Of a stretch of 64,000 bases of DNA, positions 1 to 64,000 are shown in pieces; within the stretch, counting starts at the first letter, position 1; every line of letters starts with the position of its first letter. The DNA is from Streptomyces sp. Je 1-332 (GTDB lineage Bacteria > Actinomycetota > Actinomycetes > Streptomycetales > Streptomycetaceae). The notes below the pieces were generated by a model. That model did not search any database, had not been told where the DNA came from, and was given only the letters and a program-made list of their open reading frames with translations. Location: NCBI RefSeq assembly GCF_040730185.1, contig NZ_CP160402.1, positions 2,728,001 to 2,792,000 of the forward strand, read 5' to 3'. The position numbers and the translations under genes are program-made.

Positions 1-999
1 TTCTACCTGGGCCTCGAGTTCCACATGGACGACCTCAAGACGGGCGGCCGCAAGATGGCCCTCGCCGGAGGGACGTATCTCGCGCTGAACGTCGGCGCGG
101 GCCTCGGCTTCGGATTCGCCCTCGGCTGGGGCACCTCCGAGGCTCTGGTCCTCGCCGGGGTGCTCGGCATCTCGTCGTCGGCGATCGTCACCAAGGTGCT
201 CGTCGACACCGGACGGCTCGGCAATCCGGAGACGAAGCCGATCCTCGGCATCATCGTCGTCGAGGACATCTTCCTGGCGCTCTACCTGGCGGCCCTTCAG
301 CCCGTCCTGTCCGGCGCCGACAGTCTCGCCGCGGCCGTGATGGACGGCGGCAAGGCGTTCGGCTTCCTGCTCCTTCTCGCCCTCGTGGCGCGCTTCGGCA
401 CGAAGGTGGTCGGGCGGCTCATGGACACCCGGGACGACGAGCTGCTCGTCATCTCCTTCCTCGGCGCCGCGGTCTTCGTCGCCGGGGTCTCGGAGTGGTT
501 CGGGGTCGCGGACGCGATCGGCGCGTTCATGGTCGGTCTGATGGTGGGCAGTACGGCGTCCGGCGAGCGCGTCCGCAAGCTGGTGCACCCCTTGCGGGAC
601 GCCTTCGGGGCGATCTTCTTCTTCGCGTTCGGGCTCTCGATCGACCCCGGCGACCTGCCCGTGGTGCTCTGGCCCGTGCTCGCCGCCGTGGCGCTGACGC
701 TGCTCATGAACGTCCTCGCGGGACTCGGTGCGGCGCGCATCTACGGCTTCGGGTCAGGGCCCGCGGCGAACATCTCCACCACCCTGCTAGCCCGCGGTGA
801 GTTCGCCCTGATCCTGGCGACCATGGCGGCCACCGCGGGCCTGGACGAGCGGCTCTCGCCGTTCATCGCGGGGTACGTGCTGCTGCTCGCGGTGCTGGGG
901 CCGCTGGCGGCGGGACGCGCACAGTGGCTGGCCCGGATCCTGCCGGGCGGGCGCGATCCCGTACGGGAGTCGGAGCCCGAGCTGTCAGGCGCCCGCTGA
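1..999 (+). CDS. Cation:proton antiporter, CPA2/KefB type (5' truncated)
   Basis: The reading frame is open from base 1, so the start lies outside the window; 332 residues remain. The product is a polytopic membrane protein, almost entirely hydrophobic helices, ending in a short charged tail. The segment GIIVVEDIFLA and the preceding SSSAIVTKVL are typical of the CPA2 monovalent cation/proton exchanger fold, where the conserved acidic residues take part in ion translocation. No TrkA-N (RCK) regulatory domain follows the membrane part, so this is a short exchanger. An internal ATG at 25 exists, but the in-frame upstream residues (GLEFH) fit the family, so it is not the start. Its last 15 bases overlap the convergent phosphatase gene. 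Confidence 0.85.
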   Translation, partial: FYLGLEFHMDDLKTGGRKMALAGGTYLALNVGAGLGFGFALGWGTSEALVLAGVLGISSSAIVTKVLVDTGRLGNPETKPILGIIVVEDIFLALYLAALQPVLSGADSLAAAVMDGGKAFGFLLLLALVARFGTKVVGRLMDTRDDELLVISFLGAAVFVAGVSEWFGVADAIGAFMVGLMVGSTASGERVRKLVHPLRDAFGAIFFFAFGLSIDPGDLPVVLWPVLAAVALTLLMNVLAGLGAARIYGFGSGPAANISTTLLARGEFALILATMAATAGLDERLSPFIAGYVLLLAVLGPLAAGRAQWLARILPGGRDPVRESEPELSGAR

Positions 1000-2145
1000 C
1001 GGCTCCCGGCAGATCAGGAGCAGCGCCCGGTCGTCGTTGACGTCCTTCGCGACCGCCTCGATCAGATGCCACGCGGCGCCGTGGAAGCCGCCCGCCACAT
1101 AGCGGTCGGCTTCTCCGGTGAGGCGGTCGATGCCCTCGCTGATGTCGCGGTCGGAGGTCTCGACGAGGCCGTCCGTGAACAGCATCAGGACGTCGCCGGG
1201 GCGCAGGGAGCCCTTCACCGGGTCGAACTGCGCCCCGTCGTACACCCCGAGGAGCGGCCCCTCGGCGGCCATCTGCTCCCAGCGGCCGTTGCCCGCGCTG
1301 AGCTGGAGGCCCGGCGGGTGGCCCGCGGTGAAGAGTTCGTAGTCGCCGCTCTCCAGGTCCAGGACCAGGTGGATGGAGGTCGCGAAACCCTCGTCCCAGT
1401 CCTGGCGCAGGAGGTAGCCGTTGGCGGCGGTCAGGAACGCGTGCGGCGGGAGCGAGCCGAGCAGGCCGCCGAAGGCTCCCGACAGGAGCAGGGCACGGGA
1501 GCCCGCGTCCATGCCCTTGCCGGAGACGTCCGTGAGGACGACCTCCAGGGTGCGGCCGCCGTTCGTGCGGGCCGCGACCACGAAGTCGCCGGAGAAGGAC
1601 TGACCGCCCGCGGGCCGCAGGGCCATCTCGCGGTGCCAGCCGCGGGGCAGCTTCGGCAGTTTGCTCTGTACGCGGATCCGTTCACGCAGGTCGAACAGCA
1701 TCGTTCCGCCGCCGCGCCACGGCACGCCGACCCGGCTGCGGAACTGCGCGATGATCAGCCCGAAGAATCCGCAGGCCGCGACCACCAGGACCACTCCGGG
1801 CGTGACCCGGGACGGCCCTTCCGTGTACGGGCCCAGCTGGATGGACTCCACGATGAGCGCGGCGGCGGCCGTCGCGTACAGGCCGAGCAGGCTGGAGGGC
1901 CGGAGCAGCAGACCGCCCGCCACGATGGGCAGGACGAGGGCTGAGGGCGCGAACCAGACGTTGTTGACGATGGTGAAGAACGTGATCACCGGGATCGTGA
2001 CGAGCAGGCCCGCGAGCGCGATCCAGTCCGAGCCGTCGCCTCTGAAGTAGTCCACCCCGGATTTGCGCAGCCCTATGCGAGCCCGGTGGATCCGCTTCTT
2101 CATCCGGGCTGTGAACGTCTCGGCTTCCGCTCGCCTGCCTGCCAT
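985..2145 (-). CDS. Membrane PP2C-type (SpoIIE/RsbU) protein phosphatase
   Basis: A 386-residue protein. The N-terminal part is basic and followed by about four membrane helices (roughly residues 40-140). The C-terminal half is a SpoIIE/RsbU phosphatase domain with the metal-binding blocks SGDFVV, LTDVSGKGMDAG, FTAGHPPG and LFTDGLVE. In actinomycetes such enzymes dephosphorylate anti-sigma-factor antagonists, but no partner kinase or antagonist is adjacent, so the substrate is unknown. The ATG at 2145 has a GGGAG ribosome binding site. The gene is divergent from the acetyltransferase and convergent with the antiporter. Confidence 0.9.
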   Translation of the reverse strand: MAGRRAEAETFTARMKKRIHRARIGLRKSGVDYFRGDGSDWIALAGLLVTIPVITFFTIVNNVWFAPSALVLPIVAGGLLLRPSSLLGLYATAAAALIVESIQLGPYTEGPSRVTPGVVLVVAACGFFGLIIAQFRSRVGVPWRGGGTMLFDLRERIRVQSKLPKLPRGWHREMALRPAGGQSFSGDFVVAARTNGGRTLEVVLTDVSGKGMDAGSRALLLSGAFGGLLGSLPPHAFLTAANGYLLRQDWDEGFATSIHLVLDLESGDYELFTAGHPPGLQLSAGNGRWEQMAAEGPLLGVYDGAQFDPVKGSLRPGDVLMLFTDGLVETSDRDISEGIDRLTGEADRYVAGGFHGAAWHLIEAVAKDVNDDRALLLICREPSAGA

Positions 2146-2274
2146 TGCTCCCGGACCCTATCCACCGGGCCAGGCACTTCGCACGGGAGGTGCCGGTTGT
2201 CCCCCGTCAGGGGCATGCTGTCGGCCCGCGTAAATCCTGTCGCTCCGTCCGCTTCACCCTGGTAGGCATGGCAT

Positions 2275-3504
2275 ATGACGACGGAACTGCGGGAGTTGCG
2301 CCAGGAAGACTGGGACGAGTACTACGCCGCCTTGGAGCTCGCCTTCGGTGGCGTCGCCGAGGCGAGGGAGGAGAGTGAGCTCTGGAACGCGCTGGTCGAG
2401 TTCCACCGCTGCTTCGGCGCCTGGGAGGGCGGGACCTGCGTCGGCACGACGGGAGCGTTCAGCTTCCGCCTCTGCGTGCCGGGCGGCTCCCTGGTGGACG
2501 CGGCCGGTGTGACGATGGTCAGCGTCGCGGCGACGCACCGGCGGCGCGGAATCCTGACGTCGATGATGCGGCGCCAGCTCGACGACGTCCGCGCGAAGGG
2601 TGAGTTCCTGGCCGTGCTCACGGCCTCCGAACCCGCCATCTACGGCCGGTTCGGGTACGGCACGGCGACGTTCGCCACGAAGGCCGAGATCGACACGTCA
2701 CGCGTGAGCCTGTCGGTGCCGGCCGGTACGGATGACGTAGGGCTGCGCTACACCAAGCCCGCCGACGTCCACGAGGCGTGCGAGGAGCTGTACGCGCGCC
2801 GGGTGAGCGAGCGGCCGGGAATGCTGGCCAGGCAGCCGGGCTGGGAGCGGCTCGGCCTGCTCGACCCGGAGAGCGAGCGGCACGGCGCATCCCCGCTGCA
2901 GTGCGTGGTCGCCGAGCGCGACGGGGAGCTCGTGGGGTACGCGCGCTTCCAGGTGAAGCCCGACTGGGACATGGCGGGCCCCAAGGGCACGGTGCGGCTG
3001 CGCGATCTGGAGGCCGCCGACCCGGTGGCGTACGCGGCGCTGTGGCGGTTCCTCTTCGGCATCGACCTGACGTCGACGGTCGAGGCGCACAGCCGCCCGA
3101 CGGACGACGCGGTGTTCCACCTCGTCTCGGACGTGCGGCGTTGCCGGATCCAGGTGCGGGACTCGCTCCACGTACGCCTGGTGGAGGTGGCAGCGGCGCT
3201 GGAGGCGCGCGCCTACCGGACGCCGGTGAACCTGGTCCTCGACGTCGAGGACGCCTTCTGCCCCTGGAACGCGGGCCGTTGGCGGCTCACAGGCGACCTG
3301 AAGGGCGCGACCTGCGAGCGCACCGAGGACGACGCCGATCTCGCCCTGTCCGTACGGGACTTGGGCTCGGCCTACCTGGGCGGCGTGTCCCTGACGTCAC
3401 TGGCGGCCGCGGGCCGGGTACGGGAACTGCGGCCGGGCGCCCTGGCCGAGGCGGCAACGGCCTTCGGCTCGGACGTGGCGCCGTGGCTGCCGCACGGGTT
3501 CTAG
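2275..3504 (+). CDS. GNAT family N-acetyltransferase, Eis-like
   Basis: A 409-residue cytoplasmic protein with the three-part Eis architecture: an N-terminal GNAT domain (acetyl-CoA loop around VAATHRRRGILTSMM), a second degenerate GNAT domain, and a C-terminal sterol-carrier-like domain (from about residue 310). Mycobacterial Eis acetylates aminoglycosides and protein lysines; Streptomyces members are mostly uncharacterised, so the substrate is open. The ATG at 2275 opens directly on the family start (TTELRELRQEDWDEYY). The stop overlaps the end of the convergent small membrane protein gene by four bases. Confidence 0.88.
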   Translation: MTTELRELRQEDWDEYYAALELAFGGVAEAREESELWNALVEFHRCFGAWEGGTCVGTTGAFSFRLCVPGGSLVDAAGVTMVSVAATHRRRGILTSMMRRQLDDVRAKGEFLAVLTASEPAIYGRFGYGTATFATKAEIDTSRVSLSVPAGTDDVGLRYTKPADVHEACEELYARRVSERPGMLARQPGWERLGLLDPESERHGASPLQCVVAERDGELVGYARFQVKPDWDMAGPKGTVRLRDLEAADPVAYAALWRFLFGIDLTSTVEAHSRPTDDAVFHLVSDVRRCRIQVRDSLHVRLVEVAAALEARAYRTPVNLVLDVEDAFCPWNAGRWRLTGDLKGATCERTEDDADLALSVRDLGSAYLGGVSLTSLAAAGRVRELRPGALAEAATAFGSDVAPWLPHGF

Positions 3505-3731
3505 CCGGGGGCTCCGGGCGGGCCCGGCAGCGCTGCCTTGGCCTTGCGGGTGGCCAGATACAGGGCGAGCAGCCAGCCGATGACGGAGACGCCGAGCACG
3601 AGGTTGACGACCAGGACGAGCCAGCGGTTGTCGATGCCCCGGTTGAAGGCGATGAGGGACGGCAGGAGGAAGAGCGCCAGGCTGACCAGCGCGAACAGGG
3701 TGGCGCCCAGTAGGCCGATGCCGGTGAACAT
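3501..3731 (-). CDS. Small membrane protein, superinfection-immunity type
   Basis: A 76-residue protein of two membrane helices joined by a short polar loop (FNRGIDNRW), ending in a positively charged and proline-rich tail. This is the layout of the 'superinfection immunity protein' family, named after phage T4 Imm but common in bacterial chromosomes with unknown roles. The frame stays open further upstream through the glycosylase gene, but ATG 3731 is the start that gives a clean membrane protein and sits just 2 bp after the glycosylase stop, suggesting a two-gene transcript. An immunity role is only a family name here. Confidence 0.7.
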   Translation of the reverse strand: MFTGIGLLGATLFALVSLALFLLPSLIAFNRGIDNRWLVLVVNLVLGVSVIGWLLALYLATRKAKAALPGPPGAPG

Positions 3732-3733
3732 GG

Positions 3734-4579
3734 TCAGCCGCTCTTTCGTCGGGGCCGGCGTGGCCGGCGGGGCCGCTGGCACTTGGGGCACCAGAAGAGA
3801 TTGCGGGCGGCGAGATCGGCGGTGCGGATCTCGCCGCCACAGATGTGGCAGGGCATCGTGGCCCTGCGGTACACGTACACCTCGCCGCCGTGGTCGTCCA
3901 CGCGCGGCGGGCGGCCCATCGCCTCCGGCGTGTGTTCGGGCCTGACGGTGTCGATGCGGTTGAGGCGTACGCCCTCGCGCATCAGGGCGACCAGGTCCTC
4001 CCAGATCGCCGTCCACAGGGCTGGGTCGATGTCCTTGCCCGGGGTGTACGGGTCGATGCCGTGCCGGAAGAGGACCTCGGCGCGGTAGACGTTGCCGACG
4101 CCCGCGATGACCTTCTGGTCCATGAGGAGGGCGGCGATGGTGGTGCGGCTGCGGGCGATGCGGTGGTAGGCCTTCTCCGGATCGTCCGCCTCCCGGAGGG
4201 GGTCGGGGCCGAGGCGGGCGTGTATCGCCTGCTTCTCCTCGTCCGTGATCAGGGCGCAGGTCGTGGGGCCACGGAGGTCGGAGTGGTACGCGTCGTTCAG
4301 GAGCCGCAGGCGGACGGTGTCCGTGGGGGGCGGGGCCGGGGACTCGCCGAGGGCGTACTTGCCGAAGAGGCCGAGGTGGATGTGGATCCAGCCGGTGTCC
4401 GCGAAGCCGAGGAAGAGGTGCTTGCCGTGGGCTTCGGCGGTGTCCATCTCCTGACCGTCGAGCAGGGCCGCGCTGTCGGAGAACTTGCCCTGGGGGCTGG
4501 TGATCTTCAGGGGGCCGCGGCCTTCGAAGCGGGCGCGGTGGTCCTCCGCGAGGCGGTGAATCGTGTGCCCCTCCGGCAC
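3734..4579 (-). CDS. Fpg/Nei family DNA glycosylase
   Basis: A 281-residue base-excision repair enzyme. The GTG at 4579 begins VPEGHTIHRLA, placing the catalytic Pro and Glu at positions 2 and 3 as in the Nei branch; the longer open frame upstream lacks family sequence. A helix-two-turn-helix region (around ALLMDQKVIAGVGNVYR) and a C-terminal zinc finger with CHIC and CPKC pairs are both present, so the enzyme looks intact. It should remove oxidised bases and cleave the abasic site by beta,delta elimination. A small membrane protein gene follows after 2 bp. Confidence 0.92.
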   Translation of the reverse strand: MPEGHTIHRLAEDHRARFEGRGPLKITSPQGKFSDSAALLDGQEMDTAEAHGKHLFLGFADTGWIHIHLGLFGKYALGESPAPPPTDTVRLRLLNDAYHSDLRGPTTCALITDEEKQAIHARLGPDPLREADDPEKAYHRIARSRTTIAALLMDQKVIAGVGNVYRAEVLFRHGIDPYTPGKDIDPALWTAIWEDLVALMREGVRLNRIDTVRPEHTPEAMGRPPRVDDHGGEVYVYRRATMPCHICGGEIRTADLAARNLFWCPKCQRPRRPRRPRRKSG

Positions 4580-4610
4580 GGGGTCCTCCTGGGGTCGGTC
4601 AGGGGAGGGA

Positions 4611-4794
4611 TTCTTCCCCAACCCCGCCCCTTCCCGAAAACCGTGCCTGCGCCCCGGGCCTACCTGGGGCTCCGCCCCAGACCCCGTACAAGATGTCCTC
4701 AAACGCCGGACGGGCTGGATTTCCAGCCCGTCCGGCGTTTGAGGACGCCCCGGCGCAGCCGGTTCTCGGGAAGGGGCGGGGTGGGGGAGAGAAC
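4611..4794. repeat. Paired, inverted copies of a dispersed 3'-end element around a perfect hairpin
   Basis: The gap between the glycosylase and rpiB holds two head-to-head copies of an element. Each outer end carries a G-rich block (GGGAAGGGGCGGGG, at 4768-4781 on the plus strand and 4623-4636 on the minus strand). The centre is a perfect 25-bp inverted repeat (4695-4719 with 4722-4746) containing CCGGCGTTTGAGG. The left copy also has a short self-complementary block (TGGGGCTCCGCCCCA). The same blocks in the same order recur at 26757-26892, and the G-rich end recurs near 30520. The central hairpin can terminate transcription. Confidence 0.8.
4695..4746. terminator. 25-bp perfect hairpin, likely terminator
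   Basis: Arms 4695-4719 and 4722-4746 pair perfectly with a two-base loop. It lies 53 bp beyond the rpiB stop, in position to end rpiB transcription on the minus strand. There is no clear U-tract, which is common for Streptomyces terminators. Confidence 0.75.
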
Positions 4795-4798
4795 AGCC

Positions 4799-5284
4799 CT
4801 ACTGCTGCGGGTGGCCGGCCGGGATGGCGGGCAGCTCGCCCGTGGTCTCGTACGCCGACAGCATGTCAATGCGACGCGTGTGGCGCTCCTCACCCGAGTA
4901 CGGCGTCGCCAGGAAGATCTCGACGAACTTCGTCGCCTCTTCCCGCGTGTGCATCCGGCCGCCGATCGACACCACGTTCGCGTCGTTGTGCTCACGCCCG
5001 AGCGCGGCCGTCTGCTCGCTCCAGGCGAGGGCGGCCCGCACCCCCTTCACCTTGTTCGCGGCGATCTGCTCGCCGTTGCCGGAGCCCCCGATCACGATGC
5101 CGAGGGACTCGGGGTCCGCCGCCGTCTTCTCCGCGGCGCGGAGGCAGAAGGGGGGGTAGTCGTCCTGGGCGTCATAGATGTGGGGCCCGCAGTCGACGGG
5201 CTCATGGCCGTGGCTCTTGAGCCACTCGACCAGGTGGTTCTTCAGTTCGTAGCCGGCATGATCCGAGCCGAGGTACACGCGCAT
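4799..5284 (-). CDS. rpiB: Ribose-5-phosphate isomerase B
   Basis: A 161-residue cytosolic sugar-phosphate isomerase of the RpiB/LacAB family. It begins MRVYLGSDHAGYELK, containing the conserved Asp-His of the family. It also has the anion-binding segment GIVIGGSGNGEQIAANK and the region REHNDANVVSIGGR. In S. coelicolor-type proteins the usual Cys of the GTGIG-like loop is replaced by Ser, as seen here (GSGNG). Role: interconversion of ribose 5-phosphate and ribulose 5-phosphate in the pentose phosphate pathway. It appears monocistronic. Confidence 0.93.
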   Translation of the reverse strand: MRVYLGSDHAGYELKNHLVEWLKSHGHEPVDCGPHIYDAQDDYPPFCLRAAEKTAADPESLGIVIGGSGNGEQIAANKVKGVRAALAWSEQTAALGREHNDANVVSIGGRMHTREEATKFVEIFLATPYSGEERHTRRIDMLSAYETTGELPAIPAGHPQQ

Positions 5285-5458
5285 GCGACTGAGTGTGGCA
5301 CGTCACGGGGCGGGTAGCGGCGTCCGGGGGCAGGACCTTGGTCACCAAGGTCTGGGCCATCGGGCCGGAATATCACGATCCGGAGTCAGGACTTCCGTCA
5401 CGTACACCCCTGAGTTTGAATGCGGGGGCTCGTGACCCGAGAACTTAAGGATTCGTCC

Positions 5459-6931
5459 ATGACCTCGCAACCCTCCCTTGCGAAGGCAGACCGCAACCCC
5501 GCCGATCCTGGGGATTCGCAGTCTGGAGACACCGGTGACGGCCTGCAGGCCGGGCTGAAGAACCGCCACCTCTCCATGATCGCCATCGGTGGCGTCATCG
5601 GAGCGGGACTCTTCGTCGGCTCCAGCTCCGGCATCGCCGCCGCCGGGCCCGCCATCCTCGTGTCGTACGCCCTCGTCGGCACGATGGTCGTCCTCGTGAT
5701 GCGGATGCTCGGCGAGATGGCCGCCGCACGGCCCACCTCCGGCTCCTTCTCCACCTACGCGGACCAGGCGCTCGGCCGCTGGGCCGGTTTCTCCATCGGC
5801 TGGCTCTACTGGTTCTTCTGGGTCGTCGTGCTCGCGGTGGAGGCCACCGCCGGCGCCGTCATCCTCAACGGATGGATACCGGCCGTCCCGCAGTGGGGCT
5901 GGGCGCTGATCGTGATGGTGGTGCTCACCGCGACGAACCTCGTCTCGGTCGGCTCCTACGGTGAGTTCGAGTTCTGGTTCGCCGGGATCAAGGTCGTCGC
6001 CATCGGCGGCTTCGTGATCATCGGCCTGCTCGCCGTCTTCGGCGTGCTGCCCGGCTCCGACAACCCCGGCGCCGGATTCACGCACCTCACCGACGCGGGC
6101 GGATTCATGCCGCAGGGCGCGGGCGCGATCCTCACGGGTGTGCTGATGGTCGTCTTCTCGTTCATGGGCTCCGAGATCGTCACGCTGGCCGCCGGCGAGT
6201 CCGAGGACCCGCAGCGCGCCGTCACGAAGGCCACGAACAGCGTCATCTGGCGTATCGGCGTCTTCTACCTGGGCTCGATCTTCGTCGTCATCACACTCCT
6301 TCCGTGGAACGACAAGTCGATCGTCAAGGACGGTTCGTACGTCGCCGCGCTGAACTCGATCGGCATCCCGCACGCCGGCCAGGTCATGAACGTCATCGTC
6401 CTGACGGCCGTGCTCTCCTGCCTCAACTCCGGCCTCTACACCGCTTCCCGCATGGCCTTCTCGCTCGGCCAGCGCGGTGACGCGCCGAAGTCCTTCGCGC
6501 GCACCAACAAGCGCGGTGTGCCGCAGACCGCGATCCTCGGGTCCGTCGTCTTCGGCTTCGTCGCCGTCTGGTTCAACTACCAGTGGAAGGACACCGTCTT
6601 CGACTTCCTGCTGAACTCCTCGGGCGCGGTGGCCCTGTTCGTCTGGCTGATGATCGCGTTCACGCAGCTGCGGATGCGCGGGATCATCCTGCGCGAGCAG
6701 CCGGAGAAGCTCGTCGTGAAGATGTGGCTCTTCCCGTACCTGACCTGGGTCACGATCGCGATGATCTCGTTCGTGCTGGTCTACATGCTGACCGACGAGA
6801 CCGGACGCAAGCAGGTCCTTCTCTCGCTGCTCGCGGCGGCGTTCGTGGTCGTCTTCTCCCTGGTACGCGAGAAGGTGCGGCCCCGCGACGCGGCGGAGTC
6901 CGCTGCCGCCACCGACTCGGTGGACGCCTAG
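5459..6931 (+). CDS. Amino acid permease, APC superfamily (paralogue 1 of 3)
   Basis: A 490-residue, 12-helix transporter of the AAT family. The N-terminal hallmark GLKNRHLSMIAIGG followed by VIGAGLFVGSS forms the broken TM1, and FEFWFAGIKV occurs in mid-protein. The family contains proton symporters for GABA, aromatic and other amino acids; the substrate cannot be read from the sequence. The ATG at 5459 was chosen because AAGG lies eight bases upstream; an earlier in-frame ATG at 5420 has weaker support. It is the first of three close paralogues within 7 kb and is followed by a strong hairpin at 6943-6991. Confidence 0.88.
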   Translation: MTSQPSLAKADRNPADPGDSQSGDTGDGLQAGLKNRHLSMIAIGGVIGAGLFVGSSSGIAAAGPAILVSYALVGTMVVLVMRMLGEMAAARPTSGSFSTYADQALGRWAGFSIGWLYWFFWVVVLAVEATAGAVILNGWIPAVPQWGWALIVMVVLTATNLVSVGSYGEFEFWFAGIKVVAIGGFVIIGLLAVFGVLPGSDNPGAGFTHLTDAGGFMPQGAGAILTGVLMVVFSFMGSEIVTLAAGESEDPQRAVTKATNSVIWRIGVFYLGSIFVVITLLPWNDKSIVKDGSYVAALNSIGIPHAGQVMNVIVLTAVLSCLNSGLYTASRMAFSLGQRGDAPKSFARTNKRGVPQTAILGSVVFGFVAVWFNYQWKDTVFDFLLNSSGAVALFVWLMIAFTQLRMRGIILREQPEKLVVKMWLFPYLTWVTIAMISFVLVYMLTDETGRKQVLLSLLAAAFVVVFSLVREKVRPRDAAESAAATDSVDA

Positions 6932-6942
6932 CACCTTCCCTC

Positions 6943-6991
6943 CACCCCCCGACGGTGGCGCGGCCGACGTGCCCGCCACCGTCGGGGGGTG
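6943..6991 (+). terminator. 18-bp perfect hairpin after the first permease
   Basis: Arms 6943-6960 and 6974-6991 are perfectly complementary with a 13-base loop. It begins 12 bp after the permease stop codon and should be its transcription terminator. Confidence 0.85.
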
Positions 6992-7102
6992 CGCGCGTTC
7001 CGGGCGGCCCGTTCGCGAAGGCGGCTGCGAAAACTTGACGGCGGGTGTCAGGTTTTGCCGGGAAGCTCTGGTACGTCAGCAGCACTTCTCGGAGGGATCA
7101 CC

Positions 7103-8440
7103 GTGGACTTCACCGCTCAGCGACTCGTGTTCCGGCCCGGCGATGACGGGTACGGCGAGGAGATCGCCGGATTCCAGACCGGTTTCACGCAGCGGCCCGC
7201 GATCGTGTTCGGGGCCGTCGGCGCCGACGACGTCGTCGCCGCCGTGTCGTACGCCGCGCAGGCGGTTCTGCCCGTCGGCGTCCAGGCCACCGGGCACGGG
7301 CTTCCGGGCTCGTCGGACGGTGGCGTGCTGATCAGCACCCGGCGGATGGACTCCGTCCGGGTCGATGCCGACGCGCGCACGGTCACCGTCGGTGCGGGCG
7401 TCCGCTGGGGTCAGGTCATCGAGGCCGCGGCGGCGCACGGGCTCGCCCCGCTGAACGGTTCGGCGCCCGGTGTGGGCGCCGTCTCGTACACGCTGGGGGG
7501 CGGACTCGGCATCCTGGCACGGGAGTTCGGGTACGCGGCCGACCACGTCCGGTGGCTCGACGTCGTCACGGCGGACGGCACCCTGCGGCATGTCACGGCT
7601 CAGAGCGAGCCCGAGCTCTTCTGGGGGCTGCTGGGCGGCGGCTCGAACCTCGGGGTGGTGACAGCCTTGGAGATCGGTCTCGTGCCGGTGGCGCGGGTCT
7701 ACGGCGGGGCGATCGACTTCGACGGGCGTGAGGTCGATCCCGGCCGCGTCCTGCGGGCGTACGAGGCGTGGACGCGGACGGTGCCGGAGGGGCTGACCTC
7801 GTCGGTGGCGGCCCTCGTCTATCCGGACCTGCCACAGCTGCCGCCCCCTCTGCGGGGCCGCTACCTCGTCACGGTCCGGGTCGCCTGGACGGGCTCCGCG
7901 GCGGAGGGCGAACGGCTGGTGGCGCCGCTGCGGGAGATCGGGCCCGCCGTGTCGGACTCGATGCGGGAGATGCCGTACACCGAGAGCCACACGATCCACA
8001 GCGACCCCGACTTCCCGCACTCCTACTACGGGGACAGCGTGGTCGTGCAGGAGCTTGACCTGGCGGCGGCGGAAGAACTGTTCGCGCTGACCGGTCCGGC
8101 CGCCGAGAAGATGCACGTCGTGCAGATCAACCAGCTGGGCGGGGCCCTCGCGAAGCCCGCGGGCAACGCCGTGCCCCACCGGGGCGCGGGGTGGCTGGTG
8201 CGGGTGCTCTCACCCTTTGACGCCACCGAAGCCACGGACCTCGACGCGGTGCGGGCCGTGCAGGCGCGGGCGTTCGGGCTCTTCGCGCCGGACAGCGTCG
8301 GGCGGCTGCTCAACTTCGCCTTTGCCGCGGGGGATCGGCCCGACGGTCTGTACGACGCCGGTACGCGGAAGAGGCTCGCCGAGCTGAAGGCCACGTACGA
8401 CCCGGCGAACCTCTTCAGGCGGAACTACAACGTCAGTTGA
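7103..8440 (+). CDS. FAD-binding oxidoreductase, berberine-bridge-enzyme type
   Basis: A 445-residue flavoprotein. The N-terminal PCMH-type FAD domain includes ATGHGLPGSSDGG, where the family His for covalent flavin attachment would sit. It also has APGVGAVSYTLGGGLG, where the second, Cys attachment residue is absent; at most single covalent attachment is expected. The C-terminal BBE segment (YDPANLFRRNYNV) completes the fold. Substrate unknown; relatives oxidise sugars or alkaloid-like compounds. GTG 7103 follows GGAGGGA by five bases and is preferred to longer in-frame starts. It is convergent with bioY, 7 bp apart. Confidence 0.87.
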   Translation: MDFTAQRLVFRPGDDGYGEEIAGFQTGFTQRPAIVFGAVGADDVVAAVSYAAQAVLPVGVQATGHGLPGSSDGGVLISTRRMDSVRVDADARTVTVGAGVRWGQVIEAAAAHGLAPLNGSAPGVGAVSYTLGGGLGILAREFGYAADHVRWLDVVTADGTLRHVTAQSEPELFWGLLGGGSNLGVVTALEIGLVPVARVYGGAIDFDGREVDPGRVLRAYEAWTRTVPEGLTSSVAALVYPDLPQLPPPLRGRYLVTVRVAWTGSAAEGERLVAPLREIGPAVSDSMREMPYTESHTIHSDPDFPHSYYGDSVVVQELDLAAAEELFALTGPAAEKMHVVQINQLGGALAKPAGNAVPHRGAGWLVRVLSPFDATEATDLDAVRAVQARAFGLFAPDSVGRLLNFAFAAGDRPDGLYDAGTRKRLAELKATYDPANLFRRNYNVS

Positions 8441-8447
8441 CGACCGC

Positions 8448-9026
8448 TCAGCGGTCGAGCAGCTTCCACGCCGTCGGCAGCGCGCCCATCGCGAGCGCGG
8501 CCTTGAGGGCGTCGCCGATCAGGAAGGGCGTGAGCCCGGCGGCGACGGCCTGGGTCAGCGACATGCCGGTCGCGGCGGCGAGGTACGGGACGCCGACCGC
8601 GTAGATGATCGCCGAGCCGAGCACCATCGTGCCCGCGGTGCGCAGGACCGAGCGGTCGCCGCCGCGGCGGGCGAGGGCGCCGGCCACGGTCGCGGCGAGC
8701 AGCATGCCGAGGACGTAGCCCAGGGACGGCGCGGCGACGCCGGAGCCCGCCTCCGCGAACCACGGCATGCCGGCCATGCCCACGAGGGCGTACACCGCGA
8801 GGGAGAGGAAGCCGCGGCGGGCGCCGAGGGCGGTGCCGACGAGGAGGGCGGCGAAGGTCTGCCCGGTCACCGGCACGGGGGAGCCGGGGACGGGCACGGC
8901 GATCTGAGCCGCTATGCCGGTGAGGGCGGCGCCGCCGATGACGAACGCCGCGTCCTTCGCGCGGGACGCGGGCAGCAGGTCCGCGAGGACCTGGCCGGGA
9001 CGGGAAGAGACGGCGGCGATGCTCAT
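8448..9026 (-). CDS. bioY: Biotin transporter S-component BioY
   Basis: A 192-residue membrane protein with about six helices and the BioY signature region (VPVPGSPVPVTGQTFAALLVG, given in parts: VPVPGSPVP then TGQTFAALL). It is the substrate-binding component of an ECF-type vitamin importer. No EcfA/EcfT genes are nearby, so it would either share a general energising module or work alone, as some BioY proteins do. ATG 9026 has a GGAG motif nearby. It is flanked by the BBE oxidoreductase (convergent) and the second permease (divergent). Confidence 0.92.
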   Translation of the reverse strand: MSIAAVSSRPGQVLADLLPASRAKDAAFVIGGAALTGIAAQIAVPVPGSPVPVTGQTFAALLVGTALGARRGFLSLAVYALVGMAGMPWFAEAGSGVAAPSLGYVLGMLLAATVAGALARRGGDRSVLRTAGTMVLGSAIIYAVGVPYLAAATGMSLTQAVAAGLTPFLIGDALKAALAMGALPTAWKLLDR

Positions 9027-9293
9027 CGGGACTCCGCGGGTTCTGGGACGGGCAGATGGGACCCCGCGACGCTATCTCAGGCGGGGGCGCGTGGCACCGG
9101 CGGTGAGCGACAAGGCACCGGGTGCCCCGGTGGTGGGCTTTGCACAAAGCGATCGGCATACCTCAGCGGAGGGCGTGATGCGCGTCACTGAGGTGGAGGC
9201 CGCAGGGGGCCGTTTTGCGCGGGGGGCTCCTGCCCAGGGAGACTGTAGGTTCCCGCCAATTCACTCGTGAGCCCGAGAGCAGCGCTGAGCACC

Positions 9294-10688
9294 ATGCACG
9301 ACGCACCCCTGCCCATGACGGGCACGGAACCCGGACCGCTCGGCGGCGGGCTGAAGCAGCGCCACCTCACCATGCTCGGGCTCGGCGGCGTCATCGGAGC
9401 CGGGCTCTTCGTCGGCTCCGGGGCCGGGATCGCCGTCGCCGGGCCCGGCATCGTCGTCTCGTACCTCATCGCCGGCGCGCTCGCGATGTGCGTGATGCGG
9501 ATGCTCGGCGAGATGTCGGCCGCGATGCCCGCCTCCGGGTCGTTCTCCGTGCACGCCGAGCGTGCGCTCGGCCGCTGGGCGGGGTTCAGCGTCGGGTGGC
9601 TGTACTGGTTCCTGCTGGTCGTCGTGCTCGCCGTGGAGGCGACGGGCGCCGCGCAGATCGCCAACGGCTGGGCGCCGGGCGTGCCGCAGTGGGCCTGGGT
9701 GCTCATCTTCATGCTGGTGTTCACCGCGGCCAACCTCGCCGCGGTGAAGAACTTCGGCGAGTTCGAGTTCTGGTTCGCCGCCCTGAAGGTCTTCGCGATC
9801 GTCGCGTTCCTGGTCCTCGGGCTGCTCGCGGTCTTCGGCGTGCTGCCGGACACCGACCCCGTGGGCCTCACGAACCTCACCGGGCACGGCGGTTTCCTGC
9901 CCAACGGCTGGGAGGGCGTGACGTCCGGGGTGCTCGCCGTCGTCTTCGCCTTCGGCGGCCTCGAGGTCGTGACGATCGCCGCGGCCGAGTCCGACGACCC
10001 GGTGCGCTCGGTCTCCCGCGCCGTGCGCAGCGCCGTCTACCGCATCCTCTTCTTCTACGTCGGCTCGATGCTGGTCATCGTGACGGTGCTGCCCTGGACG
10101 GCGGAGCAGGCGGGCGTCAGTCCGTATGTGACGGTCCTCGACTCGATCGGCGTGCCGTCCGCGGGCACGATCATGAACATCGTGGTGTTCGTGGCGCTGC
10201 TCTCGGCGCTGAACGCCAACCTGTACGGCTCGTCCCGGATGGTCTTCTCGCTGGCCGAGCGCGGCGAGGCCCCGAAGGCGCTCCTGAAGGTGTCGGGCGG
10301 CGGGGTGCCGCGCCGTGCCGTCCTCGCGTCGGTGGCCTTCGGCTTCGTCTCCGTCGTACTGAATCTGAAGTGGCCCGACTCGGTCTTCCTCTACATGCTC
10401 AACTCGGTCGGCGCGGTGCTCCTCTTCGTGTGGGCGCTGATCGCGGTCTCGCAGCTGCGGCTGCGGCGGCGCATCGAGCGTGAGGCGCCGGAGCGTCTCG
10501 TCCTGCGGATGTGGGCGTTCCCGTATCTGACGTGGGCGGCGCTCGCGGCGATGGCGGCCGTGCTCGGTCTGATGCTGACCGACGACGCGGCGCGGCCCCA
10601 GCTGCTGTGGTCGGCGGGTGCGACGGGCCTGGTTCTCGTGGTCGCGGGGCTGCGGGAGTGGCGCGGGGCGCGCGGGAACCAAGTGTGA
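9294..10688 (+). CDS. Amino acid permease, APC superfamily (paralogue 2 of 3)
   Basis: A 464-residue, 12-helix permease closely similar to its neighbours (GLKQRHLTM, VIGAGLFVGSGAGIAVAG, NFGEFEFWFAALKV). The start is uncertain: a GTG at 9267 gives nine more residues, and neither start has a convincing ribosome binding site. ATG 9294 was chosen because it gives an N-terminus of similar length to its paralogues. It is closer to the third permease than to the first, suggesting a relatively recent tandem duplication. Substrate not determinable. Confidence 0.85.
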   Translation: MHDAPLPMTGTEPGPLGGGLKQRHLTMLGLGGVIGAGLFVGSGAGIAVAGPGIVVSYLIAGALAMCVMRMLGEMSAAMPASGSFSVHAERALGRWAGFSVGWLYWFLLVVVLAVEATGAAQIANGWAPGVPQWAWVLIFMLVFTAANLAAVKNFGEFEFWFAALKVFAIVAFLVLGLLAVFGVLPDTDPVGLTNLTGHGGFLPNGWEGVTSGVLAVVFAFGGLEVVTIAAAESDDPVRSVSRAVRSAVYRILFFYVGSMLVIVTVLPWTAEQAGVSPYVTVLDSIGVPSAGTIMNIVVFVALLSALNANLYGSSRMVFSLAERGEAPKALLKVSGGGVPRRAVLASVAFGFVSVVLNLKWPDSVFLYMLNSVGAVLLFVWALIAVSQLRLRRRIEREAPERLVLRMWAFPYLTWAALAAMAAVLGLMLTDDAARPQLLWSAGATGLVLVVAGLREWRGARGNQV

Positions 10689-10781
10689 ACATCCAGTGCC
10701 GACACCTTCACAAAGTGTGAGCGTCGTGTCCGTATAGCGGTCAGGTGTTCCCTGTCAGCGGTGCCGGACTTCAGACTGTGG

Positions 10782-10823
10782 GCCGCTCGCTCACCCCGCT
10801 GTGAGCCGCTCGATCACCCCGCT
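10782..10823 (+). repeat. 19-bp direct repeat ahead of the third permease
   Basis: Positions 10782-10800 and 10805-10823 are 18/19 identical with a 23-bp period, a little over two helical turns. They lie 38-79 bp upstream of the chosen start codon of the third permease, so they could be part of its promoter or an operator. No known motif is recognised. Confidence 0.6.
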
Positions 10824-10860
10824 CAGCTCCCCCGTCTCAGCTACTGAACAGGGCACGCCC

Positions 10861-12297
10861 ATGTCTCGGACGTCCACCCCCAAGGACGCATCACCCGACG
10901 AGGCCCCCGAGGCCCCCACGGTCGATTCACCGCTCGTCCACGGCCTGAAGCAGCGGCACCTCTCCATGATCGCCCTCGGTGGCGTCATCGGCGCCGGGCT
11001 CTTCGTGGGCTCCGGAGCGGGCATCGCCGCGGCCGGTCCGTCGATCGTCCTCGCCTACGCGATATCCGGCGCGCTCGTCATGCTCGTGATGCGCATGCTG
11101 GGCGAGATGTCGGCGGCGAACCCGGCGTCCGGTTCCTTCTCGGTGCACGCCGAGCGGGCGATCGGCCCGTGGGCGGGCTTCACCGCGGGCTGGGGCTTCT
11201 GGTTCCTGCTCTGCGTGGCCGTCGGGCTCGAAGGCATCGGCGCCGCGAAGATCATGGTGGGGTGGTTCCCCGAGAGCCCCGAATGGGTCTGGGTCGCGCT
11301 CTTCATGCTGGTGTTCTGCGGGGCCAACCTGACGGCCGTGAAGAACTTCGGCGAGTTCGAGTTCTGGTTCGCCGCACTCAAGGTCGGCGCGATCGCGCTC
11401 TTCCTCGGCATCGGCGTCCTCGCCATCCTCGGCATCCTGCCCGGCTCGGACGTCTCCGCCCCCGGCACGGCCAACCTCACCGGCGAGGGCGGATTCATGC
11501 CGAACGGCACGGACGGCCTGATCATCGGCCTCCTCGCGTCCGTCTTCGCGTACGGCGGTCTGGAGACCGTCACGATCGCGGCGGCGGAGTCCGAGAACCC
11601 GGTCCGAAGCGTCGCCAAGGCCGTGCGCACGGCGATGTGGCGCATCGCCCTCTTCTACGTCGGCTCGATGCTCGTCGTCGTCACGCTGCTCCCCTGGGAC
11701 AACAAGGAAGTCGTCGCGAAGGGCCCGTACGTCGCCACGCTCGACCACCTGGGCATCCCCGGCGCCGGCCAGATCATGAACGTCATCGTCCTGATCGCCC
11801 TGCTCTCCGCGATGAACGCCAACATCTACGGCGCGTCGCGCATGTCGTACTCCCTGATCGCGCGCGGCCAGGGCCCCAAGGTGCTCGGCCGCGTCGACAG
11901 CGGAGTTCCGCGCCTCGCGGTCCTCGCCTCCTCGGTCTTCGGCTTCGTCTGCGTCCTGCTCAGCTACTGGCGCCCCGACGACGTCTTCCCGTGGCTCCTG
12001 AACATGATCGGCGCGATGATCCTGGTCGTCTGGATCTTCATCGCAGTCTCGCAGCTGATCCTGCGCCGCAGGACGGAGCGCGAGGAGCCGCAGAAGCTGG
12101 TCGTGAAGATGTGGGCGTACCCGTTCCTGACGTGGATCGCCCTGGCCGCGATGGCGTACATCTTCTACCTGATGACGGAACAGCCCGACACGCGCAAGCA
12201 GCTCCTGGCCACGGGCACGCTGACGCTGGTGCTCGCGGTGATCGGATTCGTCCGGCAGAAGACGGCGGAGAAGCGGGCGGCTGTCGCCGCCGAGTAG
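10861..12297 (+). CDS. Amino acid permease, APC superfamily (paralogue 3 of 3)
   Basis: A 478-residue, 12-helix permease with the same landmarks as the two upstream copies: GLKQRHLSMIALGG, VIGAGLFVGSGAG, NFGEFEFWFAALKV. The cytoplasmic N-terminus is acidic and proline-rich. ATG 10861 is preferred over an in-frame GTG at 10801 because the longer form adds sequence without family similarity and overlaps the direct repeat. A strong hairpin at 12313-12346 closes the unit. Confidence 0.87.
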   Translation: MSRTSTPKDASPDEAPEAPTVDSPLVHGLKQRHLSMIALGGVIGAGLFVGSGAGIAAAGPSIVLAYAISGALVMLVMRMLGEMSAANPASGSFSVHAERAIGPWAGFTAGWGFWFLLCVAVGLEGIGAAKIMVGWFPESPEWVWVALFMLVFCGANLTAVKNFGEFEFWFAALKVGAIALFLGIGVLAILGILPGSDVSAPGTANLTGEGGFMPNGTDGLIIGLLASVFAYGGLETVTIAAAESENPVRSVAKAVRTAMWRIALFYVGSMLVVVTLLPWDNKEVVAKGPYVATLDHLGIPGAGQIMNVIVLIALLSAMNANIYGASRMSYSLIARGQGPKVLGRVDSGVPRLAVLASSVFGFVCVLLSYWRPDDVFPWLLNMIGAMILVVWIFIAVSQLILRRRTEREEPQKLVVKMWAYPFLTWIALAAMAYIFYLMTEQPDTRKQLLATGTLTLVLAVIGFVRQKTAEKRAAVAAE

Positions 12298-12312
12298 CAG
12301 CAAGCAACGCGA

Positions 12313-12346
12313 AGAGGGCCCCGAGTCGACCGACTCGGGGCCCTCT
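12313..12346 (+). terminator. 16-bp perfect hairpin after the third permease
   Basis: Arms 12313-12328 and 12331-12346 pair perfectly around a two-base loop, 15 bp after the permease stop. Confidence 0.88.
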
Positions 12347-12430
12347 CCGCGTTCCCCCTCCCTCTCCCCGCCTCCGGTCCTAGGACGAAGGGCTGATCAA
12401 CTCCGAGGGGCTCCTGCTGCTAGCCTGCAC

Positions 12431-12458
12431 TTGCATATAGATTGCAATAAGCGTTGCA
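12431..12458 (+). promoter_or_regulatory. Three phased TTGCA motifs upstream of sodF, candidate Nur operator
   Basis: TTGCA occurs at 12431, 12442 and 12454, spaced 11 and 12 bp, i.e. on one face of the helix. The last two also form an inverted pair, TGCAA-6 bp-TTGCA. In Streptomyces, sodF is known to be repressed by the nickel-dependent Fur homologue Nur. Assigning these repeats to Nur is inference from gene identity and position (34 bp before the start codon). Confidence 0.5.
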
Positions 12459-12491
12459 CCACAGCAGAGCAGCAGTCGGAGGGCTCGGATC

Positions 12492-13142
12492 ATGGCCATT
12501 TACACGCTTCCAGAACTTCCGTACGACTACGCGGCGCTCGAGCCGGTCATCAATCCCCAGATCGTCGAGCTGCACCACGACAAGCACCACGCGGCGTACG
12601 TGAAGGGCGCGAACGACACCCTTGAGCAGCTGGAGGAGGCGCGCGACAAGGAGTCCTGGGGCGCCATCAACGGCCTGGAGAAGAACCTGGCCTTCCACCT
12701 CTCCGGCCACATCCTGCACAGCATCTACTGGCACAACATGAACAGCCCGAAGGACGGTGGCGGCGGCGAGCCGCTGGCCGCGGACGGGGTAGGCGACCTC
12801 GCGGACGCGATCACCGAGTCCTTCGGCTCCTTCGCCAAGTTCAAGGCCCAGCTGACCAAGGCCTCGGCGACCACGCAGGGTTCGGGCTGGGGTGTGCTCG
12901 CCTACGAGCCGCTCAGCAACCGCCTCATCGTCGAGCAGGTCTACGACCACCAGGGCAACGTCGGCCAGGGCTCGACGCCGATCCTGGTCTTCGACGCCTG
13001 GGAGCACGCCTTCTACCTGCAGTACAAGAACCAGAAGGTCGACTTCATCGACGCCATGTGGGCCGTCGTCAACTGGCAGGACGTGGCCAAGCGTTACGCG
13101 GCCGCGAAGCAGCGCGTGAACAGCCTGCTGCTCGCTCCCTGA
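12492..13142 (+). CDS. sodF: Superoxide dismutase, Fe/Mn family (SodF)
   Basis: A 216-residue cytosolic enzyme that dismutates superoxide. All four metal ligands are visible: His28 (in ELHHDKHH), the His of LSGHIL, and the Asp and His of FDAWEH. The segment [13 protein letters not shown] resembles actinobacterial iron-type dismutases, in which a His-Gln pair precedes the metal-binding strand. The ATG at 12492 follows GGAGG by nine bases. In S. coelicolor sodF is repressed with nickel by Nur and additionally by a small RNA from sodN; sodN is not in this window. The neighbouring nitroreductase is also an oxidative-stress gene. Confidence 0.93.
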
Positions 13143-13208
13143 GCCTGCCCCCGGAAACGCCCCGCCTCGTGATCGTCTTCTCAACCTTCACCGAGGCAGG
13201 CGGATAGA

Positions 13209-13248
13209 CGAAAGCCCCCGTGAGGACATGACTCACGGGGGCCTTTCG
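13209..13248. terminator. Bidirectional hairpin between sodF and the nitroreductase gene
   Basis: The arms around CCCCCGTGAG and CTCACGGGGG pair over about 16 bp, with one bulged base and a short loop. It lies between two convergent genes and can serve both. Confidence 0.82.
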
Positions 13249-13304
13249 GTGTGCGGGGTCCCGGAGGAGGGCGGAGCCCGGGTGTCCCCCGTCCTTCGCC
13301 TGGC

Positions 13305-13970
13305 TCAGTCGAAGATCGGCCCCTGCTTGCGCGTCCGCTTGAGCTCGTAGAAGCCGGGCGTGGACGCGACCAGGAGCGTGCCGTCCCAGAGCCTGGCCGC
13401 GGCCTCGCCCTTGGGGGCGGGCGTCACGACCGGGCCGAAGAAGGCGACCTGCTCGCCGTCCGCGCCGGGGACCGCGATGACGGGCGTGCCCACGTCCTGG
13501 CCGACCATGTCGATGCCCTCCTTGTGGGAGGCGCGCAGCTGGGTGTCGTACGTGTCCGAGTCCGCGTACTCCGCGAGCTCCTCGGGCAGGCCGACGTCCT
13601 TGAGGGCGGAGACGATCGCCTCGCGGGTCGGGCCCTCGCCCTGGTTGTGGAAGCGGGTGCCGAGGGCGGTGTAGAGCTTGCCGGTGTAGTCGTCGCCGTG
13701 CTTCTGCTGGGCGGCGATGACCACACGGACCGGGCCCCAGGCCTTCGTCTCCATCATGTCGCGGTACTCCTCGGGCAGCTCGTCGAGCCGGTCCTCGTTC
13801 AGTACGGCAAGGCTCATGACATGCCAGCGGACCTCGACATCGCGGACCTTCTCCACCTCGAGCATCCAGCGCGAGGTCATCCAGGCCCAGGGGCACAGCG
13901 GGTCGAACCAGAAGTCGACGGGGGTCTTGCCGGGCTTGCCTTGCTTGCCGGACTTGCCGTTCTCGGACAT
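13305..13970 (-). CDS. Mycothiol-dependent nitroreductase, DsbA-like (Rv2466c family)
   Basis: A 221-residue thioredoxin-fold protein starting VDFWFDPLCPWAWMTSRW after a short Gly/Lys-rich leader. The family uses mycothiol and mycoredoxin to reduce nitro compounds and protect against oxidative stress. The active site here is CPWA: the second Cys of the CPWC motif reported for the mycobacterial enzyme is an alanine, leaving a single catalytic thiol. ATG 13970 is preceded by GGGAGAG. Upstream, GGAAT and GTT separated by 19 bases match the SigR promoter consensus. Confidence 0.85.
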   Translation of the reverse strand: MSENGKSGKQGKPGKTPVDFWFDPLCPWAWMTSRWMLEVEKVRDVEVRWHVMSLAVLNEDRLDELPEEYRDMMETKAWGPVRVVIAAQQKHGDDYTGKLYTALGTRFHNQGEGPTREAIVSALKDVGLPEELAEYADSDTYDTQLRASHKEGIDMVGQDVGTPVIAVPGADGEQVAFFGPVVTPAPKGEAAARLWDGTLLVASTPGFYELKRTRKQGPIFD

Positions 13971-14008
13971 GTCTCTCCCTAGGGAATGCGTGCGCGCTTG
14001 GCCAGGGG

Positions 14009-14035
14009 AACGTCCAAGATCTGTCCGGGCATTCC
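14009..14035 (-). promoter_or_regulatory. SigR-type promoter for the nitroreductase gene
   Basis: On the minus strand, GGAAT (14035-14031) and GTT (14011-14009) are separated by 19 bases. This matches the SigR consensus GGAAT-N18/19-GTT of Streptomyces thiol-oxidative stress. The GTT lies 38 bases upstream of the start codon. It supports induction by disulfide stress. Confidence 0.7.
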
Positions 14036-14133
14036 CCGATACCGCGCGCTGGGGGCACATGCGAGGATCGTAGACATTCGTACAGGTCGTGCGATCCACG
14101 ACTTACACCTGCGAGTACAAGGGAGTACCGCCC

Positions 14134-16710
<2,577 letters not shown>

Positions 16711-16863
16711 GCCAAGGGGGGAGAGCGACTGCCGGAACGTAACGAGCACAAACGGACCTTTTCGGCAGTCGAACGTCTGCACTTTAGTGCGGGGTTGTCC
16801 GGTTATGTCGACGGGCGTGTAACAGCGGTTAGGGGGCGGAGCGGCAGCGGGAATGGCCCGGTC

Positions 16864-17919
16864 ATGAACCACAACACCCCGCTCTCCCCCCGCCCCCTCC
16901 GCCACCTCGCCGCCGTCCAGCGCCGCGTCATGAGCACCGCCCAGCTCCGCGCTCACGGCATCTCCCCCGCCGACATCGCCGCCCACTGCCGCCCGGAAGG
17001 GCCCTGGCAGCAGCTGCTCCCCGGAGTCTGTCTGCTGCATCCGGGCCCGCCGACCAGTGAAGAGCGCCTGCACGGCGCGCTGTTGTTCGCGGGGCGGCCG
17101 CCGGCCAAGGTGGCGAAGACCGTGCCCGCACAGCCCGGCGCGGGCGAACCCCACGCCCCGTACGCCGACGCCCTGGTCACGGGACTCGCGGCGCTCGCCC
17201 TGCACCGCTTCTCGTCGGCCCCCCCACTGCTCTCCCTCGACCGCATCGACGTCCTGGTCCCGCGCACCCGGCGGCTGCGCTCCACCGGGTTCGTCCGGCT
17301 CGTGCGTGCCCCGGCGATGCCGACCGCCGTACAGATCGGCGGAGTTCCGGTGGCCCCGGTGCCGCGCGCGCTCGCCGACGCCGTGGCGGGGCTCACCGAG
17401 GCGGGCGCGGTGCGCAGGCTGCTCACCGAGGCGGTGCGCGCCGGGCACTGCGAACCGGCCGCCATCGTGCGGGAGTTGAACCAGGCGAAGCTGCTCACCC
17501 GCCCGCATGTCGTGGACGCGGTGGACTCGCTGCTCGCCGAGGGCCGGGCCATCGCCGAGGACCGGCTGTACCGCATGGTCACCGAGCACGGCCTGCCCGA
17601 TCCGCTGTGGAACGTCGACCTGCGATTGCCCGGCGGGCCGCACCTGGGGGGCGTCGACGCCTACTGGCCCGATCTGGCTGTCGCGGTCGAACTGGACACA
17701 CGGGCGCCCCGGCAGGGATTGCGGCAGGACGACGACGCACTGTGGTCCGAATACGCCCGCAAGCGCGAGCACTTGGAGCGGCTCGGCATCACCGTCGTCC
17801 ACCTGACGCCCAAGAAGCTGCGCGAGTCGCTCGAACAGCAGGCGACCGTCGTACGGACCGCCCTGATGGCGTCCGGCGACCGCGATCCGGCGGCGTACGT
17901 GGTCGTGCTCCCCAGGTAG
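16864..17919 (+). CDS. AbiEi-like winged-helix protein with a DUF559-type nuclease-like C-terminus
   Basis: A 351-residue protein of unknown function. Residues 1-60 (VMSTAQLRAHGISPADI) look like the small helix-turn-helix found at the start of AbiEi-type antitoxins. The middle (RIDVLVPRTRRLR through ALADAVAGL) matches the AbiEi-like body. The last 110 residues (GVDAYWPDLAVAVELD, then KREHLERLGITVVHLTP) resemble DUF559/Vsr-type restriction-endonuclease folds, with Asp and Glu in the usual positions. Such fusions are common in actinobacteria without a neighbouring AbiEii toxin, as here. The start could also be GTG 16795. Confidence 0.65.
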   Translation: MNHNTPLSPRPLRHLAAVQRRVMSTAQLRAHGISPADIAAHCRPEGPWQQLLPGVCLLHPGPPTSEERLHGALLFAGRPPAKVAKTVPAQPGAGEPHAPYADALVTGLAALALHRFSSAPPLLSLDRIDVLVPRTRRLRSTGFVRLVRAPAMPTAVQIGGVPVAPVPRALADAVAGLTEAGAVRRLLTEAVRAGHCEPAAIVRELNQAKLLTRPHVVDAVDSLLAEGRAIAEDRLYRMVTEHGLPDPLWNVDLRLPGGPHLGGVDAYWPDLAVAVELDTRAPRQGLRQDDDALWSEYARKREHLERLGITVVHLTPKKLRESLEQQATVVRTALMASGDRDPAAYVVVLPR

Positions 17920-17922
17920 GGC

Positions 17923-17957
17923 CCTGGGGCGGGGCGCACGACGGGCCCCGCCCCAGG
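17923..17957. terminator. 13-bp hairpin between convergent genes
   Basis: CCTGGGGCGGGGC at 17923-17935 pairs perfectly with 17945-17957. It sits between the stops of the AbiEi-like gene and the serine hydrolase gene and can terminate both. Confidence 0.85.
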
Positions 17958-17961
17958 TGCG

Positions 17962-19125
17962 TCACTTGCCGCAGAACTCGGCGTTCAGGATCGCGTACAA
18001 GTCACCTTCCATGCTGTTGAAGTTGGCGGCGAGCGCGTGGCGGCCGTTCTCGGACGCCAGCATCATCGTCGTCGAGCCGTGCACATCGCCGCCGTTGCCC
18101 CAGACGACCTCGCCGCACTTGGTCGTGCGGCTCACCAGGCCGAGCCCGTACCCCTCGTCGTCGTTGCCCTCCTCCTGCGGGACCGTCTTCTTCATCTCGG
18201 CGAGCTGCTTCTTCGGCAGGAGCTTGCCGCGCAGCAGGGCGGTGTTGAAGACGTTCAGATCGGCGGAGTTGGAGATCATCCCGCCCGACGCGCCCATCAT
18301 GGACGGATTCAGCTCCGTCACGTCGTGGGCCCTGGCGTCCGGGGCCTTGGACAGTTTCATGTACGCGCGTGAACTCGGCTCCGGCAGACCGAACTCCGTG
18401 CTCGGGGGCACACTGGTGCCGCTCAGCTCCAGCGGTTCGATGATGCGCCGCCGGATCTCGTCCGCGTACGTCTCGCCCGTCACCTTCTCGATGATCATGC
18501 CGGCGAGGATGTAGTTGGTGTTGGAGTAGTTCCAGTCTTTACCGGGCTTGAAGTCCGGCTTGTGGCTCATGGCGATGGCGACGTGCTGTTCGGGGGTCCA
18601 GGTGTCGTAGCGGTGGGCGAGGAACTTCTCGGTGAACACCGTGTCCTGGGCCCCGGGGTCGGTCAGTACGTCGTAGATCCCGCTGGTGTGGTTGAGGAGC
18701 CGGCGCACCGTGATGCGGTCGCCGTCGTGGCCGTTGCCCTCGACCACGCCCGGCAGCCACCGCCCCACCGTGTCGTCGAGGCTGAGCTCCCCCTCGGCCA
18801 CCAGCTGGAGCAGCACCGTCGACAGGAACGTCTTGCTGATGCTGCCGATGCGGTAGTGGTCGTGGGCGCCGCGCGGGGTCTGCCGCTGGACGTCCCCGAT
18901 GCCCGCTGCCGAGTCCCAGGCTCCACGCCTGTCCTTCACCTGGACCGTCACGCCCGGGGCTTCGTCGTTGACCGCGGCTTCCATCGCCCGCTGCGTCGCC
19001 CGGTGCCGGTCGCCGTTGCCCCCGCCGGACTCCCCCGCGAACGCGGGACCCGCGAACACACCCGCCGTCACCGCCATGGCCACCCCCGCGGCCACGCCCG
19101 TCAGGCCTCTCCTGCGTACTGCCAT
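17962..19125 (-). CDS. Secreted serine hydrolase (DD-carboxypeptidase / class C beta-lactamase family)
   Basis: A 387-residue exported protein. The signal peptide has two Arg residues near the start and ends near VFAGPAFAGES. The catalytic Ser and Lys are in SISKTF, the second motif is YSNTNY, and the C-terminal GNGGDVHG region corresponds to the third active-site element. Relatives include R61-type DD-carboxypeptidases, esterases and beta-lactamases; which activity applies cannot be told. ATG 19125 has a strong GAGGGGGAG site. It is the downstream neighbour of the metallophosphoesterase gene on the same strand (91 bp apart). Confidence 0.87.
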   Translation of the reverse strand: MAVRRRGLTGVAAGVAMAVTAGVFAGPAFAGESGGGNGDRHRATQRAMEAAVNDEAPGVTVQVKDRRGAWDSAAGIGDVQRQTPRGAHDHYRIGSISKTFLSTVLLQLVAEGELSLDDTVGRWLPGVVEGNGHDGDRITVRRLLNHTSGIYDVLTDPGAQDTVFTEKFLAHRYDTWTPEQHVAIAMSHKPDFKPGKDWNYSNTNYILAGMIIEKVTGETYADEIRRRIIEPLELSGTSVPPSTEFGLPEPSSRAYMKLSKAPDARAHDVTELNPSMMGASGGMISNSADLNVFNTALLRGKLLPKKQLAEMKKTVPQEEGNDDEGYGLGLVSRTTKCGEVVWGNGGDVHGSTTMMLASENGRHALAANFNSMEGDLYAILNAEFCGK

Positions 19126-19216
19126 GTCTCCCCCTCTTGTTCACACCGTTCGGACGGCGGGAGTGACTCGGCTGACGGGTGAGGAGGTTGAGCGCCTCGC
19201 GCGGGTTGAGCGTTTT

Positions 19217-21001
19217 TCAGCCTTTCTTGAGGATGAGCTCCGTGTTCCGGTCGTCCGGCTCGCCGCCCGACGCGGGCTTCGCGCCGGGGGCGTTGAAGGA
19301 CAGTTCGCGGTAGAGCGCGGCGAGGCCGGTCTGGGAGAGGTCGGCGTAGTCCGTGCGGTGCGGGGCCGACGACTCGATGAGGGTGGTGAACAGCGAGATC
19401 GTGCCGTCGTGGTTGTCACTCAGCTCCACGACGCGGGCCAGCTGGGGGAAGTCGATGTGCGAGGCCGTGGAGATCTCCCAGAAGGCGCCGCCCGGGGTCT
19501 GATGCGCGGTGATCTTGTTCTTGTGGCTGTGGCCGTTGACCCATGCCAGGACGGAACGGTGGCGGCCGAGCAGCGTGACGATCTCGTCGCCGCCGTGCCT
19601 GCCCTCGCGCGGGCGGTCCGGGTCCCGGCGCAGATTGCGCATGGTGCGGCTGGTGTGGTGACTGAAGACGATGACGTACGAACCTCCGCCGTCCTGCTGC
19701 TCGTTCGCCTTCAACTCCCTTTCCAGCCACTCCATTTGGGCCGTACCAAGCGAGCCTTCGTAGTGGCCGCCGGGGTCCGTCGAGTCCAGGCTGATGCCGA
19801 GGACGTCGTCGCTGACGCGGAAGGAGTAGTACTGGGTTCCCGCGTCGAGGTTCTCCTGCGTGTAGCCGTGGCCCGCGGGGCCGTGGCCCTTGTACGCCGG
19901 GTCGAGATGGGCCTGAACGTACTCGGCGGGGGTGAAGGGCGCGCGGGTCTCGTCCGGGGTGACCGAGCGCATCCTCCGGGCCTCGCTCTTCAACAGCTCC
20001 TTGAACTGTGCACCCTTGGGGTCGCGCCCCTTCTTGACGGCCTTCCACAGAGCGGCGCCGCGCGATTCGTCCAGGGACATCAACTTCCGCCCGCCGACGG
20101 CGAACTCGGAGAAGTACGAGTCGCCGGGGCCCCAGCAGCCGCCGGGCAGCGCGTCGTGGTTGCCGACGGTCGAGTACCAGGGAAGGCCGAGGCCGGGGCT
20201 GTTGACCTCGCGGAGCGCGGCCTCCAGGAAGCCGTCGACCTGCGGGAAGCCGAGGGCCTTGTCGGAGTCGCGGAGATCGCCGTCCGGGTGCCAGTACAGC
20301 TTCAGGCCGCTGTCCTGAACACCCTCGTAGCGGCGCGGGTCACCGGTGTTGGGCGTGATGCGCCCGCCGCTCATGGTCTTGAGGAACCAGTCGAGCTCGG
20401 AGCGGGAGTTGTTGTCGGTGTTGTCGCCCGTCGTGACCACGCAGTGCAGCGGCGATCCGGTGGCGGGCGCGCCGCGCAGCCCGTTGACCCGCTCGACGAG
20501 CGCGACCGCGCCGGCCACCGAGAGGGCCTCCTGCGGGCGCCAGGCGCTCGCCGTCTGGGCACGCAGATACTCGTACCGCAGCGGGTGCTGTACGTCGACC
20601 AGGTGCAGGTCGGTGAACTGGACGAACGCGGCGAGCGGGGTGCGCCGTCCCTCGCGGCCGTTCTTGGCCGCGGCGAGATCACCGCGGACCACACGCTCCC
20701 AGGCGGGACCGTCGCCGAGCCGCCGGTAGCCGGAGGCGCCGCGCGGGGTGGCGACGGCGCCCAGCGTGGTGCCGCCGCGATAGGGCGCGAGCGGCGCGGC
20801 GGGCGCCTGCCGGGAGAGCGCGACGGGGGCGGGTCCGCGCGCGGCGGCGGCGTGGCTGGGGGCGGGTCTCAGCGCGTAGCCGATGCCCGCGGAGAGGGAG
20901 ACGGCTCCGGTGGCCGCGAGGAAGGCCCGGCGGTCCACGGCGGACAGGGCGGTATGGGCGGCGGACTGGGCGGCGGTGGCGACAGAGCGTGTGCGCGACA
21001 T
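19217..21001 (-). CDS. Tat-exported metallophosphoesterase, TIGR03767 type
   Basis: A 594-residue protein. The N-terminus has a Tat-like signal (VDRRAFLAATGAVSL). The metallophosphoesterase blocks are all visible: FTDLHLVD, TTGDNTDN, VGNHDALPGG, FSHHTS and NGHSHKN, which together bind two metals. It should hydrolyse phosphoesters outside the membrane; the substrate is unknown. ATG 21001 was chosen because it places the twin arginine about 24 residues in; a longer in-frame start at 21091 adds unrelated sequence. Confidence 0.85.
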   Translation of the reverse strand: MSRTRSVATAAQSAAHTALSAVDRRAFLAATGAVSLSAGIGYALRPAPSHAAAARGPAPVALSRQAPAAPLAPYRGGTTLGAVATPRGASGYRRLGDGPAWERVVRGDLAAAKNGREGRRTPLAAFVQFTDLHLVDVQHPLRYEYLRAQTASAWRPQEALSVAGAVALVERVNGLRGAPATGSPLHCVVTTGDNTDNNSRSELDWFLKTMSGGRITPNTGDPRRYEGVQDSGLKLYWHPDGDLRDSDKALGFPQVDGFLEAALREVNSPGLGLPWYSTVGNHDALPGGCWGPGDSYFSEFAVGGRKLMSLDESRGAALWKAVKKGRDPKGAQFKELLKSEARRMRSVTPDETRAPFTPAEYVQAHLDPAYKGHGPAGHGYTQENLDAGTQYYSFRVSDDVLGISLDSTDPGGHYEGSLGTAQMEWLERELKANEQQDGGGSYVIVFSHHTSRTMRNLRRDPDRPREGRHGGDEIVTLLGRHRSVLAWVNGHSHKNKITAHQTPGGAFWEISTASHIDFPQLARVVELSDNHDGTISLFTTLIESSAPHRTDYADLSQTGLAALYRELSFNAPGAKPASGGEPDDRNTELILKKG

Positions 21002-21248
21002 GCGCGGTCTCCCCGATTGCGAACGCGTCGGCAGTGGTCGCGGGCAGCTCCGCACCAGGCGAAATTCCCGCTCGTACTGGATCGTTGGCATCCGGGATGA
21101 CCTGCACGTTAACGAGACCGCAACGGGCAGCGCCGATCACCGTACGTGGATCAGCCGGCACCCTGCGCGGTCACACACCCCTCTCCAGGCGGAGAGGAAG
21201 CAGTCACTCCACGTTCATCTTCCGGGGAAGGGAAGGCCCGGCGGAGCC

Positions 21249-21704
21249 TCAGGAAGGTGCCGTCAGGTGTCCGTCGTCGGGCCGGGTCCGCCACAGGGCG
21301 AGCCCGACATCGACGAGGCCGACCCGGTCGAGCCCAGGGACATCACCCAGGGCGTGCCAGGCCGCGAGATCGGTGGAACCGTCCCGCTCGTGGCGCAGCT
21401 CGCCGCCGGCGATCCGCGCCTCGTAGACGATCCGCAGGCCGTGGAAGTCGGCGACGGCTCCGAGCTTGCGCGGGTAGCGGCGGCGCAGCGAGTCGATGCC
21501 GAGGAGCGCGCGGGGCTCGATGACGTACCCCGTCTCCTCGTCGGCCTCGCGGATCACCGTGTCGTACGGGTCCTCGCCGTGGTCCATTCCGCCGCCGGGC
21601 AGCGTCCAGCGTTTGCTGCCGTCGCCCGCCACCCAGCGGGCGAGCAGCAACTGCCCGTCCCGCACGCATACGGCGTAGGCCGCCACCCGGAGCTCTTTGT
21701 TCAC
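21249..21704 (-). CDS. Nudix hydrolase
   Basis: A 151-residue protein with a complete Nudix box (from GGMDHGEDPYDT to READEETGYV; all catalytic Glu residues present). It hydrolyses a nucleoside diphosphate linked to some other group; the substrate cannot be assigned. GTG 21704 lies 9 bp after the stop of the upstream PNPOx-like gene, so the two are probably co-transcribed. Confidence 0.87.
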   Translation of the reverse strand: MNKELRVAAYAVCVRDGQLLLARWVAGDGSKRWTLPGGGMDHGEDPYDTVIREADEETGYVIEPRALLGIDSLRRRYPRKLGAVADFHGLRIVYEARIAGGELRHERDGSTDLAAWHALGDVPGLDRVGLVDVGLALWRTRPDDGHLTAPS

Positions 21705-21713
21705 AGAGTGACG

Positions 21714-22616
21714 CTAGTCCTCTTGGGTGGGATTGGCAGGAGAGTACTCCGGTGCGGACCAGCCCAAGGGGTTCGCGCAGAGGGTCTCCACCGCCTCGGT
21801 GAGGGTGAAGCGGACCGTGCGGGAGCCGTCGTCGGCGTGGTCCGTGCGAGCGGTGCCGGTGAGCTGGAGGGTCGTGCCGGTCGCCCAGTCGAGGAAGAGG
21901 AGGCCGGCGCGGGAGTCGGCGGCGAGGTTGCCGAGGGTCAGGAACATGGAGTTGCCGGGGTAGTCCCGCCAGGTGAGTTCATAGGGGGAAGGGACCTGGA
22001 CGAAGCCGGGATTGCCGCCCCGGTGGCTGACGTCGGCGCCCTTCGCGTGGACGGTGGCGAGGAAGAAGGTGTCCGCATCCGCCAGGAACGCGCGCTGATC
22101 GCCGGTGAGCTTCACTCCGTGGCGAGGCGCCTTCGGGCGAGCCGCCATGGCGCCCTGCGAAAGCTGCCGCTTCTGGATGTACTTCGGGCAGTTCGCGAAG
22201 ACCTGATCGGCCTCGATCGCCAGGCCTCGGGGGGTCGGCCGCGCCCGTCCGTTCAGCCGCAGGCGCCGCCGGGTGCGGGGGTCCAGGGCGATGGTGCCGA
22301 CGGGAGTGCCCTCCTGGGCGAGGGCCCGCGCGAGGGGGTCGGTCTCGCGCGGGCGGCCCGCGACCGACATCTGACGCGGCCCCGTGGCCCGCACGAACCC
22401 CGGTTCTCCGGTGAGCAGCGAGGCCCAGACGGCGCCCGCCGGGTCCGCGCCGCCGATCACGAGCATGGGCTGCAGTTCGAGAAAGGCGGCGGCGACGGGA
22501 CGGATCCCGTCTCCGATGGACCGGCCCACGTGGTCGGCCAGTTCCCGCACGCCGACGCGGTCCTGAACGGCGCGGGAGCCGTGGTGGTACGGGTCGTACG
22601 GGTCGTACGGGGTCAT
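21714..22616 (-). CDS. Pyridoxamine 5'-phosphate oxidase-like FMN protein
   Basis: A 300-residue protein with a split-barrel flavin-binding domain in its second half (QRAFLADADTFFLATVHAKG and the barrel strand DYPGNSMFLTLGNL). The N-terminal half (MLVIGGADPAG, VWASLLTGEPGFV) resembles a second, degenerate barrel. Many such proteins are F420- or FMN-dependent reductases of unknown substrate. The N-terminus contains a small TPYDPYDPY repeat encoded by a 10-bp DNA duplication. AAGGGGAG precedes ATG 22616. It is divergent from the ABATE regulator. Confidence 0.82.
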   Translation of the reverse strand: MTPYDPYDPYHHGSRAVQDRVGVRELADHVGRSIGDGIRPVAAAFLELQPMLVIGGADPAGAVWASLLTGEPGFVRATGPRQMSVAGRPRETDPLARALAQEGTPVGTIALDPRTRRRLRLNGRARPTPRGLAIEADQVFANCPKYIQKRQLSQGAMAARPKAPRHGVKLTGDQRAFLADADTFFLATVHAKGADVSHRGGNPGFVQVPSPYELTWRDYPGNSMFLTLGNLAADSRAGLLFLDWATGTTLQLTGTARTDHADDGSRTVRFTLTEAVETLCANPLGWSAPEYSPANPTQED

Positions 22617-22676
22617 GACACTCCCCTTGCCGGCGGCGTCCCACCCTGCGCGGGTAACCTTTGACAGTAACTTTAG

Positions 22677-22702
22677 TGGTTAGACTCAGATCGAGTCAAC
22701 CA
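22677..22702. promoter_or_regulatory. Imperfect palindrome in the PNPOx/ABATE divergent promoter region
   Basis: TGGTTAGACTC at 22677-22687 and GAGTCAACCA at 22693-22702 form an inverted repeat with one unpaired base. A TTGACA hexamer at 22661 precedes it. It lies 41 bp before the ABATE gene start, so it could be the binding site of that regulator. Confidence 0.45.
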
Positions 22703-22742
22703 GTCACGTACCCTTTGCTGGTTAGCTTCGAAGGGAGCCCCC

Positions 22743-23300
22743 ATGACTGCCGCACCCCGCACCCCCCACGACCCCCGCCCCCTCGTCGGCGAGCCGCTCT
22801 CCCTCGATCTGCTCAACACCCGGTGGACGGCGGACGGCGTGCGCCAGGATCTCCTGGACGGCACCGAAGGGCTGGCCCTCTGGCTCGCGGCCAACCGGCT
22901 CGACGACCGCTTCGGCGCGGACGAGGCGACGCTGGAGCATGTGCTGCGGGCGCGCGACGCCATCTCCACCGTCGTGGACGGCCCGGACACGGCGGCGGGG
23001 ACCGCCCGCGTCAACAAGATCCTCGGGCACGGACGGATCCGGGCGACCCTGACCGCCGAAGGCCCCGGCGAGGAAACCGAGTTCGAGGACGCGACGTGGG
23101 GCGCGGCCTGGCTGGCGGCGCGGGACTACCTGACGCTGCTCGCCACCGCGCCCGACCGCATCCGCCCCTGCGCGCACGAGGCCTGCGTCCTGCACTTCTT
23201 CGACACCTCGCGGAACGGCACGCGCCGCTGGTGCTCCATGGCCGCCTGCGGAAACCGGGCGAAGGCCTCCCGGCACTACGCCCGCGCCCGCGAGGCCTGA
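22743..23300 (+). CDS. ABATE-domain / CGNR zinc-finger protein
   Basis: A 185-residue protein. The N-terminal ABATE domain is followed by a C-terminal CGNR zinc finger with four Cys (CAHEAC, then CSMAACGNRAKASRHYAR). The family is thought to comprise stress-responsive DNA-binding regulators in actinobacteria. ATG 22743 follows AAGGGAG. Its likely target is its own divergent promoter region, where a palindrome occurs. Confidence 0.85.
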   Translation: MTAAPRTPHDPRPLVGEPLSLDLLNTRWTADGVRQDLLDGTEGLALWLAANRLDDRFGADEATLEHVLRARDAISTVVDGPDTAAGTARVNKILGHGRIRATLTAEGPGEETEFEDATWGAAWLAARDYLTLLATAPDRIRPCAHEACVLHFFDTSRNGTRRWCSMAACGNRAKASRHYARAREA

Positions 23301-23456
23301 ATCTCCCGCTATGTCACCGATGGCGCATGGCGGAATTACGCCACGCCCTGATCCTCTCCGGACAACTCTCCCCAAACAGCAGTCACTTACGTAAGGCTGA
23401 GCGGTCATCCGGTTCCGGATTCCGGACCTTTTCGACCTTTACGTACAGGGATGCTG

Positions 23457-26400
23457 ATGCACAGATCCAGTGCTAGACGCACGACCCGTCTCGCGATAGC
23501 CGTCGGTCTGACCGCCGCGCTCTCCGCCGCCGGGCCCATACCCATGGCCTTCGCGGCCGACGGGAGCCCCGGCGATCCTGGGGGCCAGGCCACCCCCAAG
23601 TCCGCCGCGAAGAAGCTGGGTTCGGCCGACGCCGACCTCCTCGCCGACGCGCAGGCGGACGGCGAGAAGACCGTCACGATGATGGTCGCCACCGCTCCCG
23701 GCGCCACCGAGCAGGTCGCCGACCAGCTCGACGCCGTCAAGGGCGGCTCCGTCGGCCGGACGTACGACAAGCTCGGCTACGTACGCGCCACCGTGCCCAC
23801 CGGCAAGGCCGAGGCCGCCATCGAGGCGGCGGGCAAGCTGTCGTCCGTGCACGGCATCGACCTGCGGCACGAGATCGAGCTGGACGACCCGACGCCCGCC
23901 GCCGACCGCGCCAAGGGCGCGAAGAAGGCGGCCGAGGGGACATACGCCGGACCCGGCAAGGACACCCCGGCGAAGAACCCGTACAACCCGTCCTTCGAGA
24001 CGGGCGCCGTCGACTTCGTGAAGAAGCACCCGAAGGCGGACGGCCGCGGCACCACCATCGGCATCCTGGACTCCGGCGTCGACCTGGGTCACCCCGCGCT
24101 CCAGAAGACCACCACGGGCGAGCGGAAGATCACCGACTGGGTGACCGCGACCGACCCGATCGTGGACGCGGACGGCACCTGGCGGCGCATGACCAACCCC
24201 GTCACGGGCCCCGTCTTCACCTGGGACAGCGAGACGTGGAAGGCCCCCGCGGGCACCTTCCAGGTCAACCGCTTCCGCGAGTCGGCCACCGTCGGCGGCG
24301 ACGCCAACGGCGACATCAACCGCGACGGCGACACCACCGACAGCTGGGGCGTGCTCTACGACCCGGCCGCCGGCACCGTCCGCGTCGACCTGAACGACAA
24401 CAACGACTTCACCGACGACGAGACGATGAAGCCGTACAAGGACGGCCACCAGGTCGCCTACTTCGGCAAGGACGACCCGGCGACCGACGTCGTCGAGCGC
24501 GTCCCGTTCGTCGTCGAGATCCGCAAGGACGTGCCGACCGACCCGTACGGCGGCGACTGGGTCGGCAGACAGGCCGACTTCGTCAACATCGGCGTCATCG
24601 AGTCCGAGCACGGCACGCACGTCGCCGGCATCACCGCGGCCAACGGCCTGTTCGGCGGCAAGATGAACGGCGCCGCCCCCGGCGCCAAGCTGGTCTCGTC
24701 GCGCGCCTGCACCTGGTCCGGCGGCTGCACGAACGTCGCGCTCACCGAGGGCATGATCGACCTCGTGACCAAGCGCGGCGTCGACATCGTGAACATGTCG
24801 ATCGGCGGCCTCCCGGCGCTCAACGACGGCAACAACGCGCGCGCCGAGCTCTACAAGCGCCTCATCGACGAGTACGGCGTCCAGCTGGTGATCTCCGCGG
24901 GCAACTCGGGCCCCGGCGCGAACACCATCGGCGACCCGAGCCTCGCCGACAAGGTCATCTCGGTCGGCGCCTCCATCTCCAAGGAGACCTGGGCGGCCAA
25001 CTACGGCTCCGCCGTGGAGAAGTCGTACGCGATGATGCCGTTCTCCTCGCGCGGCCCGCGTGAGGACGGCGGCTTCGCGCCGATCATCTCCGCGCCCGGC
25101 TCGGCCATCAACACCACGCAGACCTGGCTGCCGGGCTCCCCCGTCGCCGAGGCGGGCTACCAACTGCCCGCCGGATACTCGATGTTGCAGGGTACGTCGA
25201 TGGCGTCCCCGCAGGCCGCGGGCGCCTCTGCGCTGCTGCTCTCCGCCGCGAAGCGGGAGAAGGTCGACCTGACCCCGGCGAAGCTGCGCACCGCGCTCAC
25301 CTCGACCGCGGACCGCATCCGGGGCGAGCAGGCGTACGCGCAGGGCACCGGCCTGATCAACGTGGTCGACGCCTGGAACGCCATCGAGGACGACGCGAAG
25401 GCGCACACGTACACGGTGAAGGCCCCGGTCGACACCGCTCTGGAGCAGGAGCTGAAGAAGCCCGGCACCGGCATCTACGACCGTGAGGGCGGCCTGAAGA
25501 CCGGCCAGAAGCGGACGTACGACGTCACGATCACCCGCACATCGGGCCCGGACCGCGGCATCCGCCACGAGCTGGACCTGGTCAACAACCACGAGGGCAC
25601 CTTCGACCTGCCCGGCAAGGGCGCGGTGACGCTGCCGCTGAACAAGCCGGTCACCGTCAAGGTGCAGGCGAAGGCCAAGTCGGCCGGTCTGCACAGCGCG
25701 ATCCTGACGGTCGACGACGAGCGCTCCGAGGGCATCGACCAGCAGATCATGTCGACGGTCGTCGTCTCGAAGCCGCTCGCCGAGCCCGGGTTCACGTTCT
25801 CGGCGTCCGACGCGGTACAGCGCAACAGCACCGAGTCGTACTTCGTCACCGTCCCCAAGGGCGCCAAGTCCCTCGAGGTGGCGCTCGGTGGCCTGAAGGG
25901 CAAGAGCCAGACGCGGTTCATCGCGGTGCACCCGTACGGCGTTCCGGTCGACTCGACGTCGTCGCTGACCTGCTACGCGAACTACGAGAACCCGGCCAAC
26001 ACCTGCCGCCCCGACCTGCGTTCGTACCCCGAGCCGCAGCCGGGCGTGTGGGAGATCGAGGTCGAGTCGCGCAGGACGTCGCCGCTCCTGGACAACCCCT
26101 ACAAGCTGGACGTCTCCGCGCTGGGTGTCGCCTTCGACCCCGCCGTGCAGACGGTTCCGGAGGCGAAGGTCGGTACTCCGGCGCCCGTCTCCTGGAAGGT
26201 CACCAACAACTTCGCCGCGGTGGACGGCAAGTTGAAGGGCGGCCCGCTCGGCTCCGCGAAGGCGGCGAAGCCGTCGATCAAGCAGGGCGAGACGCAGACG
26301 ACCACGGTGGTCGTACCGGAGGGTGCGGAGCGGCTCGACGTGGCCATCGGCTCGACGGCGGACACCGCGGCCGACCTCGACCTGTCGGTCTCGAAGGACG

Positions 26401-26750
26401 GGGCGGTCGTGGGTTCGTCGGCGGACGGTGACTCGGAGGAGTCGGTCAGCGTCACCAAGCCGGCGGCGGGTACGTACGAGATCGAGGTGGCGGGCTACTC
26501 GATCCCGTCCGGCACGACCGCGTACGACTACCGGGATGTCTTCTTCTCGGGCGCGCTGGGCTCGGTGAAGGTGGACGAGGCGGCGCCGGTGAAGCTGGCG
26601 AACGGGGCTTCCGCCCAGGTGACCGCGGAGGTCGCGGCGGACGCGCCTGCCGCCGAGGGGCGTCAGCTGTTCGGTGAGGTGTCGCTCTTGAACGGGCGGG
26701 GGACGGTTGCCGGCACTGGCAGTGTCCTGATCGAGAAGGTGACTCCCTAG
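23457..26750 (+). CDS. Large secreted S8 family subtilisin-like protease
   Basis: A 1097-residue exported serine protease. The signal peptide ends near PMAFAADG, and an I9-like propeptide region follows. The catalytic triad is complete: Asp in GILDSGVDLGH (about 205), His in SEHGTHVAG (about 386), and Ser in GTSMASPQAAG (about 581); the oxyanion Asn lies in SAGNSGPG. The roughly 500-residue C-terminal part is beta-rich and ends in PPC-like repeats. The ATG at 23457 is chosen over 23451 because AGGG lies six bases before it. The gene is followed by a dispersed 3' element. Confidence 0.92.
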   Translation: MHRSSARRTTRLAIAVGLTAALSAAGPIPMAFAADGSPGDPGGQATPKSAAKKLGSADADLLADAQADGEKTVTMMVATAPGATEQVADQLDAVKGGSVGRTYDKLGYVRATVPTGKAEAAIEAAGKLSSVHGIDLRHEIELDDPTPAADRAKGAKKAAEGTYAGPGKDTPAKNPYNPSFETGAVDFVKKHPKADGRGTTIGILDSGVDLGHPALQKTTTGERKITDWVTATDPIVDADGTWRRMTNPVTGPVFTWDSETWKAPAGTFQVNRFRESATVGGDANGDINRDGDTTDSWGVLYDPAAGTVRVDLNDNNDFTDDETMKPYKDGHQVAYFGKDDPATDVVERVPFVVEIRKDVPTDPYGGDWVGRQADFVNIGVIESEHGTHVAGITAANGLFGGKMNGAAPGAKLVSSRACTWSGGCTNVALTEGMIDLVTKRGVDIVNMSIGGLPALNDGNNARAELYKRLIDEYGVQLVISAGNSGPGANTIGDPSLADKVISVGASISKETWAANYGSAVEKSYAMMPFSSRGPREDGGFAPIISAPGSAINTTQTWLPGSPVAEAGYQLPAGYSMLQGTSMASPQAAGASALLLSAAKREKVDLTPAKLRTALTSTADRIRGEQAYAQGTGLINVVDAWNAIEDDAKAHTYTVKAPVDTALEQELKKPGTGIYDREGGLKTGQKRTYDVTITRTSGPDRGIRHELDLVNNHEGTFDLPGKGAVTLPLNKPVTVKVQAKAKSAGLHSAILTVDDERSEGIDQQIMSTVVVSKPLAEPGFTFSASDAVQRNSTESYFVTVPKGAKSLEVALGGLKGKSQTRFIAVHPYGVPVDSTSSLTCYANYENPANTCRPDLRSYPEPQPGVWEIEVESRRTSPLLDNPYKLDVSALGVAFDPAVQTVPEAKVGTPAPVSWKVTNNFAAVDGKLKGGPLGSAKAAKPSIKQGETQTTTVVVPEGAERLDVAIGSTADTAADLDLSVSKDGAVVGSSADGDSEESVSVTKPAAGTYEIEVAGYSIPSGTTAYDYRDVFFSGALGSVKVDEAAPVKLANGASAQVTAEVAADAPAAEGRQLFGEVSLLNGRGTVAGTGSVLIEKVTP

Positions 26751-26756
26751 GTTGCG

Positions 26757-26892
26757 GATCCCGGCCGGGCTGAGCGCTTCAGCCCGGCCGGCGTTTGAGG
26801 CCATCTTTTCGGGGGTCCAGGGGGCGGAGCCCCTTGCCGCCCGGCGGAGCCGCACATCAGATACAGCGGGAAGGGGCGGGGTTGGGGAGAAT
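26757..26892 (+). repeat. Dispersed 3'-end element with hairpin
   Basis: Directly after the subtilase stop. It comprises a 13-bp hairpin (26761-26773 with 26779-26791), the block CCGGCGTTTGAGG, a self-complementary GGGGCGGAGCCCC, and the G-rich end GGGAAGGGGCGGGGTTGGGG. The blocks and their order match the left copy at 4611-4720 read on the minus strand. The hairpin probably terminates the protease transcript. Confidence 0.8.
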
Positions 26893-27818
26893 CACTCCCT
26901 GACCTCAACCCCCACCTCGTGCACCGCATTACGCGCCCCCGCGAGAGGCTGCACGCGCCCGGCCCGATCAGCGGCCCGGCAGCGGATCGAATGCCGCCCA
27001 GCCGCCAACTCCCGCGCGAGGGCGAACCGTTGCCACGTCGGCCCGGAGCCCGGCGGGTCCACCGCGGCCGCCTCCCAAGGCCCTCCGTCGACCGATACCT
27101 CGACGCTCACAACCTCCGTCGTGCTCCACGCCCGACCGCTCAACTCATGCTCACCGGAGCAGAGTTGCGCCCCCTCCCCCGGCACGAACAACTTGCTGCT
27201 CACGTCGACCTCCCGCACCGGGCCCGGGGACGACTCCCCCGGCAGGACACGGTTGTAGAGCCGGGTGGTGAACAGCCCCTCCGGCCTGCGGTCCGCCAGG
27301 ACGACACGGGTCAGCCACTTCACCGAGTTCGTGCCGAACATCCGCGGCACCACCGCCCGCAGGGGAAACCCGTGCTCGGGACGGAGCGGCTCGCCGTTCA
27401 TCCGGTGTGCGAGGAAGACATCACCGCGGGCCACCGACAGGGGTAGGTCCTTGACGTACGTGACGCCGTCCTCCCCCTGGAAGGACCCCGTGTCCGCGCC
27501 CTCGAACCAGACGTGCCGCGCGGCCGCGCCCGGCACCGCACGGTCCAGGAGAGTGGCGAGCGGCACCCCGGCCCACTCCACCTGTGCCACCGCCCGCGTC
27601 GGCACGTCCGGCGCGAAGGGGCTCCCGAAGCACTCGTGGAAGGCGGCGAGCCGCCGCGTCCCAAGGGAGAGAAGGGCGGCCATGTCGAGACGCAGCGGAT
27701 GCTCGACGAGCCCCTCCACCACCAGCGTCCAGTCGGCGACGTCGATGTCCGGCACGCCCAGGTGCTTGCGCACGAAGACGTCCTCGGTCGGCGTGAAGTC
27801 GGGCTCGGGCGCGGACAT
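26892..27818 (-). CDS. Molybdopterin-dependent oxidoreductase, sulfite-oxidase family
   Basis: A 308-residue protein with a Moco-binding domain and a C-terminal Mo-co dimerisation, Ig-like domain (GRAWSTTEVVSVEVSVDGG, in two parts). The Cys of FHECFGSP is in the position of the molybdenum-ligating cysteine; family landmarks GVPLATLLDR and HGFPLRAVVPRMFG are present. No signal peptide is visible from the chosen ATG 27818. It lies 64 bp downstream of the sigma/anti-sigma pair on the same strand and may be a member of that operon. Substrate (sulfite or an oxidised sulfur compound) is not determinable. Confidence 0.85.
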   Translation of the reverse strand: MSAPEPDFTPTEDVFVRKHLGVPDIDVADWTLVVEGLVEHPLRLDMAALLSLGTRRLAAFHECFGSPFAPDVPTRAVAQVEWAGVPLATLLDRAVPGAAARHVWFEGADTGSFQGEDGVTYVKDLPLSVARGDVFLAHRMNGEPLRPEHGFPLRAVVPRMFGTNSVKWLTRVVLADRRPEGLFTTRLYNRVLPGESSPGPVREVDVSSKLFVPGEGAQLCSGEHELSGRAWSTTEVVSVEVSVDGGPWEAAAVDPPGSGPTWQRFALARELAAGRHSIRCRAADRAGRVQPLAGARNAVHEVGVEVRE

Positions 27819-27882
27819 TTGGGGCTTCACGTAGTAACCATAGGCACACTGAAACCCTTGCATCCAGCACATCCGGGCGCAT

Positions 27883-28647
27883 TCAGCACCGCATCCCCTC
27901 CGCTCGCGGCAGTGCCCGCTCGATCCACGCCCGGTCCTTGGCGATGTCCGCCGCCCGCGTGGCCCAGATGTCCGGTGACGCCTCGTCCTTCGGGATGCCG
28001 ATCAGGGCCCGGTCGCCCGGGCGGAGCCGCGGGTCCACGTCCACGTCCATCACGAACGTGATCTGTTTCTTGCCGCTGACCGGCTTGTAGTAGCGGGAGA
28101 CGTCCAGGACGATCCGCTCCTGCTCCGCTCCGGGGACCGGCTCGACCCGCCTCACCGTGCCCTCGACGATGAGCCGCGCACAGGCCACGTAGCCCTCGCG
28201 CGTCTGGTCCGCCGAGCCCCCGGCCTTCTCGTCACCCGCATCGGGCGCCGCCCCCTGCGCCGCGCCCGCGTCGGAGTCGGACTTCTCGCCGAGCCCGCCC
28301 CCGCTGCCCATCGCGAGCCAGGCGAGCCCGCCCACCAGCGAGGCGGCGGCGGTGACGGCGGCCACCCCGAGCGCCTTCGTCAGGTACCGCCGCCGGACGT
28401 CGGCCGGGCGTACGGCGACAGCCGGCTTCGACGCGGGCTCCCGCTCCGTCGCCGCCGCCAGCGCACGGCCGGCCACCCCGATGTGCTCGCGGAGCAGTGC
28501 GACATCCGCCACAGCCGCCGCGTGCTCCGCCGCGAGCTCCGGGTCCTGGTCCTGTCCGGCGGCGACGGCGGGCAGGGGCTCGGCCATGAGGGCGAGCATC
28601 AGCGCGTCGTATTCGTTCCCGGCCACGTCGTCCTCGGCCACCGTCAC
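27883..28647 (-). CDS. Putative membrane anti-sigma factor
   Basis: A 254-residue single-pass membrane protein: cytoplasmic N-terminal part of about 100 residues, one helix (ALGVAAVTAAASLVGGLAW), an acidic linker, and an extracytoplasmic domain of about 110 residues. No HxxxCxxC zinc anti-sigma motif is present, so assignment rests on topology and position. GTG 28647 overlaps the sigma factor stop by four bases (GTGA), implying translational coupling and balanced synthesis. The longer open frame upstream is an artefact of the sigma gene. Confidence 0.72.
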   Translation of the reverse strand: MTVAEDDVAGNEYDALMLALMAEPLPAVAAGQDQDPELAAEHAAAVADVALLREHIGVAGRALAAATEREPASKPAVAVRPADVRRRYLTKALGVAAVTAAASLVGGLAWLAMGSGGGLGEKSDSDAGAAQGAAPDAGDEKAGGSADQTREGYVACARLIVEGTVRRVEPVPGAEQERIVLDVSRYYKPVSGKKQITFVMDVDVDPRLRPGDRALIGIPKDEASPDIWATRAADIAKDRAWIERALPRAEGMRC

Positions 28648-29189
28648 ACCACCTCGCCCTCGTGCAGCCGAGTCCGCAGGACCCGTACCGCCGTATGCAG
28701 CCTGCTCTTGACCGTGCCCTCCGGAATGCCCAGTTCGTCCGCTATCGCCCGTACCGACAGATCGGCGTAGAAGCGCAGGACGACGACCTGCCGCTGCGGG
28801 TCGGGCAGCGCGTCCAGGCCCTGGGTCACGGCCATCGACAGGGCCCGGGACTCCGCCCCGTCCTCGTCGGTCGCCTCCCGCCACAGCACGGCGAGCCGCT
28901 CCCCGAGCCGTTCCTGGCGCCGACGCGCCCGATGCCAGTCCATGGCGAGATTGGAGGCGACGACCGCCGCCCACGCCGACACGTCACGCGGCGCCTCGCG
29001 CCCGTCCGCCGCGCGCTCCAGGAGCTTGAGCCTGACCTGCTGGACGCCGTCGGGCAGATCGGCGTGCGGCACTCCACCGAGCGCGAGCACCGCCCGCACC
29101 CGGTCCTCCTGGACAGCGTCAAGCGGATCGGCCCCCTCGTGCCGGTTCCGCCGGCTCCGCCGGTCCCGTCGCGTTTTTCCGCGCAGCAA
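28644..29189 (-). CDS. ECF-type RNA polymerase sigma factor
   Basis: About 181 residues. A sigma region 2-like segment (HADLPDGVQQVRLKLLE, then SAWAAVVASNLAMDWHRAR) and a region 4 helix-turn-helix (LSVRAIADELGIPEGTVKSRL) are visible. The start is uncertain: the TTG at 29189 has GGGAGGG five bases upstream, and a GTG at 29099 has AGGAGG five bases upstream but would remove part of region 2. It overlaps the putative anti-sigma gene and is divergent from asd. No cognate promoter could be assigned. Confidence 0.82.
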   Translation of the reverse strand: MLRGKTRRDRRSRRNRHEGADPLDAVQEDRVRAVLALGGVPHADLPDGVQQVRLKLLERAADGREAPRDVSAWAAVVASNLAMDWHRARRRQERLGERLAVLWREATDEDGAESRALSMAVTQGLDALPDPQRQVVVLRFYADLSVRAIADELGIPEGTVKSRLHTAVRVLRTRLHEGEVV

Positions 29190-29321
29190 GACACCCTCCC
29201 GTCCCCACGTTTCCCCTAGGACGCCGGGGGCGCCGGAAACGTTCGGCCCACGTCCACGGGAATGTGACATCCCGAACTTCGGACAATGGATTGGACAAGG
29301 CGGCCGTGGACAGACGCATGA

Positions 29322-30389
<1,068 letters not shown>

Positions 30390-30413
30390 CGCCTTCGCCC
30401 TGCGTACGCCGAA

Positions 30414-30450
30414 GGGGGCGGGCACCGACATCTAGTCGGCGCCCGCCCCC
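30414..30450 (+). terminator. 16-bp hairpin after asd
   Basis: Arms 30414-30429 and 30435-30450 pair with one mismatch and a five-base loop, 25 bp after the asd stop. Confidence 0.8.
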
Positions 30451-30516
30451 ATCGCGTGCGCCACGACGACCAGGGCAAGTCCCGCGAGCCCGCCCCCACG
30501 CCAGGGGTGTCGGTAC

Positions 30517-30546
30517 GGTTTTCGGGGAGGGGCGGGGTTGGGGATG
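30517..30546 (+). repeat. Partial copy of the dispersed 3'-end element
   Basis: The block TTTTCGGGGAGGGGCGGGG followed by TTGGGGA matches the G-rich ends at 4611-4643 and 26867-26892. It lies beside the stop codon of the flavin monooxygenase gene. The hairpin part of the element is missing. Confidence 0.65.
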
Positions 30547-30555
30547 AAGAAACTG

Positions 30556-31803
30556 CTACCAACAGCCCCGCATCCGCCGATACCCCTCCCCCAGCCCCGC
30601 CAGCTCCTCCCCCGTCAGCACGTCCTCCACCCGTGCGAACCCCTCCGGAGCCCGCTCGGCCACCGTCCGGAGGATCTCGTCCACCGGCATCGCACGATTG
30701 GCCAGGGCCACGGCATTGGCGGGGCCCCACCGTTCCGCCTCGTAGGCCCGCAGGCCGCTGACCCGGTCCGTCCCGGCGAGGGCCACGCACCGGGCCAGGA
30801 CCCGCGCGTCGAGCACCGCTTCCGAGCCGCCGCTCGACCCGACGGGGTACATCGGATGCGCCGCGTCGCCCAGCAGGGTCACGGGGCCGCGCCCCCAGTA
30901 CGGCAGCGGGTCCCGGTCCACCATCGGGTACTCCAGGATCCGCCCCGTCGACCCGGTCGCGGCGAGGAGCGCGGGCACGTCCAGGTCCCCGATCCGCCAC
31001 CCGGAGAAGTGCGGCAGGACGTCGGAGAGGCGTCCCGAGCGGTTCCAGTCCACCGGCCCCGGCGACCCGTGGTGATGGACCGGATACCGCACCTCCGCCA
31101 CCCAGTTGAGCAGCGCCCGCCCCCGCACCTCCGCCTCCCACGAGATCGGGTAGACGACGAGCTTCGCGGCCGCGTTGCTGCCCGCGAACGCCATGGACCG
31201 GCCGCCGAGCACCGGGTGCCACTCGGTGACGCCCCGCCACATCCGGATGCCGTTCCACAGCGGCGGCCCCTCCCCGGGGTGCAGCCGGGCCCTGACCGCC
31301 GAGTAGAGGCCGTCGGCCCCGATCAGGGCGCGCACCGGTACCGCGAACTCCCGCCCCCGCCGCACGTCCCGCAGGGTCACCCGCAGCGCCCCGGACCCCT
31401 CGGGCTCGGCGTACCGCACGAACGCCGTACCGGTCTGGACGGCGTTCTCTCCGATGCGGTCGCGGACGGCGTCGAGGAGGATCAGCTGCAGGGCGCCGCG
31501 GTGCAGGGAGTACTGCGGCCAGTGGTGACCGCGGGCGAGACCGAGCGGTTCGCCCCAGATGTGGTTGCCGTGCCGGTCGAAGTGGATCGTCTCGGCGGTC
31601 GGCACGGCCGTGGCGGCCAGCTCGGCGCCGAGGCCCAGCTCCGTCAACTCCCGTACCGCGTGCGGGAGGAGGTTGATGCCGACCCCGACGGGCCGCAGCG
31701 CGTCCACCGCGTCGATGACCCGCACCCCGATGCCCGCCGCGTGCAGACTGAGCGCGGCGGTGAGCCCGCCGATCCCGGCTCCGGCGACGAGTACGTCGAT
31801 CAC
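30556..31803 (-). CDS. FAD-dependent monooxygenase (class A, PhzS/salicylate-hydroxylase-like)
   Basis: A 415-residue flavoprotein hydroxylase. The dinucleotide-binding start VLVAGAGIGGLTAA, the IGADGLYSAVR motif and the LLGDAAHPMYPVG motif are all present. The substrate is likely aromatic but unknown. GTG 31803 starts exactly at the Rossmann strand; a longer in-frame start at 31935 would add a low-complexity ITA-repeat tail made by a 9-bp DNA repeat, which is unlikely to be translated. The gene is divergent from the second pepN. Confidence 0.82.
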   Translation of the reverse strand: MIDVLVAGAGIGGLTAALSLHAAGIGVRVIDAVDALRPVGVGINLLPHAVRELTELGLGAELAATAVPTAETIHFDRHGNHIWGEPLGLARGHHWPQYSLHRGALQLILLDAVRDRIGENAVQTGTAFVRYAEPEGSGALRVTLRDVRRGREFAVPVRALIGADGLYSAVRARLHPGEGPPLWNGIRMWRGVTEWHPVLGGRSMAFAGSNAAAKLVVYPISWEAEVRGRALLNWVAEVRYPVHHHGSPGPVDWNRSGRLSDVLPHFSGWRIGDLDVPALLAATGSTGRILEYPMVDRDPLPYWGRGPVTLLGDAAHPMYPVGSSGGSEAVLDARVLARCVALAGTDRVSGLRAYEAERWGPANAVALANRAMPVDEILRTVAERAPEGFARVEDVLTGEELAGLGEGYRRMRGCW

Positions 31804-31828
31804 GGGGCGCACCTCGCGCTGGGCGAGC

Positions 31829-31918
31829 CCGGTGAGCGCGGTGATCGCGGTGATCGCGGTGATCGGGGCGACCCCGGTAATCGCGGTGATCGACGTAATC
31901 CGCGTAATCGACGTGGCG
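31829..31918. repeat. Degenerate 9-bp tandem array upstream of the monooxygenase gene
   Basis: About ten consecutive 9-bp units of the GCGGTGATC type fill this stretch, three of them identical (31838-31864), the rest diverged (e.g. GACGTAATC). It lies immediately upstream of the GTG start on the minus strand. Because the period is a multiple of three it stays open in several frames. Confidence 0.75.
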
Positions 31919-32102
31919 GTCTCGGTCCCATGCACGCTCCCCCCGGGGCGTCGGTCGACGCGCGGATGTTAGCGGCACGGCAGCCCGCGAACAATGCCGC
32001 GCGGCGGCCCATGGCCGATGCCCGGACACGTGCGCGGACCCACGTGGAAGGATGGCTGGAAACGCCACAAGTCGTACCTGACGTTCCTGAGGAGATGACC
32101 GC

Positions 32103-34670
32103 GTGCCCGGCACCAATCTGACCCGCGAAGAGGCGCAGCAGCGGGCGAAGCTGCTCACCGTTGACTCGTACGAGATCGATCTCGACCTCTCCGGCGCGCA
32201 AGAGGGCGGCACCTACCGGTCGGTGACGACCGTGCGCTTCGACTCCGCGGAGGCGGGCGCCGAGACGTTCATCGACCTGGTGGCCCCCGCGGTCCACGAG
32301 GTCGTCCTGAACGGCCACGCGCTGGAGGTGGCCGCCGTCTTCCGTGACTCGCGCATCGCGCTGAGGCACCTGGAGGCGGGCCCGAACGAGCTGCGGGTGG
32401 TCGCCGACTGCGACTACACCAACACGGGCGAGGGCCTGCACCGATTCGTCGACCCCGTCGACGAACAGGCCTACCTCTACACGCAGTTCGAGGTCCCGGA
32501 CGCACGCCGCGTCTTCGCCTCCTTCGAGCAGCCCGATCTCAAGGCGACGTTCCAGTTCACCGTGAAGGCGCCGGCCGGCTGGACGGTCATCTCGAATGCG
32601 CCGACCCCCGAGCCCAGCGGTGACGTCTGGGTCTTCGAGCCCACGCCGCGCATGTCGACGTACATCACGGCGCTCATCGTCGGTCCCTATCACTCGGTCC
32701 ACAGTTCGTACGAGGGTCCTGGCGGCCAGTCGGTTCCGCTCGGCATCTACTGCCGCCCCTCGCTGGCCGAATACCTCGACTCCGACGCGATCTTCGAGGT
32801 CACGCGGCAGGGCTTCGACTGGTTCCAGGAGAAGTTCGACTACGCGTACCCCTTCGCCAAGTACGACCAGCTCTTCGTGCCGGAGTTCAACGCGGGCGCG
32901 ATGGAGAACGCGGGCGCGGTGACCATCCGCGACCAGTACGTGTTCCGTTCGAAGGTGACGGACGCGGCGTACGAGACGCGCGCGGAGACCATCCTCCACG
33001 AGCTGGCCCACATGTGGTTCGGCGACCTGGTGACGATGGAGTGGTGGAACGACCTGTGGCTGAACGAGTCGTTCGCCACGTACACGTCCATCGCCTGCCA
33101 GGCGTACGCGGAGAACTCGCGCTGGCCGCACTCCTGGACGACGTTCGCCAACTCCATGAAGACGTGGGCGTACCGCCAGGACCAGCTGCCGTCGACGCAC
33201 CCGATCATGGCGGACATCCGCGACCTCGACGACGTCCTGGTCAACTTCGACGGCATCACGTACGCGAAGGGCGCGAGCGTCCTGAAGCAGCTCGTGGCGT
33301 ATGTCGGGGATGACGAGTTCTTCCGGGGCGTGCAGGCGTACTTCAAGGCGCACGCGTTCGGCAACACGCGCCTGTCCGATCTGCTCGGCGCCCTTGAGGA
33401 GACCAGCGGGCGCGACCTGAAGACCTGGTCGAAGAAGTGGCTGGAGACGGCGGGCATCAACGTCCTGCGTCCGGTGGTGGACGTCGACACGTCCGGCAGG
33501 ATCACGTCGTTCGCGGTGAAGCAGGAGGCTCCGGCGCTCCCCGCCGGCGCGAAGGGCGAGCCCACGCTCCGCCCCCACCGGATCGCGATCGGCCTGTACG
33601 ACCTCGACGACGAGAGCGGCAAGCTGCTGCGCACGGACCGCGTCGAGCTGGACGTGGACGGCGAACTGACGGCGGTGGACGCGCTGGTGGGCCGCACGCG
33701 CCCCGCGGTGATCCTCCTGAACGACGACGACCTCTCGTACGCGAAGGTGCGCATGGACGCGGAGTCGCTCGCGTTCGTGACGGAGCACATCGGCGACTTC
33801 GAGGCGTCGCTGCCGCGTGCCCTTTCGTGGGCGTCGGCGTGGGACATGACGCGGGACGCCGAACTCCCCACCCGGGAGTACCTCTCCCTCGTCCTGTCCG
33901 GCATCGGCAAGGAGTCGGACATCGGGGTCGTGCAGTCCCTGCACCGCCAGGTGAAGCTGGCCCTCGAGCTGTACGCGGCGCCGTCCGGGCGCGAGGAGGC
34001 GCTGGCCCGCTGGACGGACGCGACGCTCTCGCACCTCCGGGCGGCGGCGCCGGGCAGCGACCACCAGCTGGCGTGGGCGCGGGCGTTCGCGGCGACGGCC
34101 CGTACGGGGGAGCAGCTGACGCTGCTCGAGGAGCTGGTCTCGGGCAAGCAGGCCATCGAGGGTCTGGCGGTGGACACGGAGCTGCGCTGGGCCTTCGTGC
34201 ACCGGCTCGCGGCGACGGGCCGTCTCGACGAGGCGGGGATCACGGCGGAGCTCGACCGTGACAAGACGGCCGCGGGCGAGCGGCACGCGGCTTCGGCGCG
34301 GGCGGCGCGGCCCACGCCGGAGGCGAAGGCGGAGGCGTGGGCCTCCGTGGTGGAGTCCGACAAGCTCCCGAACGCGATCCAGGAGGCCGTGATCGGCGGC
34401 TTCGTCCAGACGGAGCAGCGCGAACTCCTCGCCCCGTACGCGGAGAAGTTCTTCGCGGCGGTCAAGGGTGCGTGGGACTCTCGCTCGCACGAGATGGCGC
34501 AGCAGATCGCGGTGGGCCTGTACCCGTCGCTCCAGATCTCCCAGGCCACCCTGGACGCCACGGACGCGTGGCTCTCCACGGCGACCCCGTCACCGGCCCT
34601 CCACCGCCTGATCACGGAGTCCAGGGCGGGGGTGGAGCGGGCGCTGCGGGCGCAGTCGGCGGACGTCTGA
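32103..34670 (+). CDS. pepN: Aminopeptidase N, M1 family (paralogue 2)
   Basis: An 855-residue zinc aminopeptidase. GAMEN (about residue 266), the zinc motif HELAH at His299 and the distal Glu in WLNESFATYTS are intact, and the helical C-terminal domain is complete. It is clearly homologous over its full length to the copy at 14134 but has diverged through many substitutions. GTG 32103 follows GAGGAG. The two enzymes may differ in peptide preference; the duplication is older than the permease duplications, judging by divergence. Confidence 0.93.
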   Translation: MPGTNLTREEAQQRAKLLTVDSYEIDLDLSGAQEGGTYRSVTTVRFDSAEAGAETFIDLVAPAVHEVVLNGHALEVAAVFRDSRIALRHLEAGPNELRVVADCDYTNTGEGLHRFVDPVDEQAYLYTQFEVPDARRVFASFEQPDLKATFQFTVKAPAGWTVISNAPTPEPSGDVWVFEPTPRMSTYITALIVGPYHSVHSSYEGPGGQSVPLGIYCRPSLAEYLDSDAIFEVTRQGFDWFQEKFDYAYPFAKYDQLFVPEFNAGAMENAGAVTIRDQYVFRSKVTDAAYETRAETILHELAHMWFGDLVTMEWWNDLWLNESFATYTSIACQAYAENSRWPHSWTTFANSMKTWAYRQDQLPSTHPIMADIRDLDDVLVNFDGITYAKGASVLKQLVAYVGDDEFFRGVQAYFKAHAFGNTRLSDLLGALEETSGRDLKTWSKKWLETAGINVLRPVVDVDTSGRITSFAVKQEAPALPAGAKGEPTLRPHRIAIGLYDLDDESGKLLRTDRVELDVDGELTAVDALVGRTRPAVILLNDDDLSYAKVRMDAESLAFVTEHIGDFEASLPRALSWASAWDMTRDAELPTREYLSLVLSGIGKESDIGVVQSLHRQVKLALELYAAPSGREEALARWTDATLSHLRAAAPGSDHQLAWARAFAATARTGEQLTLLEELVSGKQAIEGLAVDTELRWAFVHRLAATGRLDEAGITAELDRDKTAAGERHAASARAARPTPEAKAEAWASVVESDKLPNAIQEAVIGGFVQTEQRELLAPYAEKFFAAVKGAWDSRSHEMAQQIAVGLYPSLQISQATLDATDAWLSTATPSPALHRLITESRAGVERALRAQSADV

Positions 34671-35250
34671 CGCCATGGCCTCCGGCCGGGGTCGCGGACG
34701 TCTGATCCCGCAGCCCCCGGCCGGGGTTATCCCTGCCCCCGGCCAGGGCTGCGCGCCGGGGGCCCTGCTCCCGCCAGGGCTGCCCCAGGGGCCCCCGCCC
34801 CTAACCAGGGCTAACCCCGCCCGGCTCCCGCACCAGCCCGCGCTTCGCGCGGATCTCTCCCGCCCACCCACCCGATCACCCCGCAGCCGCGAGCTGGCCG
34901 GCCGGCACCGCCCGCACCCCGGGCGCGGGCTCGCCCGGCCGCTCCCGCACACCACCCGACCCGCGCTCCGCGCGAACTTCCCCCACCCACCCACCCGATC
35001 ACCCCGGGGCAATCGGGCGGGTGGGCGGAAGCACCCGCGCGAAGCGCTGCAAGACAGGGCCGCCCCGCGGACAAAAAAGACCCGGCAATCCCCTGCACTA
35101 CGGGGCAATCGGGCGGGTGGGCGGGAAACATCCGCGCGAAGCGCGGGAAGGCTGCGCTGCGGGGGAATCGGGTGGGTGGGCGGGAAACATCCGCGCGGAG
35201 CGCGGGAAGGCCTGCGTCGGCCCGCAGACAAAAGACCCGGCCCCCCGCGG
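34671..35250. repeat. Repeat-rich intergenic region with five hairpin-element copies
   Basis: These 580 bp have no convincing gene. The first part (34671-34830) contains repeated CCGGCCGGGGT and CCAGGGCT blocks. Five copies of a roughly 47-bp element follow at 34837-34883 and 34960-35006 (minus orientation) and 35006-35048, 35102-35150 and 35161-35210 (plus). Each has a GGGTGGGCGGGAA-like block followed by a hairpin CCGCGC-GAA-GCGCGG. Blocks resembling GCGGACAAAAAAGACCCGG recur after copies 3 and 5. A sixth relative lies inside malQ (41731-41787). Confidence 0.82.
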
Positions 35251-36150
35251 CTACCGGGCCACCCCCCGCAGCGCCGACAAGACCCTGCTGACCCCCGCAC
35301 CCCCGGCCGCCCCCCGCCGCACCGCCGCCACCACGTGGCGGCGAGGGCGGTCGGCGGACAGGGAGCGCATTACCACCCCGTCACGGCGGACCGCCGCCAT
35401 CCGCGGGACGAGGGCGACCCCCATCCCCGCCTCCACCATCGCCAGGATCGCCGTCCAGCCGGAGGCGGAATGCGCCTGCTCGGGCGTGAACCCGGCCCCC
35501 TCGCACGCCGCCCGCGTGATCTCCGACCAGGGACCACTGCCCCCGAAGATCCACGGCTCCCCGGCCAGATCCGCGAGCCGCAGCCCTTCCACCGCTGCCA
35601 GCGGATGCTCCCCAGGCAACGCCACGTCCAGCGGGTCCGCCAGGAGCGACTCCCGGGTGAAGCGCGTGTCCGCGTCGCCCGCGGCCGGCGCCGTCACCGC
35701 CAGGGAGAGGGCCACGTCCACCTCCCCCGCGGCCAGCAACTCGTACGCCTCCGCCGCCTCCACCTCACGTACCCGCACCGAGATCCCCGGCGCCGCCGCC
35801 CGCAGCTCCCGCACGGCGGGGACCACGAGCGCGGGCACCGCCGTCGAGAAGGCGCCGACCCGCACCTCCCCCGCCTCGCCCTGCGCATAGGCCGCCAACT
35901 CCGCGTCCGCCAGCTCCAGTTGCGCGAAGACCGCCTCCGCGTGCCGCAGGACGAGGTGCGCCGCGTCCGTGAGGCGCACCCGCCGCCCGTGCGCCTCGAG
36001 CAGCGGCACCCCCAGCTGCTTGGCGAGGTTGGACAGCTGCTGCGACACCGCCGACGGCGTCATCCGCAGCGTCCGCGCCGTCTCCGTGACCGTGCCCCGC
36101 TCGCTCAACGTACGCAGGATCTGCAGCTTCTTGATGTCCCACTCGCTCAT
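35251..36150 (-). CDS. LysR family transcriptional regulator
   Basis: A 299-residue regulator: N-terminal winged helix-turn-helix (LSERGTVTETARTLRMTPSA) and a C-terminal substrate-binding domain sensing an unknown co-inducer. ATG 36150 starts MSEWDIKKLQIL, the usual family start; an in-frame GTG at 36189 is also possible. It is 51 bp downstream of the EamA exporter gene on the same strand and probably co-transcribed, so the exporter is the most likely target. Confidence 0.88.
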   Translation of the reverse strand: MSEWDIKKLQILRTLSERGTVTETARTLRMTPSAVSQQLSNLAKQLGVPLLEAHGRRVRLTDAAHLVLRHAEAVFAQLELADAELAAYAQGEAGEVRVGAFSTAVPALVVPAVRELRAAAPGISVRVREVEAAEAYELLAAGEVDVALSLAVTAPAAGDADTRFTRESLLADPLDVALPGEHPLAAVEGLRLADLAGEPWIFGGSGPWSEITRAACEGAGFTPEQAHSASGWTAILAMVEAGMGVALVPRMAAVRRDGVVMRSLSADRPRRHVVAAVRRGAAGGAGVSRVLSALRGVAR

Positions 36151-36201
36151 GGAGTCAACGTACCGACTGGTCAGGAGAGGTGATCCCACGGGACGCGCCC
36201 C

Positions 36202-37089
36202 CTACTTCTTCGCGCGCGCCGCGCCGAGGACGACCCCGCCCAGGATCAGCCCCATGCACATGACCTGGAGCCACCCCATCGCCTCGCCGAGCACCGCGAA
36301 GGAGAGCAGGGCGACGCAGACCGGCTGGAGGTAGTAGATGACCCCGGCGCGGGCGGCGCCGATGATCGAGATCGCCTTGTTCCAGGCGAAGAAGGCGATC
36401 GCGGATGACACGACACCGACGTACAGGAGCGGGGAGACCGTGCCGACCGTCGGCTCGAAGCCGCCCTGGAGCACGAAGCTGACCACGAACACCGGAAGCA
36501 GCATCAGCGCGCCGAGCACGAACGTCGCGAAGAGGAACGGCAGTCCACCGATCTCCGTCGGCTTGCGCTTGAGCAGCGCGCTGTACGAGCCGAAGGAGAC
36601 GGCCCCCGCGATGATCCACAGGTCGCCCACGGCGAAGTCCATGGAGAGCGATCCCCCGGAGACCAGGACCAGGACGCCCGCGCAGGCGACCAGCATGCCG
36701 GTCACCCGGCGCGCCCCGAGCCTGGCCCCGCCGAGGCGCTCGTACACCGCCATCAGGACCGGTGACGCCGCCATGATCATGCCCATGTTGCCCGCGGTGG
36801 TGGTGACGCCCGCCTGGTTGACCAGGGTGTTGTAGATCGTGACGCCGAGCAGCGAGGCGAGCAGCAGGAAGCGGATGTGCTTGCGCAGCAGGGCCCGCTG
36901 CCGCCAGGTCTGGCGTACGGCGAAGGGCGCCACCGCCGCGATCGCGATGATCCACCGCCAGAAGGCGTGCTGGATGGGCGGCACGCTGTCGGCCAGGGCC
37001 CGCGAGGTGACGAAGCTGCCCGACCAGACGACCGTGGCCAGCGCCGCGAGGGCGAGTCCGACGCCGACGGGGCCCGCGGCCCGCCGCAC
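36202..37089 (-). CDS. EamA family (DMT) transporter
   Basis: A 295-residue, ten-helix exporter composed of two EamA repeats (ATVVWSGSFVTSRAL; AIAFFAWNKAISIIG). Substrates of this family are metabolites or amino acids; none can be named. The start is uncertain. GTG 37089 puts TM1 eight residues in but lacks a well-spaced ribosome binding site. A GTG at 37199 with AAGGG upstream opens a different frame that meets this one at a GGGG run, so a one-base change there would restore a longer N-terminus. Confidence 0.8.
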   Translation of the reverse strand: MRRAAGPVGVGLALAALATVVWSGSFVTSRALADSVPPIQHAFWRWIIAIAAVAPFAVRQTWRQRALLRKHIRFLLLASLLGVTIYNTLVNQAGVTTTAGNMGMIMAASPVLMAVYERLGGARLGARRVTGMLVACAGVLVLVSGGSLSMDFAVGDLWIIAGAVSFGSYSALLKRKPTEIGGLPFLFATFVLGALMLLPVFVVSFVLQGGFEPTVGTVSPLLYVGVVSSAIAFFAWNKAISIIGAARAGVIYYLQPVCVALLSFAVLGEAMGWLQVMCMGLILGGVVLGAARAKK

Positions 37090-37267
37090 CCCTTGTTCAC
37101 CGCCGTCGCGGTAGTCGGCGTGGCCGCCGGAGGGGCCGTGGCCGCCGGAGCTGCCGTAGCCGCCGTGCGAGTGGAGGTCGTCCGGTCCAGGACAGTCACT
37201 GATATCCCTTGTCTCTCTCCCGGTTGGCCCGGGTGTATCTCTCCCGGTCCGCCCGGGAAAACACGAA

Positions 37268-37297
37268 CCCCGCCGAGGTGGTAACCACCCGGCGGGG
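37268..37297 (-). terminator. Hairpin downstream of the second flavin monooxygenase gene
   Basis: CCCCGCC (37268-37274) pairs with 37291-37297 and GGTGG with CCACC inside it, about 13 bp in all with one bulge. On the minus strand it is followed by a T-rich stretch (TTCGTGTTTT). It lies 84 bp after the monooxygenase stop and is upstream of the EamA gene. Confidence 0.7.
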
Positions 37298-37380
37298 ATC
37301 TCTTCGCTGATCACTTGGTTGGTTGCGGGACTACCGTCGCACCCCCACACCCATCAGGTCCAGCGAATCTTTTCGAGGTA

Positions 37381-38850
37381 TTAGTGAAGCTGAACTGAAT
37401 GGTTGACCAGTGCGGCCCGCACCTGCCCCGCGTCCGCGTCGTCCGCCGCCCACGCCACGTACCCGTCGGGGCGCACCAGGACGGTCGTACGCCGGTCGCT
37501 CGCCCACTGCGCCGCGACCGCGCGCCCCGCATCGCGACCCGCATCGCGCTCCTCGCCCCGCGGAGTGATCAGCACGAACCTGCCCTCGCGCAGGGCCTCG
37601 TACAGCCGCCCCTCCTTGAGCGCGACGTCCGGAGCGCGGCGACCGGTCAGGCGGTGGGCGCCCTTGGGGGCCGGGTAGCGGTAGCCGATGCCGGTGATCT
37701 GGCCGATCGCCTTGTTCCGGACCGGGGACAGGGCGCCGATGACGGACGCGAGCACCGCGCGGCCCGCCCGTGACCACGGTCGCTTGACCATCGCGAGCCG
37801 CACGATCCCTCCACTGCTGCGCAGGACCGCCTTGCCGATGGGATGCCGCTCGGACTGGTAGGTGTCCAACAGGCCCTGCGGCGCACGGCCGTTGACCGCG
37901 TCCACCAGCTTCCAGCTCAGGTTCGCCGCGTCCTGGAGCCCGGTGTTCATGCCCTGTGCGCCCGCCGGGGTGTGCACATGCGCGGCGTCGCCGGCGAGGA
38001 AGACGCGGCCGACGCGGTAGGCGGGCGCCTGGCGCTCGTCGCTGTGGAAGCGGGACATCCAGCGGGCGTCGTGCATGCCGTAGTCGCGGCCGAGCGCGAG
38101 GCGGGTGATCTCCTTGACCTCTTCGAGGTCGAGGGGCTCGCTGTCGGGGACGTTGTGTGCGCGGTTCCAGCCGATCACGCGGTAGTAGCCGTCGGCGAAG
38201 GGCGCGATGAAGGCGAAGGCGTCACCGGCGGCGTTCACCGTGAGGACCGACGCGGGCTTCTCGGCGAGCTTCACGTCCGCGAGCACGAGCGAGCGGATGG
38301 CGGACTTCCCGGGGAAGGGCAGGCCGATGGCCTTGCGGACCGGGCTGTGCAGTCCGTCCGCGCCGACGACGTACGCGGCCCGGCACTGGCTCGACTCCCC
38401 GCCCGGACCCCTGACTTCGAGAGTCACGCCGTCCGCGTCCTGGGTGAGCCCGGTGACCTCGCTCTCGTACCGGAAGTCGACCCCGGCCGCGACCGCCCGG
38501 CGCTCCAGGACCCGCTCCACCTCGTACTGCGGCAGGACCAGGAGGTGGTTGTAGCGCGAGGGCAGCTTGTCGAGGCCCACTTCGAGGCGGCCGAAGAGGC
38601 GCAGTCGGTCCAGCGTCCTGCCCTTGGCCTCCAGTTCGTCGGCGAGGCCGCGCGCGTCGAGCTGTTCGAGGGTGCGGGCGTGCAGGACGAGGGCGCGCGA
38701 GAGGTTGCTGATCCCGTGCGGCCGCTTCTCGAGGAGGGTGACGGGGACGCCCGCGGCGGCCAGGTCCCCGGCGAGCAGCAGTCCGGTGGGCCCGGAGCCG
38801 ACGACGATCACAGCGGGGTCGGTGCCGGTCGTGTCCTGGGTTCCGTTCAT
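37381..38850 (-). CDS. FAD-dependent aromatic monooxygenase, TetR-controlled
   Basis: A 489-residue class A flavin hydroxylase: FAD motif VIVVGSGPTGLLLAGDL, the DG-containing YVVGADGLHSPVRK, and the second FAD motif VFLAGDAAHVHTPAG. The C-terminal thioredoxin-like domain is present. Relatives hydroxylate polyketides, phenols or inactivate antibiotics such as rifampicin; the substrate is unknown. ATG 38850 follows GAGGAGG by six bases. It is divergent from a TetR gene and the promoter region carries two copies of a composite operator, suggesting substrate-induced expression. Confidence 0.87.
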   Translation of the reverse strand: MNGTQDTTGTDPAVIVVGSGPTGLLLAGDLAAAGVPVTLLEKRPHGISNLSRALVLHARTLEQLDARGLADELEAKGRTLDRLRLFGRLEVGLDKLPSRYNHLLVLPQYEVERVLERRAVAAGVDFRYESEVTGLTQDADGVTLEVRGPGGESSQCRAAYVVGADGLHSPVRKAIGLPFPGKSAIRSLVLADVKLAEKPASVLTVNAAGDAFAFIAPFADGYYRVIGWNRAHNVPDSEPLDLEEVKEITRLALGRDYGMHDARWMSRFHSDERQAPAYRVGRVFLAGDAAHVHTPAGAQGMNTGLQDAANLSWKLVDAVNGRAPQGLLDTYQSERHPIGKAVLRSSGGIVRLAMVKRPWSRAGRAVLASVIGALSPVRNKAIGQITGIGYRYPAPKGAHRLTGRRAPDVALKEGRLYEALREGRFVLITPRGEERDAGRDAGRAVAAQWASDRRTTVLVRPDGYVAWAADDADAGQVRAALVNHSVQLH

Positions 38851-38874
38851 GACGGCCTCCTCGGCTTCCTTGTG

Positions 38875-38903
38875 CCAACAACTGTTGGTCAACGCTTGTT
38901 GGC
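38875..38903. promoter_or_regulatory. TetR operator, copy 1
   Basis: A perfect palindrome CCAACAACTGTTGG (38875-38888) is followed by ACGCTTGTTGGC (38892-38903). It is 24 bp upstream of the monooxygenase start and aligns with copy 2 at 38930-38958 (23 of 29 bases identical). Confidence 0.72.
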
Positions 38904-38929
38904 TAACGTAGGACCGCTGTCATGGACTG

Positions 38930-38958
38930 TCAACAGATGTTGGCCTACGCTTGTTGGC
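38930..38958. promoter_or_regulatory. TetR operator, copy 2
   Basis: CAACAGATGTTG (38931-38942) followed by ACGCTTGTTGGC (38947-38958), which ends at the ATG of the TetR gene. Bound repressor here would block its own start region. It lies 55 bp from copy 1. Confidence 0.72.
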
Positions 38959-39570
38959 ATGACGGAAAGCGCACCCGATCCAGCGACCCGGACAACCGCC
39001 GAGGAACCCCCGGCGCCGCCCCGCCGCTCCGACGCGACCCGTGGCGCGATCCTCGCCGCCGCCCGTGAGCGGTTCGCCGCCGACGGCTATGAACGGGCCA
39101 CCATCCGCGCCATCGCCAAGGACGCGCGGATCGATCCGTCCATGGTGATGCGCTACTACGGCAACAAGGAGGGCCTGTTCGCCGCGGCCTGCGCCATCGA
39201 CCTGCGGCTGCCCGATCTCGCCGCGGTGCCGCGCGAGGCCGTCGGGCGCGCCCTGGTGGCCCACTTCCTGGACGTCTGGGAGACGGACGAGGTGCTGACG
39301 GCGATGCTCCGGGTCGGCATCACGAACACGGCGGGCGCCGAGCGCATGCAGGGCATCTTCCGGGACCAGCTCCTGCCGGTCGCACGCCGCGTCTGCCCCG
39401 ATCCGGCCGACGCCCCGACGCGGGCCGGGCTCTGCGCCTCGCAGATCCTCGGCATGGCGCTGACCCGCTACGTACTGCGGTTCCCGCCCACCGTCGCCCT
39501 GTCCGGCGAGGAGATGGCGGACTGGTTGGGGCCGACGGTGCAGCGGTACCTCACGGCCGAGCGGCCGTGA
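38959..39570 (+). CDS. TetR family transcriptional regulator
   Basis: A 203-residue repressor: after a proline-rich tail comes the helix-turn-helix (TRGAILAAARERFAADGYE, then ATIRAIAKDARIDPSMVMRYY), and a ligand-binding domain. The ATG at 38959 directly abuts the second operator copy; the long open frame upstream runs antisense through the monooxygenase and is not coding. It likely represses both itself and the divergent monooxygenase gene, with ligand perhaps the monooxygenase substrate. Confidence 0.88.
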   Translation: MTESAPDPATRTTAEEPPAPPRRSDATRGAILAAARERFAADGYERATIRAIAKDARIDPSMVMRYYGNKEGLFAAACAIDLRLPDLAAVPREAVGRALVAHFLDVWETDEVLTAMLRVGITNTAGAERMQGIFRDQLLPVARRVCPDPADAPTRAGLCASQILGMALTRYVLRFPPTVALSGEEMADWLGPTVQRYLTAERP

Positions 39571-39575
39571 CACAC

Positions 39576-39628
39576 GTAGGGGCTCCTTGCCGACGTACGC
39601 ACTGCACGCGTCGGCAAAGAGCCCCTAC
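39576..39628. terminator. 20-bp bidirectional hairpin
   Basis: Arms 39576-39595 and 39609-39628 pair with a single mismatch. It lies between the convergent TetR and small membrane protein genes. Confidence 0.87.
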
Positions 39629-39653
39629 GGAGAACTCAGGAAACGAAGTGGCG

Positions 39654-39893
39654 TCAGCCCTTCTTCACCGGCTTGCGGGACTTGTCACCGACCATGACGA
39701 GGCCCGCGATCACCAGGAACAGCACGATGGGCGCCACGACATAGAGGCCGAGCGTGTCGATCACGCTCAGGCCGGGACCCGGGTCGTCACCGTCGTCGCG
39801 CGTGAGCGCGAGCGCGGGGGACGACATGAGCAGCATCATCAGCGTCGTACCGGAAGCCAGGGCGCCGGCGCGCAGGGCGTTCTTCTTGTCCAC
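39654..39893 (-). CDS. Small secreted/membrane protein of unknown function
   Basis: A 79-residue protein: a hydrophobic N-terminal segment ending in ALALTRDD resembles a signal peptide, a short acidic stretch follows, then one membrane helix (LYVVAPIVLFLVIAGLVMV) and a basic tail. No known domain is recognised. GTG 39893 has no obvious ribosome binding site. The gene sits 20 bp downstream of malQ on the same strand and may be co-transcribed with it. Confidence 0.65.
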   Translation of the reverse strand: MDKKNALRAGALASGTTLMMLLMSSPALALTRDDGDDPGPGLSVIDTLGLYVVAPIVLFLVIAGLVMVGDKSRKPVKKG

Positions 39894-39913
39894 GGTGCCA
39901 ACGTAGCGAACTG

Positions 39914-42211
39914 TTAAACGGGCCGCGCGCCCGGGGGTGCCGTTCGGACCCTTTCGCGGGTACGGAACACATCCATGCGTGTACGGAACACATCCATGAA
40001 CGCGTGGAGCCGCGGTGAGGCGGCGAGTTCCTCCAGGGTGACGGGGCGTCCGGCGGCGTCGGCGATCGGCAGCCGCCAGTTCGGGTACTGGTCCCAGGTG
40101 CCGGGGAGGTTCTGCGGGCGGCGGTCACCGACCGCGTCCGGCAGCCATACGCCGATCATGCGGGCCGGGGTGGCGAGCAGGAAGCGGTGGACTGCGCGGA
40201 TCTCCTCCTGCTCGTGTCCGCCGCCGCCCGGCAGCATCCCGAGGCGCGAGAGCAGCGCGAGCCACTCCGACACGTCCGCCGCCGCCTCGGCCTGCTCGAT
40301 GGCCGCGGGGCGGGTCAACAGGCCGAGCCGGTCCCGTAGTTGAACGTGCTCACCGGTGATGCGGGCCGCCGTGGACGGCAGGTCGTGGGTGGTGGCGGTG
40401 GCCAGGCAGTCCGCTCGCCAGCTCTCGGGGGGCAACGGCCGCCCCGTGCCGGCCCAGTCCCGCTCGAACCAGAGCACGGAGGTGCCGAGCACGCCGTGTC
40501 GCTGCAGGGTCTCGCGGACGCCGGGCTCGACGGTGCCGAGGTCCTCGCCGATGACGAGGGCGCCCGCGCGGTGCGCCTCCAGGGCGAGGACGGCGAGCAT
40601 CGCCTCCGCGTCGTACTGGACATACGTTCCCTCGGTGGGCGCGCGGCCCTCCGGGACCCACCAGAGCCGGAAGAGCCCCATGACGTGGTCGATGCGGATC
40701 GCGCCCGCGCGACGGAGCAGGGCGCGCAGCAAGGCGCGGTACGGGGCGTATCCGGACTCGGCGAGACGGTCCGGGCGCCAGGGCGGCAGACCCCAGTCCT
40801 GGCCGAGCGCGTTGAACGCGTCGGGCGGGGCGCCGGTCGACATGCCCGCGGCGAAGTGCCGCCGCTGCGCCCACGCGTCGGCGCCGGACGGGTGCACCCC
40901 GACCGCGAGGTCGTGCACGAGGCCGATGTCCATGCCCGCGTCCCGCGCGGCACGCTGCGCGGCGGCGAGCTGGGCGTCGGTGAGCCAGGCGAGCCGGCAG
41001 TGGAAGTCCACGCGGTCCATCAACTCGCGGCGGGCGCGGGCGGATTCGGGTGACGAGGGGTCACGCAGCGGGGCAGGCCAGGTGTGCCAGTCGGGGCCGT
41101 GCCGCTCGGCGAGCGCACACCAGGTGGCGTGGTCCTCCAGGTCCTCGCCGTGCTCGGCGAGGAAGTCGTGGTAGGCGGCGCGCCGTCCGGGGCCGAGCGG
41201 GACCTCACGGATCAGCTCCAGGGCTCGGACCTTGAGGGCCCAGACGGCGTCACGGTCGATCAACTGGCCCTGTTGGAGCACGGATTCGCGGAGCGCGGCG
41301 GCCTGGCGCGTGAGGTCGGCGGCCAGTTCGCGGGCCTCGCCGTCCAGGTGGGCGTACTCGGGAATGTCCTCGACGCGGAGGTGGACCGGGTCGGGGAAGC
41401 GGCGCGACGAAGGGCGGTACGGGGACGGGTCGGACGGCCCGTCCGACGGCTTCGGCACGGCCGCGTGCAAGGGGTTGACCTGCACGAACCCCGCACGCAA
41501 GGACCGTCCGGACCACGCCGCGAGCTCGGCGAGGTCACCGAGGTCGCCCATACCCCAGGAGCGGCGGGAGAGAAGGGAGTAGAGCTGGACGAGAATTCCG
41601 TACGTTTTCTCGCGCGGGGGCGGTAGGCGGTGCGGGGCGGTGATCAGGTGGGCGGTGGCTGTTCGGTTGTCCGGGGTCGTGGCTCGGAGCGTGTGGACGC
41701 CCAGTGGCAGGGCGGGCGCCACGCGTGGCTCGCTCTTCCCGCCGCTTCGCGGCGATGTCTCCCGCCCACCCACCTGACTGCCCCGCGGCGCGTCGGCGAG
41801 GTCGGAGCGGTCCGCATCCGGCAGCGGCACATCCCACTCCAGCCGCTCCCCCTCCTCCGTCTCCACGCACACCCGCGTACCCGGCGGCAGCCCGGCCCAG
41901 GGTGGCGGGGGCTCGGGGTCGCCGCCCTGCCACGCCACCACCGTCGGCGGCAGCAGGCGGGCGCTCAGCTCCGTCTCGCGGGCCGCGAGGGCGCGGCGCA
42001 CCGCATCGGGGGTGCTCGCGTCCACGTCGAGGGCGGCCAGGGCGGCGATCACCGCGGCGTCGCTGGCCGGAACTGTGCGGTCCGGAGACGGGGAGTAAGA
42101 AGTCGCCACGCCGTGCAGGGCGGCAAGGCGCGGAAGTCCGGTGAGGCCGGTGGGGCCGGAGGGCCCGTCGGCAGGCCCGCTGTCGGGGCCGGTCGCTCCG
42201 GGTGGGGCCAC
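39914..42211 (-). CDS. malQ: 4-alpha-glucanotransferase (amylomaltase), GH77
   Basis: A 765-residue enzyme that transfers 1,4-alpha-glucan segments in maltodextrin/glycogen metabolism. GH77 landmarks include GDLGDLAELAAW, VHDLAVGVHPSGAD, IRIDHVMGLFRLW and VIGEDLGTVE, which hold the catalytic Asp and Glu. The N-terminal region carries the extension usual in actinobacterial MalQ. Residues about 141-160 (RGSQVGGRETSPRSGGKSE) are encoded by a copy of the hairpin repeat found at 34.8-35.2 kb, an in-frame insertion. GTG 42211 immediately follows the TAG of the small repeat-containing ORF. Confidence 0.92.
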   Translation of the reverse strand: MAPPGATGPDSGPADGPSGPTGLTGLPRLAALHGVATSYSPSPDRTVPASDAAVIAALAALDVDASTPDAVRRALAARETELSARLLPPTVVAWQGGDPEPPPPWAGLPPGTRVCVETEEGERLEWDVPLPDADRSDLADAPRGSQVGGRETSPRSGGKSEPRVAPALPLGVHTLRATTPDNRTATAHLITAPHRLPPPREKTYGILVQLYSLLSRRSWGMGDLGDLAELAAWSGRSLRAGFVQVNPLHAAVPKPSDGPSDPSPYRPSSRRFPDPVHLRVEDIPEYAHLDGEARELAADLTRQAAALRESVLQQGQLIDRDAVWALKVRALELIREVPLGPGRRAAYHDFLAEHGEDLEDHATWCALAERHGPDWHTWPAPLRDPSSPESARARRELMDRVDFHCRLAWLTDAQLAAAQRAARDAGMDIGLVHDLAVGVHPSGADAWAQRRHFAAGMSTGAPPDAFNALGQDWGLPPWRPDRLAESGYAPYRALLRALLRRAGAIRIDHVMGLFRLWWVPEGRAPTEGTYVQYDAEAMLAVLALEAHRAGALVIGEDLGTVEPGVRETLQRHGVLGTSVLWFERDWAGTGRPLPPESWRADCLATATTHDLPSTAARITGEHVQLRDRLGLLTRPAAIEQAEAAADVSEWLALLSRLGMLPGGGGHEQEEIRAVHRFLLATPARMIGVWLPDAVGDRRPQNLPGTWDQYPNWRLPIADAAGRPVTLEELAASPRLHAFMDVFRTRMDVFRTRERVRTAPPGARPV
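41731..41787 (-). repeat. Hairpin repeat copy inside malQ
   Basis: Read on the minus strand, the block GGTGGGTGGGCGGG is followed by GACATC and the hairpin GCCGC-GAA-GCGGC, then GGGAAG. This aligns along its length with the copies at 35102 and 35161. The hairpin arms differ from those copies but remain complementary. The insertion keeps the malQ frame open. Confidence 0.8.
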
Positions 42212-42460
42212 CTAGACCCCCATGTAGTCCAGGTGCGACGCGGTGCCGATGGAGGTCGGCTCGCTGGTCAGCGGGGCGGCGTCGGCGAGCGGAGGCTCGC
42301 TGGTCAGGGGTGCTGCGTCGGCCAGCGGGGGCTCGCTGGTCAGGGGCGGCTCCAGGAAGCCGCAGGAGCAGGATCCGTCGAGACCCGAGTCGGGGTCGGA
42401 CACCTGTTTGGAAAGAGCGGAGAGAAGGAGGTTCGCGGAAGCGGGCACGTAAGGCTCCAT
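42212..42460 (-). CDS. Small protein with PPLADAAPLTSE tandem repeats, unknown
   Basis: An 82-residue protein with no recognised domain. A leader-like N-terminal half (about 35 residues: ASANLLLSALSKQVSDPDSG) is followed by SCSCGF, then two 12-residue units PPLADAAPLTSE preceded by a partial one (PPLTSE), and a C-terminal tail ending LDYMGV. The two full DNA units differ at five codon positions, all synonymous, which argues that this frame is translated and selected. Its TAG abuts the GTG of malQ. No strong ribosome binding site precedes ATG 42460; a TTG at 42502 is an alternative. It could be a secreted or modified peptide precursor, but no modification enzyme is near. Confidence 0.55.
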   Translation of the reverse strand: MEPYVPASANLLLSALSKQVSDPDSGLDGSCSCGFLEPPLTSEPPLADAAPLTSEPPLADAAPLTSEPTSIGTASHLDYMGV

Positions 42461-42845
42461 GGTCAGGGGACAGGACGGGTCTTCGGCAGCAGCCCTACCC
42501 AATGCGGGGGCTCGCAGTCATATCCGTTGTATGAACGTGCGCGTGCTCACATTCGTTTCCCTGAGTGGGGGTTCAGACGCAAGATCTTCCTTCTCCTTAC
42601 GCGCTTCCTCCACTGCCCGTCCCTTCGTGGATCCGGGGGCAAGCATTCCAGTCCCCGCGGTGTTCGACGGCGAACTCGCCGGGATCACACGGAAGAAAAC
42701 CCCCACAACACCCACGCCCGTTGACACCCCCACCACGCGAGTGGTGGGCTCAGTGACACCCTGAGACAACTGACGCACCACACGTGATCAACAGCCGTGA
42801 TCAACAGCCGTGATCATCAGTACGAAGGACAACGAGGAGAGGGCC
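42461..42845. other. Divergent regulatory region of the small repeat ORF/malQ and the GH84-like gene
   Basis: This 385-bp gap has no convincing gene. It contains an 8-bp GCGA-loop hairpin (CCCACCAC with GTGGTGGG, 42729-42748) and, next to the GH84-like start, a 13-bp triple repeat (42783-42820). Promoters for both directions must lie here, but none could be assigned. Confidence 0.6.
42783..42820 (+). repeat. 13-bp tandem repeat with TGATCA cores before the GH84-like gene
   Basis: Two identical units CGTGATCAACAGC (42783-42795, 42796-42808) and a third diverged unit (42809-42820), each with the palindrome TGATCA. The last ends 26 bp before the start codon. A binding site for a regulator is plausible. 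Confidence 0.7.
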
Positions 42846-45830
42846 GTGCAACTGCGGCGCAGGAAGGGCGCGGCGGCCATCGCCGTCGCCGTCATCGCAG
42901 GCGCACTCGGCGGCGCCCCCGGCGCCGTAGCCGCCCCCGGTCTCCCCGGAAAGCCCGGCGCCCCCGCCACCTCCCCGGACGACGACCGCGAGAGCGACGG
43001 CTCCCTCCCCCCGGTCTGGCCGCGCCCCCAGTCGATGACCACGGCCGGCACCCCGGTCACCGTCACCGACGAGGTCGTCCTGGCCACCGGCAAGGACCCC
43101 GATCCGTACGCCATGGAGGCCCTGCGCACCCTCCTGCACGACGCTGGGGCCAGCAGGATCACCGAGGTCGCGGAGGGCGAGCAGTTCCCGGCGGCCGGTG
43201 GGAAGCTCGTCGTCCGCGCCGATGGCACCGGTGCCGAGCAGGCTCTGCGTACGCTCGGCGCCCGCGCCCGGGGTGATCTGCCGTCCGGCGGCTATCGGCT
43301 CGCGGTGGGGCGGATCGGCGGCCAGGACACCATCGCTCTCGCGGGCGCGGGCGAGGACGGCCTCTTCCACGGCGTACAGACCCTGCGCCAGCTGATCACC
43401 ACAAGCACCACCGGCACCAACACCACCGGCGGCACCGGCGGCACCACGAACTCCACCGTCCCCGGCGTCCAGATCCGTGACTGGCCCGGCACCGCGGTCC
43501 GCGGCATGACCGAGGGCTTCTACGGCACTCCGTGGACCCGCGAACAGCGCCTGGACCAGCTGGACTTCATGGGCCGCACGAAGCAGAACCGCTACCTCTA
43601 CGCCCCCGGCGACGACCTCTACCGCCAGGCACGCTGGCGCGAGCCCTACCCCGCGGAGCAGCGCGCCGACTTCCGCGCCCTCGCCGAGCGGGCCAAGCGC
43701 AATCACGTGACGCTCGCCTGGGCCGTGGCACCGGGCCAGGCCATGTGCATGTCGTCCGACAAGGACGTCAAGGCCCTGAACCGCAAGATCGACGCGATGT
43801 GGGCCCTGGGCGTACGCGCGTTCCAGCTGCAGTTCCAGGACGTCAGCTACAGCGAGTGGCACTGCGACGCGGACGCCGACGCCTTCGGTTCGGGACCCGA
43901 GGCCGCCGCGAAGGCCCAGTCGCGCGTCGCCAACGCCGTCTCCGCGCACCTGGCCGAGCGCCACCCGGGGGCGAAGCCGCTCTCGCTGATGCCCACGGAG
44001 TACTTCCAGAACGGCTCCACGGAGTACCGCGACGCCATCGCCGCCGAGCTCGACGAGCGCGTCGAGGTGGCGTGGACCGGCGTCGGCGTGGTCCCCAAGA
44101 CCATCACTGGGCGTGAACTCGCGGGCGCGCGCAAGGCGTTCGGCTCGCATCCGCTCGTGACGATGGACAACTACCCCGTCAACGACTTCGCGCAGGACCG
44201 TATCTTCCTCGGCCCCTACACCGGCCGCGAGCCCGCCGTGGCCACCGGCTCGGCGGCGCTGCTCGGCAACGCCATGGAGCAGCCCTCCGCCTCCCGCATC
44301 CCCCTCTTCACGGCTGCCGACTACGCCTGGAACCCGCGCGCCTACCGCCCGCACGAGTCCTGGCTCGCCGCGATCGACGACCTCTCGGGCGGCGACAGGA
44401 AGGCGCGGGGCGCCCTGCGGGCCCTCGCGGGCAATGACGCCTCGTCCGTACTCGGCGCCGACGAATCGGCGTACCTGCGTCCGCTCATGGACGACTTCTG
44501 GCGCGCGCGCACGACGACGGACACCGGCCGCGTCGACAAGTCCGCACGGGCCCTGCGGGACGCCTTCACCGTCATGAAGCAGGCGCCGCGGCGGCTCGCC
44601 GACACCGACCTCGGCACCGAAGTACGGCCCTGGGTGGAGCAGTTGGCGCGCTATGGGGAGGCCGGGGAGACCGCGGTCGACATGCTGCGCGCGCAGACCG
44701 CCGGCGACGGCGCCGCCGCCTGGCGCGCCTCCCGCACCCTGGCCGGGCTCCAGAAGGACCTGAAGGCGGCCCGGGTGACCGTCGGCAAGGGCGTCCTCGC
44801 CCCGTTCCTGACGCGGTCGCAGAAGGCGTACGAGACGTGGGCGGGGCTCGACAGCGAGCAGGCGTCGGACCGCGCGACGGTGCGCGTCCCCCGCGCCCGC
44901 CCCCTCACCGCGGTGACGGCCCTCACCGACCCCGGCACCAAGGGCAGCGTCGAGGCCCACGTCCCGGGCCAGGGCTGGCGCCGCATCGGGGCGCTGTCCG
45001 GCTCGGGCTTCACGGAGGCCAGGCCCAAGGACACCGAAGCCCCCCGCGCCGACGCCGTGCGCGTCACGGTCTCCGAGGGCACGGTCCGCCACGTCGTCCC
45101 CTGGTACGCCGACGCCCCCGCCGCCCGGTTCTCGCTGGCCCGCGCCGAGGCCGACGCGGAGATCGGCGGTGGCCCGCAGCGGGTCACGGCGCGGCTGACG
45201 TCCCTGCGCCCCGGTGAGGTGCGGGGCAAGGTCACCGCGAAGGCCCCCAAGGGCATCGAGGTGCGCACCCCGGAGAGCTCGACGCTGCCGCGCGGCACGC
45301 GGGTGGACGTCCCGGTCGACGTGAGCGTCCCGGCCGGCACGCGCGCCGGAACGTACGAGATCCCGGTCACCTTCGACGGCCAGACCCGCACCGTCTCGAT
45401 CCGCGCCTACCCGCGCACCGCGGGACCCGACCTGGCGCGCGGCGCGAAGGCGTCGTCATCGGGCGACGAGACGAAGGACTTCCGCGCGTCCGGCGCGAAC
45501 GACGGCGACCCGGAGACCCGCTGGTCATCGCCGGCCGAGGACGGCGCCTGGTGGCAGCTGGAGCTCGCGAAGCCGGTCAGGCTCGGCCAGGTCGTCCTGC
45601 GCTGGCAGGACGCGTACGCGGCGGGCTACCGCGTGCAGACCTCCGCCGACGGCAGGACCTGGCGCACGGCGGCCACCGTGAAGGACGGCAAGGGCGGCCG
45701 CGAGGCGGTCCGCATGGACGCCCGCGACACCCGCTTCATCCGCGTCCAGGGCGACAAGCGGGCCACCCGCTTCGGCTACTCGCTCTGGTCGGTGGAGGCG
45801 TACGCCGTGGCCCCGGCCGCCGCTGACTGA
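42846..45830 (+). CDS. Secreted GH84-like beta-N-acetylglucosaminidase with F5/8 domain
   Basis: A 994-residue exported protein: signal peptide (to about residue 30), N-terminal GH84 cap domain, catalytic barrel starting GMTEGFYGTPWT, alpha-helical region, NEW3-type beta domain, and a C-terminal discoidin (F5/8 C) carbohydrate-binding domain. The usual GH84 catalytic Asp-Asp pair reads Gln-Asp (FQLQFQDVSY, about residue 333), so the residue that normally orients the substrate acetamido group is changed. The GTG at 42846 has GAGGAG six bases upstream, preferred over GTG 42810, which lies in the repeat. It may act on chitin or peptidoglycan-derived GlcNAc. Confidence 0.87.
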   Translation: MQLRRRKGAAAIAVAVIAGALGGAPGAVAAPGLPGKPGAPATSPDDDRESDGSLPPVWPRPQSMTTAGTPVTVTDEVVLATGKDPDPYAMEALRTLLHDAGASRITEVAEGEQFPAAGGKLVVRADGTGAEQALRTLGARARGDLPSGGYRLAVGRIGGQDTIALAGAGEDGLFHGVQTLRQLITTSTTGTNTTGGTGGTTNSTVPGVQIRDWPGTAVRGMTEGFYGTPWTREQRLDQLDFMGRTKQNRYLYAPGDDLYRQARWREPYPAEQRADFRALAERAKRNHVTLAWAVAPGQAMCMSSDKDVKALNRKIDAMWALGVRAFQLQFQDVSYSEWHCDADADAFGSGPEAAAKAQSRVANAVSAHLAERHPGAKPLSLMPTEYFQNGSTEYRDAIAAELDERVEVAWTGVGVVPKTITGRELAGARKAFGSHPLVTMDNYPVNDFAQDRIFLGPYTGREPAVATGSAALLGNAMEQPSASRIPLFTAADYAWNPRAYRPHESWLAAIDDLSGGDRKARGALRALAGNDASSVLGADESAYLRPLMDDFWRARTTTDTGRVDKSARALRDAFTVMKQAPRRLADTDLGTEVRPWVEQLARYGEAGETAVDMLRAQTAGDGAAAWRASRTLAGLQKDLKAARVTVGKGVLAPFLTRSQKAYETWAGLDSEQASDRATVRVPRARPLTAVTALTDPGTKGSVEAHVPGQGWRRIGALSGSGFTEARPKDTEAPRADAVRVTVSEGTVRHVVPWYADAPAARFSLARAEADAEIGGGPQRVTARLTSLRPGEVRGKVTAKAPKGIEVRTPESSTLPRGTRVDVPVDVSVPAGTRAGTYEIPVTFDGQTRTVSIRAYPRTAGPDLARGAKASSSGDETKDFRASGANDGDPETRWSSPAEDGAWWQLELAKPVRLGQVVLRWQDAYAAGYRVQTSADGRTWRTAATVKDGKGGREAVRMDARDTRFIRVQGDKRATRFGYSLWSVEAYAVAPAAAD

Positions 45831-45883
45831 CGACGGCCGAGAGCCACGTACAGGCCCCGTGCGGGCGGGGCCGCGTACAACAG

Positions 45884-45926
45884 GGCCCGGATCGATTCCT
45901 AGGCGGAAATGCCGTCGATCCGGGCC
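45884..45926. terminator. 12-bp hairpin over the HNH gene end
   Basis: GGCCCGGATCGA (45884-45895) pairs perfectly with 45915-45926; the loop contains the HNH stop codon. A second hairpin (45853-45859 with 45866-45872) precedes it and can serve the GH84-like transcript. Confidence 0.65.
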
Positions 45927-46435
45927 ATCGCGTCGTCCGCGCCGAACGGCTGCAAGTACGGCAGCCAGCGCGGATCCCTGTGCCCGGTCCCGATGATGCG
46001 CCACGCGAGCCCCGAGGGCGGCGCGGGCTTGTGACGCAGGCGCCACCCCAGCTCCAGGAGATGACGGTCCGCCTTGGTGTGGTTGCAGCGGCGGCAGGAC
46101 GCCACCACGTTCTCCCAGGCGTGCTGACCGCCACGGCTCTTCGGAATGACGTGGTCGACGCTGGTTGCGACGCCACCGCAGTACATGCACCGACCGCCGT
46201 CGCGGGCGAAGAGCGCCCGCCTGGTCAGAGGAACGGGCCCCCGGTAGGGGACCCGGACGAACCGCTTGAGGCGGACCACGCTGGGTGCGGGGACAGTGCG
46301 CGTTGCGCTGTGCATGAAGGCGCCGGATTCCTCGAGGCAGAGAGCCTTGTTCTCCAGGACGAGGACGAGCGCGCGGCGGAGCGGTACGACGCCCAGAGGC
46401 TCGTACGACGCGTTGAGGACCAGGACGTGCGGCAC
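45899..46435 (-). CDS. HNH endonuclease family protein
   Basis: A 178-residue protein. The HNH core is complete: CMYCGG, SVDHVIPKSRGG and NVVASCRRCNHTKADR, with two Cys pairs for structural zinc. This is a stand-alone, chromosomal HNH protein conserved in actinobacteria, not linked to a phage or restriction system here; its role is unknown. GTG 46435 is preceded by AAGGAGG at five bases, so the much longer open frame upstream is not coding. Confidence 0.88.
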   Translation of the reverse strand: MPHVLVLNASYEPLGVVPLRRALVLVLENKALCLEESGAFMHSATRTVPAPSVVRLKRFVRVPYRGPVPLTRRALFARDGGRCMYCGGVATSVDHVIPKSRGGQHAWENVVASCRRCNHTKADRHLLELGWRLRHKPAPPSGLAWRIIGTGHRDPRWLPYLQPFGADDAMARIDGISA

Positions 46436-46701
46436 GGATGCCTCCTTGTACGCCGGCGGCGCGTGGCTCGCGCCGGGACGATCTGTAGCCAGTCTCCCCT
46501 CATGCCTGGTCCAAGCGCCAGCATGTGCTGGTAACGGGCTCGGAGTGTTTTCGACCACACATGTGCGACACCCTGTTCTTCCCCAGGTGAGCACCGTCTC
46601 TCCCTCGAACATCACAACGATCCACACACAATGCCCCGTTAGTGTGGTGTCTCTGCCCGGCGCATCTCCTGGGCAGGCCGCTATGCCTGGAGGTACCTGC
46701 C

Positions 46702-47781
46702 GTGTTCCTGTCCGTCCTGTCAGCAGCCGGAACGGACCCGGACGACAAGAAGACACCGAAGTCCCCGACCCTCGAAGACGCCCAGGAGAGCGCGACGAAC
46801 GCCGCGAGCTGGGTCGAGCAGAACTGGTCGGCGTGGCTGGGCATCGGGCTTCGCATCCTGCTGATCGTCGCCGTCGCCGTCGTCCTGCGCGTGGTCATCC
46901 GGCGCTCGATCACCAAGCTCATCGAGCGCATGAACCGCACGGCGCAGTCCGTGAACGGTACGGCGCTCGGCGGTCTCCTCGTGAACGTGGAGCGCCGCCG
47001 CCAGCGCTCGCAGGCCATCGGTTCGGTGCTGCGCTCGGTGGCGTCGTTCCTGATCCTCGGCACCGCCGCGCTCATGATTCTGGGCACATTCCAGATCAAC
47101 CTCGCCCCGCTGCTCGCCTCGGCGGGTGTCGCGGGCGTGGCGATCGGCTTCGGCGCCCGCAACCTCGTCACGGACTTCCTCTCCGGCGTCTTCATGATCC
47201 TGGAGGACCAGTACGGCGTGGGCGACTCGATCGACGCGGGCGTGGCATCGGGCGAGGTCATCGAGGTCGGCCTGCGCGTGACCAAGCTGCGCGGCGACAA
47301 CGGCGAGATCTGGTACGTCCGCAACGGCGAGGTCAAGCGCATCGGCAACCTCAGCCAGGGCTGGTCCACGGCGGGCGTGGACGTCACCGTCCGCCCGGAC
47401 GAGGACCTGGAGAAGGTCAAGGCGAAGCTGGTCGAGGTCGGCGAGTCCATGGCCAAGGACGAGCCGTGGAACGAGCGCCTGTGGGGCCCGGTGGAGGTCC
47501 TCGGCCTGGACAGCGTGCTGCTCGACTCGATGGTCGTCCGGGTCTCCGCGAAGACGATGCCGGGCAACGCCCTCGGCGTGGAGCGCGAGCTGCGCTGGCG
47601 CATCAAGCAGGCGTTCGACGAGGTCGGCATCCGCATCGTGGGCGGCCTCCCGCTCCAGGCCATGGAGGAGGCGGCGGACCCGTCGGCAGCCGTGGCGGCC
47701 CCGTCGGCGTACGCGTCCGCGACCTCCCCGCAGTCCCTGGCGGCCTCCCCGATCACCCCGCCGCCGAACCTGGCGAAGTAG
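46702..47781 (+). CDS. Small-conductance mechanosensitive channel (MscS family)
   Basis: A 359-residue membrane channel: three N-terminal helices, pore helix region around LLASAGVAGVAIGFGARNLV, followed by the beta domain (VGDSIDAGVASGEVIEVGLR, split here by the conserved GD) and cytoplasmic cage. It releases solutes under hypo-osmotic shock. GTG 46702 lies eight bases after GGAGG. The 266-bp divergent region shared with the HNH gene contains several short hairpins, with no identified riboswitch. Confidence 0.9.
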   Translation: MFLSVLSAAGTDPDDKKTPKSPTLEDAQESATNAASWVEQNWSAWLGIGLRILLIVAVAVVLRVVIRRSITKLIERMNRTAQSVNGTALGGLLVNVERRRQRSQAIGSVLRSVASFLILGTAALMILGTFQINLAPLLASAGVAGVAIGFGARNLVTDFLSGVFMILEDQYGVGDSIDAGVASGEVIEVGLRVTKLRGDNGEIWYVRNGEVKRIGNLSQGWSTAGVDVTVRPDEDLEKVKAKLVEVGESMAKDEPWNERLWGPVEVLGLDSVLLDSMVVRVSAKTMPGNALGVERELRWRIKQAFDEVGIRIVGGLPLQAMEEAADPSAAVAAPSAYASATSPQSLAASPITPPPNLAK

Positions 47782-47826
47782 CTCCCGCCGAGGAGATCCC
47801 CCCTCGGACGCACCCCGTGCAACAGC

Positions 47827-47865
47827 ACGCCCCCGCAGGTAACGAGTTGGTTGCCGCGGGGGCGT
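47827..47865 (+). terminator. Hairpin after the MscS gene
   Basis: ACGCCCCCGC (47827-47836) pairs perfectly with 47856-47865, followed by a short T-containing stretch. Confidence 0.75.
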
Positions 47866-47912
47866 TCGCTATTGACGGCCTGTTCAGGCCGGCCGTACGG
47901 TCCTCACCAATT

Positions 47913-47933
47913 GGAAAGTTTCCTAACAGTTAG
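47913..47933 (+). promoter_or_regulatory. Candidate CsnR operator upstream of csnR
   Basis: Two overlapping perfect palindromes: GGAAAGTTTCC (47913-47923) and CTAACAGTTAG (47923-47933). ROK regulators commonly bind such A/T-centred palindromes, and the chitosanase regulator CsnR is known to bind GAAA/TTTC-type sites. It lies 35 bp upstream of the start codon, so it probably mediates autoregulation of the operon. Confidence 0.65.
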
Positions 47934-47967
47934 CGACCGGCCAAGCCGACCAAAGTAAGGTGACGTC

Positions 47968-49137
47968 ATGGCAGCAGCGGGCAGCACTCCGGGCACCCCG
48001 AGCGTCCTGCGTGCCATGAACGACCGGGCCGTGCTGGATCTTCTCGTCGCGCACGGGCCCCTCACCCGCACCCGCATCGGCGAGCTGACCGGGCTCTCCA
48101 AGCCCACCACCTCACAGCTTCTCGGGCGGCTCGAAGCGGCCGGGCTCGTGCACACCACCGGCAGCCTCAGCGGCCGCCCTGGACCCAACGCGCTGCTGTA
48201 CGAGATCGATCCGGGCGCCGGACATGTCGCCGCGCTGTCCGCCGATCCCACCGGGATCACCGCTCTCGTCGCCGACATCACCGGCACCGTCATCGGCCAG
48301 GCCCGCGTCGAGGCGGACGCCGTGGCCGAGGATGTGCGCCACCGCACCGCCCAGCTGGTCGCGGAGGCCGTCGACGAGGCACTGCGCCAGGCTGGGCTCG
48401 GCCACGACGACCTGCGGGCCGCCGTCATCGGCACCCCCGGAGCCATCGACCCGCACACGGGTCAGCTGCGCTACGCCCCGCACCTGCCGGGCTGGCACTC
48501 GCGGACGCTGCGCGACGATCTCGCCGCCGTCCTCGGCACGCCCGTCGTCATCGAGAACGACGTGAACCTCGCCGCCGTCGCCGAGCAGTACGAGGGCGCC
48601 GCCCAGGACCACGACAACTACGTGCTCACCTGGGTCGACGACGGGGTCGGAGCCGCCATCGTGCTCGGCGGCACCCTGCTGCGCGGCGCGACCGGCGGCG
48701 CCGGCGAGATCGGCTACATGCCGCTGCCGGGCGCCCCGTTGGCGCACGGCGGCCCCGAGGCGACGCGTGGCCCGGACGGGGGCGGCGGCTTCCAGAGCCT
48801 GGTCTGCGCCCCGGTCGTACGCCAACTCGCGGGCGGCGCCGCTACGTTGGCGGACGCCTTCGCCGATGACTCCGTGCTCGACGAGGTGGCTCGGCGCCTC
48901 GCCACCGGCATCGCCGCGGTCGTCGCCGTCGTCGACCCCGAACTCGTCGTGCTCTCCGGCTCGGTGGCCCAGGCCGGCGGCGACAAGCTGCGCGTACGGG
49001 TCGAGGAGGAGCTGACCGGGTTGGCGCTGCCCCGCCCCAATGTCCGTATCAGCGAACTCGACGGCGACCCGATCCTCACCGGCGCCCTGCGCTCGGCCCT
49101 CACGCAGGCGCGCGACCAGGTCTTCGACACGGCCTGA
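47968..49137 (+). CDS. csnR: ROK family transcriptional regulator, CsnR-like
   Basis: A 389-residue regulator: N-terminal winged helix (RTRIGELTGLSKPTTSQLL) and a C-terminal ROK domain with the ATP-site region VIENDVNLAA and LGGTLLRGATGGAGEIGYM (in parts). The ROK zinc-binding Cys cluster is reduced, so a typical metal site is not obvious. It is the first gene of a sugar uptake operon whose order matches csnR-csnEFGHK. CsnR represses the operon and chitosanase genes until glucosamine oligosaccharides appear. The operator-like palindromes lie just upstream. Confidence 0.83.
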   Translation: MAAAGSTPGTPSVLRAMNDRAVLDLLVAHGPLTRTRIGELTGLSKPTTSQLLGRLEAAGLVHTTGSLSGRPGPNALLYEIDPGAGHVAALSADPTGITALVADITGTVIGQARVEADAVAEDVRHRTAQLVAEAVDEALRQAGLGHDDLRAAVIGTPGAIDPHTGQLRYAPHLPGWHSRTLRDDLAAVLGTPVVIENDVNLAAVAEQYEGAAQDHDNYVLTWVDDGVGAAIVLGGTLLRGATGGAGEIGYMPLPGAPLAHGGPEATRGPDGGGGFQSLVCAPVVRQLAGGAATLADAFADDSVLDEVARRLATGIAAVVAVVDPELVVLSGSVAQAGGDKLRVRVEEELTGLALPRPNVRISELDGDPILTGALRSALTQARDQVFDTA

Positions 49138-49190
49138 GCCGTCTTTCGCGCACCACCGAAACCGCCCCTCCCCCGTAAAGGAAGTCCGCC

Positions 49191-50531
49191 ATGCCGCGAT
49201 GGCGCATGCCCATCTGCGCGTCCGCGGCGCTCGCCGCAGCCGGTCTCCTGCTCTCCGGCTGCGCCAACCCGAGCGTCGGCAGCGCGAACGACGACCCGAC
49301 CGCGCCGGTCACCCTGAAGTTCTGGCACGGCTGGTCGACCCCCGGCGAGGTCAAGGCCGTCGACGACAGCATCGCCCGCTTCGAGAAGCTGCACCCGAAC
49401 ATCGACGTGCAGGCCACCGGGAACGTCTCCGACGCGACCGTCAACCAGGCCCTGCGCGCGGGCGGCGACAAGGCCCCGGACGTGGTGTCGTCCTTCACCA
49501 CCAACAACGTCGGCCAGTACTGCGACTCCGGGATGTGGGCGGACCTCGACCCGTTCATGAAGAAGACCGGGCTCGACAAGCGCAAGACGTTCCCCAAGAC
49601 GCTGCTCGACTACACGAGTTACCAAGGCAACCAGTGCGCTCTGCCGCTACTCGCGGACGCCTTCGGGATGTACTACAACAAGGACGCCTACAAGAAGGCG
49701 GGCATCGAACGGCCGCCCCGCACGATGTCCGAGTTCGAAGAGGTCTCCAAGAAGCTGACCATCCGCGACGGCAAGGACTCGTACAAGCAGGTCGGGTACA
49801 TGCCCAACTTCCGCTTCTACCAGAACAGTCCGGACCGGCTCTTCGCGCAGTGGGGCCCCCAGTACTTCGACGCCGACGGTGACGCGCGGCTCGCCGACGA
49901 GCCGTCGTCGTACAAGTTCTTCAAGACCACGCGGCAACTGGCCGACGCGCAGGGCGGGTTCAGCGACCTGGAGAAGTTCCGGATGTCGTTCGGCGACGAG
50001 ATGTCCAGCCAGAACGCCTTCCTCACCGGCAAGGTGGCCATGCATCTCGACGGTGAGTGGCGCGGCCTGATGCTGGACGAGGCGAAGGCCAAGTTCGACT
50101 GGGGCGTGGCCCCGCTGCCCGTCCCGGACGACCAGGCCGACACCTACGGGCGTGGCTTCATCACCGGCACCGTCGCCGGGATCGCGCACAGCAGCAAGCA
50201 CCAGAACGCCGCGTGGGAGCTGGTGCGGTTCCTGACCGCGGACACCAAGCAGGTCGTGAACTTCGCGAACGCCATCCACAACGTGCCCTCCACGTTCGCG
50301 GCGCTCAAGTCCCCCGACCTGGACGCCGATCCGACCTTCCGGACCTTCTTCGACATCCTGGAGAACAAGCACAGCAAGGCCCTGCCGCCCTCCGTCAACG
50401 GCGGCGCCTACGTCGTCTCCCTGATGGACTTCGCGTACTCCGTGGAGGCCGGGCGCGTCCCCGACCTGCGCAAGGGCCTGAAGAAGCTCGACGATCAGAT
50501 CGACGCCGACACCCTCCAGTCGAAGAGCTGA
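49191..50531 (+). CDS. csnE: ABC transporter solute-binding lipoprotein, CsnE-like
   Basis: A 446-residue family 1 sugar-binding lipoprotein. The lipobox LLSGC follows a short signal peptide, so the mature protein is anchored in the outer face of the membrane. The fold region LKFWHGWSTPGEVKAVDD is typical of this class. It should capture oligosaccharides, probably glucosamine oligomers by operon similarity, and deliver them to the two permeases. GGAAG precedes ATG 49191. Confidence 0.87.
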   Translation: MPRWRMPICASAALAAAGLLLSGCANPSVGSANDDPTAPVTLKFWHGWSTPGEVKAVDDSIARFEKLHPNIDVQATGNVSDATVNQALRAGGDKAPDVVSSFTTNNVGQYCDSGMWADLDPFMKKTGLDKRKTFPKTLLDYTSYQGNQCALPLLADAFGMYYNKDAYKKAGIERPPRTMSEFEEVSKKLTIRDGKDSYKQVGYMPNFRFYQNSPDRLFAQWGPQYFDADGDARLADEPSSYKFFKTTRQLADAQGGFSDLEKFRMSFGDEMSSQNAFLTGKVAMHLDGEWRGLMLDEAKAKFDWGVAPLPVPDDQADTYGRGFITGTVAGIAHSSKHQNAAWELVRFLTADTKQVVNFANAIHNVPSTFAALKSPDLDADPTFRTFFDILENKHSKALPPSVNGGAYVVSLMDFAYSVEAGRVPDLRKGLKKLDDQIDADTLQSKS

Positions 50532-50546
50532 GCTGAGGACCCCGCC

Positions 50547-51482
50547 ATGGCAATGACCCTCTCCAACCCCGCGCGCCGCAGACTGCGCACGCTCGGTTTC
50601 CTCTCCCCCTGGCTGGTCGGCTTCAGCGTCTTCTTCGCGTACCCGCTGATCGCCACCGTCTACTTCTCGTTCATGCACTACAACCAGATCAAGGAGCCCA
50701 CCTTCGTGGGCCTCCGCAACTGGACGTACGTGTTCGAGCAGATGCCCCTGTTCGGCCCCGCCCTGTGGAACACCCTCTGGCTCGTCGTGATCATGGTGGC
50801 CCTGCGGGTGGTCTTCGGGCTCTCGCTCGGGCTGCTCATCACGAAGATCAAGACGGGGGCCGGCTTCTTCCGCACCGCCTTCTACATCCCCTACCTCGCG
50901 CCGCCGGTGGCCGCCACCGTGGCCTTCGTCTTCCTGCTCAATCCGGGCTCCGGGCCGGTGAACGAGATCCTCGGCGCGGTCGGGATCTCCGGGCCCAACT
51001 GGTTCAACGACCCCGACACCGCCAAGCCCTCGCTGGTGCTGCTCTCCCTGTGGGGCATCGGCGACCTGATGGTGATCTTCATGGCCGCGCTGCTCGACGT
51101 GCCGAAGGAGCAGTACGAGGCCGCGGAGCTCGACGGCGCGGGCGCGTTCGCCAAGTTCCGTTACGTCACCTGGCCCGCGATCACGCCGATCGTAATGTTC
51201 GCGGTGGTCACGGGCGTCGTGCAGACCATGCAGTACTACACGCAGGCCCTGGTCGCGGGGAAGGTCGCATCCGGCGTCAACATCGGCCCCGGGTCGGTCA
51301 TCCAGCCCGGCTACCCGGAGCACTCGACCCTCACGGTCCCCCAGCTCGTCTACCAGATGGGCTTCCAGAACTTCAACACCGGCGCCGCGTGCGTGCTCTC
51401 GCTCGTGCTCTTCGCCATCGCCATGGCCGTGACGATGCTCCTGATGCGCAAGCGCTCCGGGCTGCTCTCGGCGGAGGACTGA
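50547..51482 (+). CDS. csnF: ABC sugar permease, CsnF-like
   Basis: A 311-residue, six-helix permease of the MalF type. The EAA loop reads EQYEAAELDGAGAFAKF, the contact site for the ATPase. It follows the binding-protein gene by 15 bp and precedes csnG by 6 bp. No ATPase gene is in the operon; Streptomyces sugar importers of this class are normally driven by the shared ATPase MsiK encoded elsewhere. Confidence 0.88.
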   Translation: MAMTLSNPARRRLRTLGFLSPWLVGFSVFFAYPLIATVYFSFMHYNQIKEPTFVGLRNWTYVFEQMPLFGPALWNTLWLVVIMVALRVVFGLSLGLLITKIKTGAGFFRTAFYIPYLAPPVAATVAFVFLLNPGSGPVNEILGAVGISGPNWFNDPDTAKPSLVLLSLWGIGDLMVIFMAALLDVPKEQYEAAELDGAGAFAKFRYVTWPAITPIVMFAVVTGVVQTMQYYTQALVAGKVASGVNIGPGSVIQPGYPEHSTLTVPQLVYQMGFQNFNTGAACVLSLVLFAIAMAVTMLLMRKRSGLLSAED

Positions 51483-51488
51483 GGACTC

Positions 51489-52397
51489 ATGACGACCACG
51501 ACTCTCGGCGCGCCGACCGCGCCCGCCCCCGTCCCGCACAAGCAGCGCGGCCCCGCCGCCGCCCGCGCCCGCCGCAAGCGGGTCCTGCACTGGATCGCCG
51601 TGCACAGCGTGGCGATAGCCGTCGCGCTGCTCTTCGTCCTGCCCTTCGTCTTCGTCTTCCTTACGTCGGTGATGAGCGACTCGCAGGCGATGAGCGGCGA
51701 CCTGTGGCCCGACTCCTGGCACTGGTCCAACTACAAGGCCGTGTTCGAGACGCCGGGCTTCCTGGACTGGTGGCGCAACTCGCTCATGTACGCGGGCCTC
51801 GGCACCCTCTTCACCGTCTGCTCGGCGATCCCCGTGGCGTACGCGCTCGCCAAGTTCCGCTTCCGCGGCCGGCGCACCGCGATGCTGCTTGTCATCTCCA
51901 CGATGATGCTGCCGCCGCAGGTCATCGTGATCCCGATGTACCTGGTGTGGGCCCAGCAGTTCCACCTGTCGGGCACGTTGTGGCCGCTGATCATCCCGAT
52001 GGCGTTCGGCGACGCGTACTCGATCTTCCTGCTGAGGCAGTTCCTCCTGACCATCCCCAAGGAGTACATCGAGTCGGCGAAGGTCGACGGCTGCGGCGAG
52101 TTCCGCACGATGATCAAGATCGTCGTCCCGATGGCCAAGCCCGGTATCGCCGCCATCGCGCTCTTCCAGTTCTTCTACTGCTGGAACGACTACTTCGGAC
52201 CGCAGATCTACGCGGCCCAGAACCCCGGCGCCTGGACGCTCAGTTACGGCCTGGAATCGTTCAAGAGCGCCCACAGCGTCAACTGGAACATGACCATGGC
52301 GGCGACCCTGCTCGTCATGGCGCCGGTCATCATCATCTTCTTCTTCGCACAAAAGGCCTTCGTCGAAGGCGTCACCCTCACCGGAGTAAAGGGCTGA
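51489..52397 (+). CDS. csnG: ABC sugar permease, CsnG-like
   Basis: A 302-residue, six-helix permease of the MalG type with EAA loop KEYIESAKVDGCGEFRT. It pairs with the upstream permease to form the importer channel. It is 6 bp after csnF and 8 bp before the GH4 gene. Confidence 0.88.
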   Translation: MTTTTLGAPTAPAPVPHKQRGPAAARARRKRVLHWIAVHSVAIAVALLFVLPFVFVFLTSVMSDSQAMSGDLWPDSWHWSNYKAVFETPGFLDWWRNSLMYAGLGTLFTVCSAIPVAYALAKFRFRGRRTAMLLVISTMMLPPQVIVIPMYLVWAQQFHLSGTLWPLIIPMAFGDAYSIFLLRQFLLTIPKEYIESAKVDGCGEFRTMIKIVVPMAKPGIAAIALFQFFYCWNDYFGPQIYAAQNPGAWTLSYGLESFKSAHSVNWNMTMAATLLVMAPVIIIFFFAQKAFVEGVTLTGVKG

Positions 52398-52405
52398 GAA
52401 CCGAT

Positions 52406-53671
52406 ATGAAGCTCGCAGTGGTCGGCGGAGGGTCGACCTACACACCCGAACTCATCGACGGATTCGCGCGGTTGAGGGACACCCTGCCGATCGAGGAGCT
52501 CGTCCTCGTCGACCCCGCCGCCGACCGTCTCGACCTCGTCGGGGGCCTGGCACGGCGCATCTTCGCCAAGCAGGGGCACCCCGGCCGCATCGTCACCACC
52601 TCCGACGTGGACGCGGGCGTCGCGGACGCCGACGCGGTCCTGCTCCAGCTCCGTGTCGGCGGGCAGGCGGCCCGCCAACAGGACGAGACGTGGCCCCTGG
52701 AGTGCGGCTGCGTCGGCCAGGAGACCACCGGCGCGGGCGGCCTGGCGAAGGCCCTGCGCACCGTGCCGGTCGTCCTGGACATCGCCGAGCGCGTACGCCG
52801 TACGAATCCGAACGCGTGGATCATCGACTTCACCAACCCGGTGGGCATCGTCACCCGGGCACTGCTCCAGGCCGGGCACAAGGCCGTCGGCCTGTGCAAC
52901 GTGGCGATCGGCTTCCAGCGGAAGTTCGCCAAGCTGCTCGACGTCGCGCCGGGCGAGGTCCATCTGGACCACGTCGGCCTCAACCACCTCACCTGGGAGA
53001 CGGGCGTACGTCTGGGGGGTCCGGGCGGCGAGGACATCCTGCCCAAGCTGCTCGCCGAGCACGGGGACGCGGTCGCCGCCGACCTGCGCATGCCGCGCGA
53101 GATCGTCGACCGGCTCGGCGTCGTGCCCTCGTACTACCTGCGGTACTTCTACCAGCATGACGCGGTGGTCGAGGAGCTGCGGACCAAGCCGTCGCGCGCC
53201 GCCGAAGTGGCAGCGATGGAGCGCGAGTTGCTGGAGATGTACGGCGACCCGACGCTCGACGAGAAGCCGGAGCTGCTCGCCAAGCGCGGCGGCGCCTTCT
53301 ACTCGGAGGCGGCCGTGGACCTCGCGGCCTCGCTGCTCGGCAACGGGGGCAGCCCGCACCAGGTGGTGAACACCGTCAACAACGGCACGCTGCCGTTCCT
53401 GCCGGACGACGCCGTGATCGAGGTGCAGGCCACGGTCGACGGCACGGGTGCCAAGCCCCTGGCGGTGCCGAAGCTCGACCCGCTGTACGCGGGGCTCATC
53501 GCCAACGTCACCGGCTACGAGGACCTGGCACTCCAGGCCGCCCTGCACGGCGGCCGCGACCGCGTCTTCAGGGCGCTGCTCGCCCACCCGCTGGTCGGCC
53601 AGTACGCGTACGCGGAAGCGCTCACCGACCGGCTCATCGCGCACAACCGGGAGCACCTGGCGTGGGCGTAG
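52406..53671 (+). CDS. csnH: GH4 family glycosidase (6-phospho-beta-glucosidase-like), CsnH-like
   Basis: A 421-residue NAD- and metal-dependent hydrolase. It starts with the NAD-binding MKLAVVGGGSTYTPEL and carries the metal/active-site regions CGCVGQETTGAGG, DFTNPVGIVTR and GLCNVAIGF. GH4 enzymes oxidise the sugar C3 transiently during hydrolysis. In this operon it probably splits imported glucosamine oligosaccharides, perhaps without a prior phosphate since import is by an ABC transporter. ATG 52406 follows the csnG stop by 8 bp; the long frame before it is shadow of the permease genes. Confidence 0.87.
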   Translation: MKLAVVGGGSTYTPELIDGFARLRDTLPIEELVLVDPAADRLDLVGGLARRIFAKQGHPGRIVTTSDVDAGVADADAVLLQLRVGGQAARQQDETWPLECGCVGQETTGAGGLAKALRTVPVVLDIAERVRRTNPNAWIIDFTNPVGIVTRALLQAGHKAVGLCNVAIGFQRKFAKLLDVAPGEVHLDHVGLNHLTWETGVRLGGPGGEDILPKLLAEHGDAVAADLRMPREIVDRLGVVPSYYLRYFYQHDAVVEELRTKPSRAAEVAAMERELLEMYGDPTLDEKPELLAKRGGAFYSEAAVDLAASLLGNGGSPHQVVNTVNNGTLPFLPDDAVIEVQATVDGTGAKPLAVPKLDPLYAGLIANVTGYEDLALQAALHGGRDRVFRALLAHPLVGQYAYAEALTDRLIAHNREHLAWA

Positions 53672-53673
53672 GC

Positions 53674-54654
53674 ATGAGCGTGCTCGCGATCGACGCGGGC
53701 AACAGCAAGACCGACGTCGCGGTGGTCGCGGCCGATGGCACCGTCGTCGGCGCGGCCCGCGGCGGCGGGTTCCAGCCGCCCCAGGTCGGCGTCGAGACCG
53801 CGGTGGACATTCTGGAGGAGGCGGTGACGCGGGCCCTGGCCGAGGCGGGCACCGACGCCGTCGGGCATGTGTCCGCCTGTCTCGCCAACGCCGATCTCCC
53901 GGTCGAGGAGCGGGAGTTGGGCCTTGCGCTGCGCCGCCGCGCGTGGGGCCCTTCCGTCGACGTACGCAACGACACCTTCGCCATCCTGCGGGCCGGGCTC
54001 CTGGAGGACGCCGAGCCGCGGGGCGTCGCCGTGGTGTGCGGGGCCGGCATCAACTGCGTGGGCATGCTGCCCGACGGGCGCACCGCGCGCTTCCCCGCCA
54101 TCGGCCGGATCTCCGGCGACTGGGGCGGCGGTGGCGGCCTCGCCGAGGAGGCGCTCTGGTACGCGGCGCGGGCGGAGGACGGCCGCGGCGATGCGACCGC
54201 GCTGCGGGAGACCTTGCCCGCGCACTTCGGCCTGCCCTCCATGTACGCGCTGATCGAGGCCCTGCACCTGGGCTCCATCGCCCCCGTACGGCGGCACGAG
54301 CTGACGCCGGTGCTCTTCGCGACGGCGGCGGCGGGTGACGCGGTGGCGCGCGCCCTGGTGGACCGGATGGCCGACGAGGTCGTCGCCATGTCGACCGTGG
54401 CCCTGGACCGCCTCGGCCTGCTCGGCGAGGAGACTCCGGTGCTGCTCGGCGGCAGCGTCCTCGCCGCCCGGCATCCGCAACTGGACGACCGCGTACGGGC
54501 TTTGCTGGCCGAGCGGGCGCCCAAGGCGGTGGCCAGGGTGGTCGTCGCCCGTCCGGTGCTCGGCGCGGCGCTGCTCGGCCTTGACCAGGTGGGGGCGCCG
54601 ACCGAGGTGCACGCGCGCGTGCGGGGGCACTACGAGAGTGGCGTGGGAGCCTGA
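53674..54654 (+). CDS. csnK: BadF/BadG-type sugar kinase (N-acetylglucosamine/glucosamine kinase-like), CsnK-like
   Basis: A 326-residue ASKHA-fold ATPase: phosphate-1 motif VLAIDAGNSKTDVAVV, later GVAVVCGAGINCVG and the adenosine-site region VLLGGSVLAARHP. It should phosphorylate amino sugars after hydrolysis by the GH4 enzyme. ATG 53674 lies 2 bp after the csnH stop; a GTG at 53662 would overlap csnH. It ends the operon. Confidence 0.85.
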   Translation: MSVLAIDAGNSKTDVAVVAADGTVVGAARGGGFQPPQVGVETAVDILEEAVTRALAEAGTDAVGHVSACLANADLPVEERELGLALRRRAWGPSVDVRNDTFAILRAGLLEDAEPRGVAVVCGAGINCVGMLPDGRTARFPAIGRISGDWGGGGGLAEEALWYAARAEDGRGDATALRETLPAHFGLPSMYALIEALHLGSIAPVRRHELTPVLFATAAAGDAVARALVDRMADEVVAMSTVALDRLGLLGEETPVLLGGSVLAARHPQLDDRVRALLAERAPKAVARVVVARPVLGAALLGLDQVGAPTEVHARVRGHYESGVGA

Positions 54655-54738
54655 GGCGGCCGAGTTCGTCGGCCGGGCAGGGAACCGATTCGCACTGGAT
54701 CGCGTATTCAAGGGCAGGGGTGGTGCGCGATCTTCGCG

Positions 54739-54798
54739 TGATCCGGGCAGGCATTCGCTGATCCGGGCAGGCTTCGCATGATCCGTACAGGTCTCCAG
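54739..54798 (+). repeat. 20-bp direct repeat, three units, before the glnX operon
   Basis: Units 54739-54758, 54759-54778 and 54779-54798 each begin TGATCC, the first two being nearly identical (TGATCCGGGCAGG) and the third diverged. The 20-bp period is about two helical turns. The array lies 118-177 bp before the first gene of the signalling operon. Confidence 0.75.
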
Positions 54799-54915
54799 GC
54801 GCAGTGATCAGAACAAGATCCAGTCAAGACCTGTGCGGATGTCGGTCCCTACGGCGATACTTGCCGCCGTGCACTTCTTCCCGCACCGCGCACGCCGGGC
54901 GGAAGTGAACGTCCG

Positions 54916-56406
54916 ATGACCAAGGGGGAGGTCGAGGTCGAGGTGACATACCCGCCGAACGGCAGCGCCGCGCCGCCGGGACAGGCCGCGCCGACGATTC
55001 CTGCCGTTCCGCCGCAGGCAAGCCCGGGCTCAGCGGTATCCGCACCGGCCGTGCCGGGCGCGCCGCCCCGCCGCCCCGCGTGGATCGAGGGCCGGGACCG
55101 GCTGCGCGCGGCGGCGACGACGGAGCCGGGCAGGCTGCGGATCATCGGAGCCGTCCTCGCGCTGCTCGTCGTGGCGTTCGGCGCCGTCACCACCTGGCAG
55201 ATGTCCGACCGTTCGGCCGCCGCCGACAGCGTCCTGAACCGCAGCCAGCCGCTGAGCGACGACGCGGCGGCCATCTACCGCTCCCTCGCGGACGCCAACA
55301 CCGCCGCGTCCAGCGGCTTCCTCGCGGGCGGCCAGGAACCGGCCGCCGTACGCGACCGGTACAAGGCTGACATCGAGCGGGCCTCCGAGAAGCTGGCGAA
55401 CGCCGCGTCGAACGCGGGCTCGGGATCGTCGGCCGCCGCGTCGGTGACCAAGCTGAACAAGCTCCTGCCGGAGTACACGGGCCTGATCGAGCGCGCCCGC
55501 GCGAGCAACCGCCAGGGCCTGCCCCTGGGCGGCGCCTATCTGCGGTACGCGAACGACAAGATGCAGACGCAGATGCTCCCGGCCGCCGAGCAGCTCTACA
55601 CCGCGGAGAAGCAGCGGCTGAACAGGGACTACGACGACGCGAAGCCGTATCCGTGGCTGGCCATCGCCCTCGGTCTGCTCGCGCTCGGCGCCCTGTTCTG
55701 GGCCCAGCGCCGCAACTACCGCCGTACGAACCGGGTGTTCAACCACGGCCTGGTCGCCGCGACCGCCGCGTCCACGGTCGTCCTGCTCTGGCTGGTCGCC
55801 GGGCACTCCTTCGCGCGGTCGGGGCTCAACGACTCGTACGACCACGGCGTGAAGTCCCTGAACGTCCTGAACGACGCCCGCATCAGCTCCCTCAAGGCCC
55901 GCAGCAACGAGAACCTCACGCTGGTCAGCCGCGGCGCCGAGACCGTCGAGGTGGGCGCGGCGAAGACGGTCAAGGACAAGTTCGACGTCGCCTACCAGTC
56001 GCAGATGAAGCAACTCGGCAGCGCCGACAGCGGGCTGCTCGGCAAGGCCGTGGCCGTGGCCGACAACGCCGCGGGCAAGAACCCCGTCAAGGAGGCCGCG
56101 AAGAACGTGTCGGTCTGGAAGGACCGGCACAAGACAGCGCGGGACAGCGACGACGCGGGTGACTACAACGGCGCGCTCGCCAAGGTCGTCGGCGACAAGG
56201 ACGACGAGCCCACCGGCGAGTGCTTCGACAACGTCGACGAAGCACTCGACGACGCGCTGAAGCACGAGCGGAACGAATTCGAGCTGGCGGCCAAGGACGG
56301 CAAGGGAGCGATGAGCGGGCTCCCGGTGGGTGCCGCCGTGCTCGCCGTGCTCGCCGCCGTCGGCGCCGTGCTCGGCGTCGGGCGCAGGCTGTCGGAGTAC
56401 AGGTGA
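54916..56406 (+). CDS. glnX: Four-TM GlnX-like membrane protein
   Basis: A 496-residue protein: a Pro/Ala-rich cytoplasmic N-terminus (1-74), TM1 about 75-95, an outer helical domain about 96-244, TM2 about 245-262, a short inner loop, TM3 about 278-300, a second outer domain about 301-468, TM4 about 470-490 and a nine-residue tail. This two-sensor-domain layout and its position before glnH and pknG match GlnX of mycobacteria and corynebacteria, which relays the ligand state of GlnH to PknG. Sequence identity to those proteins cannot be judged by eye, so the name rests on topology and context. Confidence 0.75.
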   Translation: MTKGEVEVEVTYPPNGSAAPPGQAAPTIPAVPPQASPGSAVSAPAVPGAPPRRPAWIEGRDRLRAAATTEPGRLRIIGAVLALLVVAFGAVTTWQMSDRSAAADSVLNRSQPLSDDAAAIYRSLADANTAASSGFLAGGQEPAAVRDRYKADIERASEKLANAASNAGSGSSAAASVTKLNKLLPEYTGLIERARASNRQGLPLGGAYLRYANDKMQTQMLPAAEQLYTAEKQRLNRDYDDAKPYPWLAIALGLLALGALFWAQRRNYRRTNRVFNHGLVAATAASTVVLLWLVAGHSFARSGLNDSYDHGVKSLNVLNDARISSLKARSNENLTLVSRGAETVEVGAAKTVKDKFDVAYQSQMKQLGSADSGLLGKAVAVADNAAGKNPVKEAAKNVSVWKDRHKTARDSDDAGDYNGALAKVVGDKDDEPTGECFDNVDEALDDALKHERNEFELAAKDGKGAMSGLPVGAAVLAVLAAVGAVLGVGRRLSEYR

Positions 56407-56423
56407 GAGGGGGCGAGCGGACG

Positions 56424-57434
56424 ATGCGTACGCGAGGACTGGCGAGGATGCGCGGCTGGGGCGGAGCTGCCGCCATGGCGGTGGCCTGCGCGCTCACGGG
56501 CTCCCTCGTGCTCGTGCTCCCGGAGGCAGGCAGCGCGGTCAAGTCCGGCCAGGGAGAGAGCCGCGCCTCCCAGGGCTCCGCGGTTGCCGCACCCGCGCGC
56601 GCCGAGGAGTGCGAGACCCCGGAGGAGAGCCTCTCGCCGGACGACAAGGACGGCCCGACGATCGATGCCATCCGCGAACGCCCGGTGAAGAAGCTCATCG
56701 TCGGCGTCGACCAGAACAGCTTCCGCTGGGGCTACCGCGACCCGAACAAGAAGACGGCGACGCTCGAAGGCTTCGACATCGACCTCGCGCACAAGATTGC
56801 CGAGGAGATCCTCGGCGACCGCGACGCCGTGCTCTTCCGGGCCATCCCCACCAACCAGCGCGTCAAGGCGATACAGAGCGGCCAGGTCGACATGGTGGTG
56901 CGGACCATGACGATCACCTGCGACCGCGAGAAGGAAGTCTCCTTCTCCACCGCCTACTTCAAGACCGGGCAGCAGGTGCTCGCCCCCAAGTCCTCGGACA
57001 TCACCGGGTTCGACGACTCCCTGGACGGCAAGAAGGTCTGCTCCGCGAAGGGTTCCACGGCCCTCACCAAGCTGGAGGAGCTCAAGAAGGAGGGCCTCGA
57101 TGCCGACATCGGTACTACGGTCCCGAACCAACTCGACTGTCTGGTAAGGCTTCAGCTCGGTGAGGTGGACGCCGTCGTGACCGACAGCGCGCTCGCCGCG
57201 AGCCAGGCCGCGCAGGACCCGACGGTCGAGCTCAAGGGCGACGCACCGCTCAACACGGAGTACTACGGCGTGGCGATGAAGAAGCCGGAGAAGGGCGAGG
57301 ACGACCTGGTGCGGCGGGTCAACCAAGTCCTTGAGGACTACCGCAAGAGCGGCTGGCAGAAGAGTTATGACCACTGGCTGAAGCCGGCCCTCGGTGAATC
57401 GGCGGGACCGCCCGCGCCGAAGTACAGCGACTGA
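56424..57434 (+). CDS. glnH: Glutamate/aspartate-type solute-binding protein, GlnH-like
   Basis: A 336-residue family 3 binding protein. An N-terminal signal or anchor segment (AAAMAVACALTGSLVLVL) lacks a perfect lipobox, though a Cys is present. The body starts KKLIVGVDQNSFRWGY and contains EGFDIDLAHKIAEEI and RTMTITCDREKEVSFS. The segment DMVVRTMTITCDRE resembles mycobacterial GlnH, which binds Asp/Asn/Glu. Alternative start GTG 56403 overlaps the glnX stop (GTGA) and has GGAG six bases upstream, so coupling is likely. No transport permease is present, consistent with a sensor rather than an importer. Confidence 0.82.
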   Translation: MRTRGLARMRGWGGAAAMAVACALTGSLVLVLPEAGSAVKSGQGESRASQGSAVAAPARAEECETPEESLSPDDKDGPTIDAIRERPVKKLIVGVDQNSFRWGYRDPNKKTATLEGFDIDLAHKIAEEILGDRDAVLFRAIPTNQRVKAIQSGQVDMVVRTMTITCDREKEVSFSTAYFKTGQQVLAPKSSDITGFDDSLDGKKVCSAKGSTALTKLEELKKEGLDADIGTTVPNQLDCLVRLQLGEVDAVVTDSALAASQAAQDPTVELKGDAPLNTEYYGVAMKKPEKGEDDLVRRVNQVLEDYRKSGWQKSYDHWLKPALGESAGPPAPKYSD

Positions 57435-57473
57435 GCCCGACGTGCACAGCAACGCAGAGCGGAGAGGTGATCG

Positions 57474-58793
57474 ATGAGCGTCGCGGGACCCCCCGGTCCT
57501 GTGATGGACCGGGACGAGGTGGACCGTGCGCTGGCGCGCCTCGACGCAGAGCACGAGGCGATCGAGACCTCGCTCCTCGCCCTTCAGGATCACGCGGGCC
57601 GCCGGCTCCTCGAAGGCGCCGGTCTCACCGGCACCACACAGGAGCGCTGGCAGTCCACCGAGCAGCAGATCACCCTGCTGTGGGCGTACTTCGACGCGTA
57701 CGCCGCCGCCCTGCGCTCGGCGCACGAGGTGCGGGCCCGCAGACGCTGGCCCAGCAGGGACGACCTGGTGGAGCTGACCGAGCTGCTGCGCGGTGAGAGT
57801 GTCACCGTCGCCGGCGGCGCCGCCCCCGCGCCGTCGGCCTCGATCACCGGACCCGCCAAGCTCACCGAACGCTTCACGCTCATCGAACTCGTCTCGCGGA
57901 TGAACGACCTGTACGCGCACTCGCTCGACATGGTCGTCGCCGCCGACGCGGTCTGGTCCGCGCTGCCCGCCCGCATCGACCTCCTCGCGGCCGAGCTGCA
58001 GCGCACCCGCCAGCTCGCCCACTCCGTGGGAGTACGCCCCGGTGAGCACCCCGCGGGCGACGACCTGGAGCGGATCACGGCCGAGCTGACGCTCCTGCGC
58101 GAGCAGGTGATCTCCGACCCGCTGGCCTTCTGGCAACCCACGCGGGGCAGTTCGGCCCCCGGCGGCGGCCGCCCGCACACCGATCGGTACGACCGCGAAG
58201 CCCGCGCCCTGGAGGACGTACGCCGGGAGATCGACGCGGTGCTCACCGTCCGGCAGGACGCCGAGCTGCGCCTTGGCAGACTCCGTGACGTGCTCTCGCG
58301 CGCGGACCGCACGCTGGCCGAGGCGCGCTCCGCGCGCGGCGAGGTCCTCGCCAAGATCGCCGCGTCCGAGGTGCCCGCCGTCAGCGGCCCTTCCACCGCG
58401 CTGCAGGAGCAGCTCGCGATGGCGTCCGACTACCGCAGGCACGCCCAGTGGCACCGCCTGTCCCCGCTCCTGGAGTCCCTGGAGGAGAAGGCCGAGGACG
58501 AACTCATGCGCGCCCGTGAGTCGTTGACGGCCGTCACCCAGCCCCTCGCGGTCCGCGCGGAGCTGCGCGGCCGGCTCGACGCGTACAAGGCCAAGGTCGC
58601 CCGTCTCGGCCACGCGGAGGACCCGTTCCTGATCGAGCGGTACGACGCGGCGCGCCGGATGCTGTGGAGCGCGCCCTGCGATCTGCGCGTCGCCGAACAG
58701 GCGGTGCTTCGTTATCAGCAGGCAGCCGCCGAAGTCCTTGCATCGAGGGTCCCGCAACAGGGCGGTCCCACCGACCGGAGGGGGGAAGCATGA
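57474..58793 (+). CDS. Helical protein of unknown function in the PknG operon
   Basis: A 439-residue, charged, Ala/Leu/Arg-rich protein with several long predicted helices and coiled-coil-like stretches (e.g. RALARLDAEHEAIET, ELRLGRLRDVLSRADRTL). No membrane helix, signal peptide or catalytic motif is visible, so it is probably cytoplasmic. It ends with a four-base overlap (ATGA) with the kinase gene, so the two are translationally coupled and a scaffold or substrate of PknG is plausible. No equivalent is known in the mycobacterial glnX-glnH-pknG operon. Confidence 0.8.
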   Translation: MSVAGPPGPVMDRDEVDRALARLDAEHEAIETSLLALQDHAGRRLLEGAGLTGTTQERWQSTEQQITLLWAYFDAYAAALRSAHEVRARRRWPSRDDLVELTELLRGESVTVAGGAAPAPSASITGPAKLTERFTLIELVSRMNDLYAHSLDMVVAADAVWSALPARIDLLAAELQRTRQLAHSVGVRPGEHPAGDDLERITAELTLLREQVISDPLAFWQPTRGSSAPGGGRPHTDRYDREARALEDVRREIDAVLTVRQDAELRLGRLRDVLSRADRTLAEARSARGEVLAKIAASEVPAVSGPSTALQEQLAMASDYRRHAQWHRLSPLLESLEEKAEDELMRARESLTAVTQPLAVRAELRGRLDAYKAKVARLGHAEDPFLIERYDAARRMLWSAPCDLRVAEQAVLRYQQAAAEVLASRVPQQGGPTDRRGEA

Positions 58794-61393
58794 GTGAGCA
58801 GCAGAAATGCCAGCGACCCGGATGCACGGGGTCGTACGAGGACGTGGGCGGCGGCGAGCTGTACTGCGACACCTGCGGTCTGGCCCCGGTCGTCTCGCCG
58901 ACGGGCCTGGTGTCCTCTCCCCCGACCGGCATCACCGGCGGCGGCAAGGGCTCGGGCAGCAGCAGCTCCCGGTCCAGCTCGCGGTCCTCGTCACGCTCCG
59001 CGCGCTCCCAGTCGTCCCGCAGATCGGTCTCGGGCCGCCTCTCGCGCTCGCTGTCCGGCAGCTCGACGTCCCGTTCGGTCTCGGTACGCAGCTCAGGACC
59101 CTCCGCGGGCACGTCCGGCCGCAGCAGGCTCGGCGTGGGCCTGGTGCTCGTGCCCGAGGTGCCGCGCCCCGATCCGCGCCAGGCGGTGCAGGAGAACCCC
59201 GAGGTTCCCGAGCGCAAGCGGTTCTGCTCGCGCTCCGACTGCGGGGCGCCGGTCGGCCGTGCGCGCGGCGACCGGCCCGGCCGCACCGAGGGGTTCTGCA
59301 CCAAGTGCGGCCACCCGTACTCGTTCGTGCCGAAGCTGAACGCCGGAGACATCGTGCACGGCCAGTACGAGGTCGTGGGCTGTCTGGCGCACGGCGGGCT
59401 CGGCTGGGTGTATCTCGCCGTCGACCGCGCGGTGTCCGACCGCTGGGTGGTCCTCAAGGGCCTGCTCGACACGGGTGACCAGGACGCGATGGCCGCCGCG
59501 ATCTCCGAGCGCCGCTTCCTCGCCGAGATCGAGCACAGCAACATCGTGCGCATCTACAACTTCGTCGAGCACCTCGACCAGCGCACGGGCTCCATGGACG
59601 GCTACATCGTCATGGAGTACGTCGGCGGCAAGTCCCTGAAGGAGATCGCCAACGAACGCCGCACGGCGCAGGGCAAGCGCGACCCGCTGCCCGTCGAGCA
59701 GGCGTGCGCGTTCGGCATCGAGGCCCTGGAGGCCCTCGGCCATCTGCACAGCCGCAATCTCCTGTACTGCGACTTCAAGGTCGACAACGCCATCCAGACC
59801 GAGGACCAGCTCAAGCTGATCGACATGGGCGCGGTCCGCCGCATGGACGACGACGAGTCGGCGATCTACGGCACGGTCGGCTATCAAGGCCCCGAAGTCG
59901 CCGAGCTGGGCCCGTCGGTGGCCTCCGACCTGTACACGGTGGCGCGCACCCTGGCCGTGCTCACCTTCGACTTCCAGGGCTACACGAACGTCTTCGTGGA
60001 CTCCCTGCCGGACCCCGACAACATCGAGGTCTTCCGTACGTACGAGTCGTTCTACCGCCTCCTCGTGCGCGCCACCGACCCGGACCCGGCCCGCAGGTTC
60101 GCCTCCGCGCAGGAGATGGCCGAGCAGCTCACAGGCGTCCTGAGAGAGGTCGTGGCCCTCCAGACGGGCCGGCCGCGGCCCGCGCTCTCGACGCTGTTCG
60201 GGCCCGAGGTGAAGGTCACGGACACGGAGCTGTTCGCGGAACTGACCGGGGACGTCTCCCAGTTCGGGGTACGGGTGCTGCCCGCGGGGCGGCGCACACG
60301 GCGCCCCGAACTGACGGCCGGCCAGGGGGCGGGCGCGGGTGGCAACGGCTCGTCCGCGATCGCGCCTCCGGTGCCGCCGGCCGCGCCGCCCGCCCGGATC
60401 GTCCGGCCGCTCGACGCCCCCGCGACGGCCCTCGCGCTGCCGGTCCCGCGCGTCGACCCGAACGACCCGAACGCCGGGTTCCTTGCCGGGCTCATGGCCT
60501 CCGCGCCCGCCGAGCTGATCACCGCGCTGCGGGCCGCGCCCAGCGACTCCGTGGAGCTGCGGCTGCGCGGACTGCGCGCCCGCCTCGCCATGGGTGAACT
60601 GGAGGGCGCTGCACAGGCGTTGACGGAGCTTGAGATACAGCACCCGGACGACTGGCGGGTGGTCTGGTACCGCGGGGTCGCCTCGCTCGCGACCGGCGAC
60701 CACGAGAACGCGGCGCTGTCCTTCGACGCCGTGTACGACGCGTTCCCCGGCGAGCCCGCCCCCAAGCTGGCCCTCGGCGTCTGCGCGGAGGTCCTGGAGC
60801 AGCTGGACAACGCGGCCGAGTACTACCGCCTGGTGTGGGCCACCGACCCGAGCTTCGTCAGCGCGGCGTTCGGCCTGGCCCGCGTGCAGCTCGCGTCGGA
60901 CGACCGGCGCGGTGCCGTGCGGACCCTGGAGTCGGTGCCCGAGGCCTCGATCCACTACACGGCGGCCCGGGTGGCCGCCGTGCGGGCGAGGCTGCGGCAC
61001 CGAATGACGCCGGGCACCGCGCCGTCGCCCGGTGGCCGTCTCGGCGACTTCCTCGACGACCTGACGGCCTCTGCGGGCCAGGTGGAGGCCCTCGCGGGCT
61101 TCGGCCTGGACGCGGTGCGTCGCGAGCGACTGTCCACCGAGGTCCTTGGTACCGCGTTGGACTGGGTACTCTCCGGTAGGCACCCTGGTCACGCCTCCGC
61201 CCCGCCGGCAGCACCCGCTGCACCGGCAGGCGGTTCGCGGACCGTGCTGCTCGGCAGCGACCTCGACGAGCGGGGCCTCCGGTTCGGCCTGGAGCGCTCG
61301 TACCGAACGCTTGCCCGGCTCGCACAGGGTGGCGAGGAAAGGATCGAACTGGTGGAGCGGGCCAACCGTTTCCGCCCTCGGACGTGGGTGTGA
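58790..61393 (+). CDS. pknG: Serine/threonine protein kinase PknG
   Basis: An 867-residue soluble kinase. Domains in order: zinc ribbon (CQRPGC, CDTCG; residues 7-30), a Ser/Arg-rich low-complexity stretch, a second, rubredoxin-like ribbon (CSRSDC, CTKCG; about 145-170), kinase domain from about 190 (GQYEVVGCLAHGGLGW; Lys223 in VVLKG; catalytic YCDFKVDNA; DMGA instead of DFG), a Pro/Ala linker, and TPR-like helices about 560-740. The lack of an RD motif and the DxGA variant are features of PknG. Mycobacterial PknG phosphorylates GarA/OdhI to release 2-oxoglutarate dehydrogenase; no FHA protein is in this window. ATG 58790 follows GGAGGGGGG. Confidence 0.93.
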   Translation: MSEQQKCQRPGCTGSYEDVGGGELYCDTCGLAPVVSPTGLVSSPPTGITGGGKGSGSSSSRSSSRSSSRSARSQSSRRSVSGRLSRSLSGSSTSRSVSVRSSGPSAGTSGRSRLGVGLVLVPEVPRPDPRQAVQENPEVPERKRFCSRSDCGAPVGRARGDRPGRTEGFCTKCGHPYSFVPKLNAGDIVHGQYEVVGCLAHGGLGWVYLAVDRAVSDRWVVLKGLLDTGDQDAMAAAISERRFLAEIEHSNIVRIYNFVEHLDQRTGSMDGYIVMEYVGGKSLKEIANERRTAQGKRDPLPVEQACAFGIEALEALGHLHSRNLLYCDFKVDNAIQTEDQLKLIDMGAVRRMDDDESAIYGTVGYQGPEVAELGPSVASDLYTVARTLAVLTFDFQGYTNVFVDSLPDPDNIEVFRTYESFYRLLVRATDPDPARRFASAQEMAEQLTGVLREVVALQTGRPRPALSTLFGPEVKVTDTELFAELTGDVSQFGVRVLPAGRRTRRPELTAGQGAGAGGNGSSAIAPPVPPAAPPARIVRPLDAPATALALPVPRVDPNDPNAGFLAGLMASAPAELITALRAAPSDSVELRLRGLRARLAMGELEGAAQALTELEIQHPDDWRVVWYRGVASLATGDHENAALSFDAVYDAFPGEPAPKLALGVCAEVLEQLDNAAEYYRLVWATDPSFVSAAFGLARVQLASDDRRGAVRTLESVPEASIHYTAARVAAVRARLRHRMTPGTAPSPGGRLGDFLDDLTASAGQVEALAGFGLDAVRRERLSTEVLGTALDWVLSGRHPGHASAPPAAPAAPAGGSRTVLLGSDLDERGLRFGLERSYRTLARLAQGGEERIELVERANRFRPRTWV

Positions 61394-61395
61394 AG

Positions 61396-62826
61396 ATGTC
61401 GCAGATGCACCAGCAGACTGCCGGGGCAGGTTCCACGTGCCCCGGCTGCGAAGAGCCGCTGGAATCGGGTGACCTGTTCTGCGGGGCGTGCGGGTACGAC
61501 CTGTCGGCGCAGCCGGCCGGGTCCAACGACCGTCCCACCGTCGCGATGAACGGCTCGTCGGCCGCGCCACCGCCGGACGCGTCGTCGCAGTGGCCCATCG
61601 CCCCGGACGTGGACAGCTCCGACATGCCGGTGCCCGCGCACCTGCCCACCGACCTGCCGGTCACGGAGTCGTCGGGCGGCGAGCGCTCCCCGAACGCGGG
61701 GGACGCACGGGCCGCGCAGGGCCCTCGGGGCGCTCAGGCCGCTCAGGGCGCTCAGGGCGCGAGGGAGGTGCGCACCGACGCCCCCGCCGCGCGCCCCGCC
61801 GAGCCGGACGAGTACCCCCTGCCGGCTCCCGGCGCCCCCGCTCCCGGCGCCCCGGCCCCGGAGCTCGCCGACCCGCGTACGGCCCTGCCCGACCCCACGC
61901 CGCCCGCGGGCACCAAGCTCTGCGTGGCGTGCCGTTCGGGCCGTGTGGACCCGGACGGCTACTGCGAGAACTGCGGGCACGCGCAGCCGCGCGAGCGCGA
62001 CCACATGGAGCAGGAGCTCGACGCGGTCGCGGCGGTCAGCGACCGGGGCCTTCGCCACCACCGCAACGAGGACGCGTTCGCCATCTCGTCGACCGCGCTG
62101 CCGGACGGGTCCCCCGCCGTCGTCGCGATCGTCTGCGACGGTGTCTCGTCCGCGACCCGCCCCGACGAGGCCTCGCTCGCCGCCTCACGCGCGGCCAACG
62201 AATCGCTGCTCGCCGCCCTGCCGCGCGGCACGCACCCGCAGCAGGCCATGCACGACGCGATCCTCGCGGCCTCCGACGCCGTCAACGCCCTTGCCGCGGA
62301 GCCCACTCGGGCCAGGGAGCACTCCCCGCACCAGAACGCCCCCGCGTGCACCATCGTCGGCTCGATCGTCGCCGGCGATCTGCTGGTCGTCGGCTGGGTC
62401 GGCGACAGCCGCGCCTACTGGGTCCCCGACGACCGCAGCGGTCCGACGGCCCGCCTCACCGAGGACGACTCGTGGGCGGCGCAGATGGTGGCCGCGGGTC
62501 TGATGAACGAGGCGGAGGCGTACGCCGACGAGCGCGCGCACGCCATCACGGGCTGGCTCGGCGCCGACGCGTACGAACTGGAGCCGCACACCGCTTCCTT
62601 CAAGCCGGACCGTGCGGGTGTAGTGGTGGTGTGCACGGACGGGCTGTGGAACTACGCGGAAGCGGTGGACGAGATGGCACGCGCCGTACCCGCCGATTCC
62701 GCCGAGCGCCCGCTGCACAGCGCCCAGGTCCTGGTCGGCCACGCGCTGGACGGCGGGGGCCACGACAACGTAACAGTGGCGATTCTGCCGTTCCGTGTCG
62801 TGCCGCAAGGGGCAGGATCCGCCTAG
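61396..62826 (+). CDS. PP2C-type protein phosphatase with two zinc ribbons
   Basis: A 476-residue soluble phosphatase. Residues 15-35 form a zinc ribbon (CPGCEE, CGACGYD), an Ala/Pro-rich linker follows, a second ribbon lies near 176-200 (CVACRSG, CENCGHA), and the PP2C domain fills 212-470 with all metal-binding motifs: RHHRNEDAF, VCDGVSS, GWVGDSRA, CTDGLW and GGHDNVTV. It starts 2 bp after the kinase stop (ATG 61396; ATG 61405 also possible). Kinase and phosphatase in one operon suggest opposing action on the same substrate. The linker contains repeated GAQ/APGAP sequences. Confidence 0.92.
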   Translation: MSQMHQQTAGAGSTCPGCEEPLESGDLFCGACGYDLSAQPAGSNDRPTVAMNGSSAAPPPDASSQWPIAPDVDSSDMPVPAHLPTDLPVTESSGGERSPNAGDARAAQGPRGAQAAQGAQGAREVRTDAPAARPAEPDEYPLPAPGAPAPGAPAPELADPRTALPDPTPPAGTKLCVACRSGRVDPDGYCENCGHAQPRERDHMEQELDAVAAVSDRGLRHHRNEDAFAISSTALPDGSPAVVAIVCDGVSSATRPDEASLAASRAANESLLAALPRGTHPQQAMHDAILAASDAVNALAAEPTRAREHSPHQNAPACTIVGSIVAGDLLVVGWVGDSRAYWVPDDRSGPTARLTEDDSWAAQMVAAGLMNEAEAYADERAHAITGWLGADAYELEPHTASFKPDRAGVVVVCTDGLWNYAEAVDEMARAVPADSAERPLHSAQVLVGHALDGGGHDNVTVAILPFRVVPQGAGSA

Positions 62827-62831
62827 TGAAG

Positions 62832-62893
62832 GCCCCCGCAACGGGGGCCGGCCACGCGCACTTGTCACCCACCGGCTTGGGGAAGCCGGTGGG
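62832..62893 (+). terminator. Two hairpins between the phosphatase and VWA genes
   Basis: Hairpin 1 (62832-62839 with 62843-62850, 8 bp) and hairpin 2 (62869-62879 with 62883-62893, 11 bp) are both perfect with three-base loops. They lie within the operon-like gap and could act as an attenuator or processing site, reducing VWA expression, or as a terminator with a new promoter for the VWA gene. Confidence 0.6.
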
Positions 62894-62917
62894 AACGTCT
62901 AGGGGGAGCAGGGAACC

Positions 62918-64000
62918 ATGGCCAATTTCTCGAAGTCGAACGTGCCGCAGTTCTCGGTCGACGTCTACCAGAACGAGTACCTCCCGGAGGGCGGCCGCGA
63001 GGTCAACGCGATCGCCACGGTGACCTCGACGGGCGGCGGCACGGTGGGGGCCGCGGTGAGCGCCCCGCACCTCTACTCGGCGGGGCAGACCCCGGACGCG
63101 GCCGTGGCGATCATGGTCGACTGTTCCGGCTCGATGGACTACCCGCCCACGAAGATGCGCGGCGCCCGTGACGCCACGGCCGCCGCCATCGACGCCGTAC
63201 GTGACGGAGTCCACTTCGCGGTGATCGGCGGCACCCATGTCGCCAAGGAGGTCTATCCGGGAGACGGCCGCCTCGCGGTCGCCGACTCACGGACCCGGGA
63301 CCAGGCCAAGCAGGCGCTGCGCAAGCTCAGCGCGGGCGGCGGCACGGCCATCGGCACGTGGCTGCGGCTTGCCGACCGGCTCCTGTCCTCGGCCGACGTC
63401 TCCATACGGCACGGAATCGTGCTCACGGACGGCCGCAATGAACACGAGTCACCTGAGGATCTGCAGGCCTCACTCGACGCCTGCGCGGGCCGCTTCACCT
63501 GCGACGCGCGTGGCGTGGGCACCGACTGGGAGGTCAAGGAGGTCACCGGCATCGCATCGGCGCTGCTCGGCACCGCGGACATCGTCGCCGACCCCTCGGG
63601 GCTCTCCGCCGACTTCACGCAGATGATGGAGGCGGCGATGGGCAAGGAGGTCGCCGACGTCAGCCTGCGGCTGTGGACACCGCTGGGCGCGGAGATCAAG
63701 TTCGTCAAGCAAGTGGCGCCCACGGTCGAGGAGTTGACCGAGCGTCGTACGGAGGCGGGACCGCGCGCCGGCGACTATCCCACCGGGTCCTGGGGCGACG
63801 AGTCCCGCGATTACCACATCTGCGTCGAGGTGCCGAACGCCGAGCTCGGCCAGGAGATGCTCGCGGCCCGCGTCTCGCTGATCGTGCCGCAGCCGGACGG
63901 CAGCGCCCAGACGCTCTCCCAGGGGCTCGTGCGGGCCGTGTGGACGGATGACATGTCCGCTTCGACGTCGATCAACCCGCAGGTGGCGCACTACACGGGC
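62918..64000 (+). CDS. VWA domain protein (3' truncated)
   Basis: The frame is open from ATG 62918 (GGGGGAGCAGGG upstream) to the window end: 361 codons visible. A von Willebrand A domain fills about residues 60-240 with an intact metal site: DCSGSMD, then a Thr in GGGTAIGTW and an Asp in LTDGRNEHE. No signal peptide or membrane helix is seen, so it is cytoplasmic. The segment after the VWA domain is beta-rich. Its place after kinase and phosphatase suggests a protein-interaction partner or effector of that pair. The C-terminal part, which may hold an FHA or zinc-ribbon domain, is outside the window. Confidence 0.88.
   Translation, partial: MANFSKSNVPQFSVDVYQNEYLPEGGREVNAIATVTSTGGGTVGAAVSAPHLYSAGQTPDAAVAIMVDCSGSMDYPPTKMRGARDATAAAIDAVRDGVHFAVIGGTHVAKEVYPGDGRLAVADSRTRDQAKQALRKLSAGGGTAIGTWLRLADRLLSSADVSIRHGIVLTDGRNEHESPEDLQASLDACAGRFTCDARGVGTDWEVKEVTGIASALLGTADIVADPSGLSADFTQMMEAAMGKEVADVSLRLWTPLGAEIKFVKQVAPTVEELTERRTEAGPRAGDYPTGSWGDESRDYHICVEVPNAELGQEMLAARVSLIVPQPDGSAQTLSQGLVRAVWTDDMSASTSINPQVAHYTG

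Follow-up and report, generated by a model that had tools for sequence, protein, structure and literature searches.

Seven linked genes of Streptomyces sp. Je 1-332 combine a GlnX-GlnH-PknG module with an ArnB-type vWA protein and an FHA protein

Results

Here we report a locus of Streptomyces sp. Je 1-332 in which six same-strand genes, encoding GlnX, GlnH, the all-helical protein Hel, PknG, a PP2C phosphatase and a vWA protein, lie at the end of the window, which comprises the whole 64,000-nt stretch of DNA that was analysed. This run, with the PknG overlap (ATGA at 58790), had been listed in the preliminary description and is found as given there. All six genes are on the plus strand, with gaps of 17 bp (GlnX-GlnH), 39 bp (GlnH-Hel), -4 bp (Hel-PknG, the ATGA overlap), 2 bp (PknG-PP2C) and 91 bp (PP2C-vWA). 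The vWA gene is cut by the window end and has its stop at the would-be position 64261 (L009:3918-5261); it is followed after 109 bp, beyond the window, by a seventh gene encoding an FHA protein and then by a PCMT-like gene on the opposite strand.

The first gene (54916-56406) encodes a membrane protein of 496 aa with four TM-like stretches, judged by hydropathy, and two outer domains. It matches the curated GlnX family NF058618 of NCBIfam with 513 bits (cut-off 250) and stays below the cut-off of the narrower equivalog NF041460 (198.6 vs 780). The solute-binding protein GlnH (336 aa; 56424-57434) has one hydrophobic stretch at its N-terminus and matches SBP_bac_3 (4.5e-26) and the GlnH structure 6H1U (4.6e-47). 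Compared with the Asp/Glu pocket residues of mycobacterial GlnH (from the available text of PMC6069109), four of seven are identical (R147, T162, R169, D250), two are conservatively replaced (K161R, S164T) and Trp232 is Gln, as it is in 24 of 25 Streptomyces GlnH. Given this replacement, binding of acidic amino acids is an uncertain prediction. The state of Trp232 initially seemed to be tied to operon type; it follows lineage instead, because L047, a seven-gene locus of family f3, also carries Trp.

PknG (867 aa; 58790-61393) comprises PknG_rubred (1.6e-30), Pkinase (7.8e-24) and PknG_TPR (1.7e-82) domains. The rubredoxin domain (59117-59338) lies N-terminal of the kinase, the N-terminus is cysteine-rich by eye, and the TPR domain forms the C-terminus. 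The protein matches the PknG structure 2PZI at 2.4e-164, and no other protein of the genome matches PknG_TPR. The GlnX family score, the PknG domains and the 2PZI match thus confirm a true GlnX-GlnH-PknG module, linked to Hel, PP2C and vWA, as had been proposed. A GarA/OdhI homologue with the ETTS motif, also anticipated, is encoded in the genome away from the operon. GarA was found in all 44 Streptomyces searched, including genomes without PknG; its motif ETTSTISISG is present in G295, G515 and G547 and in 31 of 38 printed Streptomyces GarA rows, the remaining seven rows being in the wrong frame.

Hel (439 aa; 57474-58793) had no match in Pfam, NCBIfam or PADLOC. Its AlphaFold2 model is all-helical (mean pLDDT 90.4, pTM 0.72), and a PDB search with this model, made in an attempt to assign a known fold, returned nothing at E<=0.001. 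The phosphatase (476 aa; 61396-62826) matches PP2C_2 (1.6e-11) and, under that model's cut-off, Stp1_PP2C_phos (1e-29); its metal-site motifs are retained in the alignment. Two zinc ribbons form its N-terminus, one matching Zn_ribbon_3 under the cut-off (3e-4) and the second recognized by eye.

The gap between PP2C and vWA (62827-62917) contains two strong hairpins (62831-62893, plus strand), identified by fold energy and inverted repeats; the segment 62824-62917 folds at -47.2 kcal/mol (z -2.2). A perfect inverted repeat lies within the first 60 bp in 33 of 69 homologous gaps. The hairpins are possibly an attenuator or a processing site, and their presence makes a single transcript through to vWA-FHA uncertain. 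A scan for sigma-70 promoters and T-tailed terminators gave nothing above chance.

The vWA protein (447 aa; 62918-64000, continuing 261 bp beyond the window end) has a MIDAS beginning DCSGSM. Its closest structure is its orthologue 4FX5 (1.4e-135, with the same C-terminal tail), a structural genomics entry for the vWA protein of Catenulispora acidiphila; our literature search found no assigned function for it. The next PDB match is the ArnB fold, and the architecture is that of ArnB: a vWA domain inserted in a beta-sandwich, plus a C-terminal helical domain. These structural matches share only ~15% identity, and the sequence profile reaches ArnB via the vWA domain only (9.2e-9; 5A8J at E 1.1). 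The C-terminus carries a conserved Ser/Thr tail motif, at most a candidate counterpart of the mapped ArnB phosphothreonines; three Streptomyces paralogous vWA proteins have no such motif. On a Catenulisporales contig (L113) the vWA gene is 88% identical and is followed by FHA; it stands at the contig start, so that linkage to pknG is unreadable.

The FHA protein (431 aa; C1:2792371-2793666, L009:5371-6666) has two N-terminal zinc ribbons and an FHA domain. It aligns with ArnA from zinc ribbon through FHA domain and, like ArnA, consists of N-terminal zinc ribbon, linker and an FHA domain with retained phosphothreonine-binding residues. With its profile, the match to GarA (8.3e-10) is slightly stronger than that to ArnA, the GarA match covering the FHA domain alone. 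Together, the vWA fold and the FHA alignment give a match for each member of the archaeal ArnAB pair.

Of 100 fetched neighbourhoods, 58 contain the complete set of seven genes, and these are spread across eight actinobacterial families; among 80 named vWA loci, 60 show exactly this order. The neighbourhood HMMs were trained on these very loci; because the PP2C and FHA models drifted to 155 and 149 hits, only hits >60 bits were counted for these two. The operon is near-universal in Streptomyces, so a mobile or strain-specific extension was set aside. In family f78, GlnX-GlnH is shifted downstream and still adjacent. Family f3 has GlnX-GlnH-PknG only in 14 of 20 loci, and its 19 loci without the full set are also without this PP2C and FHA (>60 bits). 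Among 241 class-sample genomes lacking a PknG_rubred match, just 3 have VWA_3_C. Three Streptomyces second copies place a PknG-like kinase beside a vWA protein, the other operon genes being missing except for a weak Hel in two. The locus had been called an extended form; the seven-gene set occurs widely, and on the PknG tree the three-gene operon of mycobacteria appears reduced, so that the locus is the full and probably the more ancient version of the PknG signalling operon of actinobacteria.

All 12 inspected Streptomyces loci from which PknG has been lost retain Hel, PP2C and FHA; in the 11 that were readable, GlnX and GlnH are gone as well, an absence scored at the locus itself. Three PknG-less genomes (G899, G1003, G861) likewise keep vWA together with the tail motif, which makes tail and phosphatase independent of PknG and argues against the tail as a strictly PknG-dependent site. 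Among PknG-bearing Streptomyces loci, five have lost vWA and kept the other six genes, and one (G823) has lost both vWA and FHA. The reverse loss, GlnX-GlnH-PknG without the rest, is seen in mycobacteria-like genomes. These opposite losses divide the operon into a sensor-kinase half and a Hel/PP2C/(vWA)/FHA phospho-switch half. By count (made by eye), vWA is missing in 10 of 19 PknG-lacking Streptomyces and 10 of 374 others (Fisher 6e-10). Assembly, relatedness and the misassignment of at least one genome confound this comparison: several of the genomes scored as lacking PknG are in many fragments, and PF16919 is an imperfect PknG proxy, G953 scoring weakly yet having PknG. With independent contrasts on the tree, PknG loss is not significantly followed by loss of vWA.

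Discussion

The GlnX-GlnH-PknG-GarA/OdhI system of mycobacteria and corynebacteria (available text of PMC6069109 and PMC9769921) resembles the present locus in GlnX family, GlnH fold, PknG domains and linked order, and the genome likewise encodes a GarA homologue carrying ETTS; the Streptomyces locus differs in four more genes and in Trp232 of GlnH. The Sulfolobus ArnA-ArnB phospho-switch, served by the kinase ArnC and the phosphatase PP2A (PMC6509490 and PMC12852372, as far as available), shares the vWA domain with split beta-sandwich and C-terminal helical domain, the zinc ribbon-linker-FHA partner gene, a kinase plus phosphatase, and a nutrient link. In contrast, the present system is bacterial, with PknG and its own membrane sensor, has PP2C rather than PP2A, shows ~15% identity, and has phosphorylation as a presumed step. 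ArnA-ArnB controls archaellum genes, and the output in Streptomyces differs. Streptomycetes are not known to have an archaellum.

The likeness of the vWA-FHA pair to the archaeal nutrient-controlled switch suggests a second, unstudied output of PknG. We therefore favour, with a probability of about one half, a reading in which GlnH-GlnX-PknG acts both on the unlinked GarA and on an ArnAB-like vWA-FHA switch. It builds on which genes are present and how they are ordered, their wide conservation, the folds, the catalytic and phosphothreonine-binding residues that are retained, the conserved vWA Ser/Thr tail and the evolutionary split into two halves, all of which are observed; what GlnH binds, what is ultimately targeted, and every step of phosphorylation or binding we infer. 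GlnH would sense an external amino-acid-like ligand, GlnX would pass the signal across the membrane, and PknG would act as the kinase. Besides the classical target GarA, the operon would have its own output in the vWA protein (ArnB fold) and the zinc-ribbon-FHA protein (ArnA build). The zinc ribbon may rest the FHA protein on the vWA protein, whose C-terminal threonines would be phosphorylated by PknG and probably by other kinases too; the FHA domain would then lock onto the phosphorylated protein, and PP2C would reverse this. Hel may help PP2C and FHA.

A possible, if doubtful, alternative is that one operon holds two independent units, GlnX-GlnH-PknG acting on GarA only and Hel-PP2C-vWA-FHA serving other Ser/Thr kinases, co-expressed for dosage or historical reasons. 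The double dissociation (14/20 f3 loci against 12/12 PknG-less Streptomyces loci) and the presence of GarA in 44/44 Streptomyces, PknG-less ones included, favour it; however, the halves are physically linked over eight families, GlnX-GlnH of f78 has moved yet stayed adjacent, VWA_3_C is rare (3/241) where PknG_rubred is unmatched, and the three second copies pair a PknG-like kinase with a vWA protein. We regard as unlikely the broader idea that PknG, which in mycobacteria is known in connection with GarA and virulence, ancestrally belonged to a bacterial ArnAB-type nutrient switch, of which mycobacteria kept only the GarA branch. The vWA protein would be a docking hub for the zinc-ribbon proteins, so that kinase, phosphatase and readers (FHA protein, PP2C, PknG, Streptomyces GarA) meet on one scaffold, a hub that mycobacteria would have dropped; a nutrient switch made of kinase, phosphatase, vWA and FHA would in that case be common to bacteria and archaea. 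Streptomyces GarA has an extra N-terminal zinc ribbon that would not fit into M. tuberculosis GarA, a chain of 162 residues.

The preliminary description had proposed a complete reversible circuit with a dedicated phosphatase, a helical adaptor and a vWA protein. In full, this model is a closed on/off circuit for GarA, with PP2C as its dedicated phosphatase, Hel as adaptor, and vWA and FHA as accessory. The 2-bp pknG-PP2C gap and the zinc ribbons on both Streptomyces GarA and operon PP2C agree with this improbable model. GarA is unlinked, however, and the FHA gene had been overlooked; that PP2C is PknG's own is not supported, because Hel, PP2C and FHA stay where PknG is lost, and PP2C is missing from the 19 f3 loci. 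For C. glutamicum, action on OdhI is ascribed to the phosphatase Ppp, and the pknG operon is given as glnX-glnH-pknG (available text of PMC9769921). GarA control as sole output is weakened, GarA being retained where PknG is gone. That a stress or defence triad of the TerY-P kind (kinase/PP2C/vWA) has become attached to the PknG operon is highly improbable, even though the three enzyme types and the zinc ribbons agree (TerY-P as described in the accessible part of PMC11090510): the TerY-P kinase has a C-terminal zinc ribbon, whereas PknG ends in TPR with its metal-binding rubredoxin N-terminal; FHA presence and sensor genes differ as well, as the vWA type may, no TerY-named model having matched in NCBIfam or PADLOC and the best fold being ArnB; PADLOC returned generic kinase matches for PknG and none for the other six proteins; no defence gene was seen among identified flanking genes (annotation not exhaustive); and the operon is near-universal in Streptomyces.

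The PknG literature that was found covers mycobacteria and corynebacteria; on the PknG tree, the mycobacteria-like lineage has lost over half of the PknG operon. The open-access text on PknG, GlnX, ArnA/ArnB, TerY-P and 4FX5 yielded no link of PknG to this vWA-FHA pair; Fig. 2B of PMC6069109, according to its legend, treats PknG operon conservation, and the authors of that paper may have noticed the extra genes. Should PknG act through vWA-FHA, actinomycetes that produce antibiotics would possess a second branch leading from nutrients to phosphorylation, and a pathway would be available for the orphan structure 4FX5. Lineages with GlnX-GlnH-PknG alone and with Hel-PP2C-FHA alone occur naturally, and the roles are therefore directly testable. 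A further parallel is the threonine-phosphorylation pathway of type VI secretion, TagQRST-PpkA-PppA-Fha1, which comprises an envelope sensor, a kinase, a PP2C and an FHA protein. These four kinds of component recur here, whereas no secretion genes are among the identified flanking genes and the vWA protein is separate from the kinase.

The locus comprises seven genes. The six named in the preliminary description were confirmed in position and lie in a row on the forward strand, encoding GlnX (54916-56406), GlnH (56424-57434), an all-helical protein (Hel; 57474-58793), PknG (58790-61393), a PP2C phosphatase (61396-62826) and a von Willebrand-type (vWA) protein, whose gene starts at 62918 and extends beyond the window (end at L009:5261; L009 being a fetched locus). 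The seventh gene, also beyond the window (L009:5371-6666), encodes a protein with a pair of zinc ribbons at its N-terminus and an FHA domain at its C-terminus, and the run is ended by a PCMT-like gene on the opposite strand. From GlnX to the FHA gene, the intergenic gaps are 17, 39, -4, 2, 91 and 109 bp, and none of the seven genes contains a TTA codon. The host genome is a single contig (C1) of 8.27 Mb, in which the window occupies 2728001-2792000. Two strong hairpins lie between the PP2C and vWA genes (62831-62893); of 69 homologous gaps, 33 contain inverted repeats. The 5' side of the operon is occupied by a sugar-uptake gene set (47968-54654) with a ROK-like regulator, a sugar-binding lipoprotein, two ABC permeases, and glycosidase-like and BadF-like kinase frames; one permease was identified by Pfam, the other genes by visual reading of their translations.

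GlnX scored 513 bits against the NCBIfam GlnX family (cut-off 250). PknG has the complete PknG domain architecture, matched the PknG structure 2PZI at 2.4e-164, and was the only match of the PknG_TPR domain model in the whole genome. The phosphatase retains the metal-site motifs, and a CxxC...CxxC pattern was present in 68/68 relatives, read on stop-to-stop frames. Hel had no match in Pfam, NCBIfam or PADLOC; its structure model was confident (mean pLDDT 90.4) and matched no PDB entry at E<=0.001. The PDB entries nearest to GlnH were the GlnH structures 6H1U and 6H2T (4.6e-47). Compared with the seven side chains given as ligand contacts in PMC6069109, Arg147, Thr162, Arg169 and Asp250 are retained, whereas Lys161, Ser164 and Trp232 are replaced by Arg, Thr and Gln, respectively. 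Position 232 is Gln in 24/25 Streptomyces, Tyr in 24/24 members of family f78 and Trp in 14/15 members of family f3. By eye, a Cys lies within the hydrophobic stretch of the predicted signal sequence of GlnH, which makes it a lipoprotein candidate at most.

The distribution of the set was assessed from matches to the PknG_rubred model in 296 phylum genomes and 393 class genomes, from which 100 neighbourhoods were fetched, with a bias to large contigs and diverse families and including one off-target match and three second-copy loci. These were scanned with profile HMMs grown from the same 100 loci, each gene being counted at >60 bits. All seven genes occurred together in 58/100 neighbourhoods and in eight families, so that the operon is not a local extension; part of the incomplete sets reflects contig ends. 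The full set was found in all 25 Streptomyces main copies (in G295 as fragments), in 15/28 loci of f78, with GlnX-GlnH relocated downstream, in f79 (8/11), f7 (6/6), f95 (1/2) and f74 (1/1), and in the single locus of f41, a different class, with GlnX-GlnH on the opposite strand. Only 1/20 loci of f3 had the full set; 14/20 had GlnX-GlnH-PknG only and 5/20 PknG alone, and both f99 loci had GlnX-GlnH-PknG only. That f3 includes mycobacteria-like genomes follows from the PknG of L032, which matched 2PZI over its entire chain (1282 bits). In a second scan with the vWA alignment as query, 557 places were confirmed. Among the best 80 of these, 60 had all seven genes in the order of the window and six the f78-type order (Actinoallomurus, Actinomadura); Streptomyces, Streptacidiphilus, Kitasatospora, Actinospica and Kibdelosporangium are among the genera with the full set. 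Twelve of the other 14 occupied short loci of 5 to 14 kb truncated at a contig end, and the remaining two, L130 and L185, had all seven genes together with surplus fragments of one or two genes, such as split frames would give.

Counts by themselves do not separate loss from gain. A PknG tree was built from 61 rows by a quick method, with SH-aLRT only and no bootstrap, and rooted with Streptomyces second copies; it required six changes of vWA state. The 20 f3 kinases formed a single clade, in which L047, the sole f3 locus with all seven genes, branched first and the remaining 19 were on one starred branch; the three-gene operon of f3 is therefore most simply a reduced form. One f3 genome (G594; L045-L048) carries PknG four times: in a three-gene operon, in a seven-gene operon and twice as a lone kinase.

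Of 393 Streptomyces genomes, 383 gave a PknG_rubred match and 373 a VWA_3_C match. Hel was searched for in 29 genomes, 28 in which a match was weak or absent and one small genome serving as control, and was found in 26 of them. Twenty of these loci were fetched (the six omitted were from fragmented assemblies of >=640 contigs) and examined together with G295, G547 and G515. Among the 23 loci, PknG was lost or a remnant in 12 with sequence through FHA (G295, G547, G515, G893, G899, G914, G1003, G847, G861, G962, G1001, G1005); in a thirteenth (G1007) no PknG was visible, but the contig ends. GlnX and GlnH were absent or remnants in the 11 PknG-less loci with a readable upstream side, the contig of G893 ending there. 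Hel, PP2C and FHA were retained in 12/12, with fitting FHA residues in all and three PP2C motifs in all (a fourth unmatched in two). Because Hel sits between GlnH and PknG, at least two separate losses are needed to remove the flanking genes and keep it; a Hel tree, with rows chosen for losses, had eight changes of PknG state. The f3 loci have lost the opposite half. The operon is therefore made up of two separable halves, and calling the phosphatase PknG's own, as in the dedicated role first assigned to it, is not warranted.

The vWA gene was absent or broken in 9/12 PknG-less loci; the other three (G899, G1003, G861) retained the whole gene, tail included. Five loci (G953, G976, G783, G794, G687) had lost vWA and kept PknG and the other genes, and G823 lacked both vWA and FHA. 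Independent contrasts gave no support for co-loss of vWA and PknG. Class-wide, 102 of 105 VWA_3_C-positive genomes also bear PknG, and this near-confinement favours a working PknG-vWA link, which the Streptomyces losses show not to be obligatory.

The GlnX-GlnH-PknG part is already known; its counterparts in mycobacteria and corynebacteria have been tested, and by homology with them it would form the sensor half. The effector half would comprise PP2C, Hel, the FHA protein and, in most cases, vWA; by its likeness to the archaeal FHA-vWA pair ArnAB of Sulfolobus, it may be a phosphorylation-controlled assembly that could be used by other kinases as well. To this assembly PknG would contribute one input, with unlinked GarA, the classical PknG target, as a second target; the odds that PknG acts on the vWA-FHA pair are about even. 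A literature search, outside of which lay figures, supplements and subscription papers, found no prior account of the seven-gene form, the ArnAB-type pair within the operon, the derived three-gene form or the dissociation of the two halves.

GarA was found in 44/44 Streptomyces searched, and its ETTS motif was present in three PknG-less or PknG-broken genomes. In the host genome, GarA (L004; C1, about 1177284-1177820, minus strand) carries an additional N-terminal CxxC zinc ribbon ahead of ETTS, for which the 162-residue GarA of M. tuberculosis has no room. In three Streptomyces (G023, G182, G123; L102, L103, L104), a second, diverged PknG-like kinase adjoins a vWA protein whose Ser/Thr tail is replaced by a C-terminal zinc ribbon.
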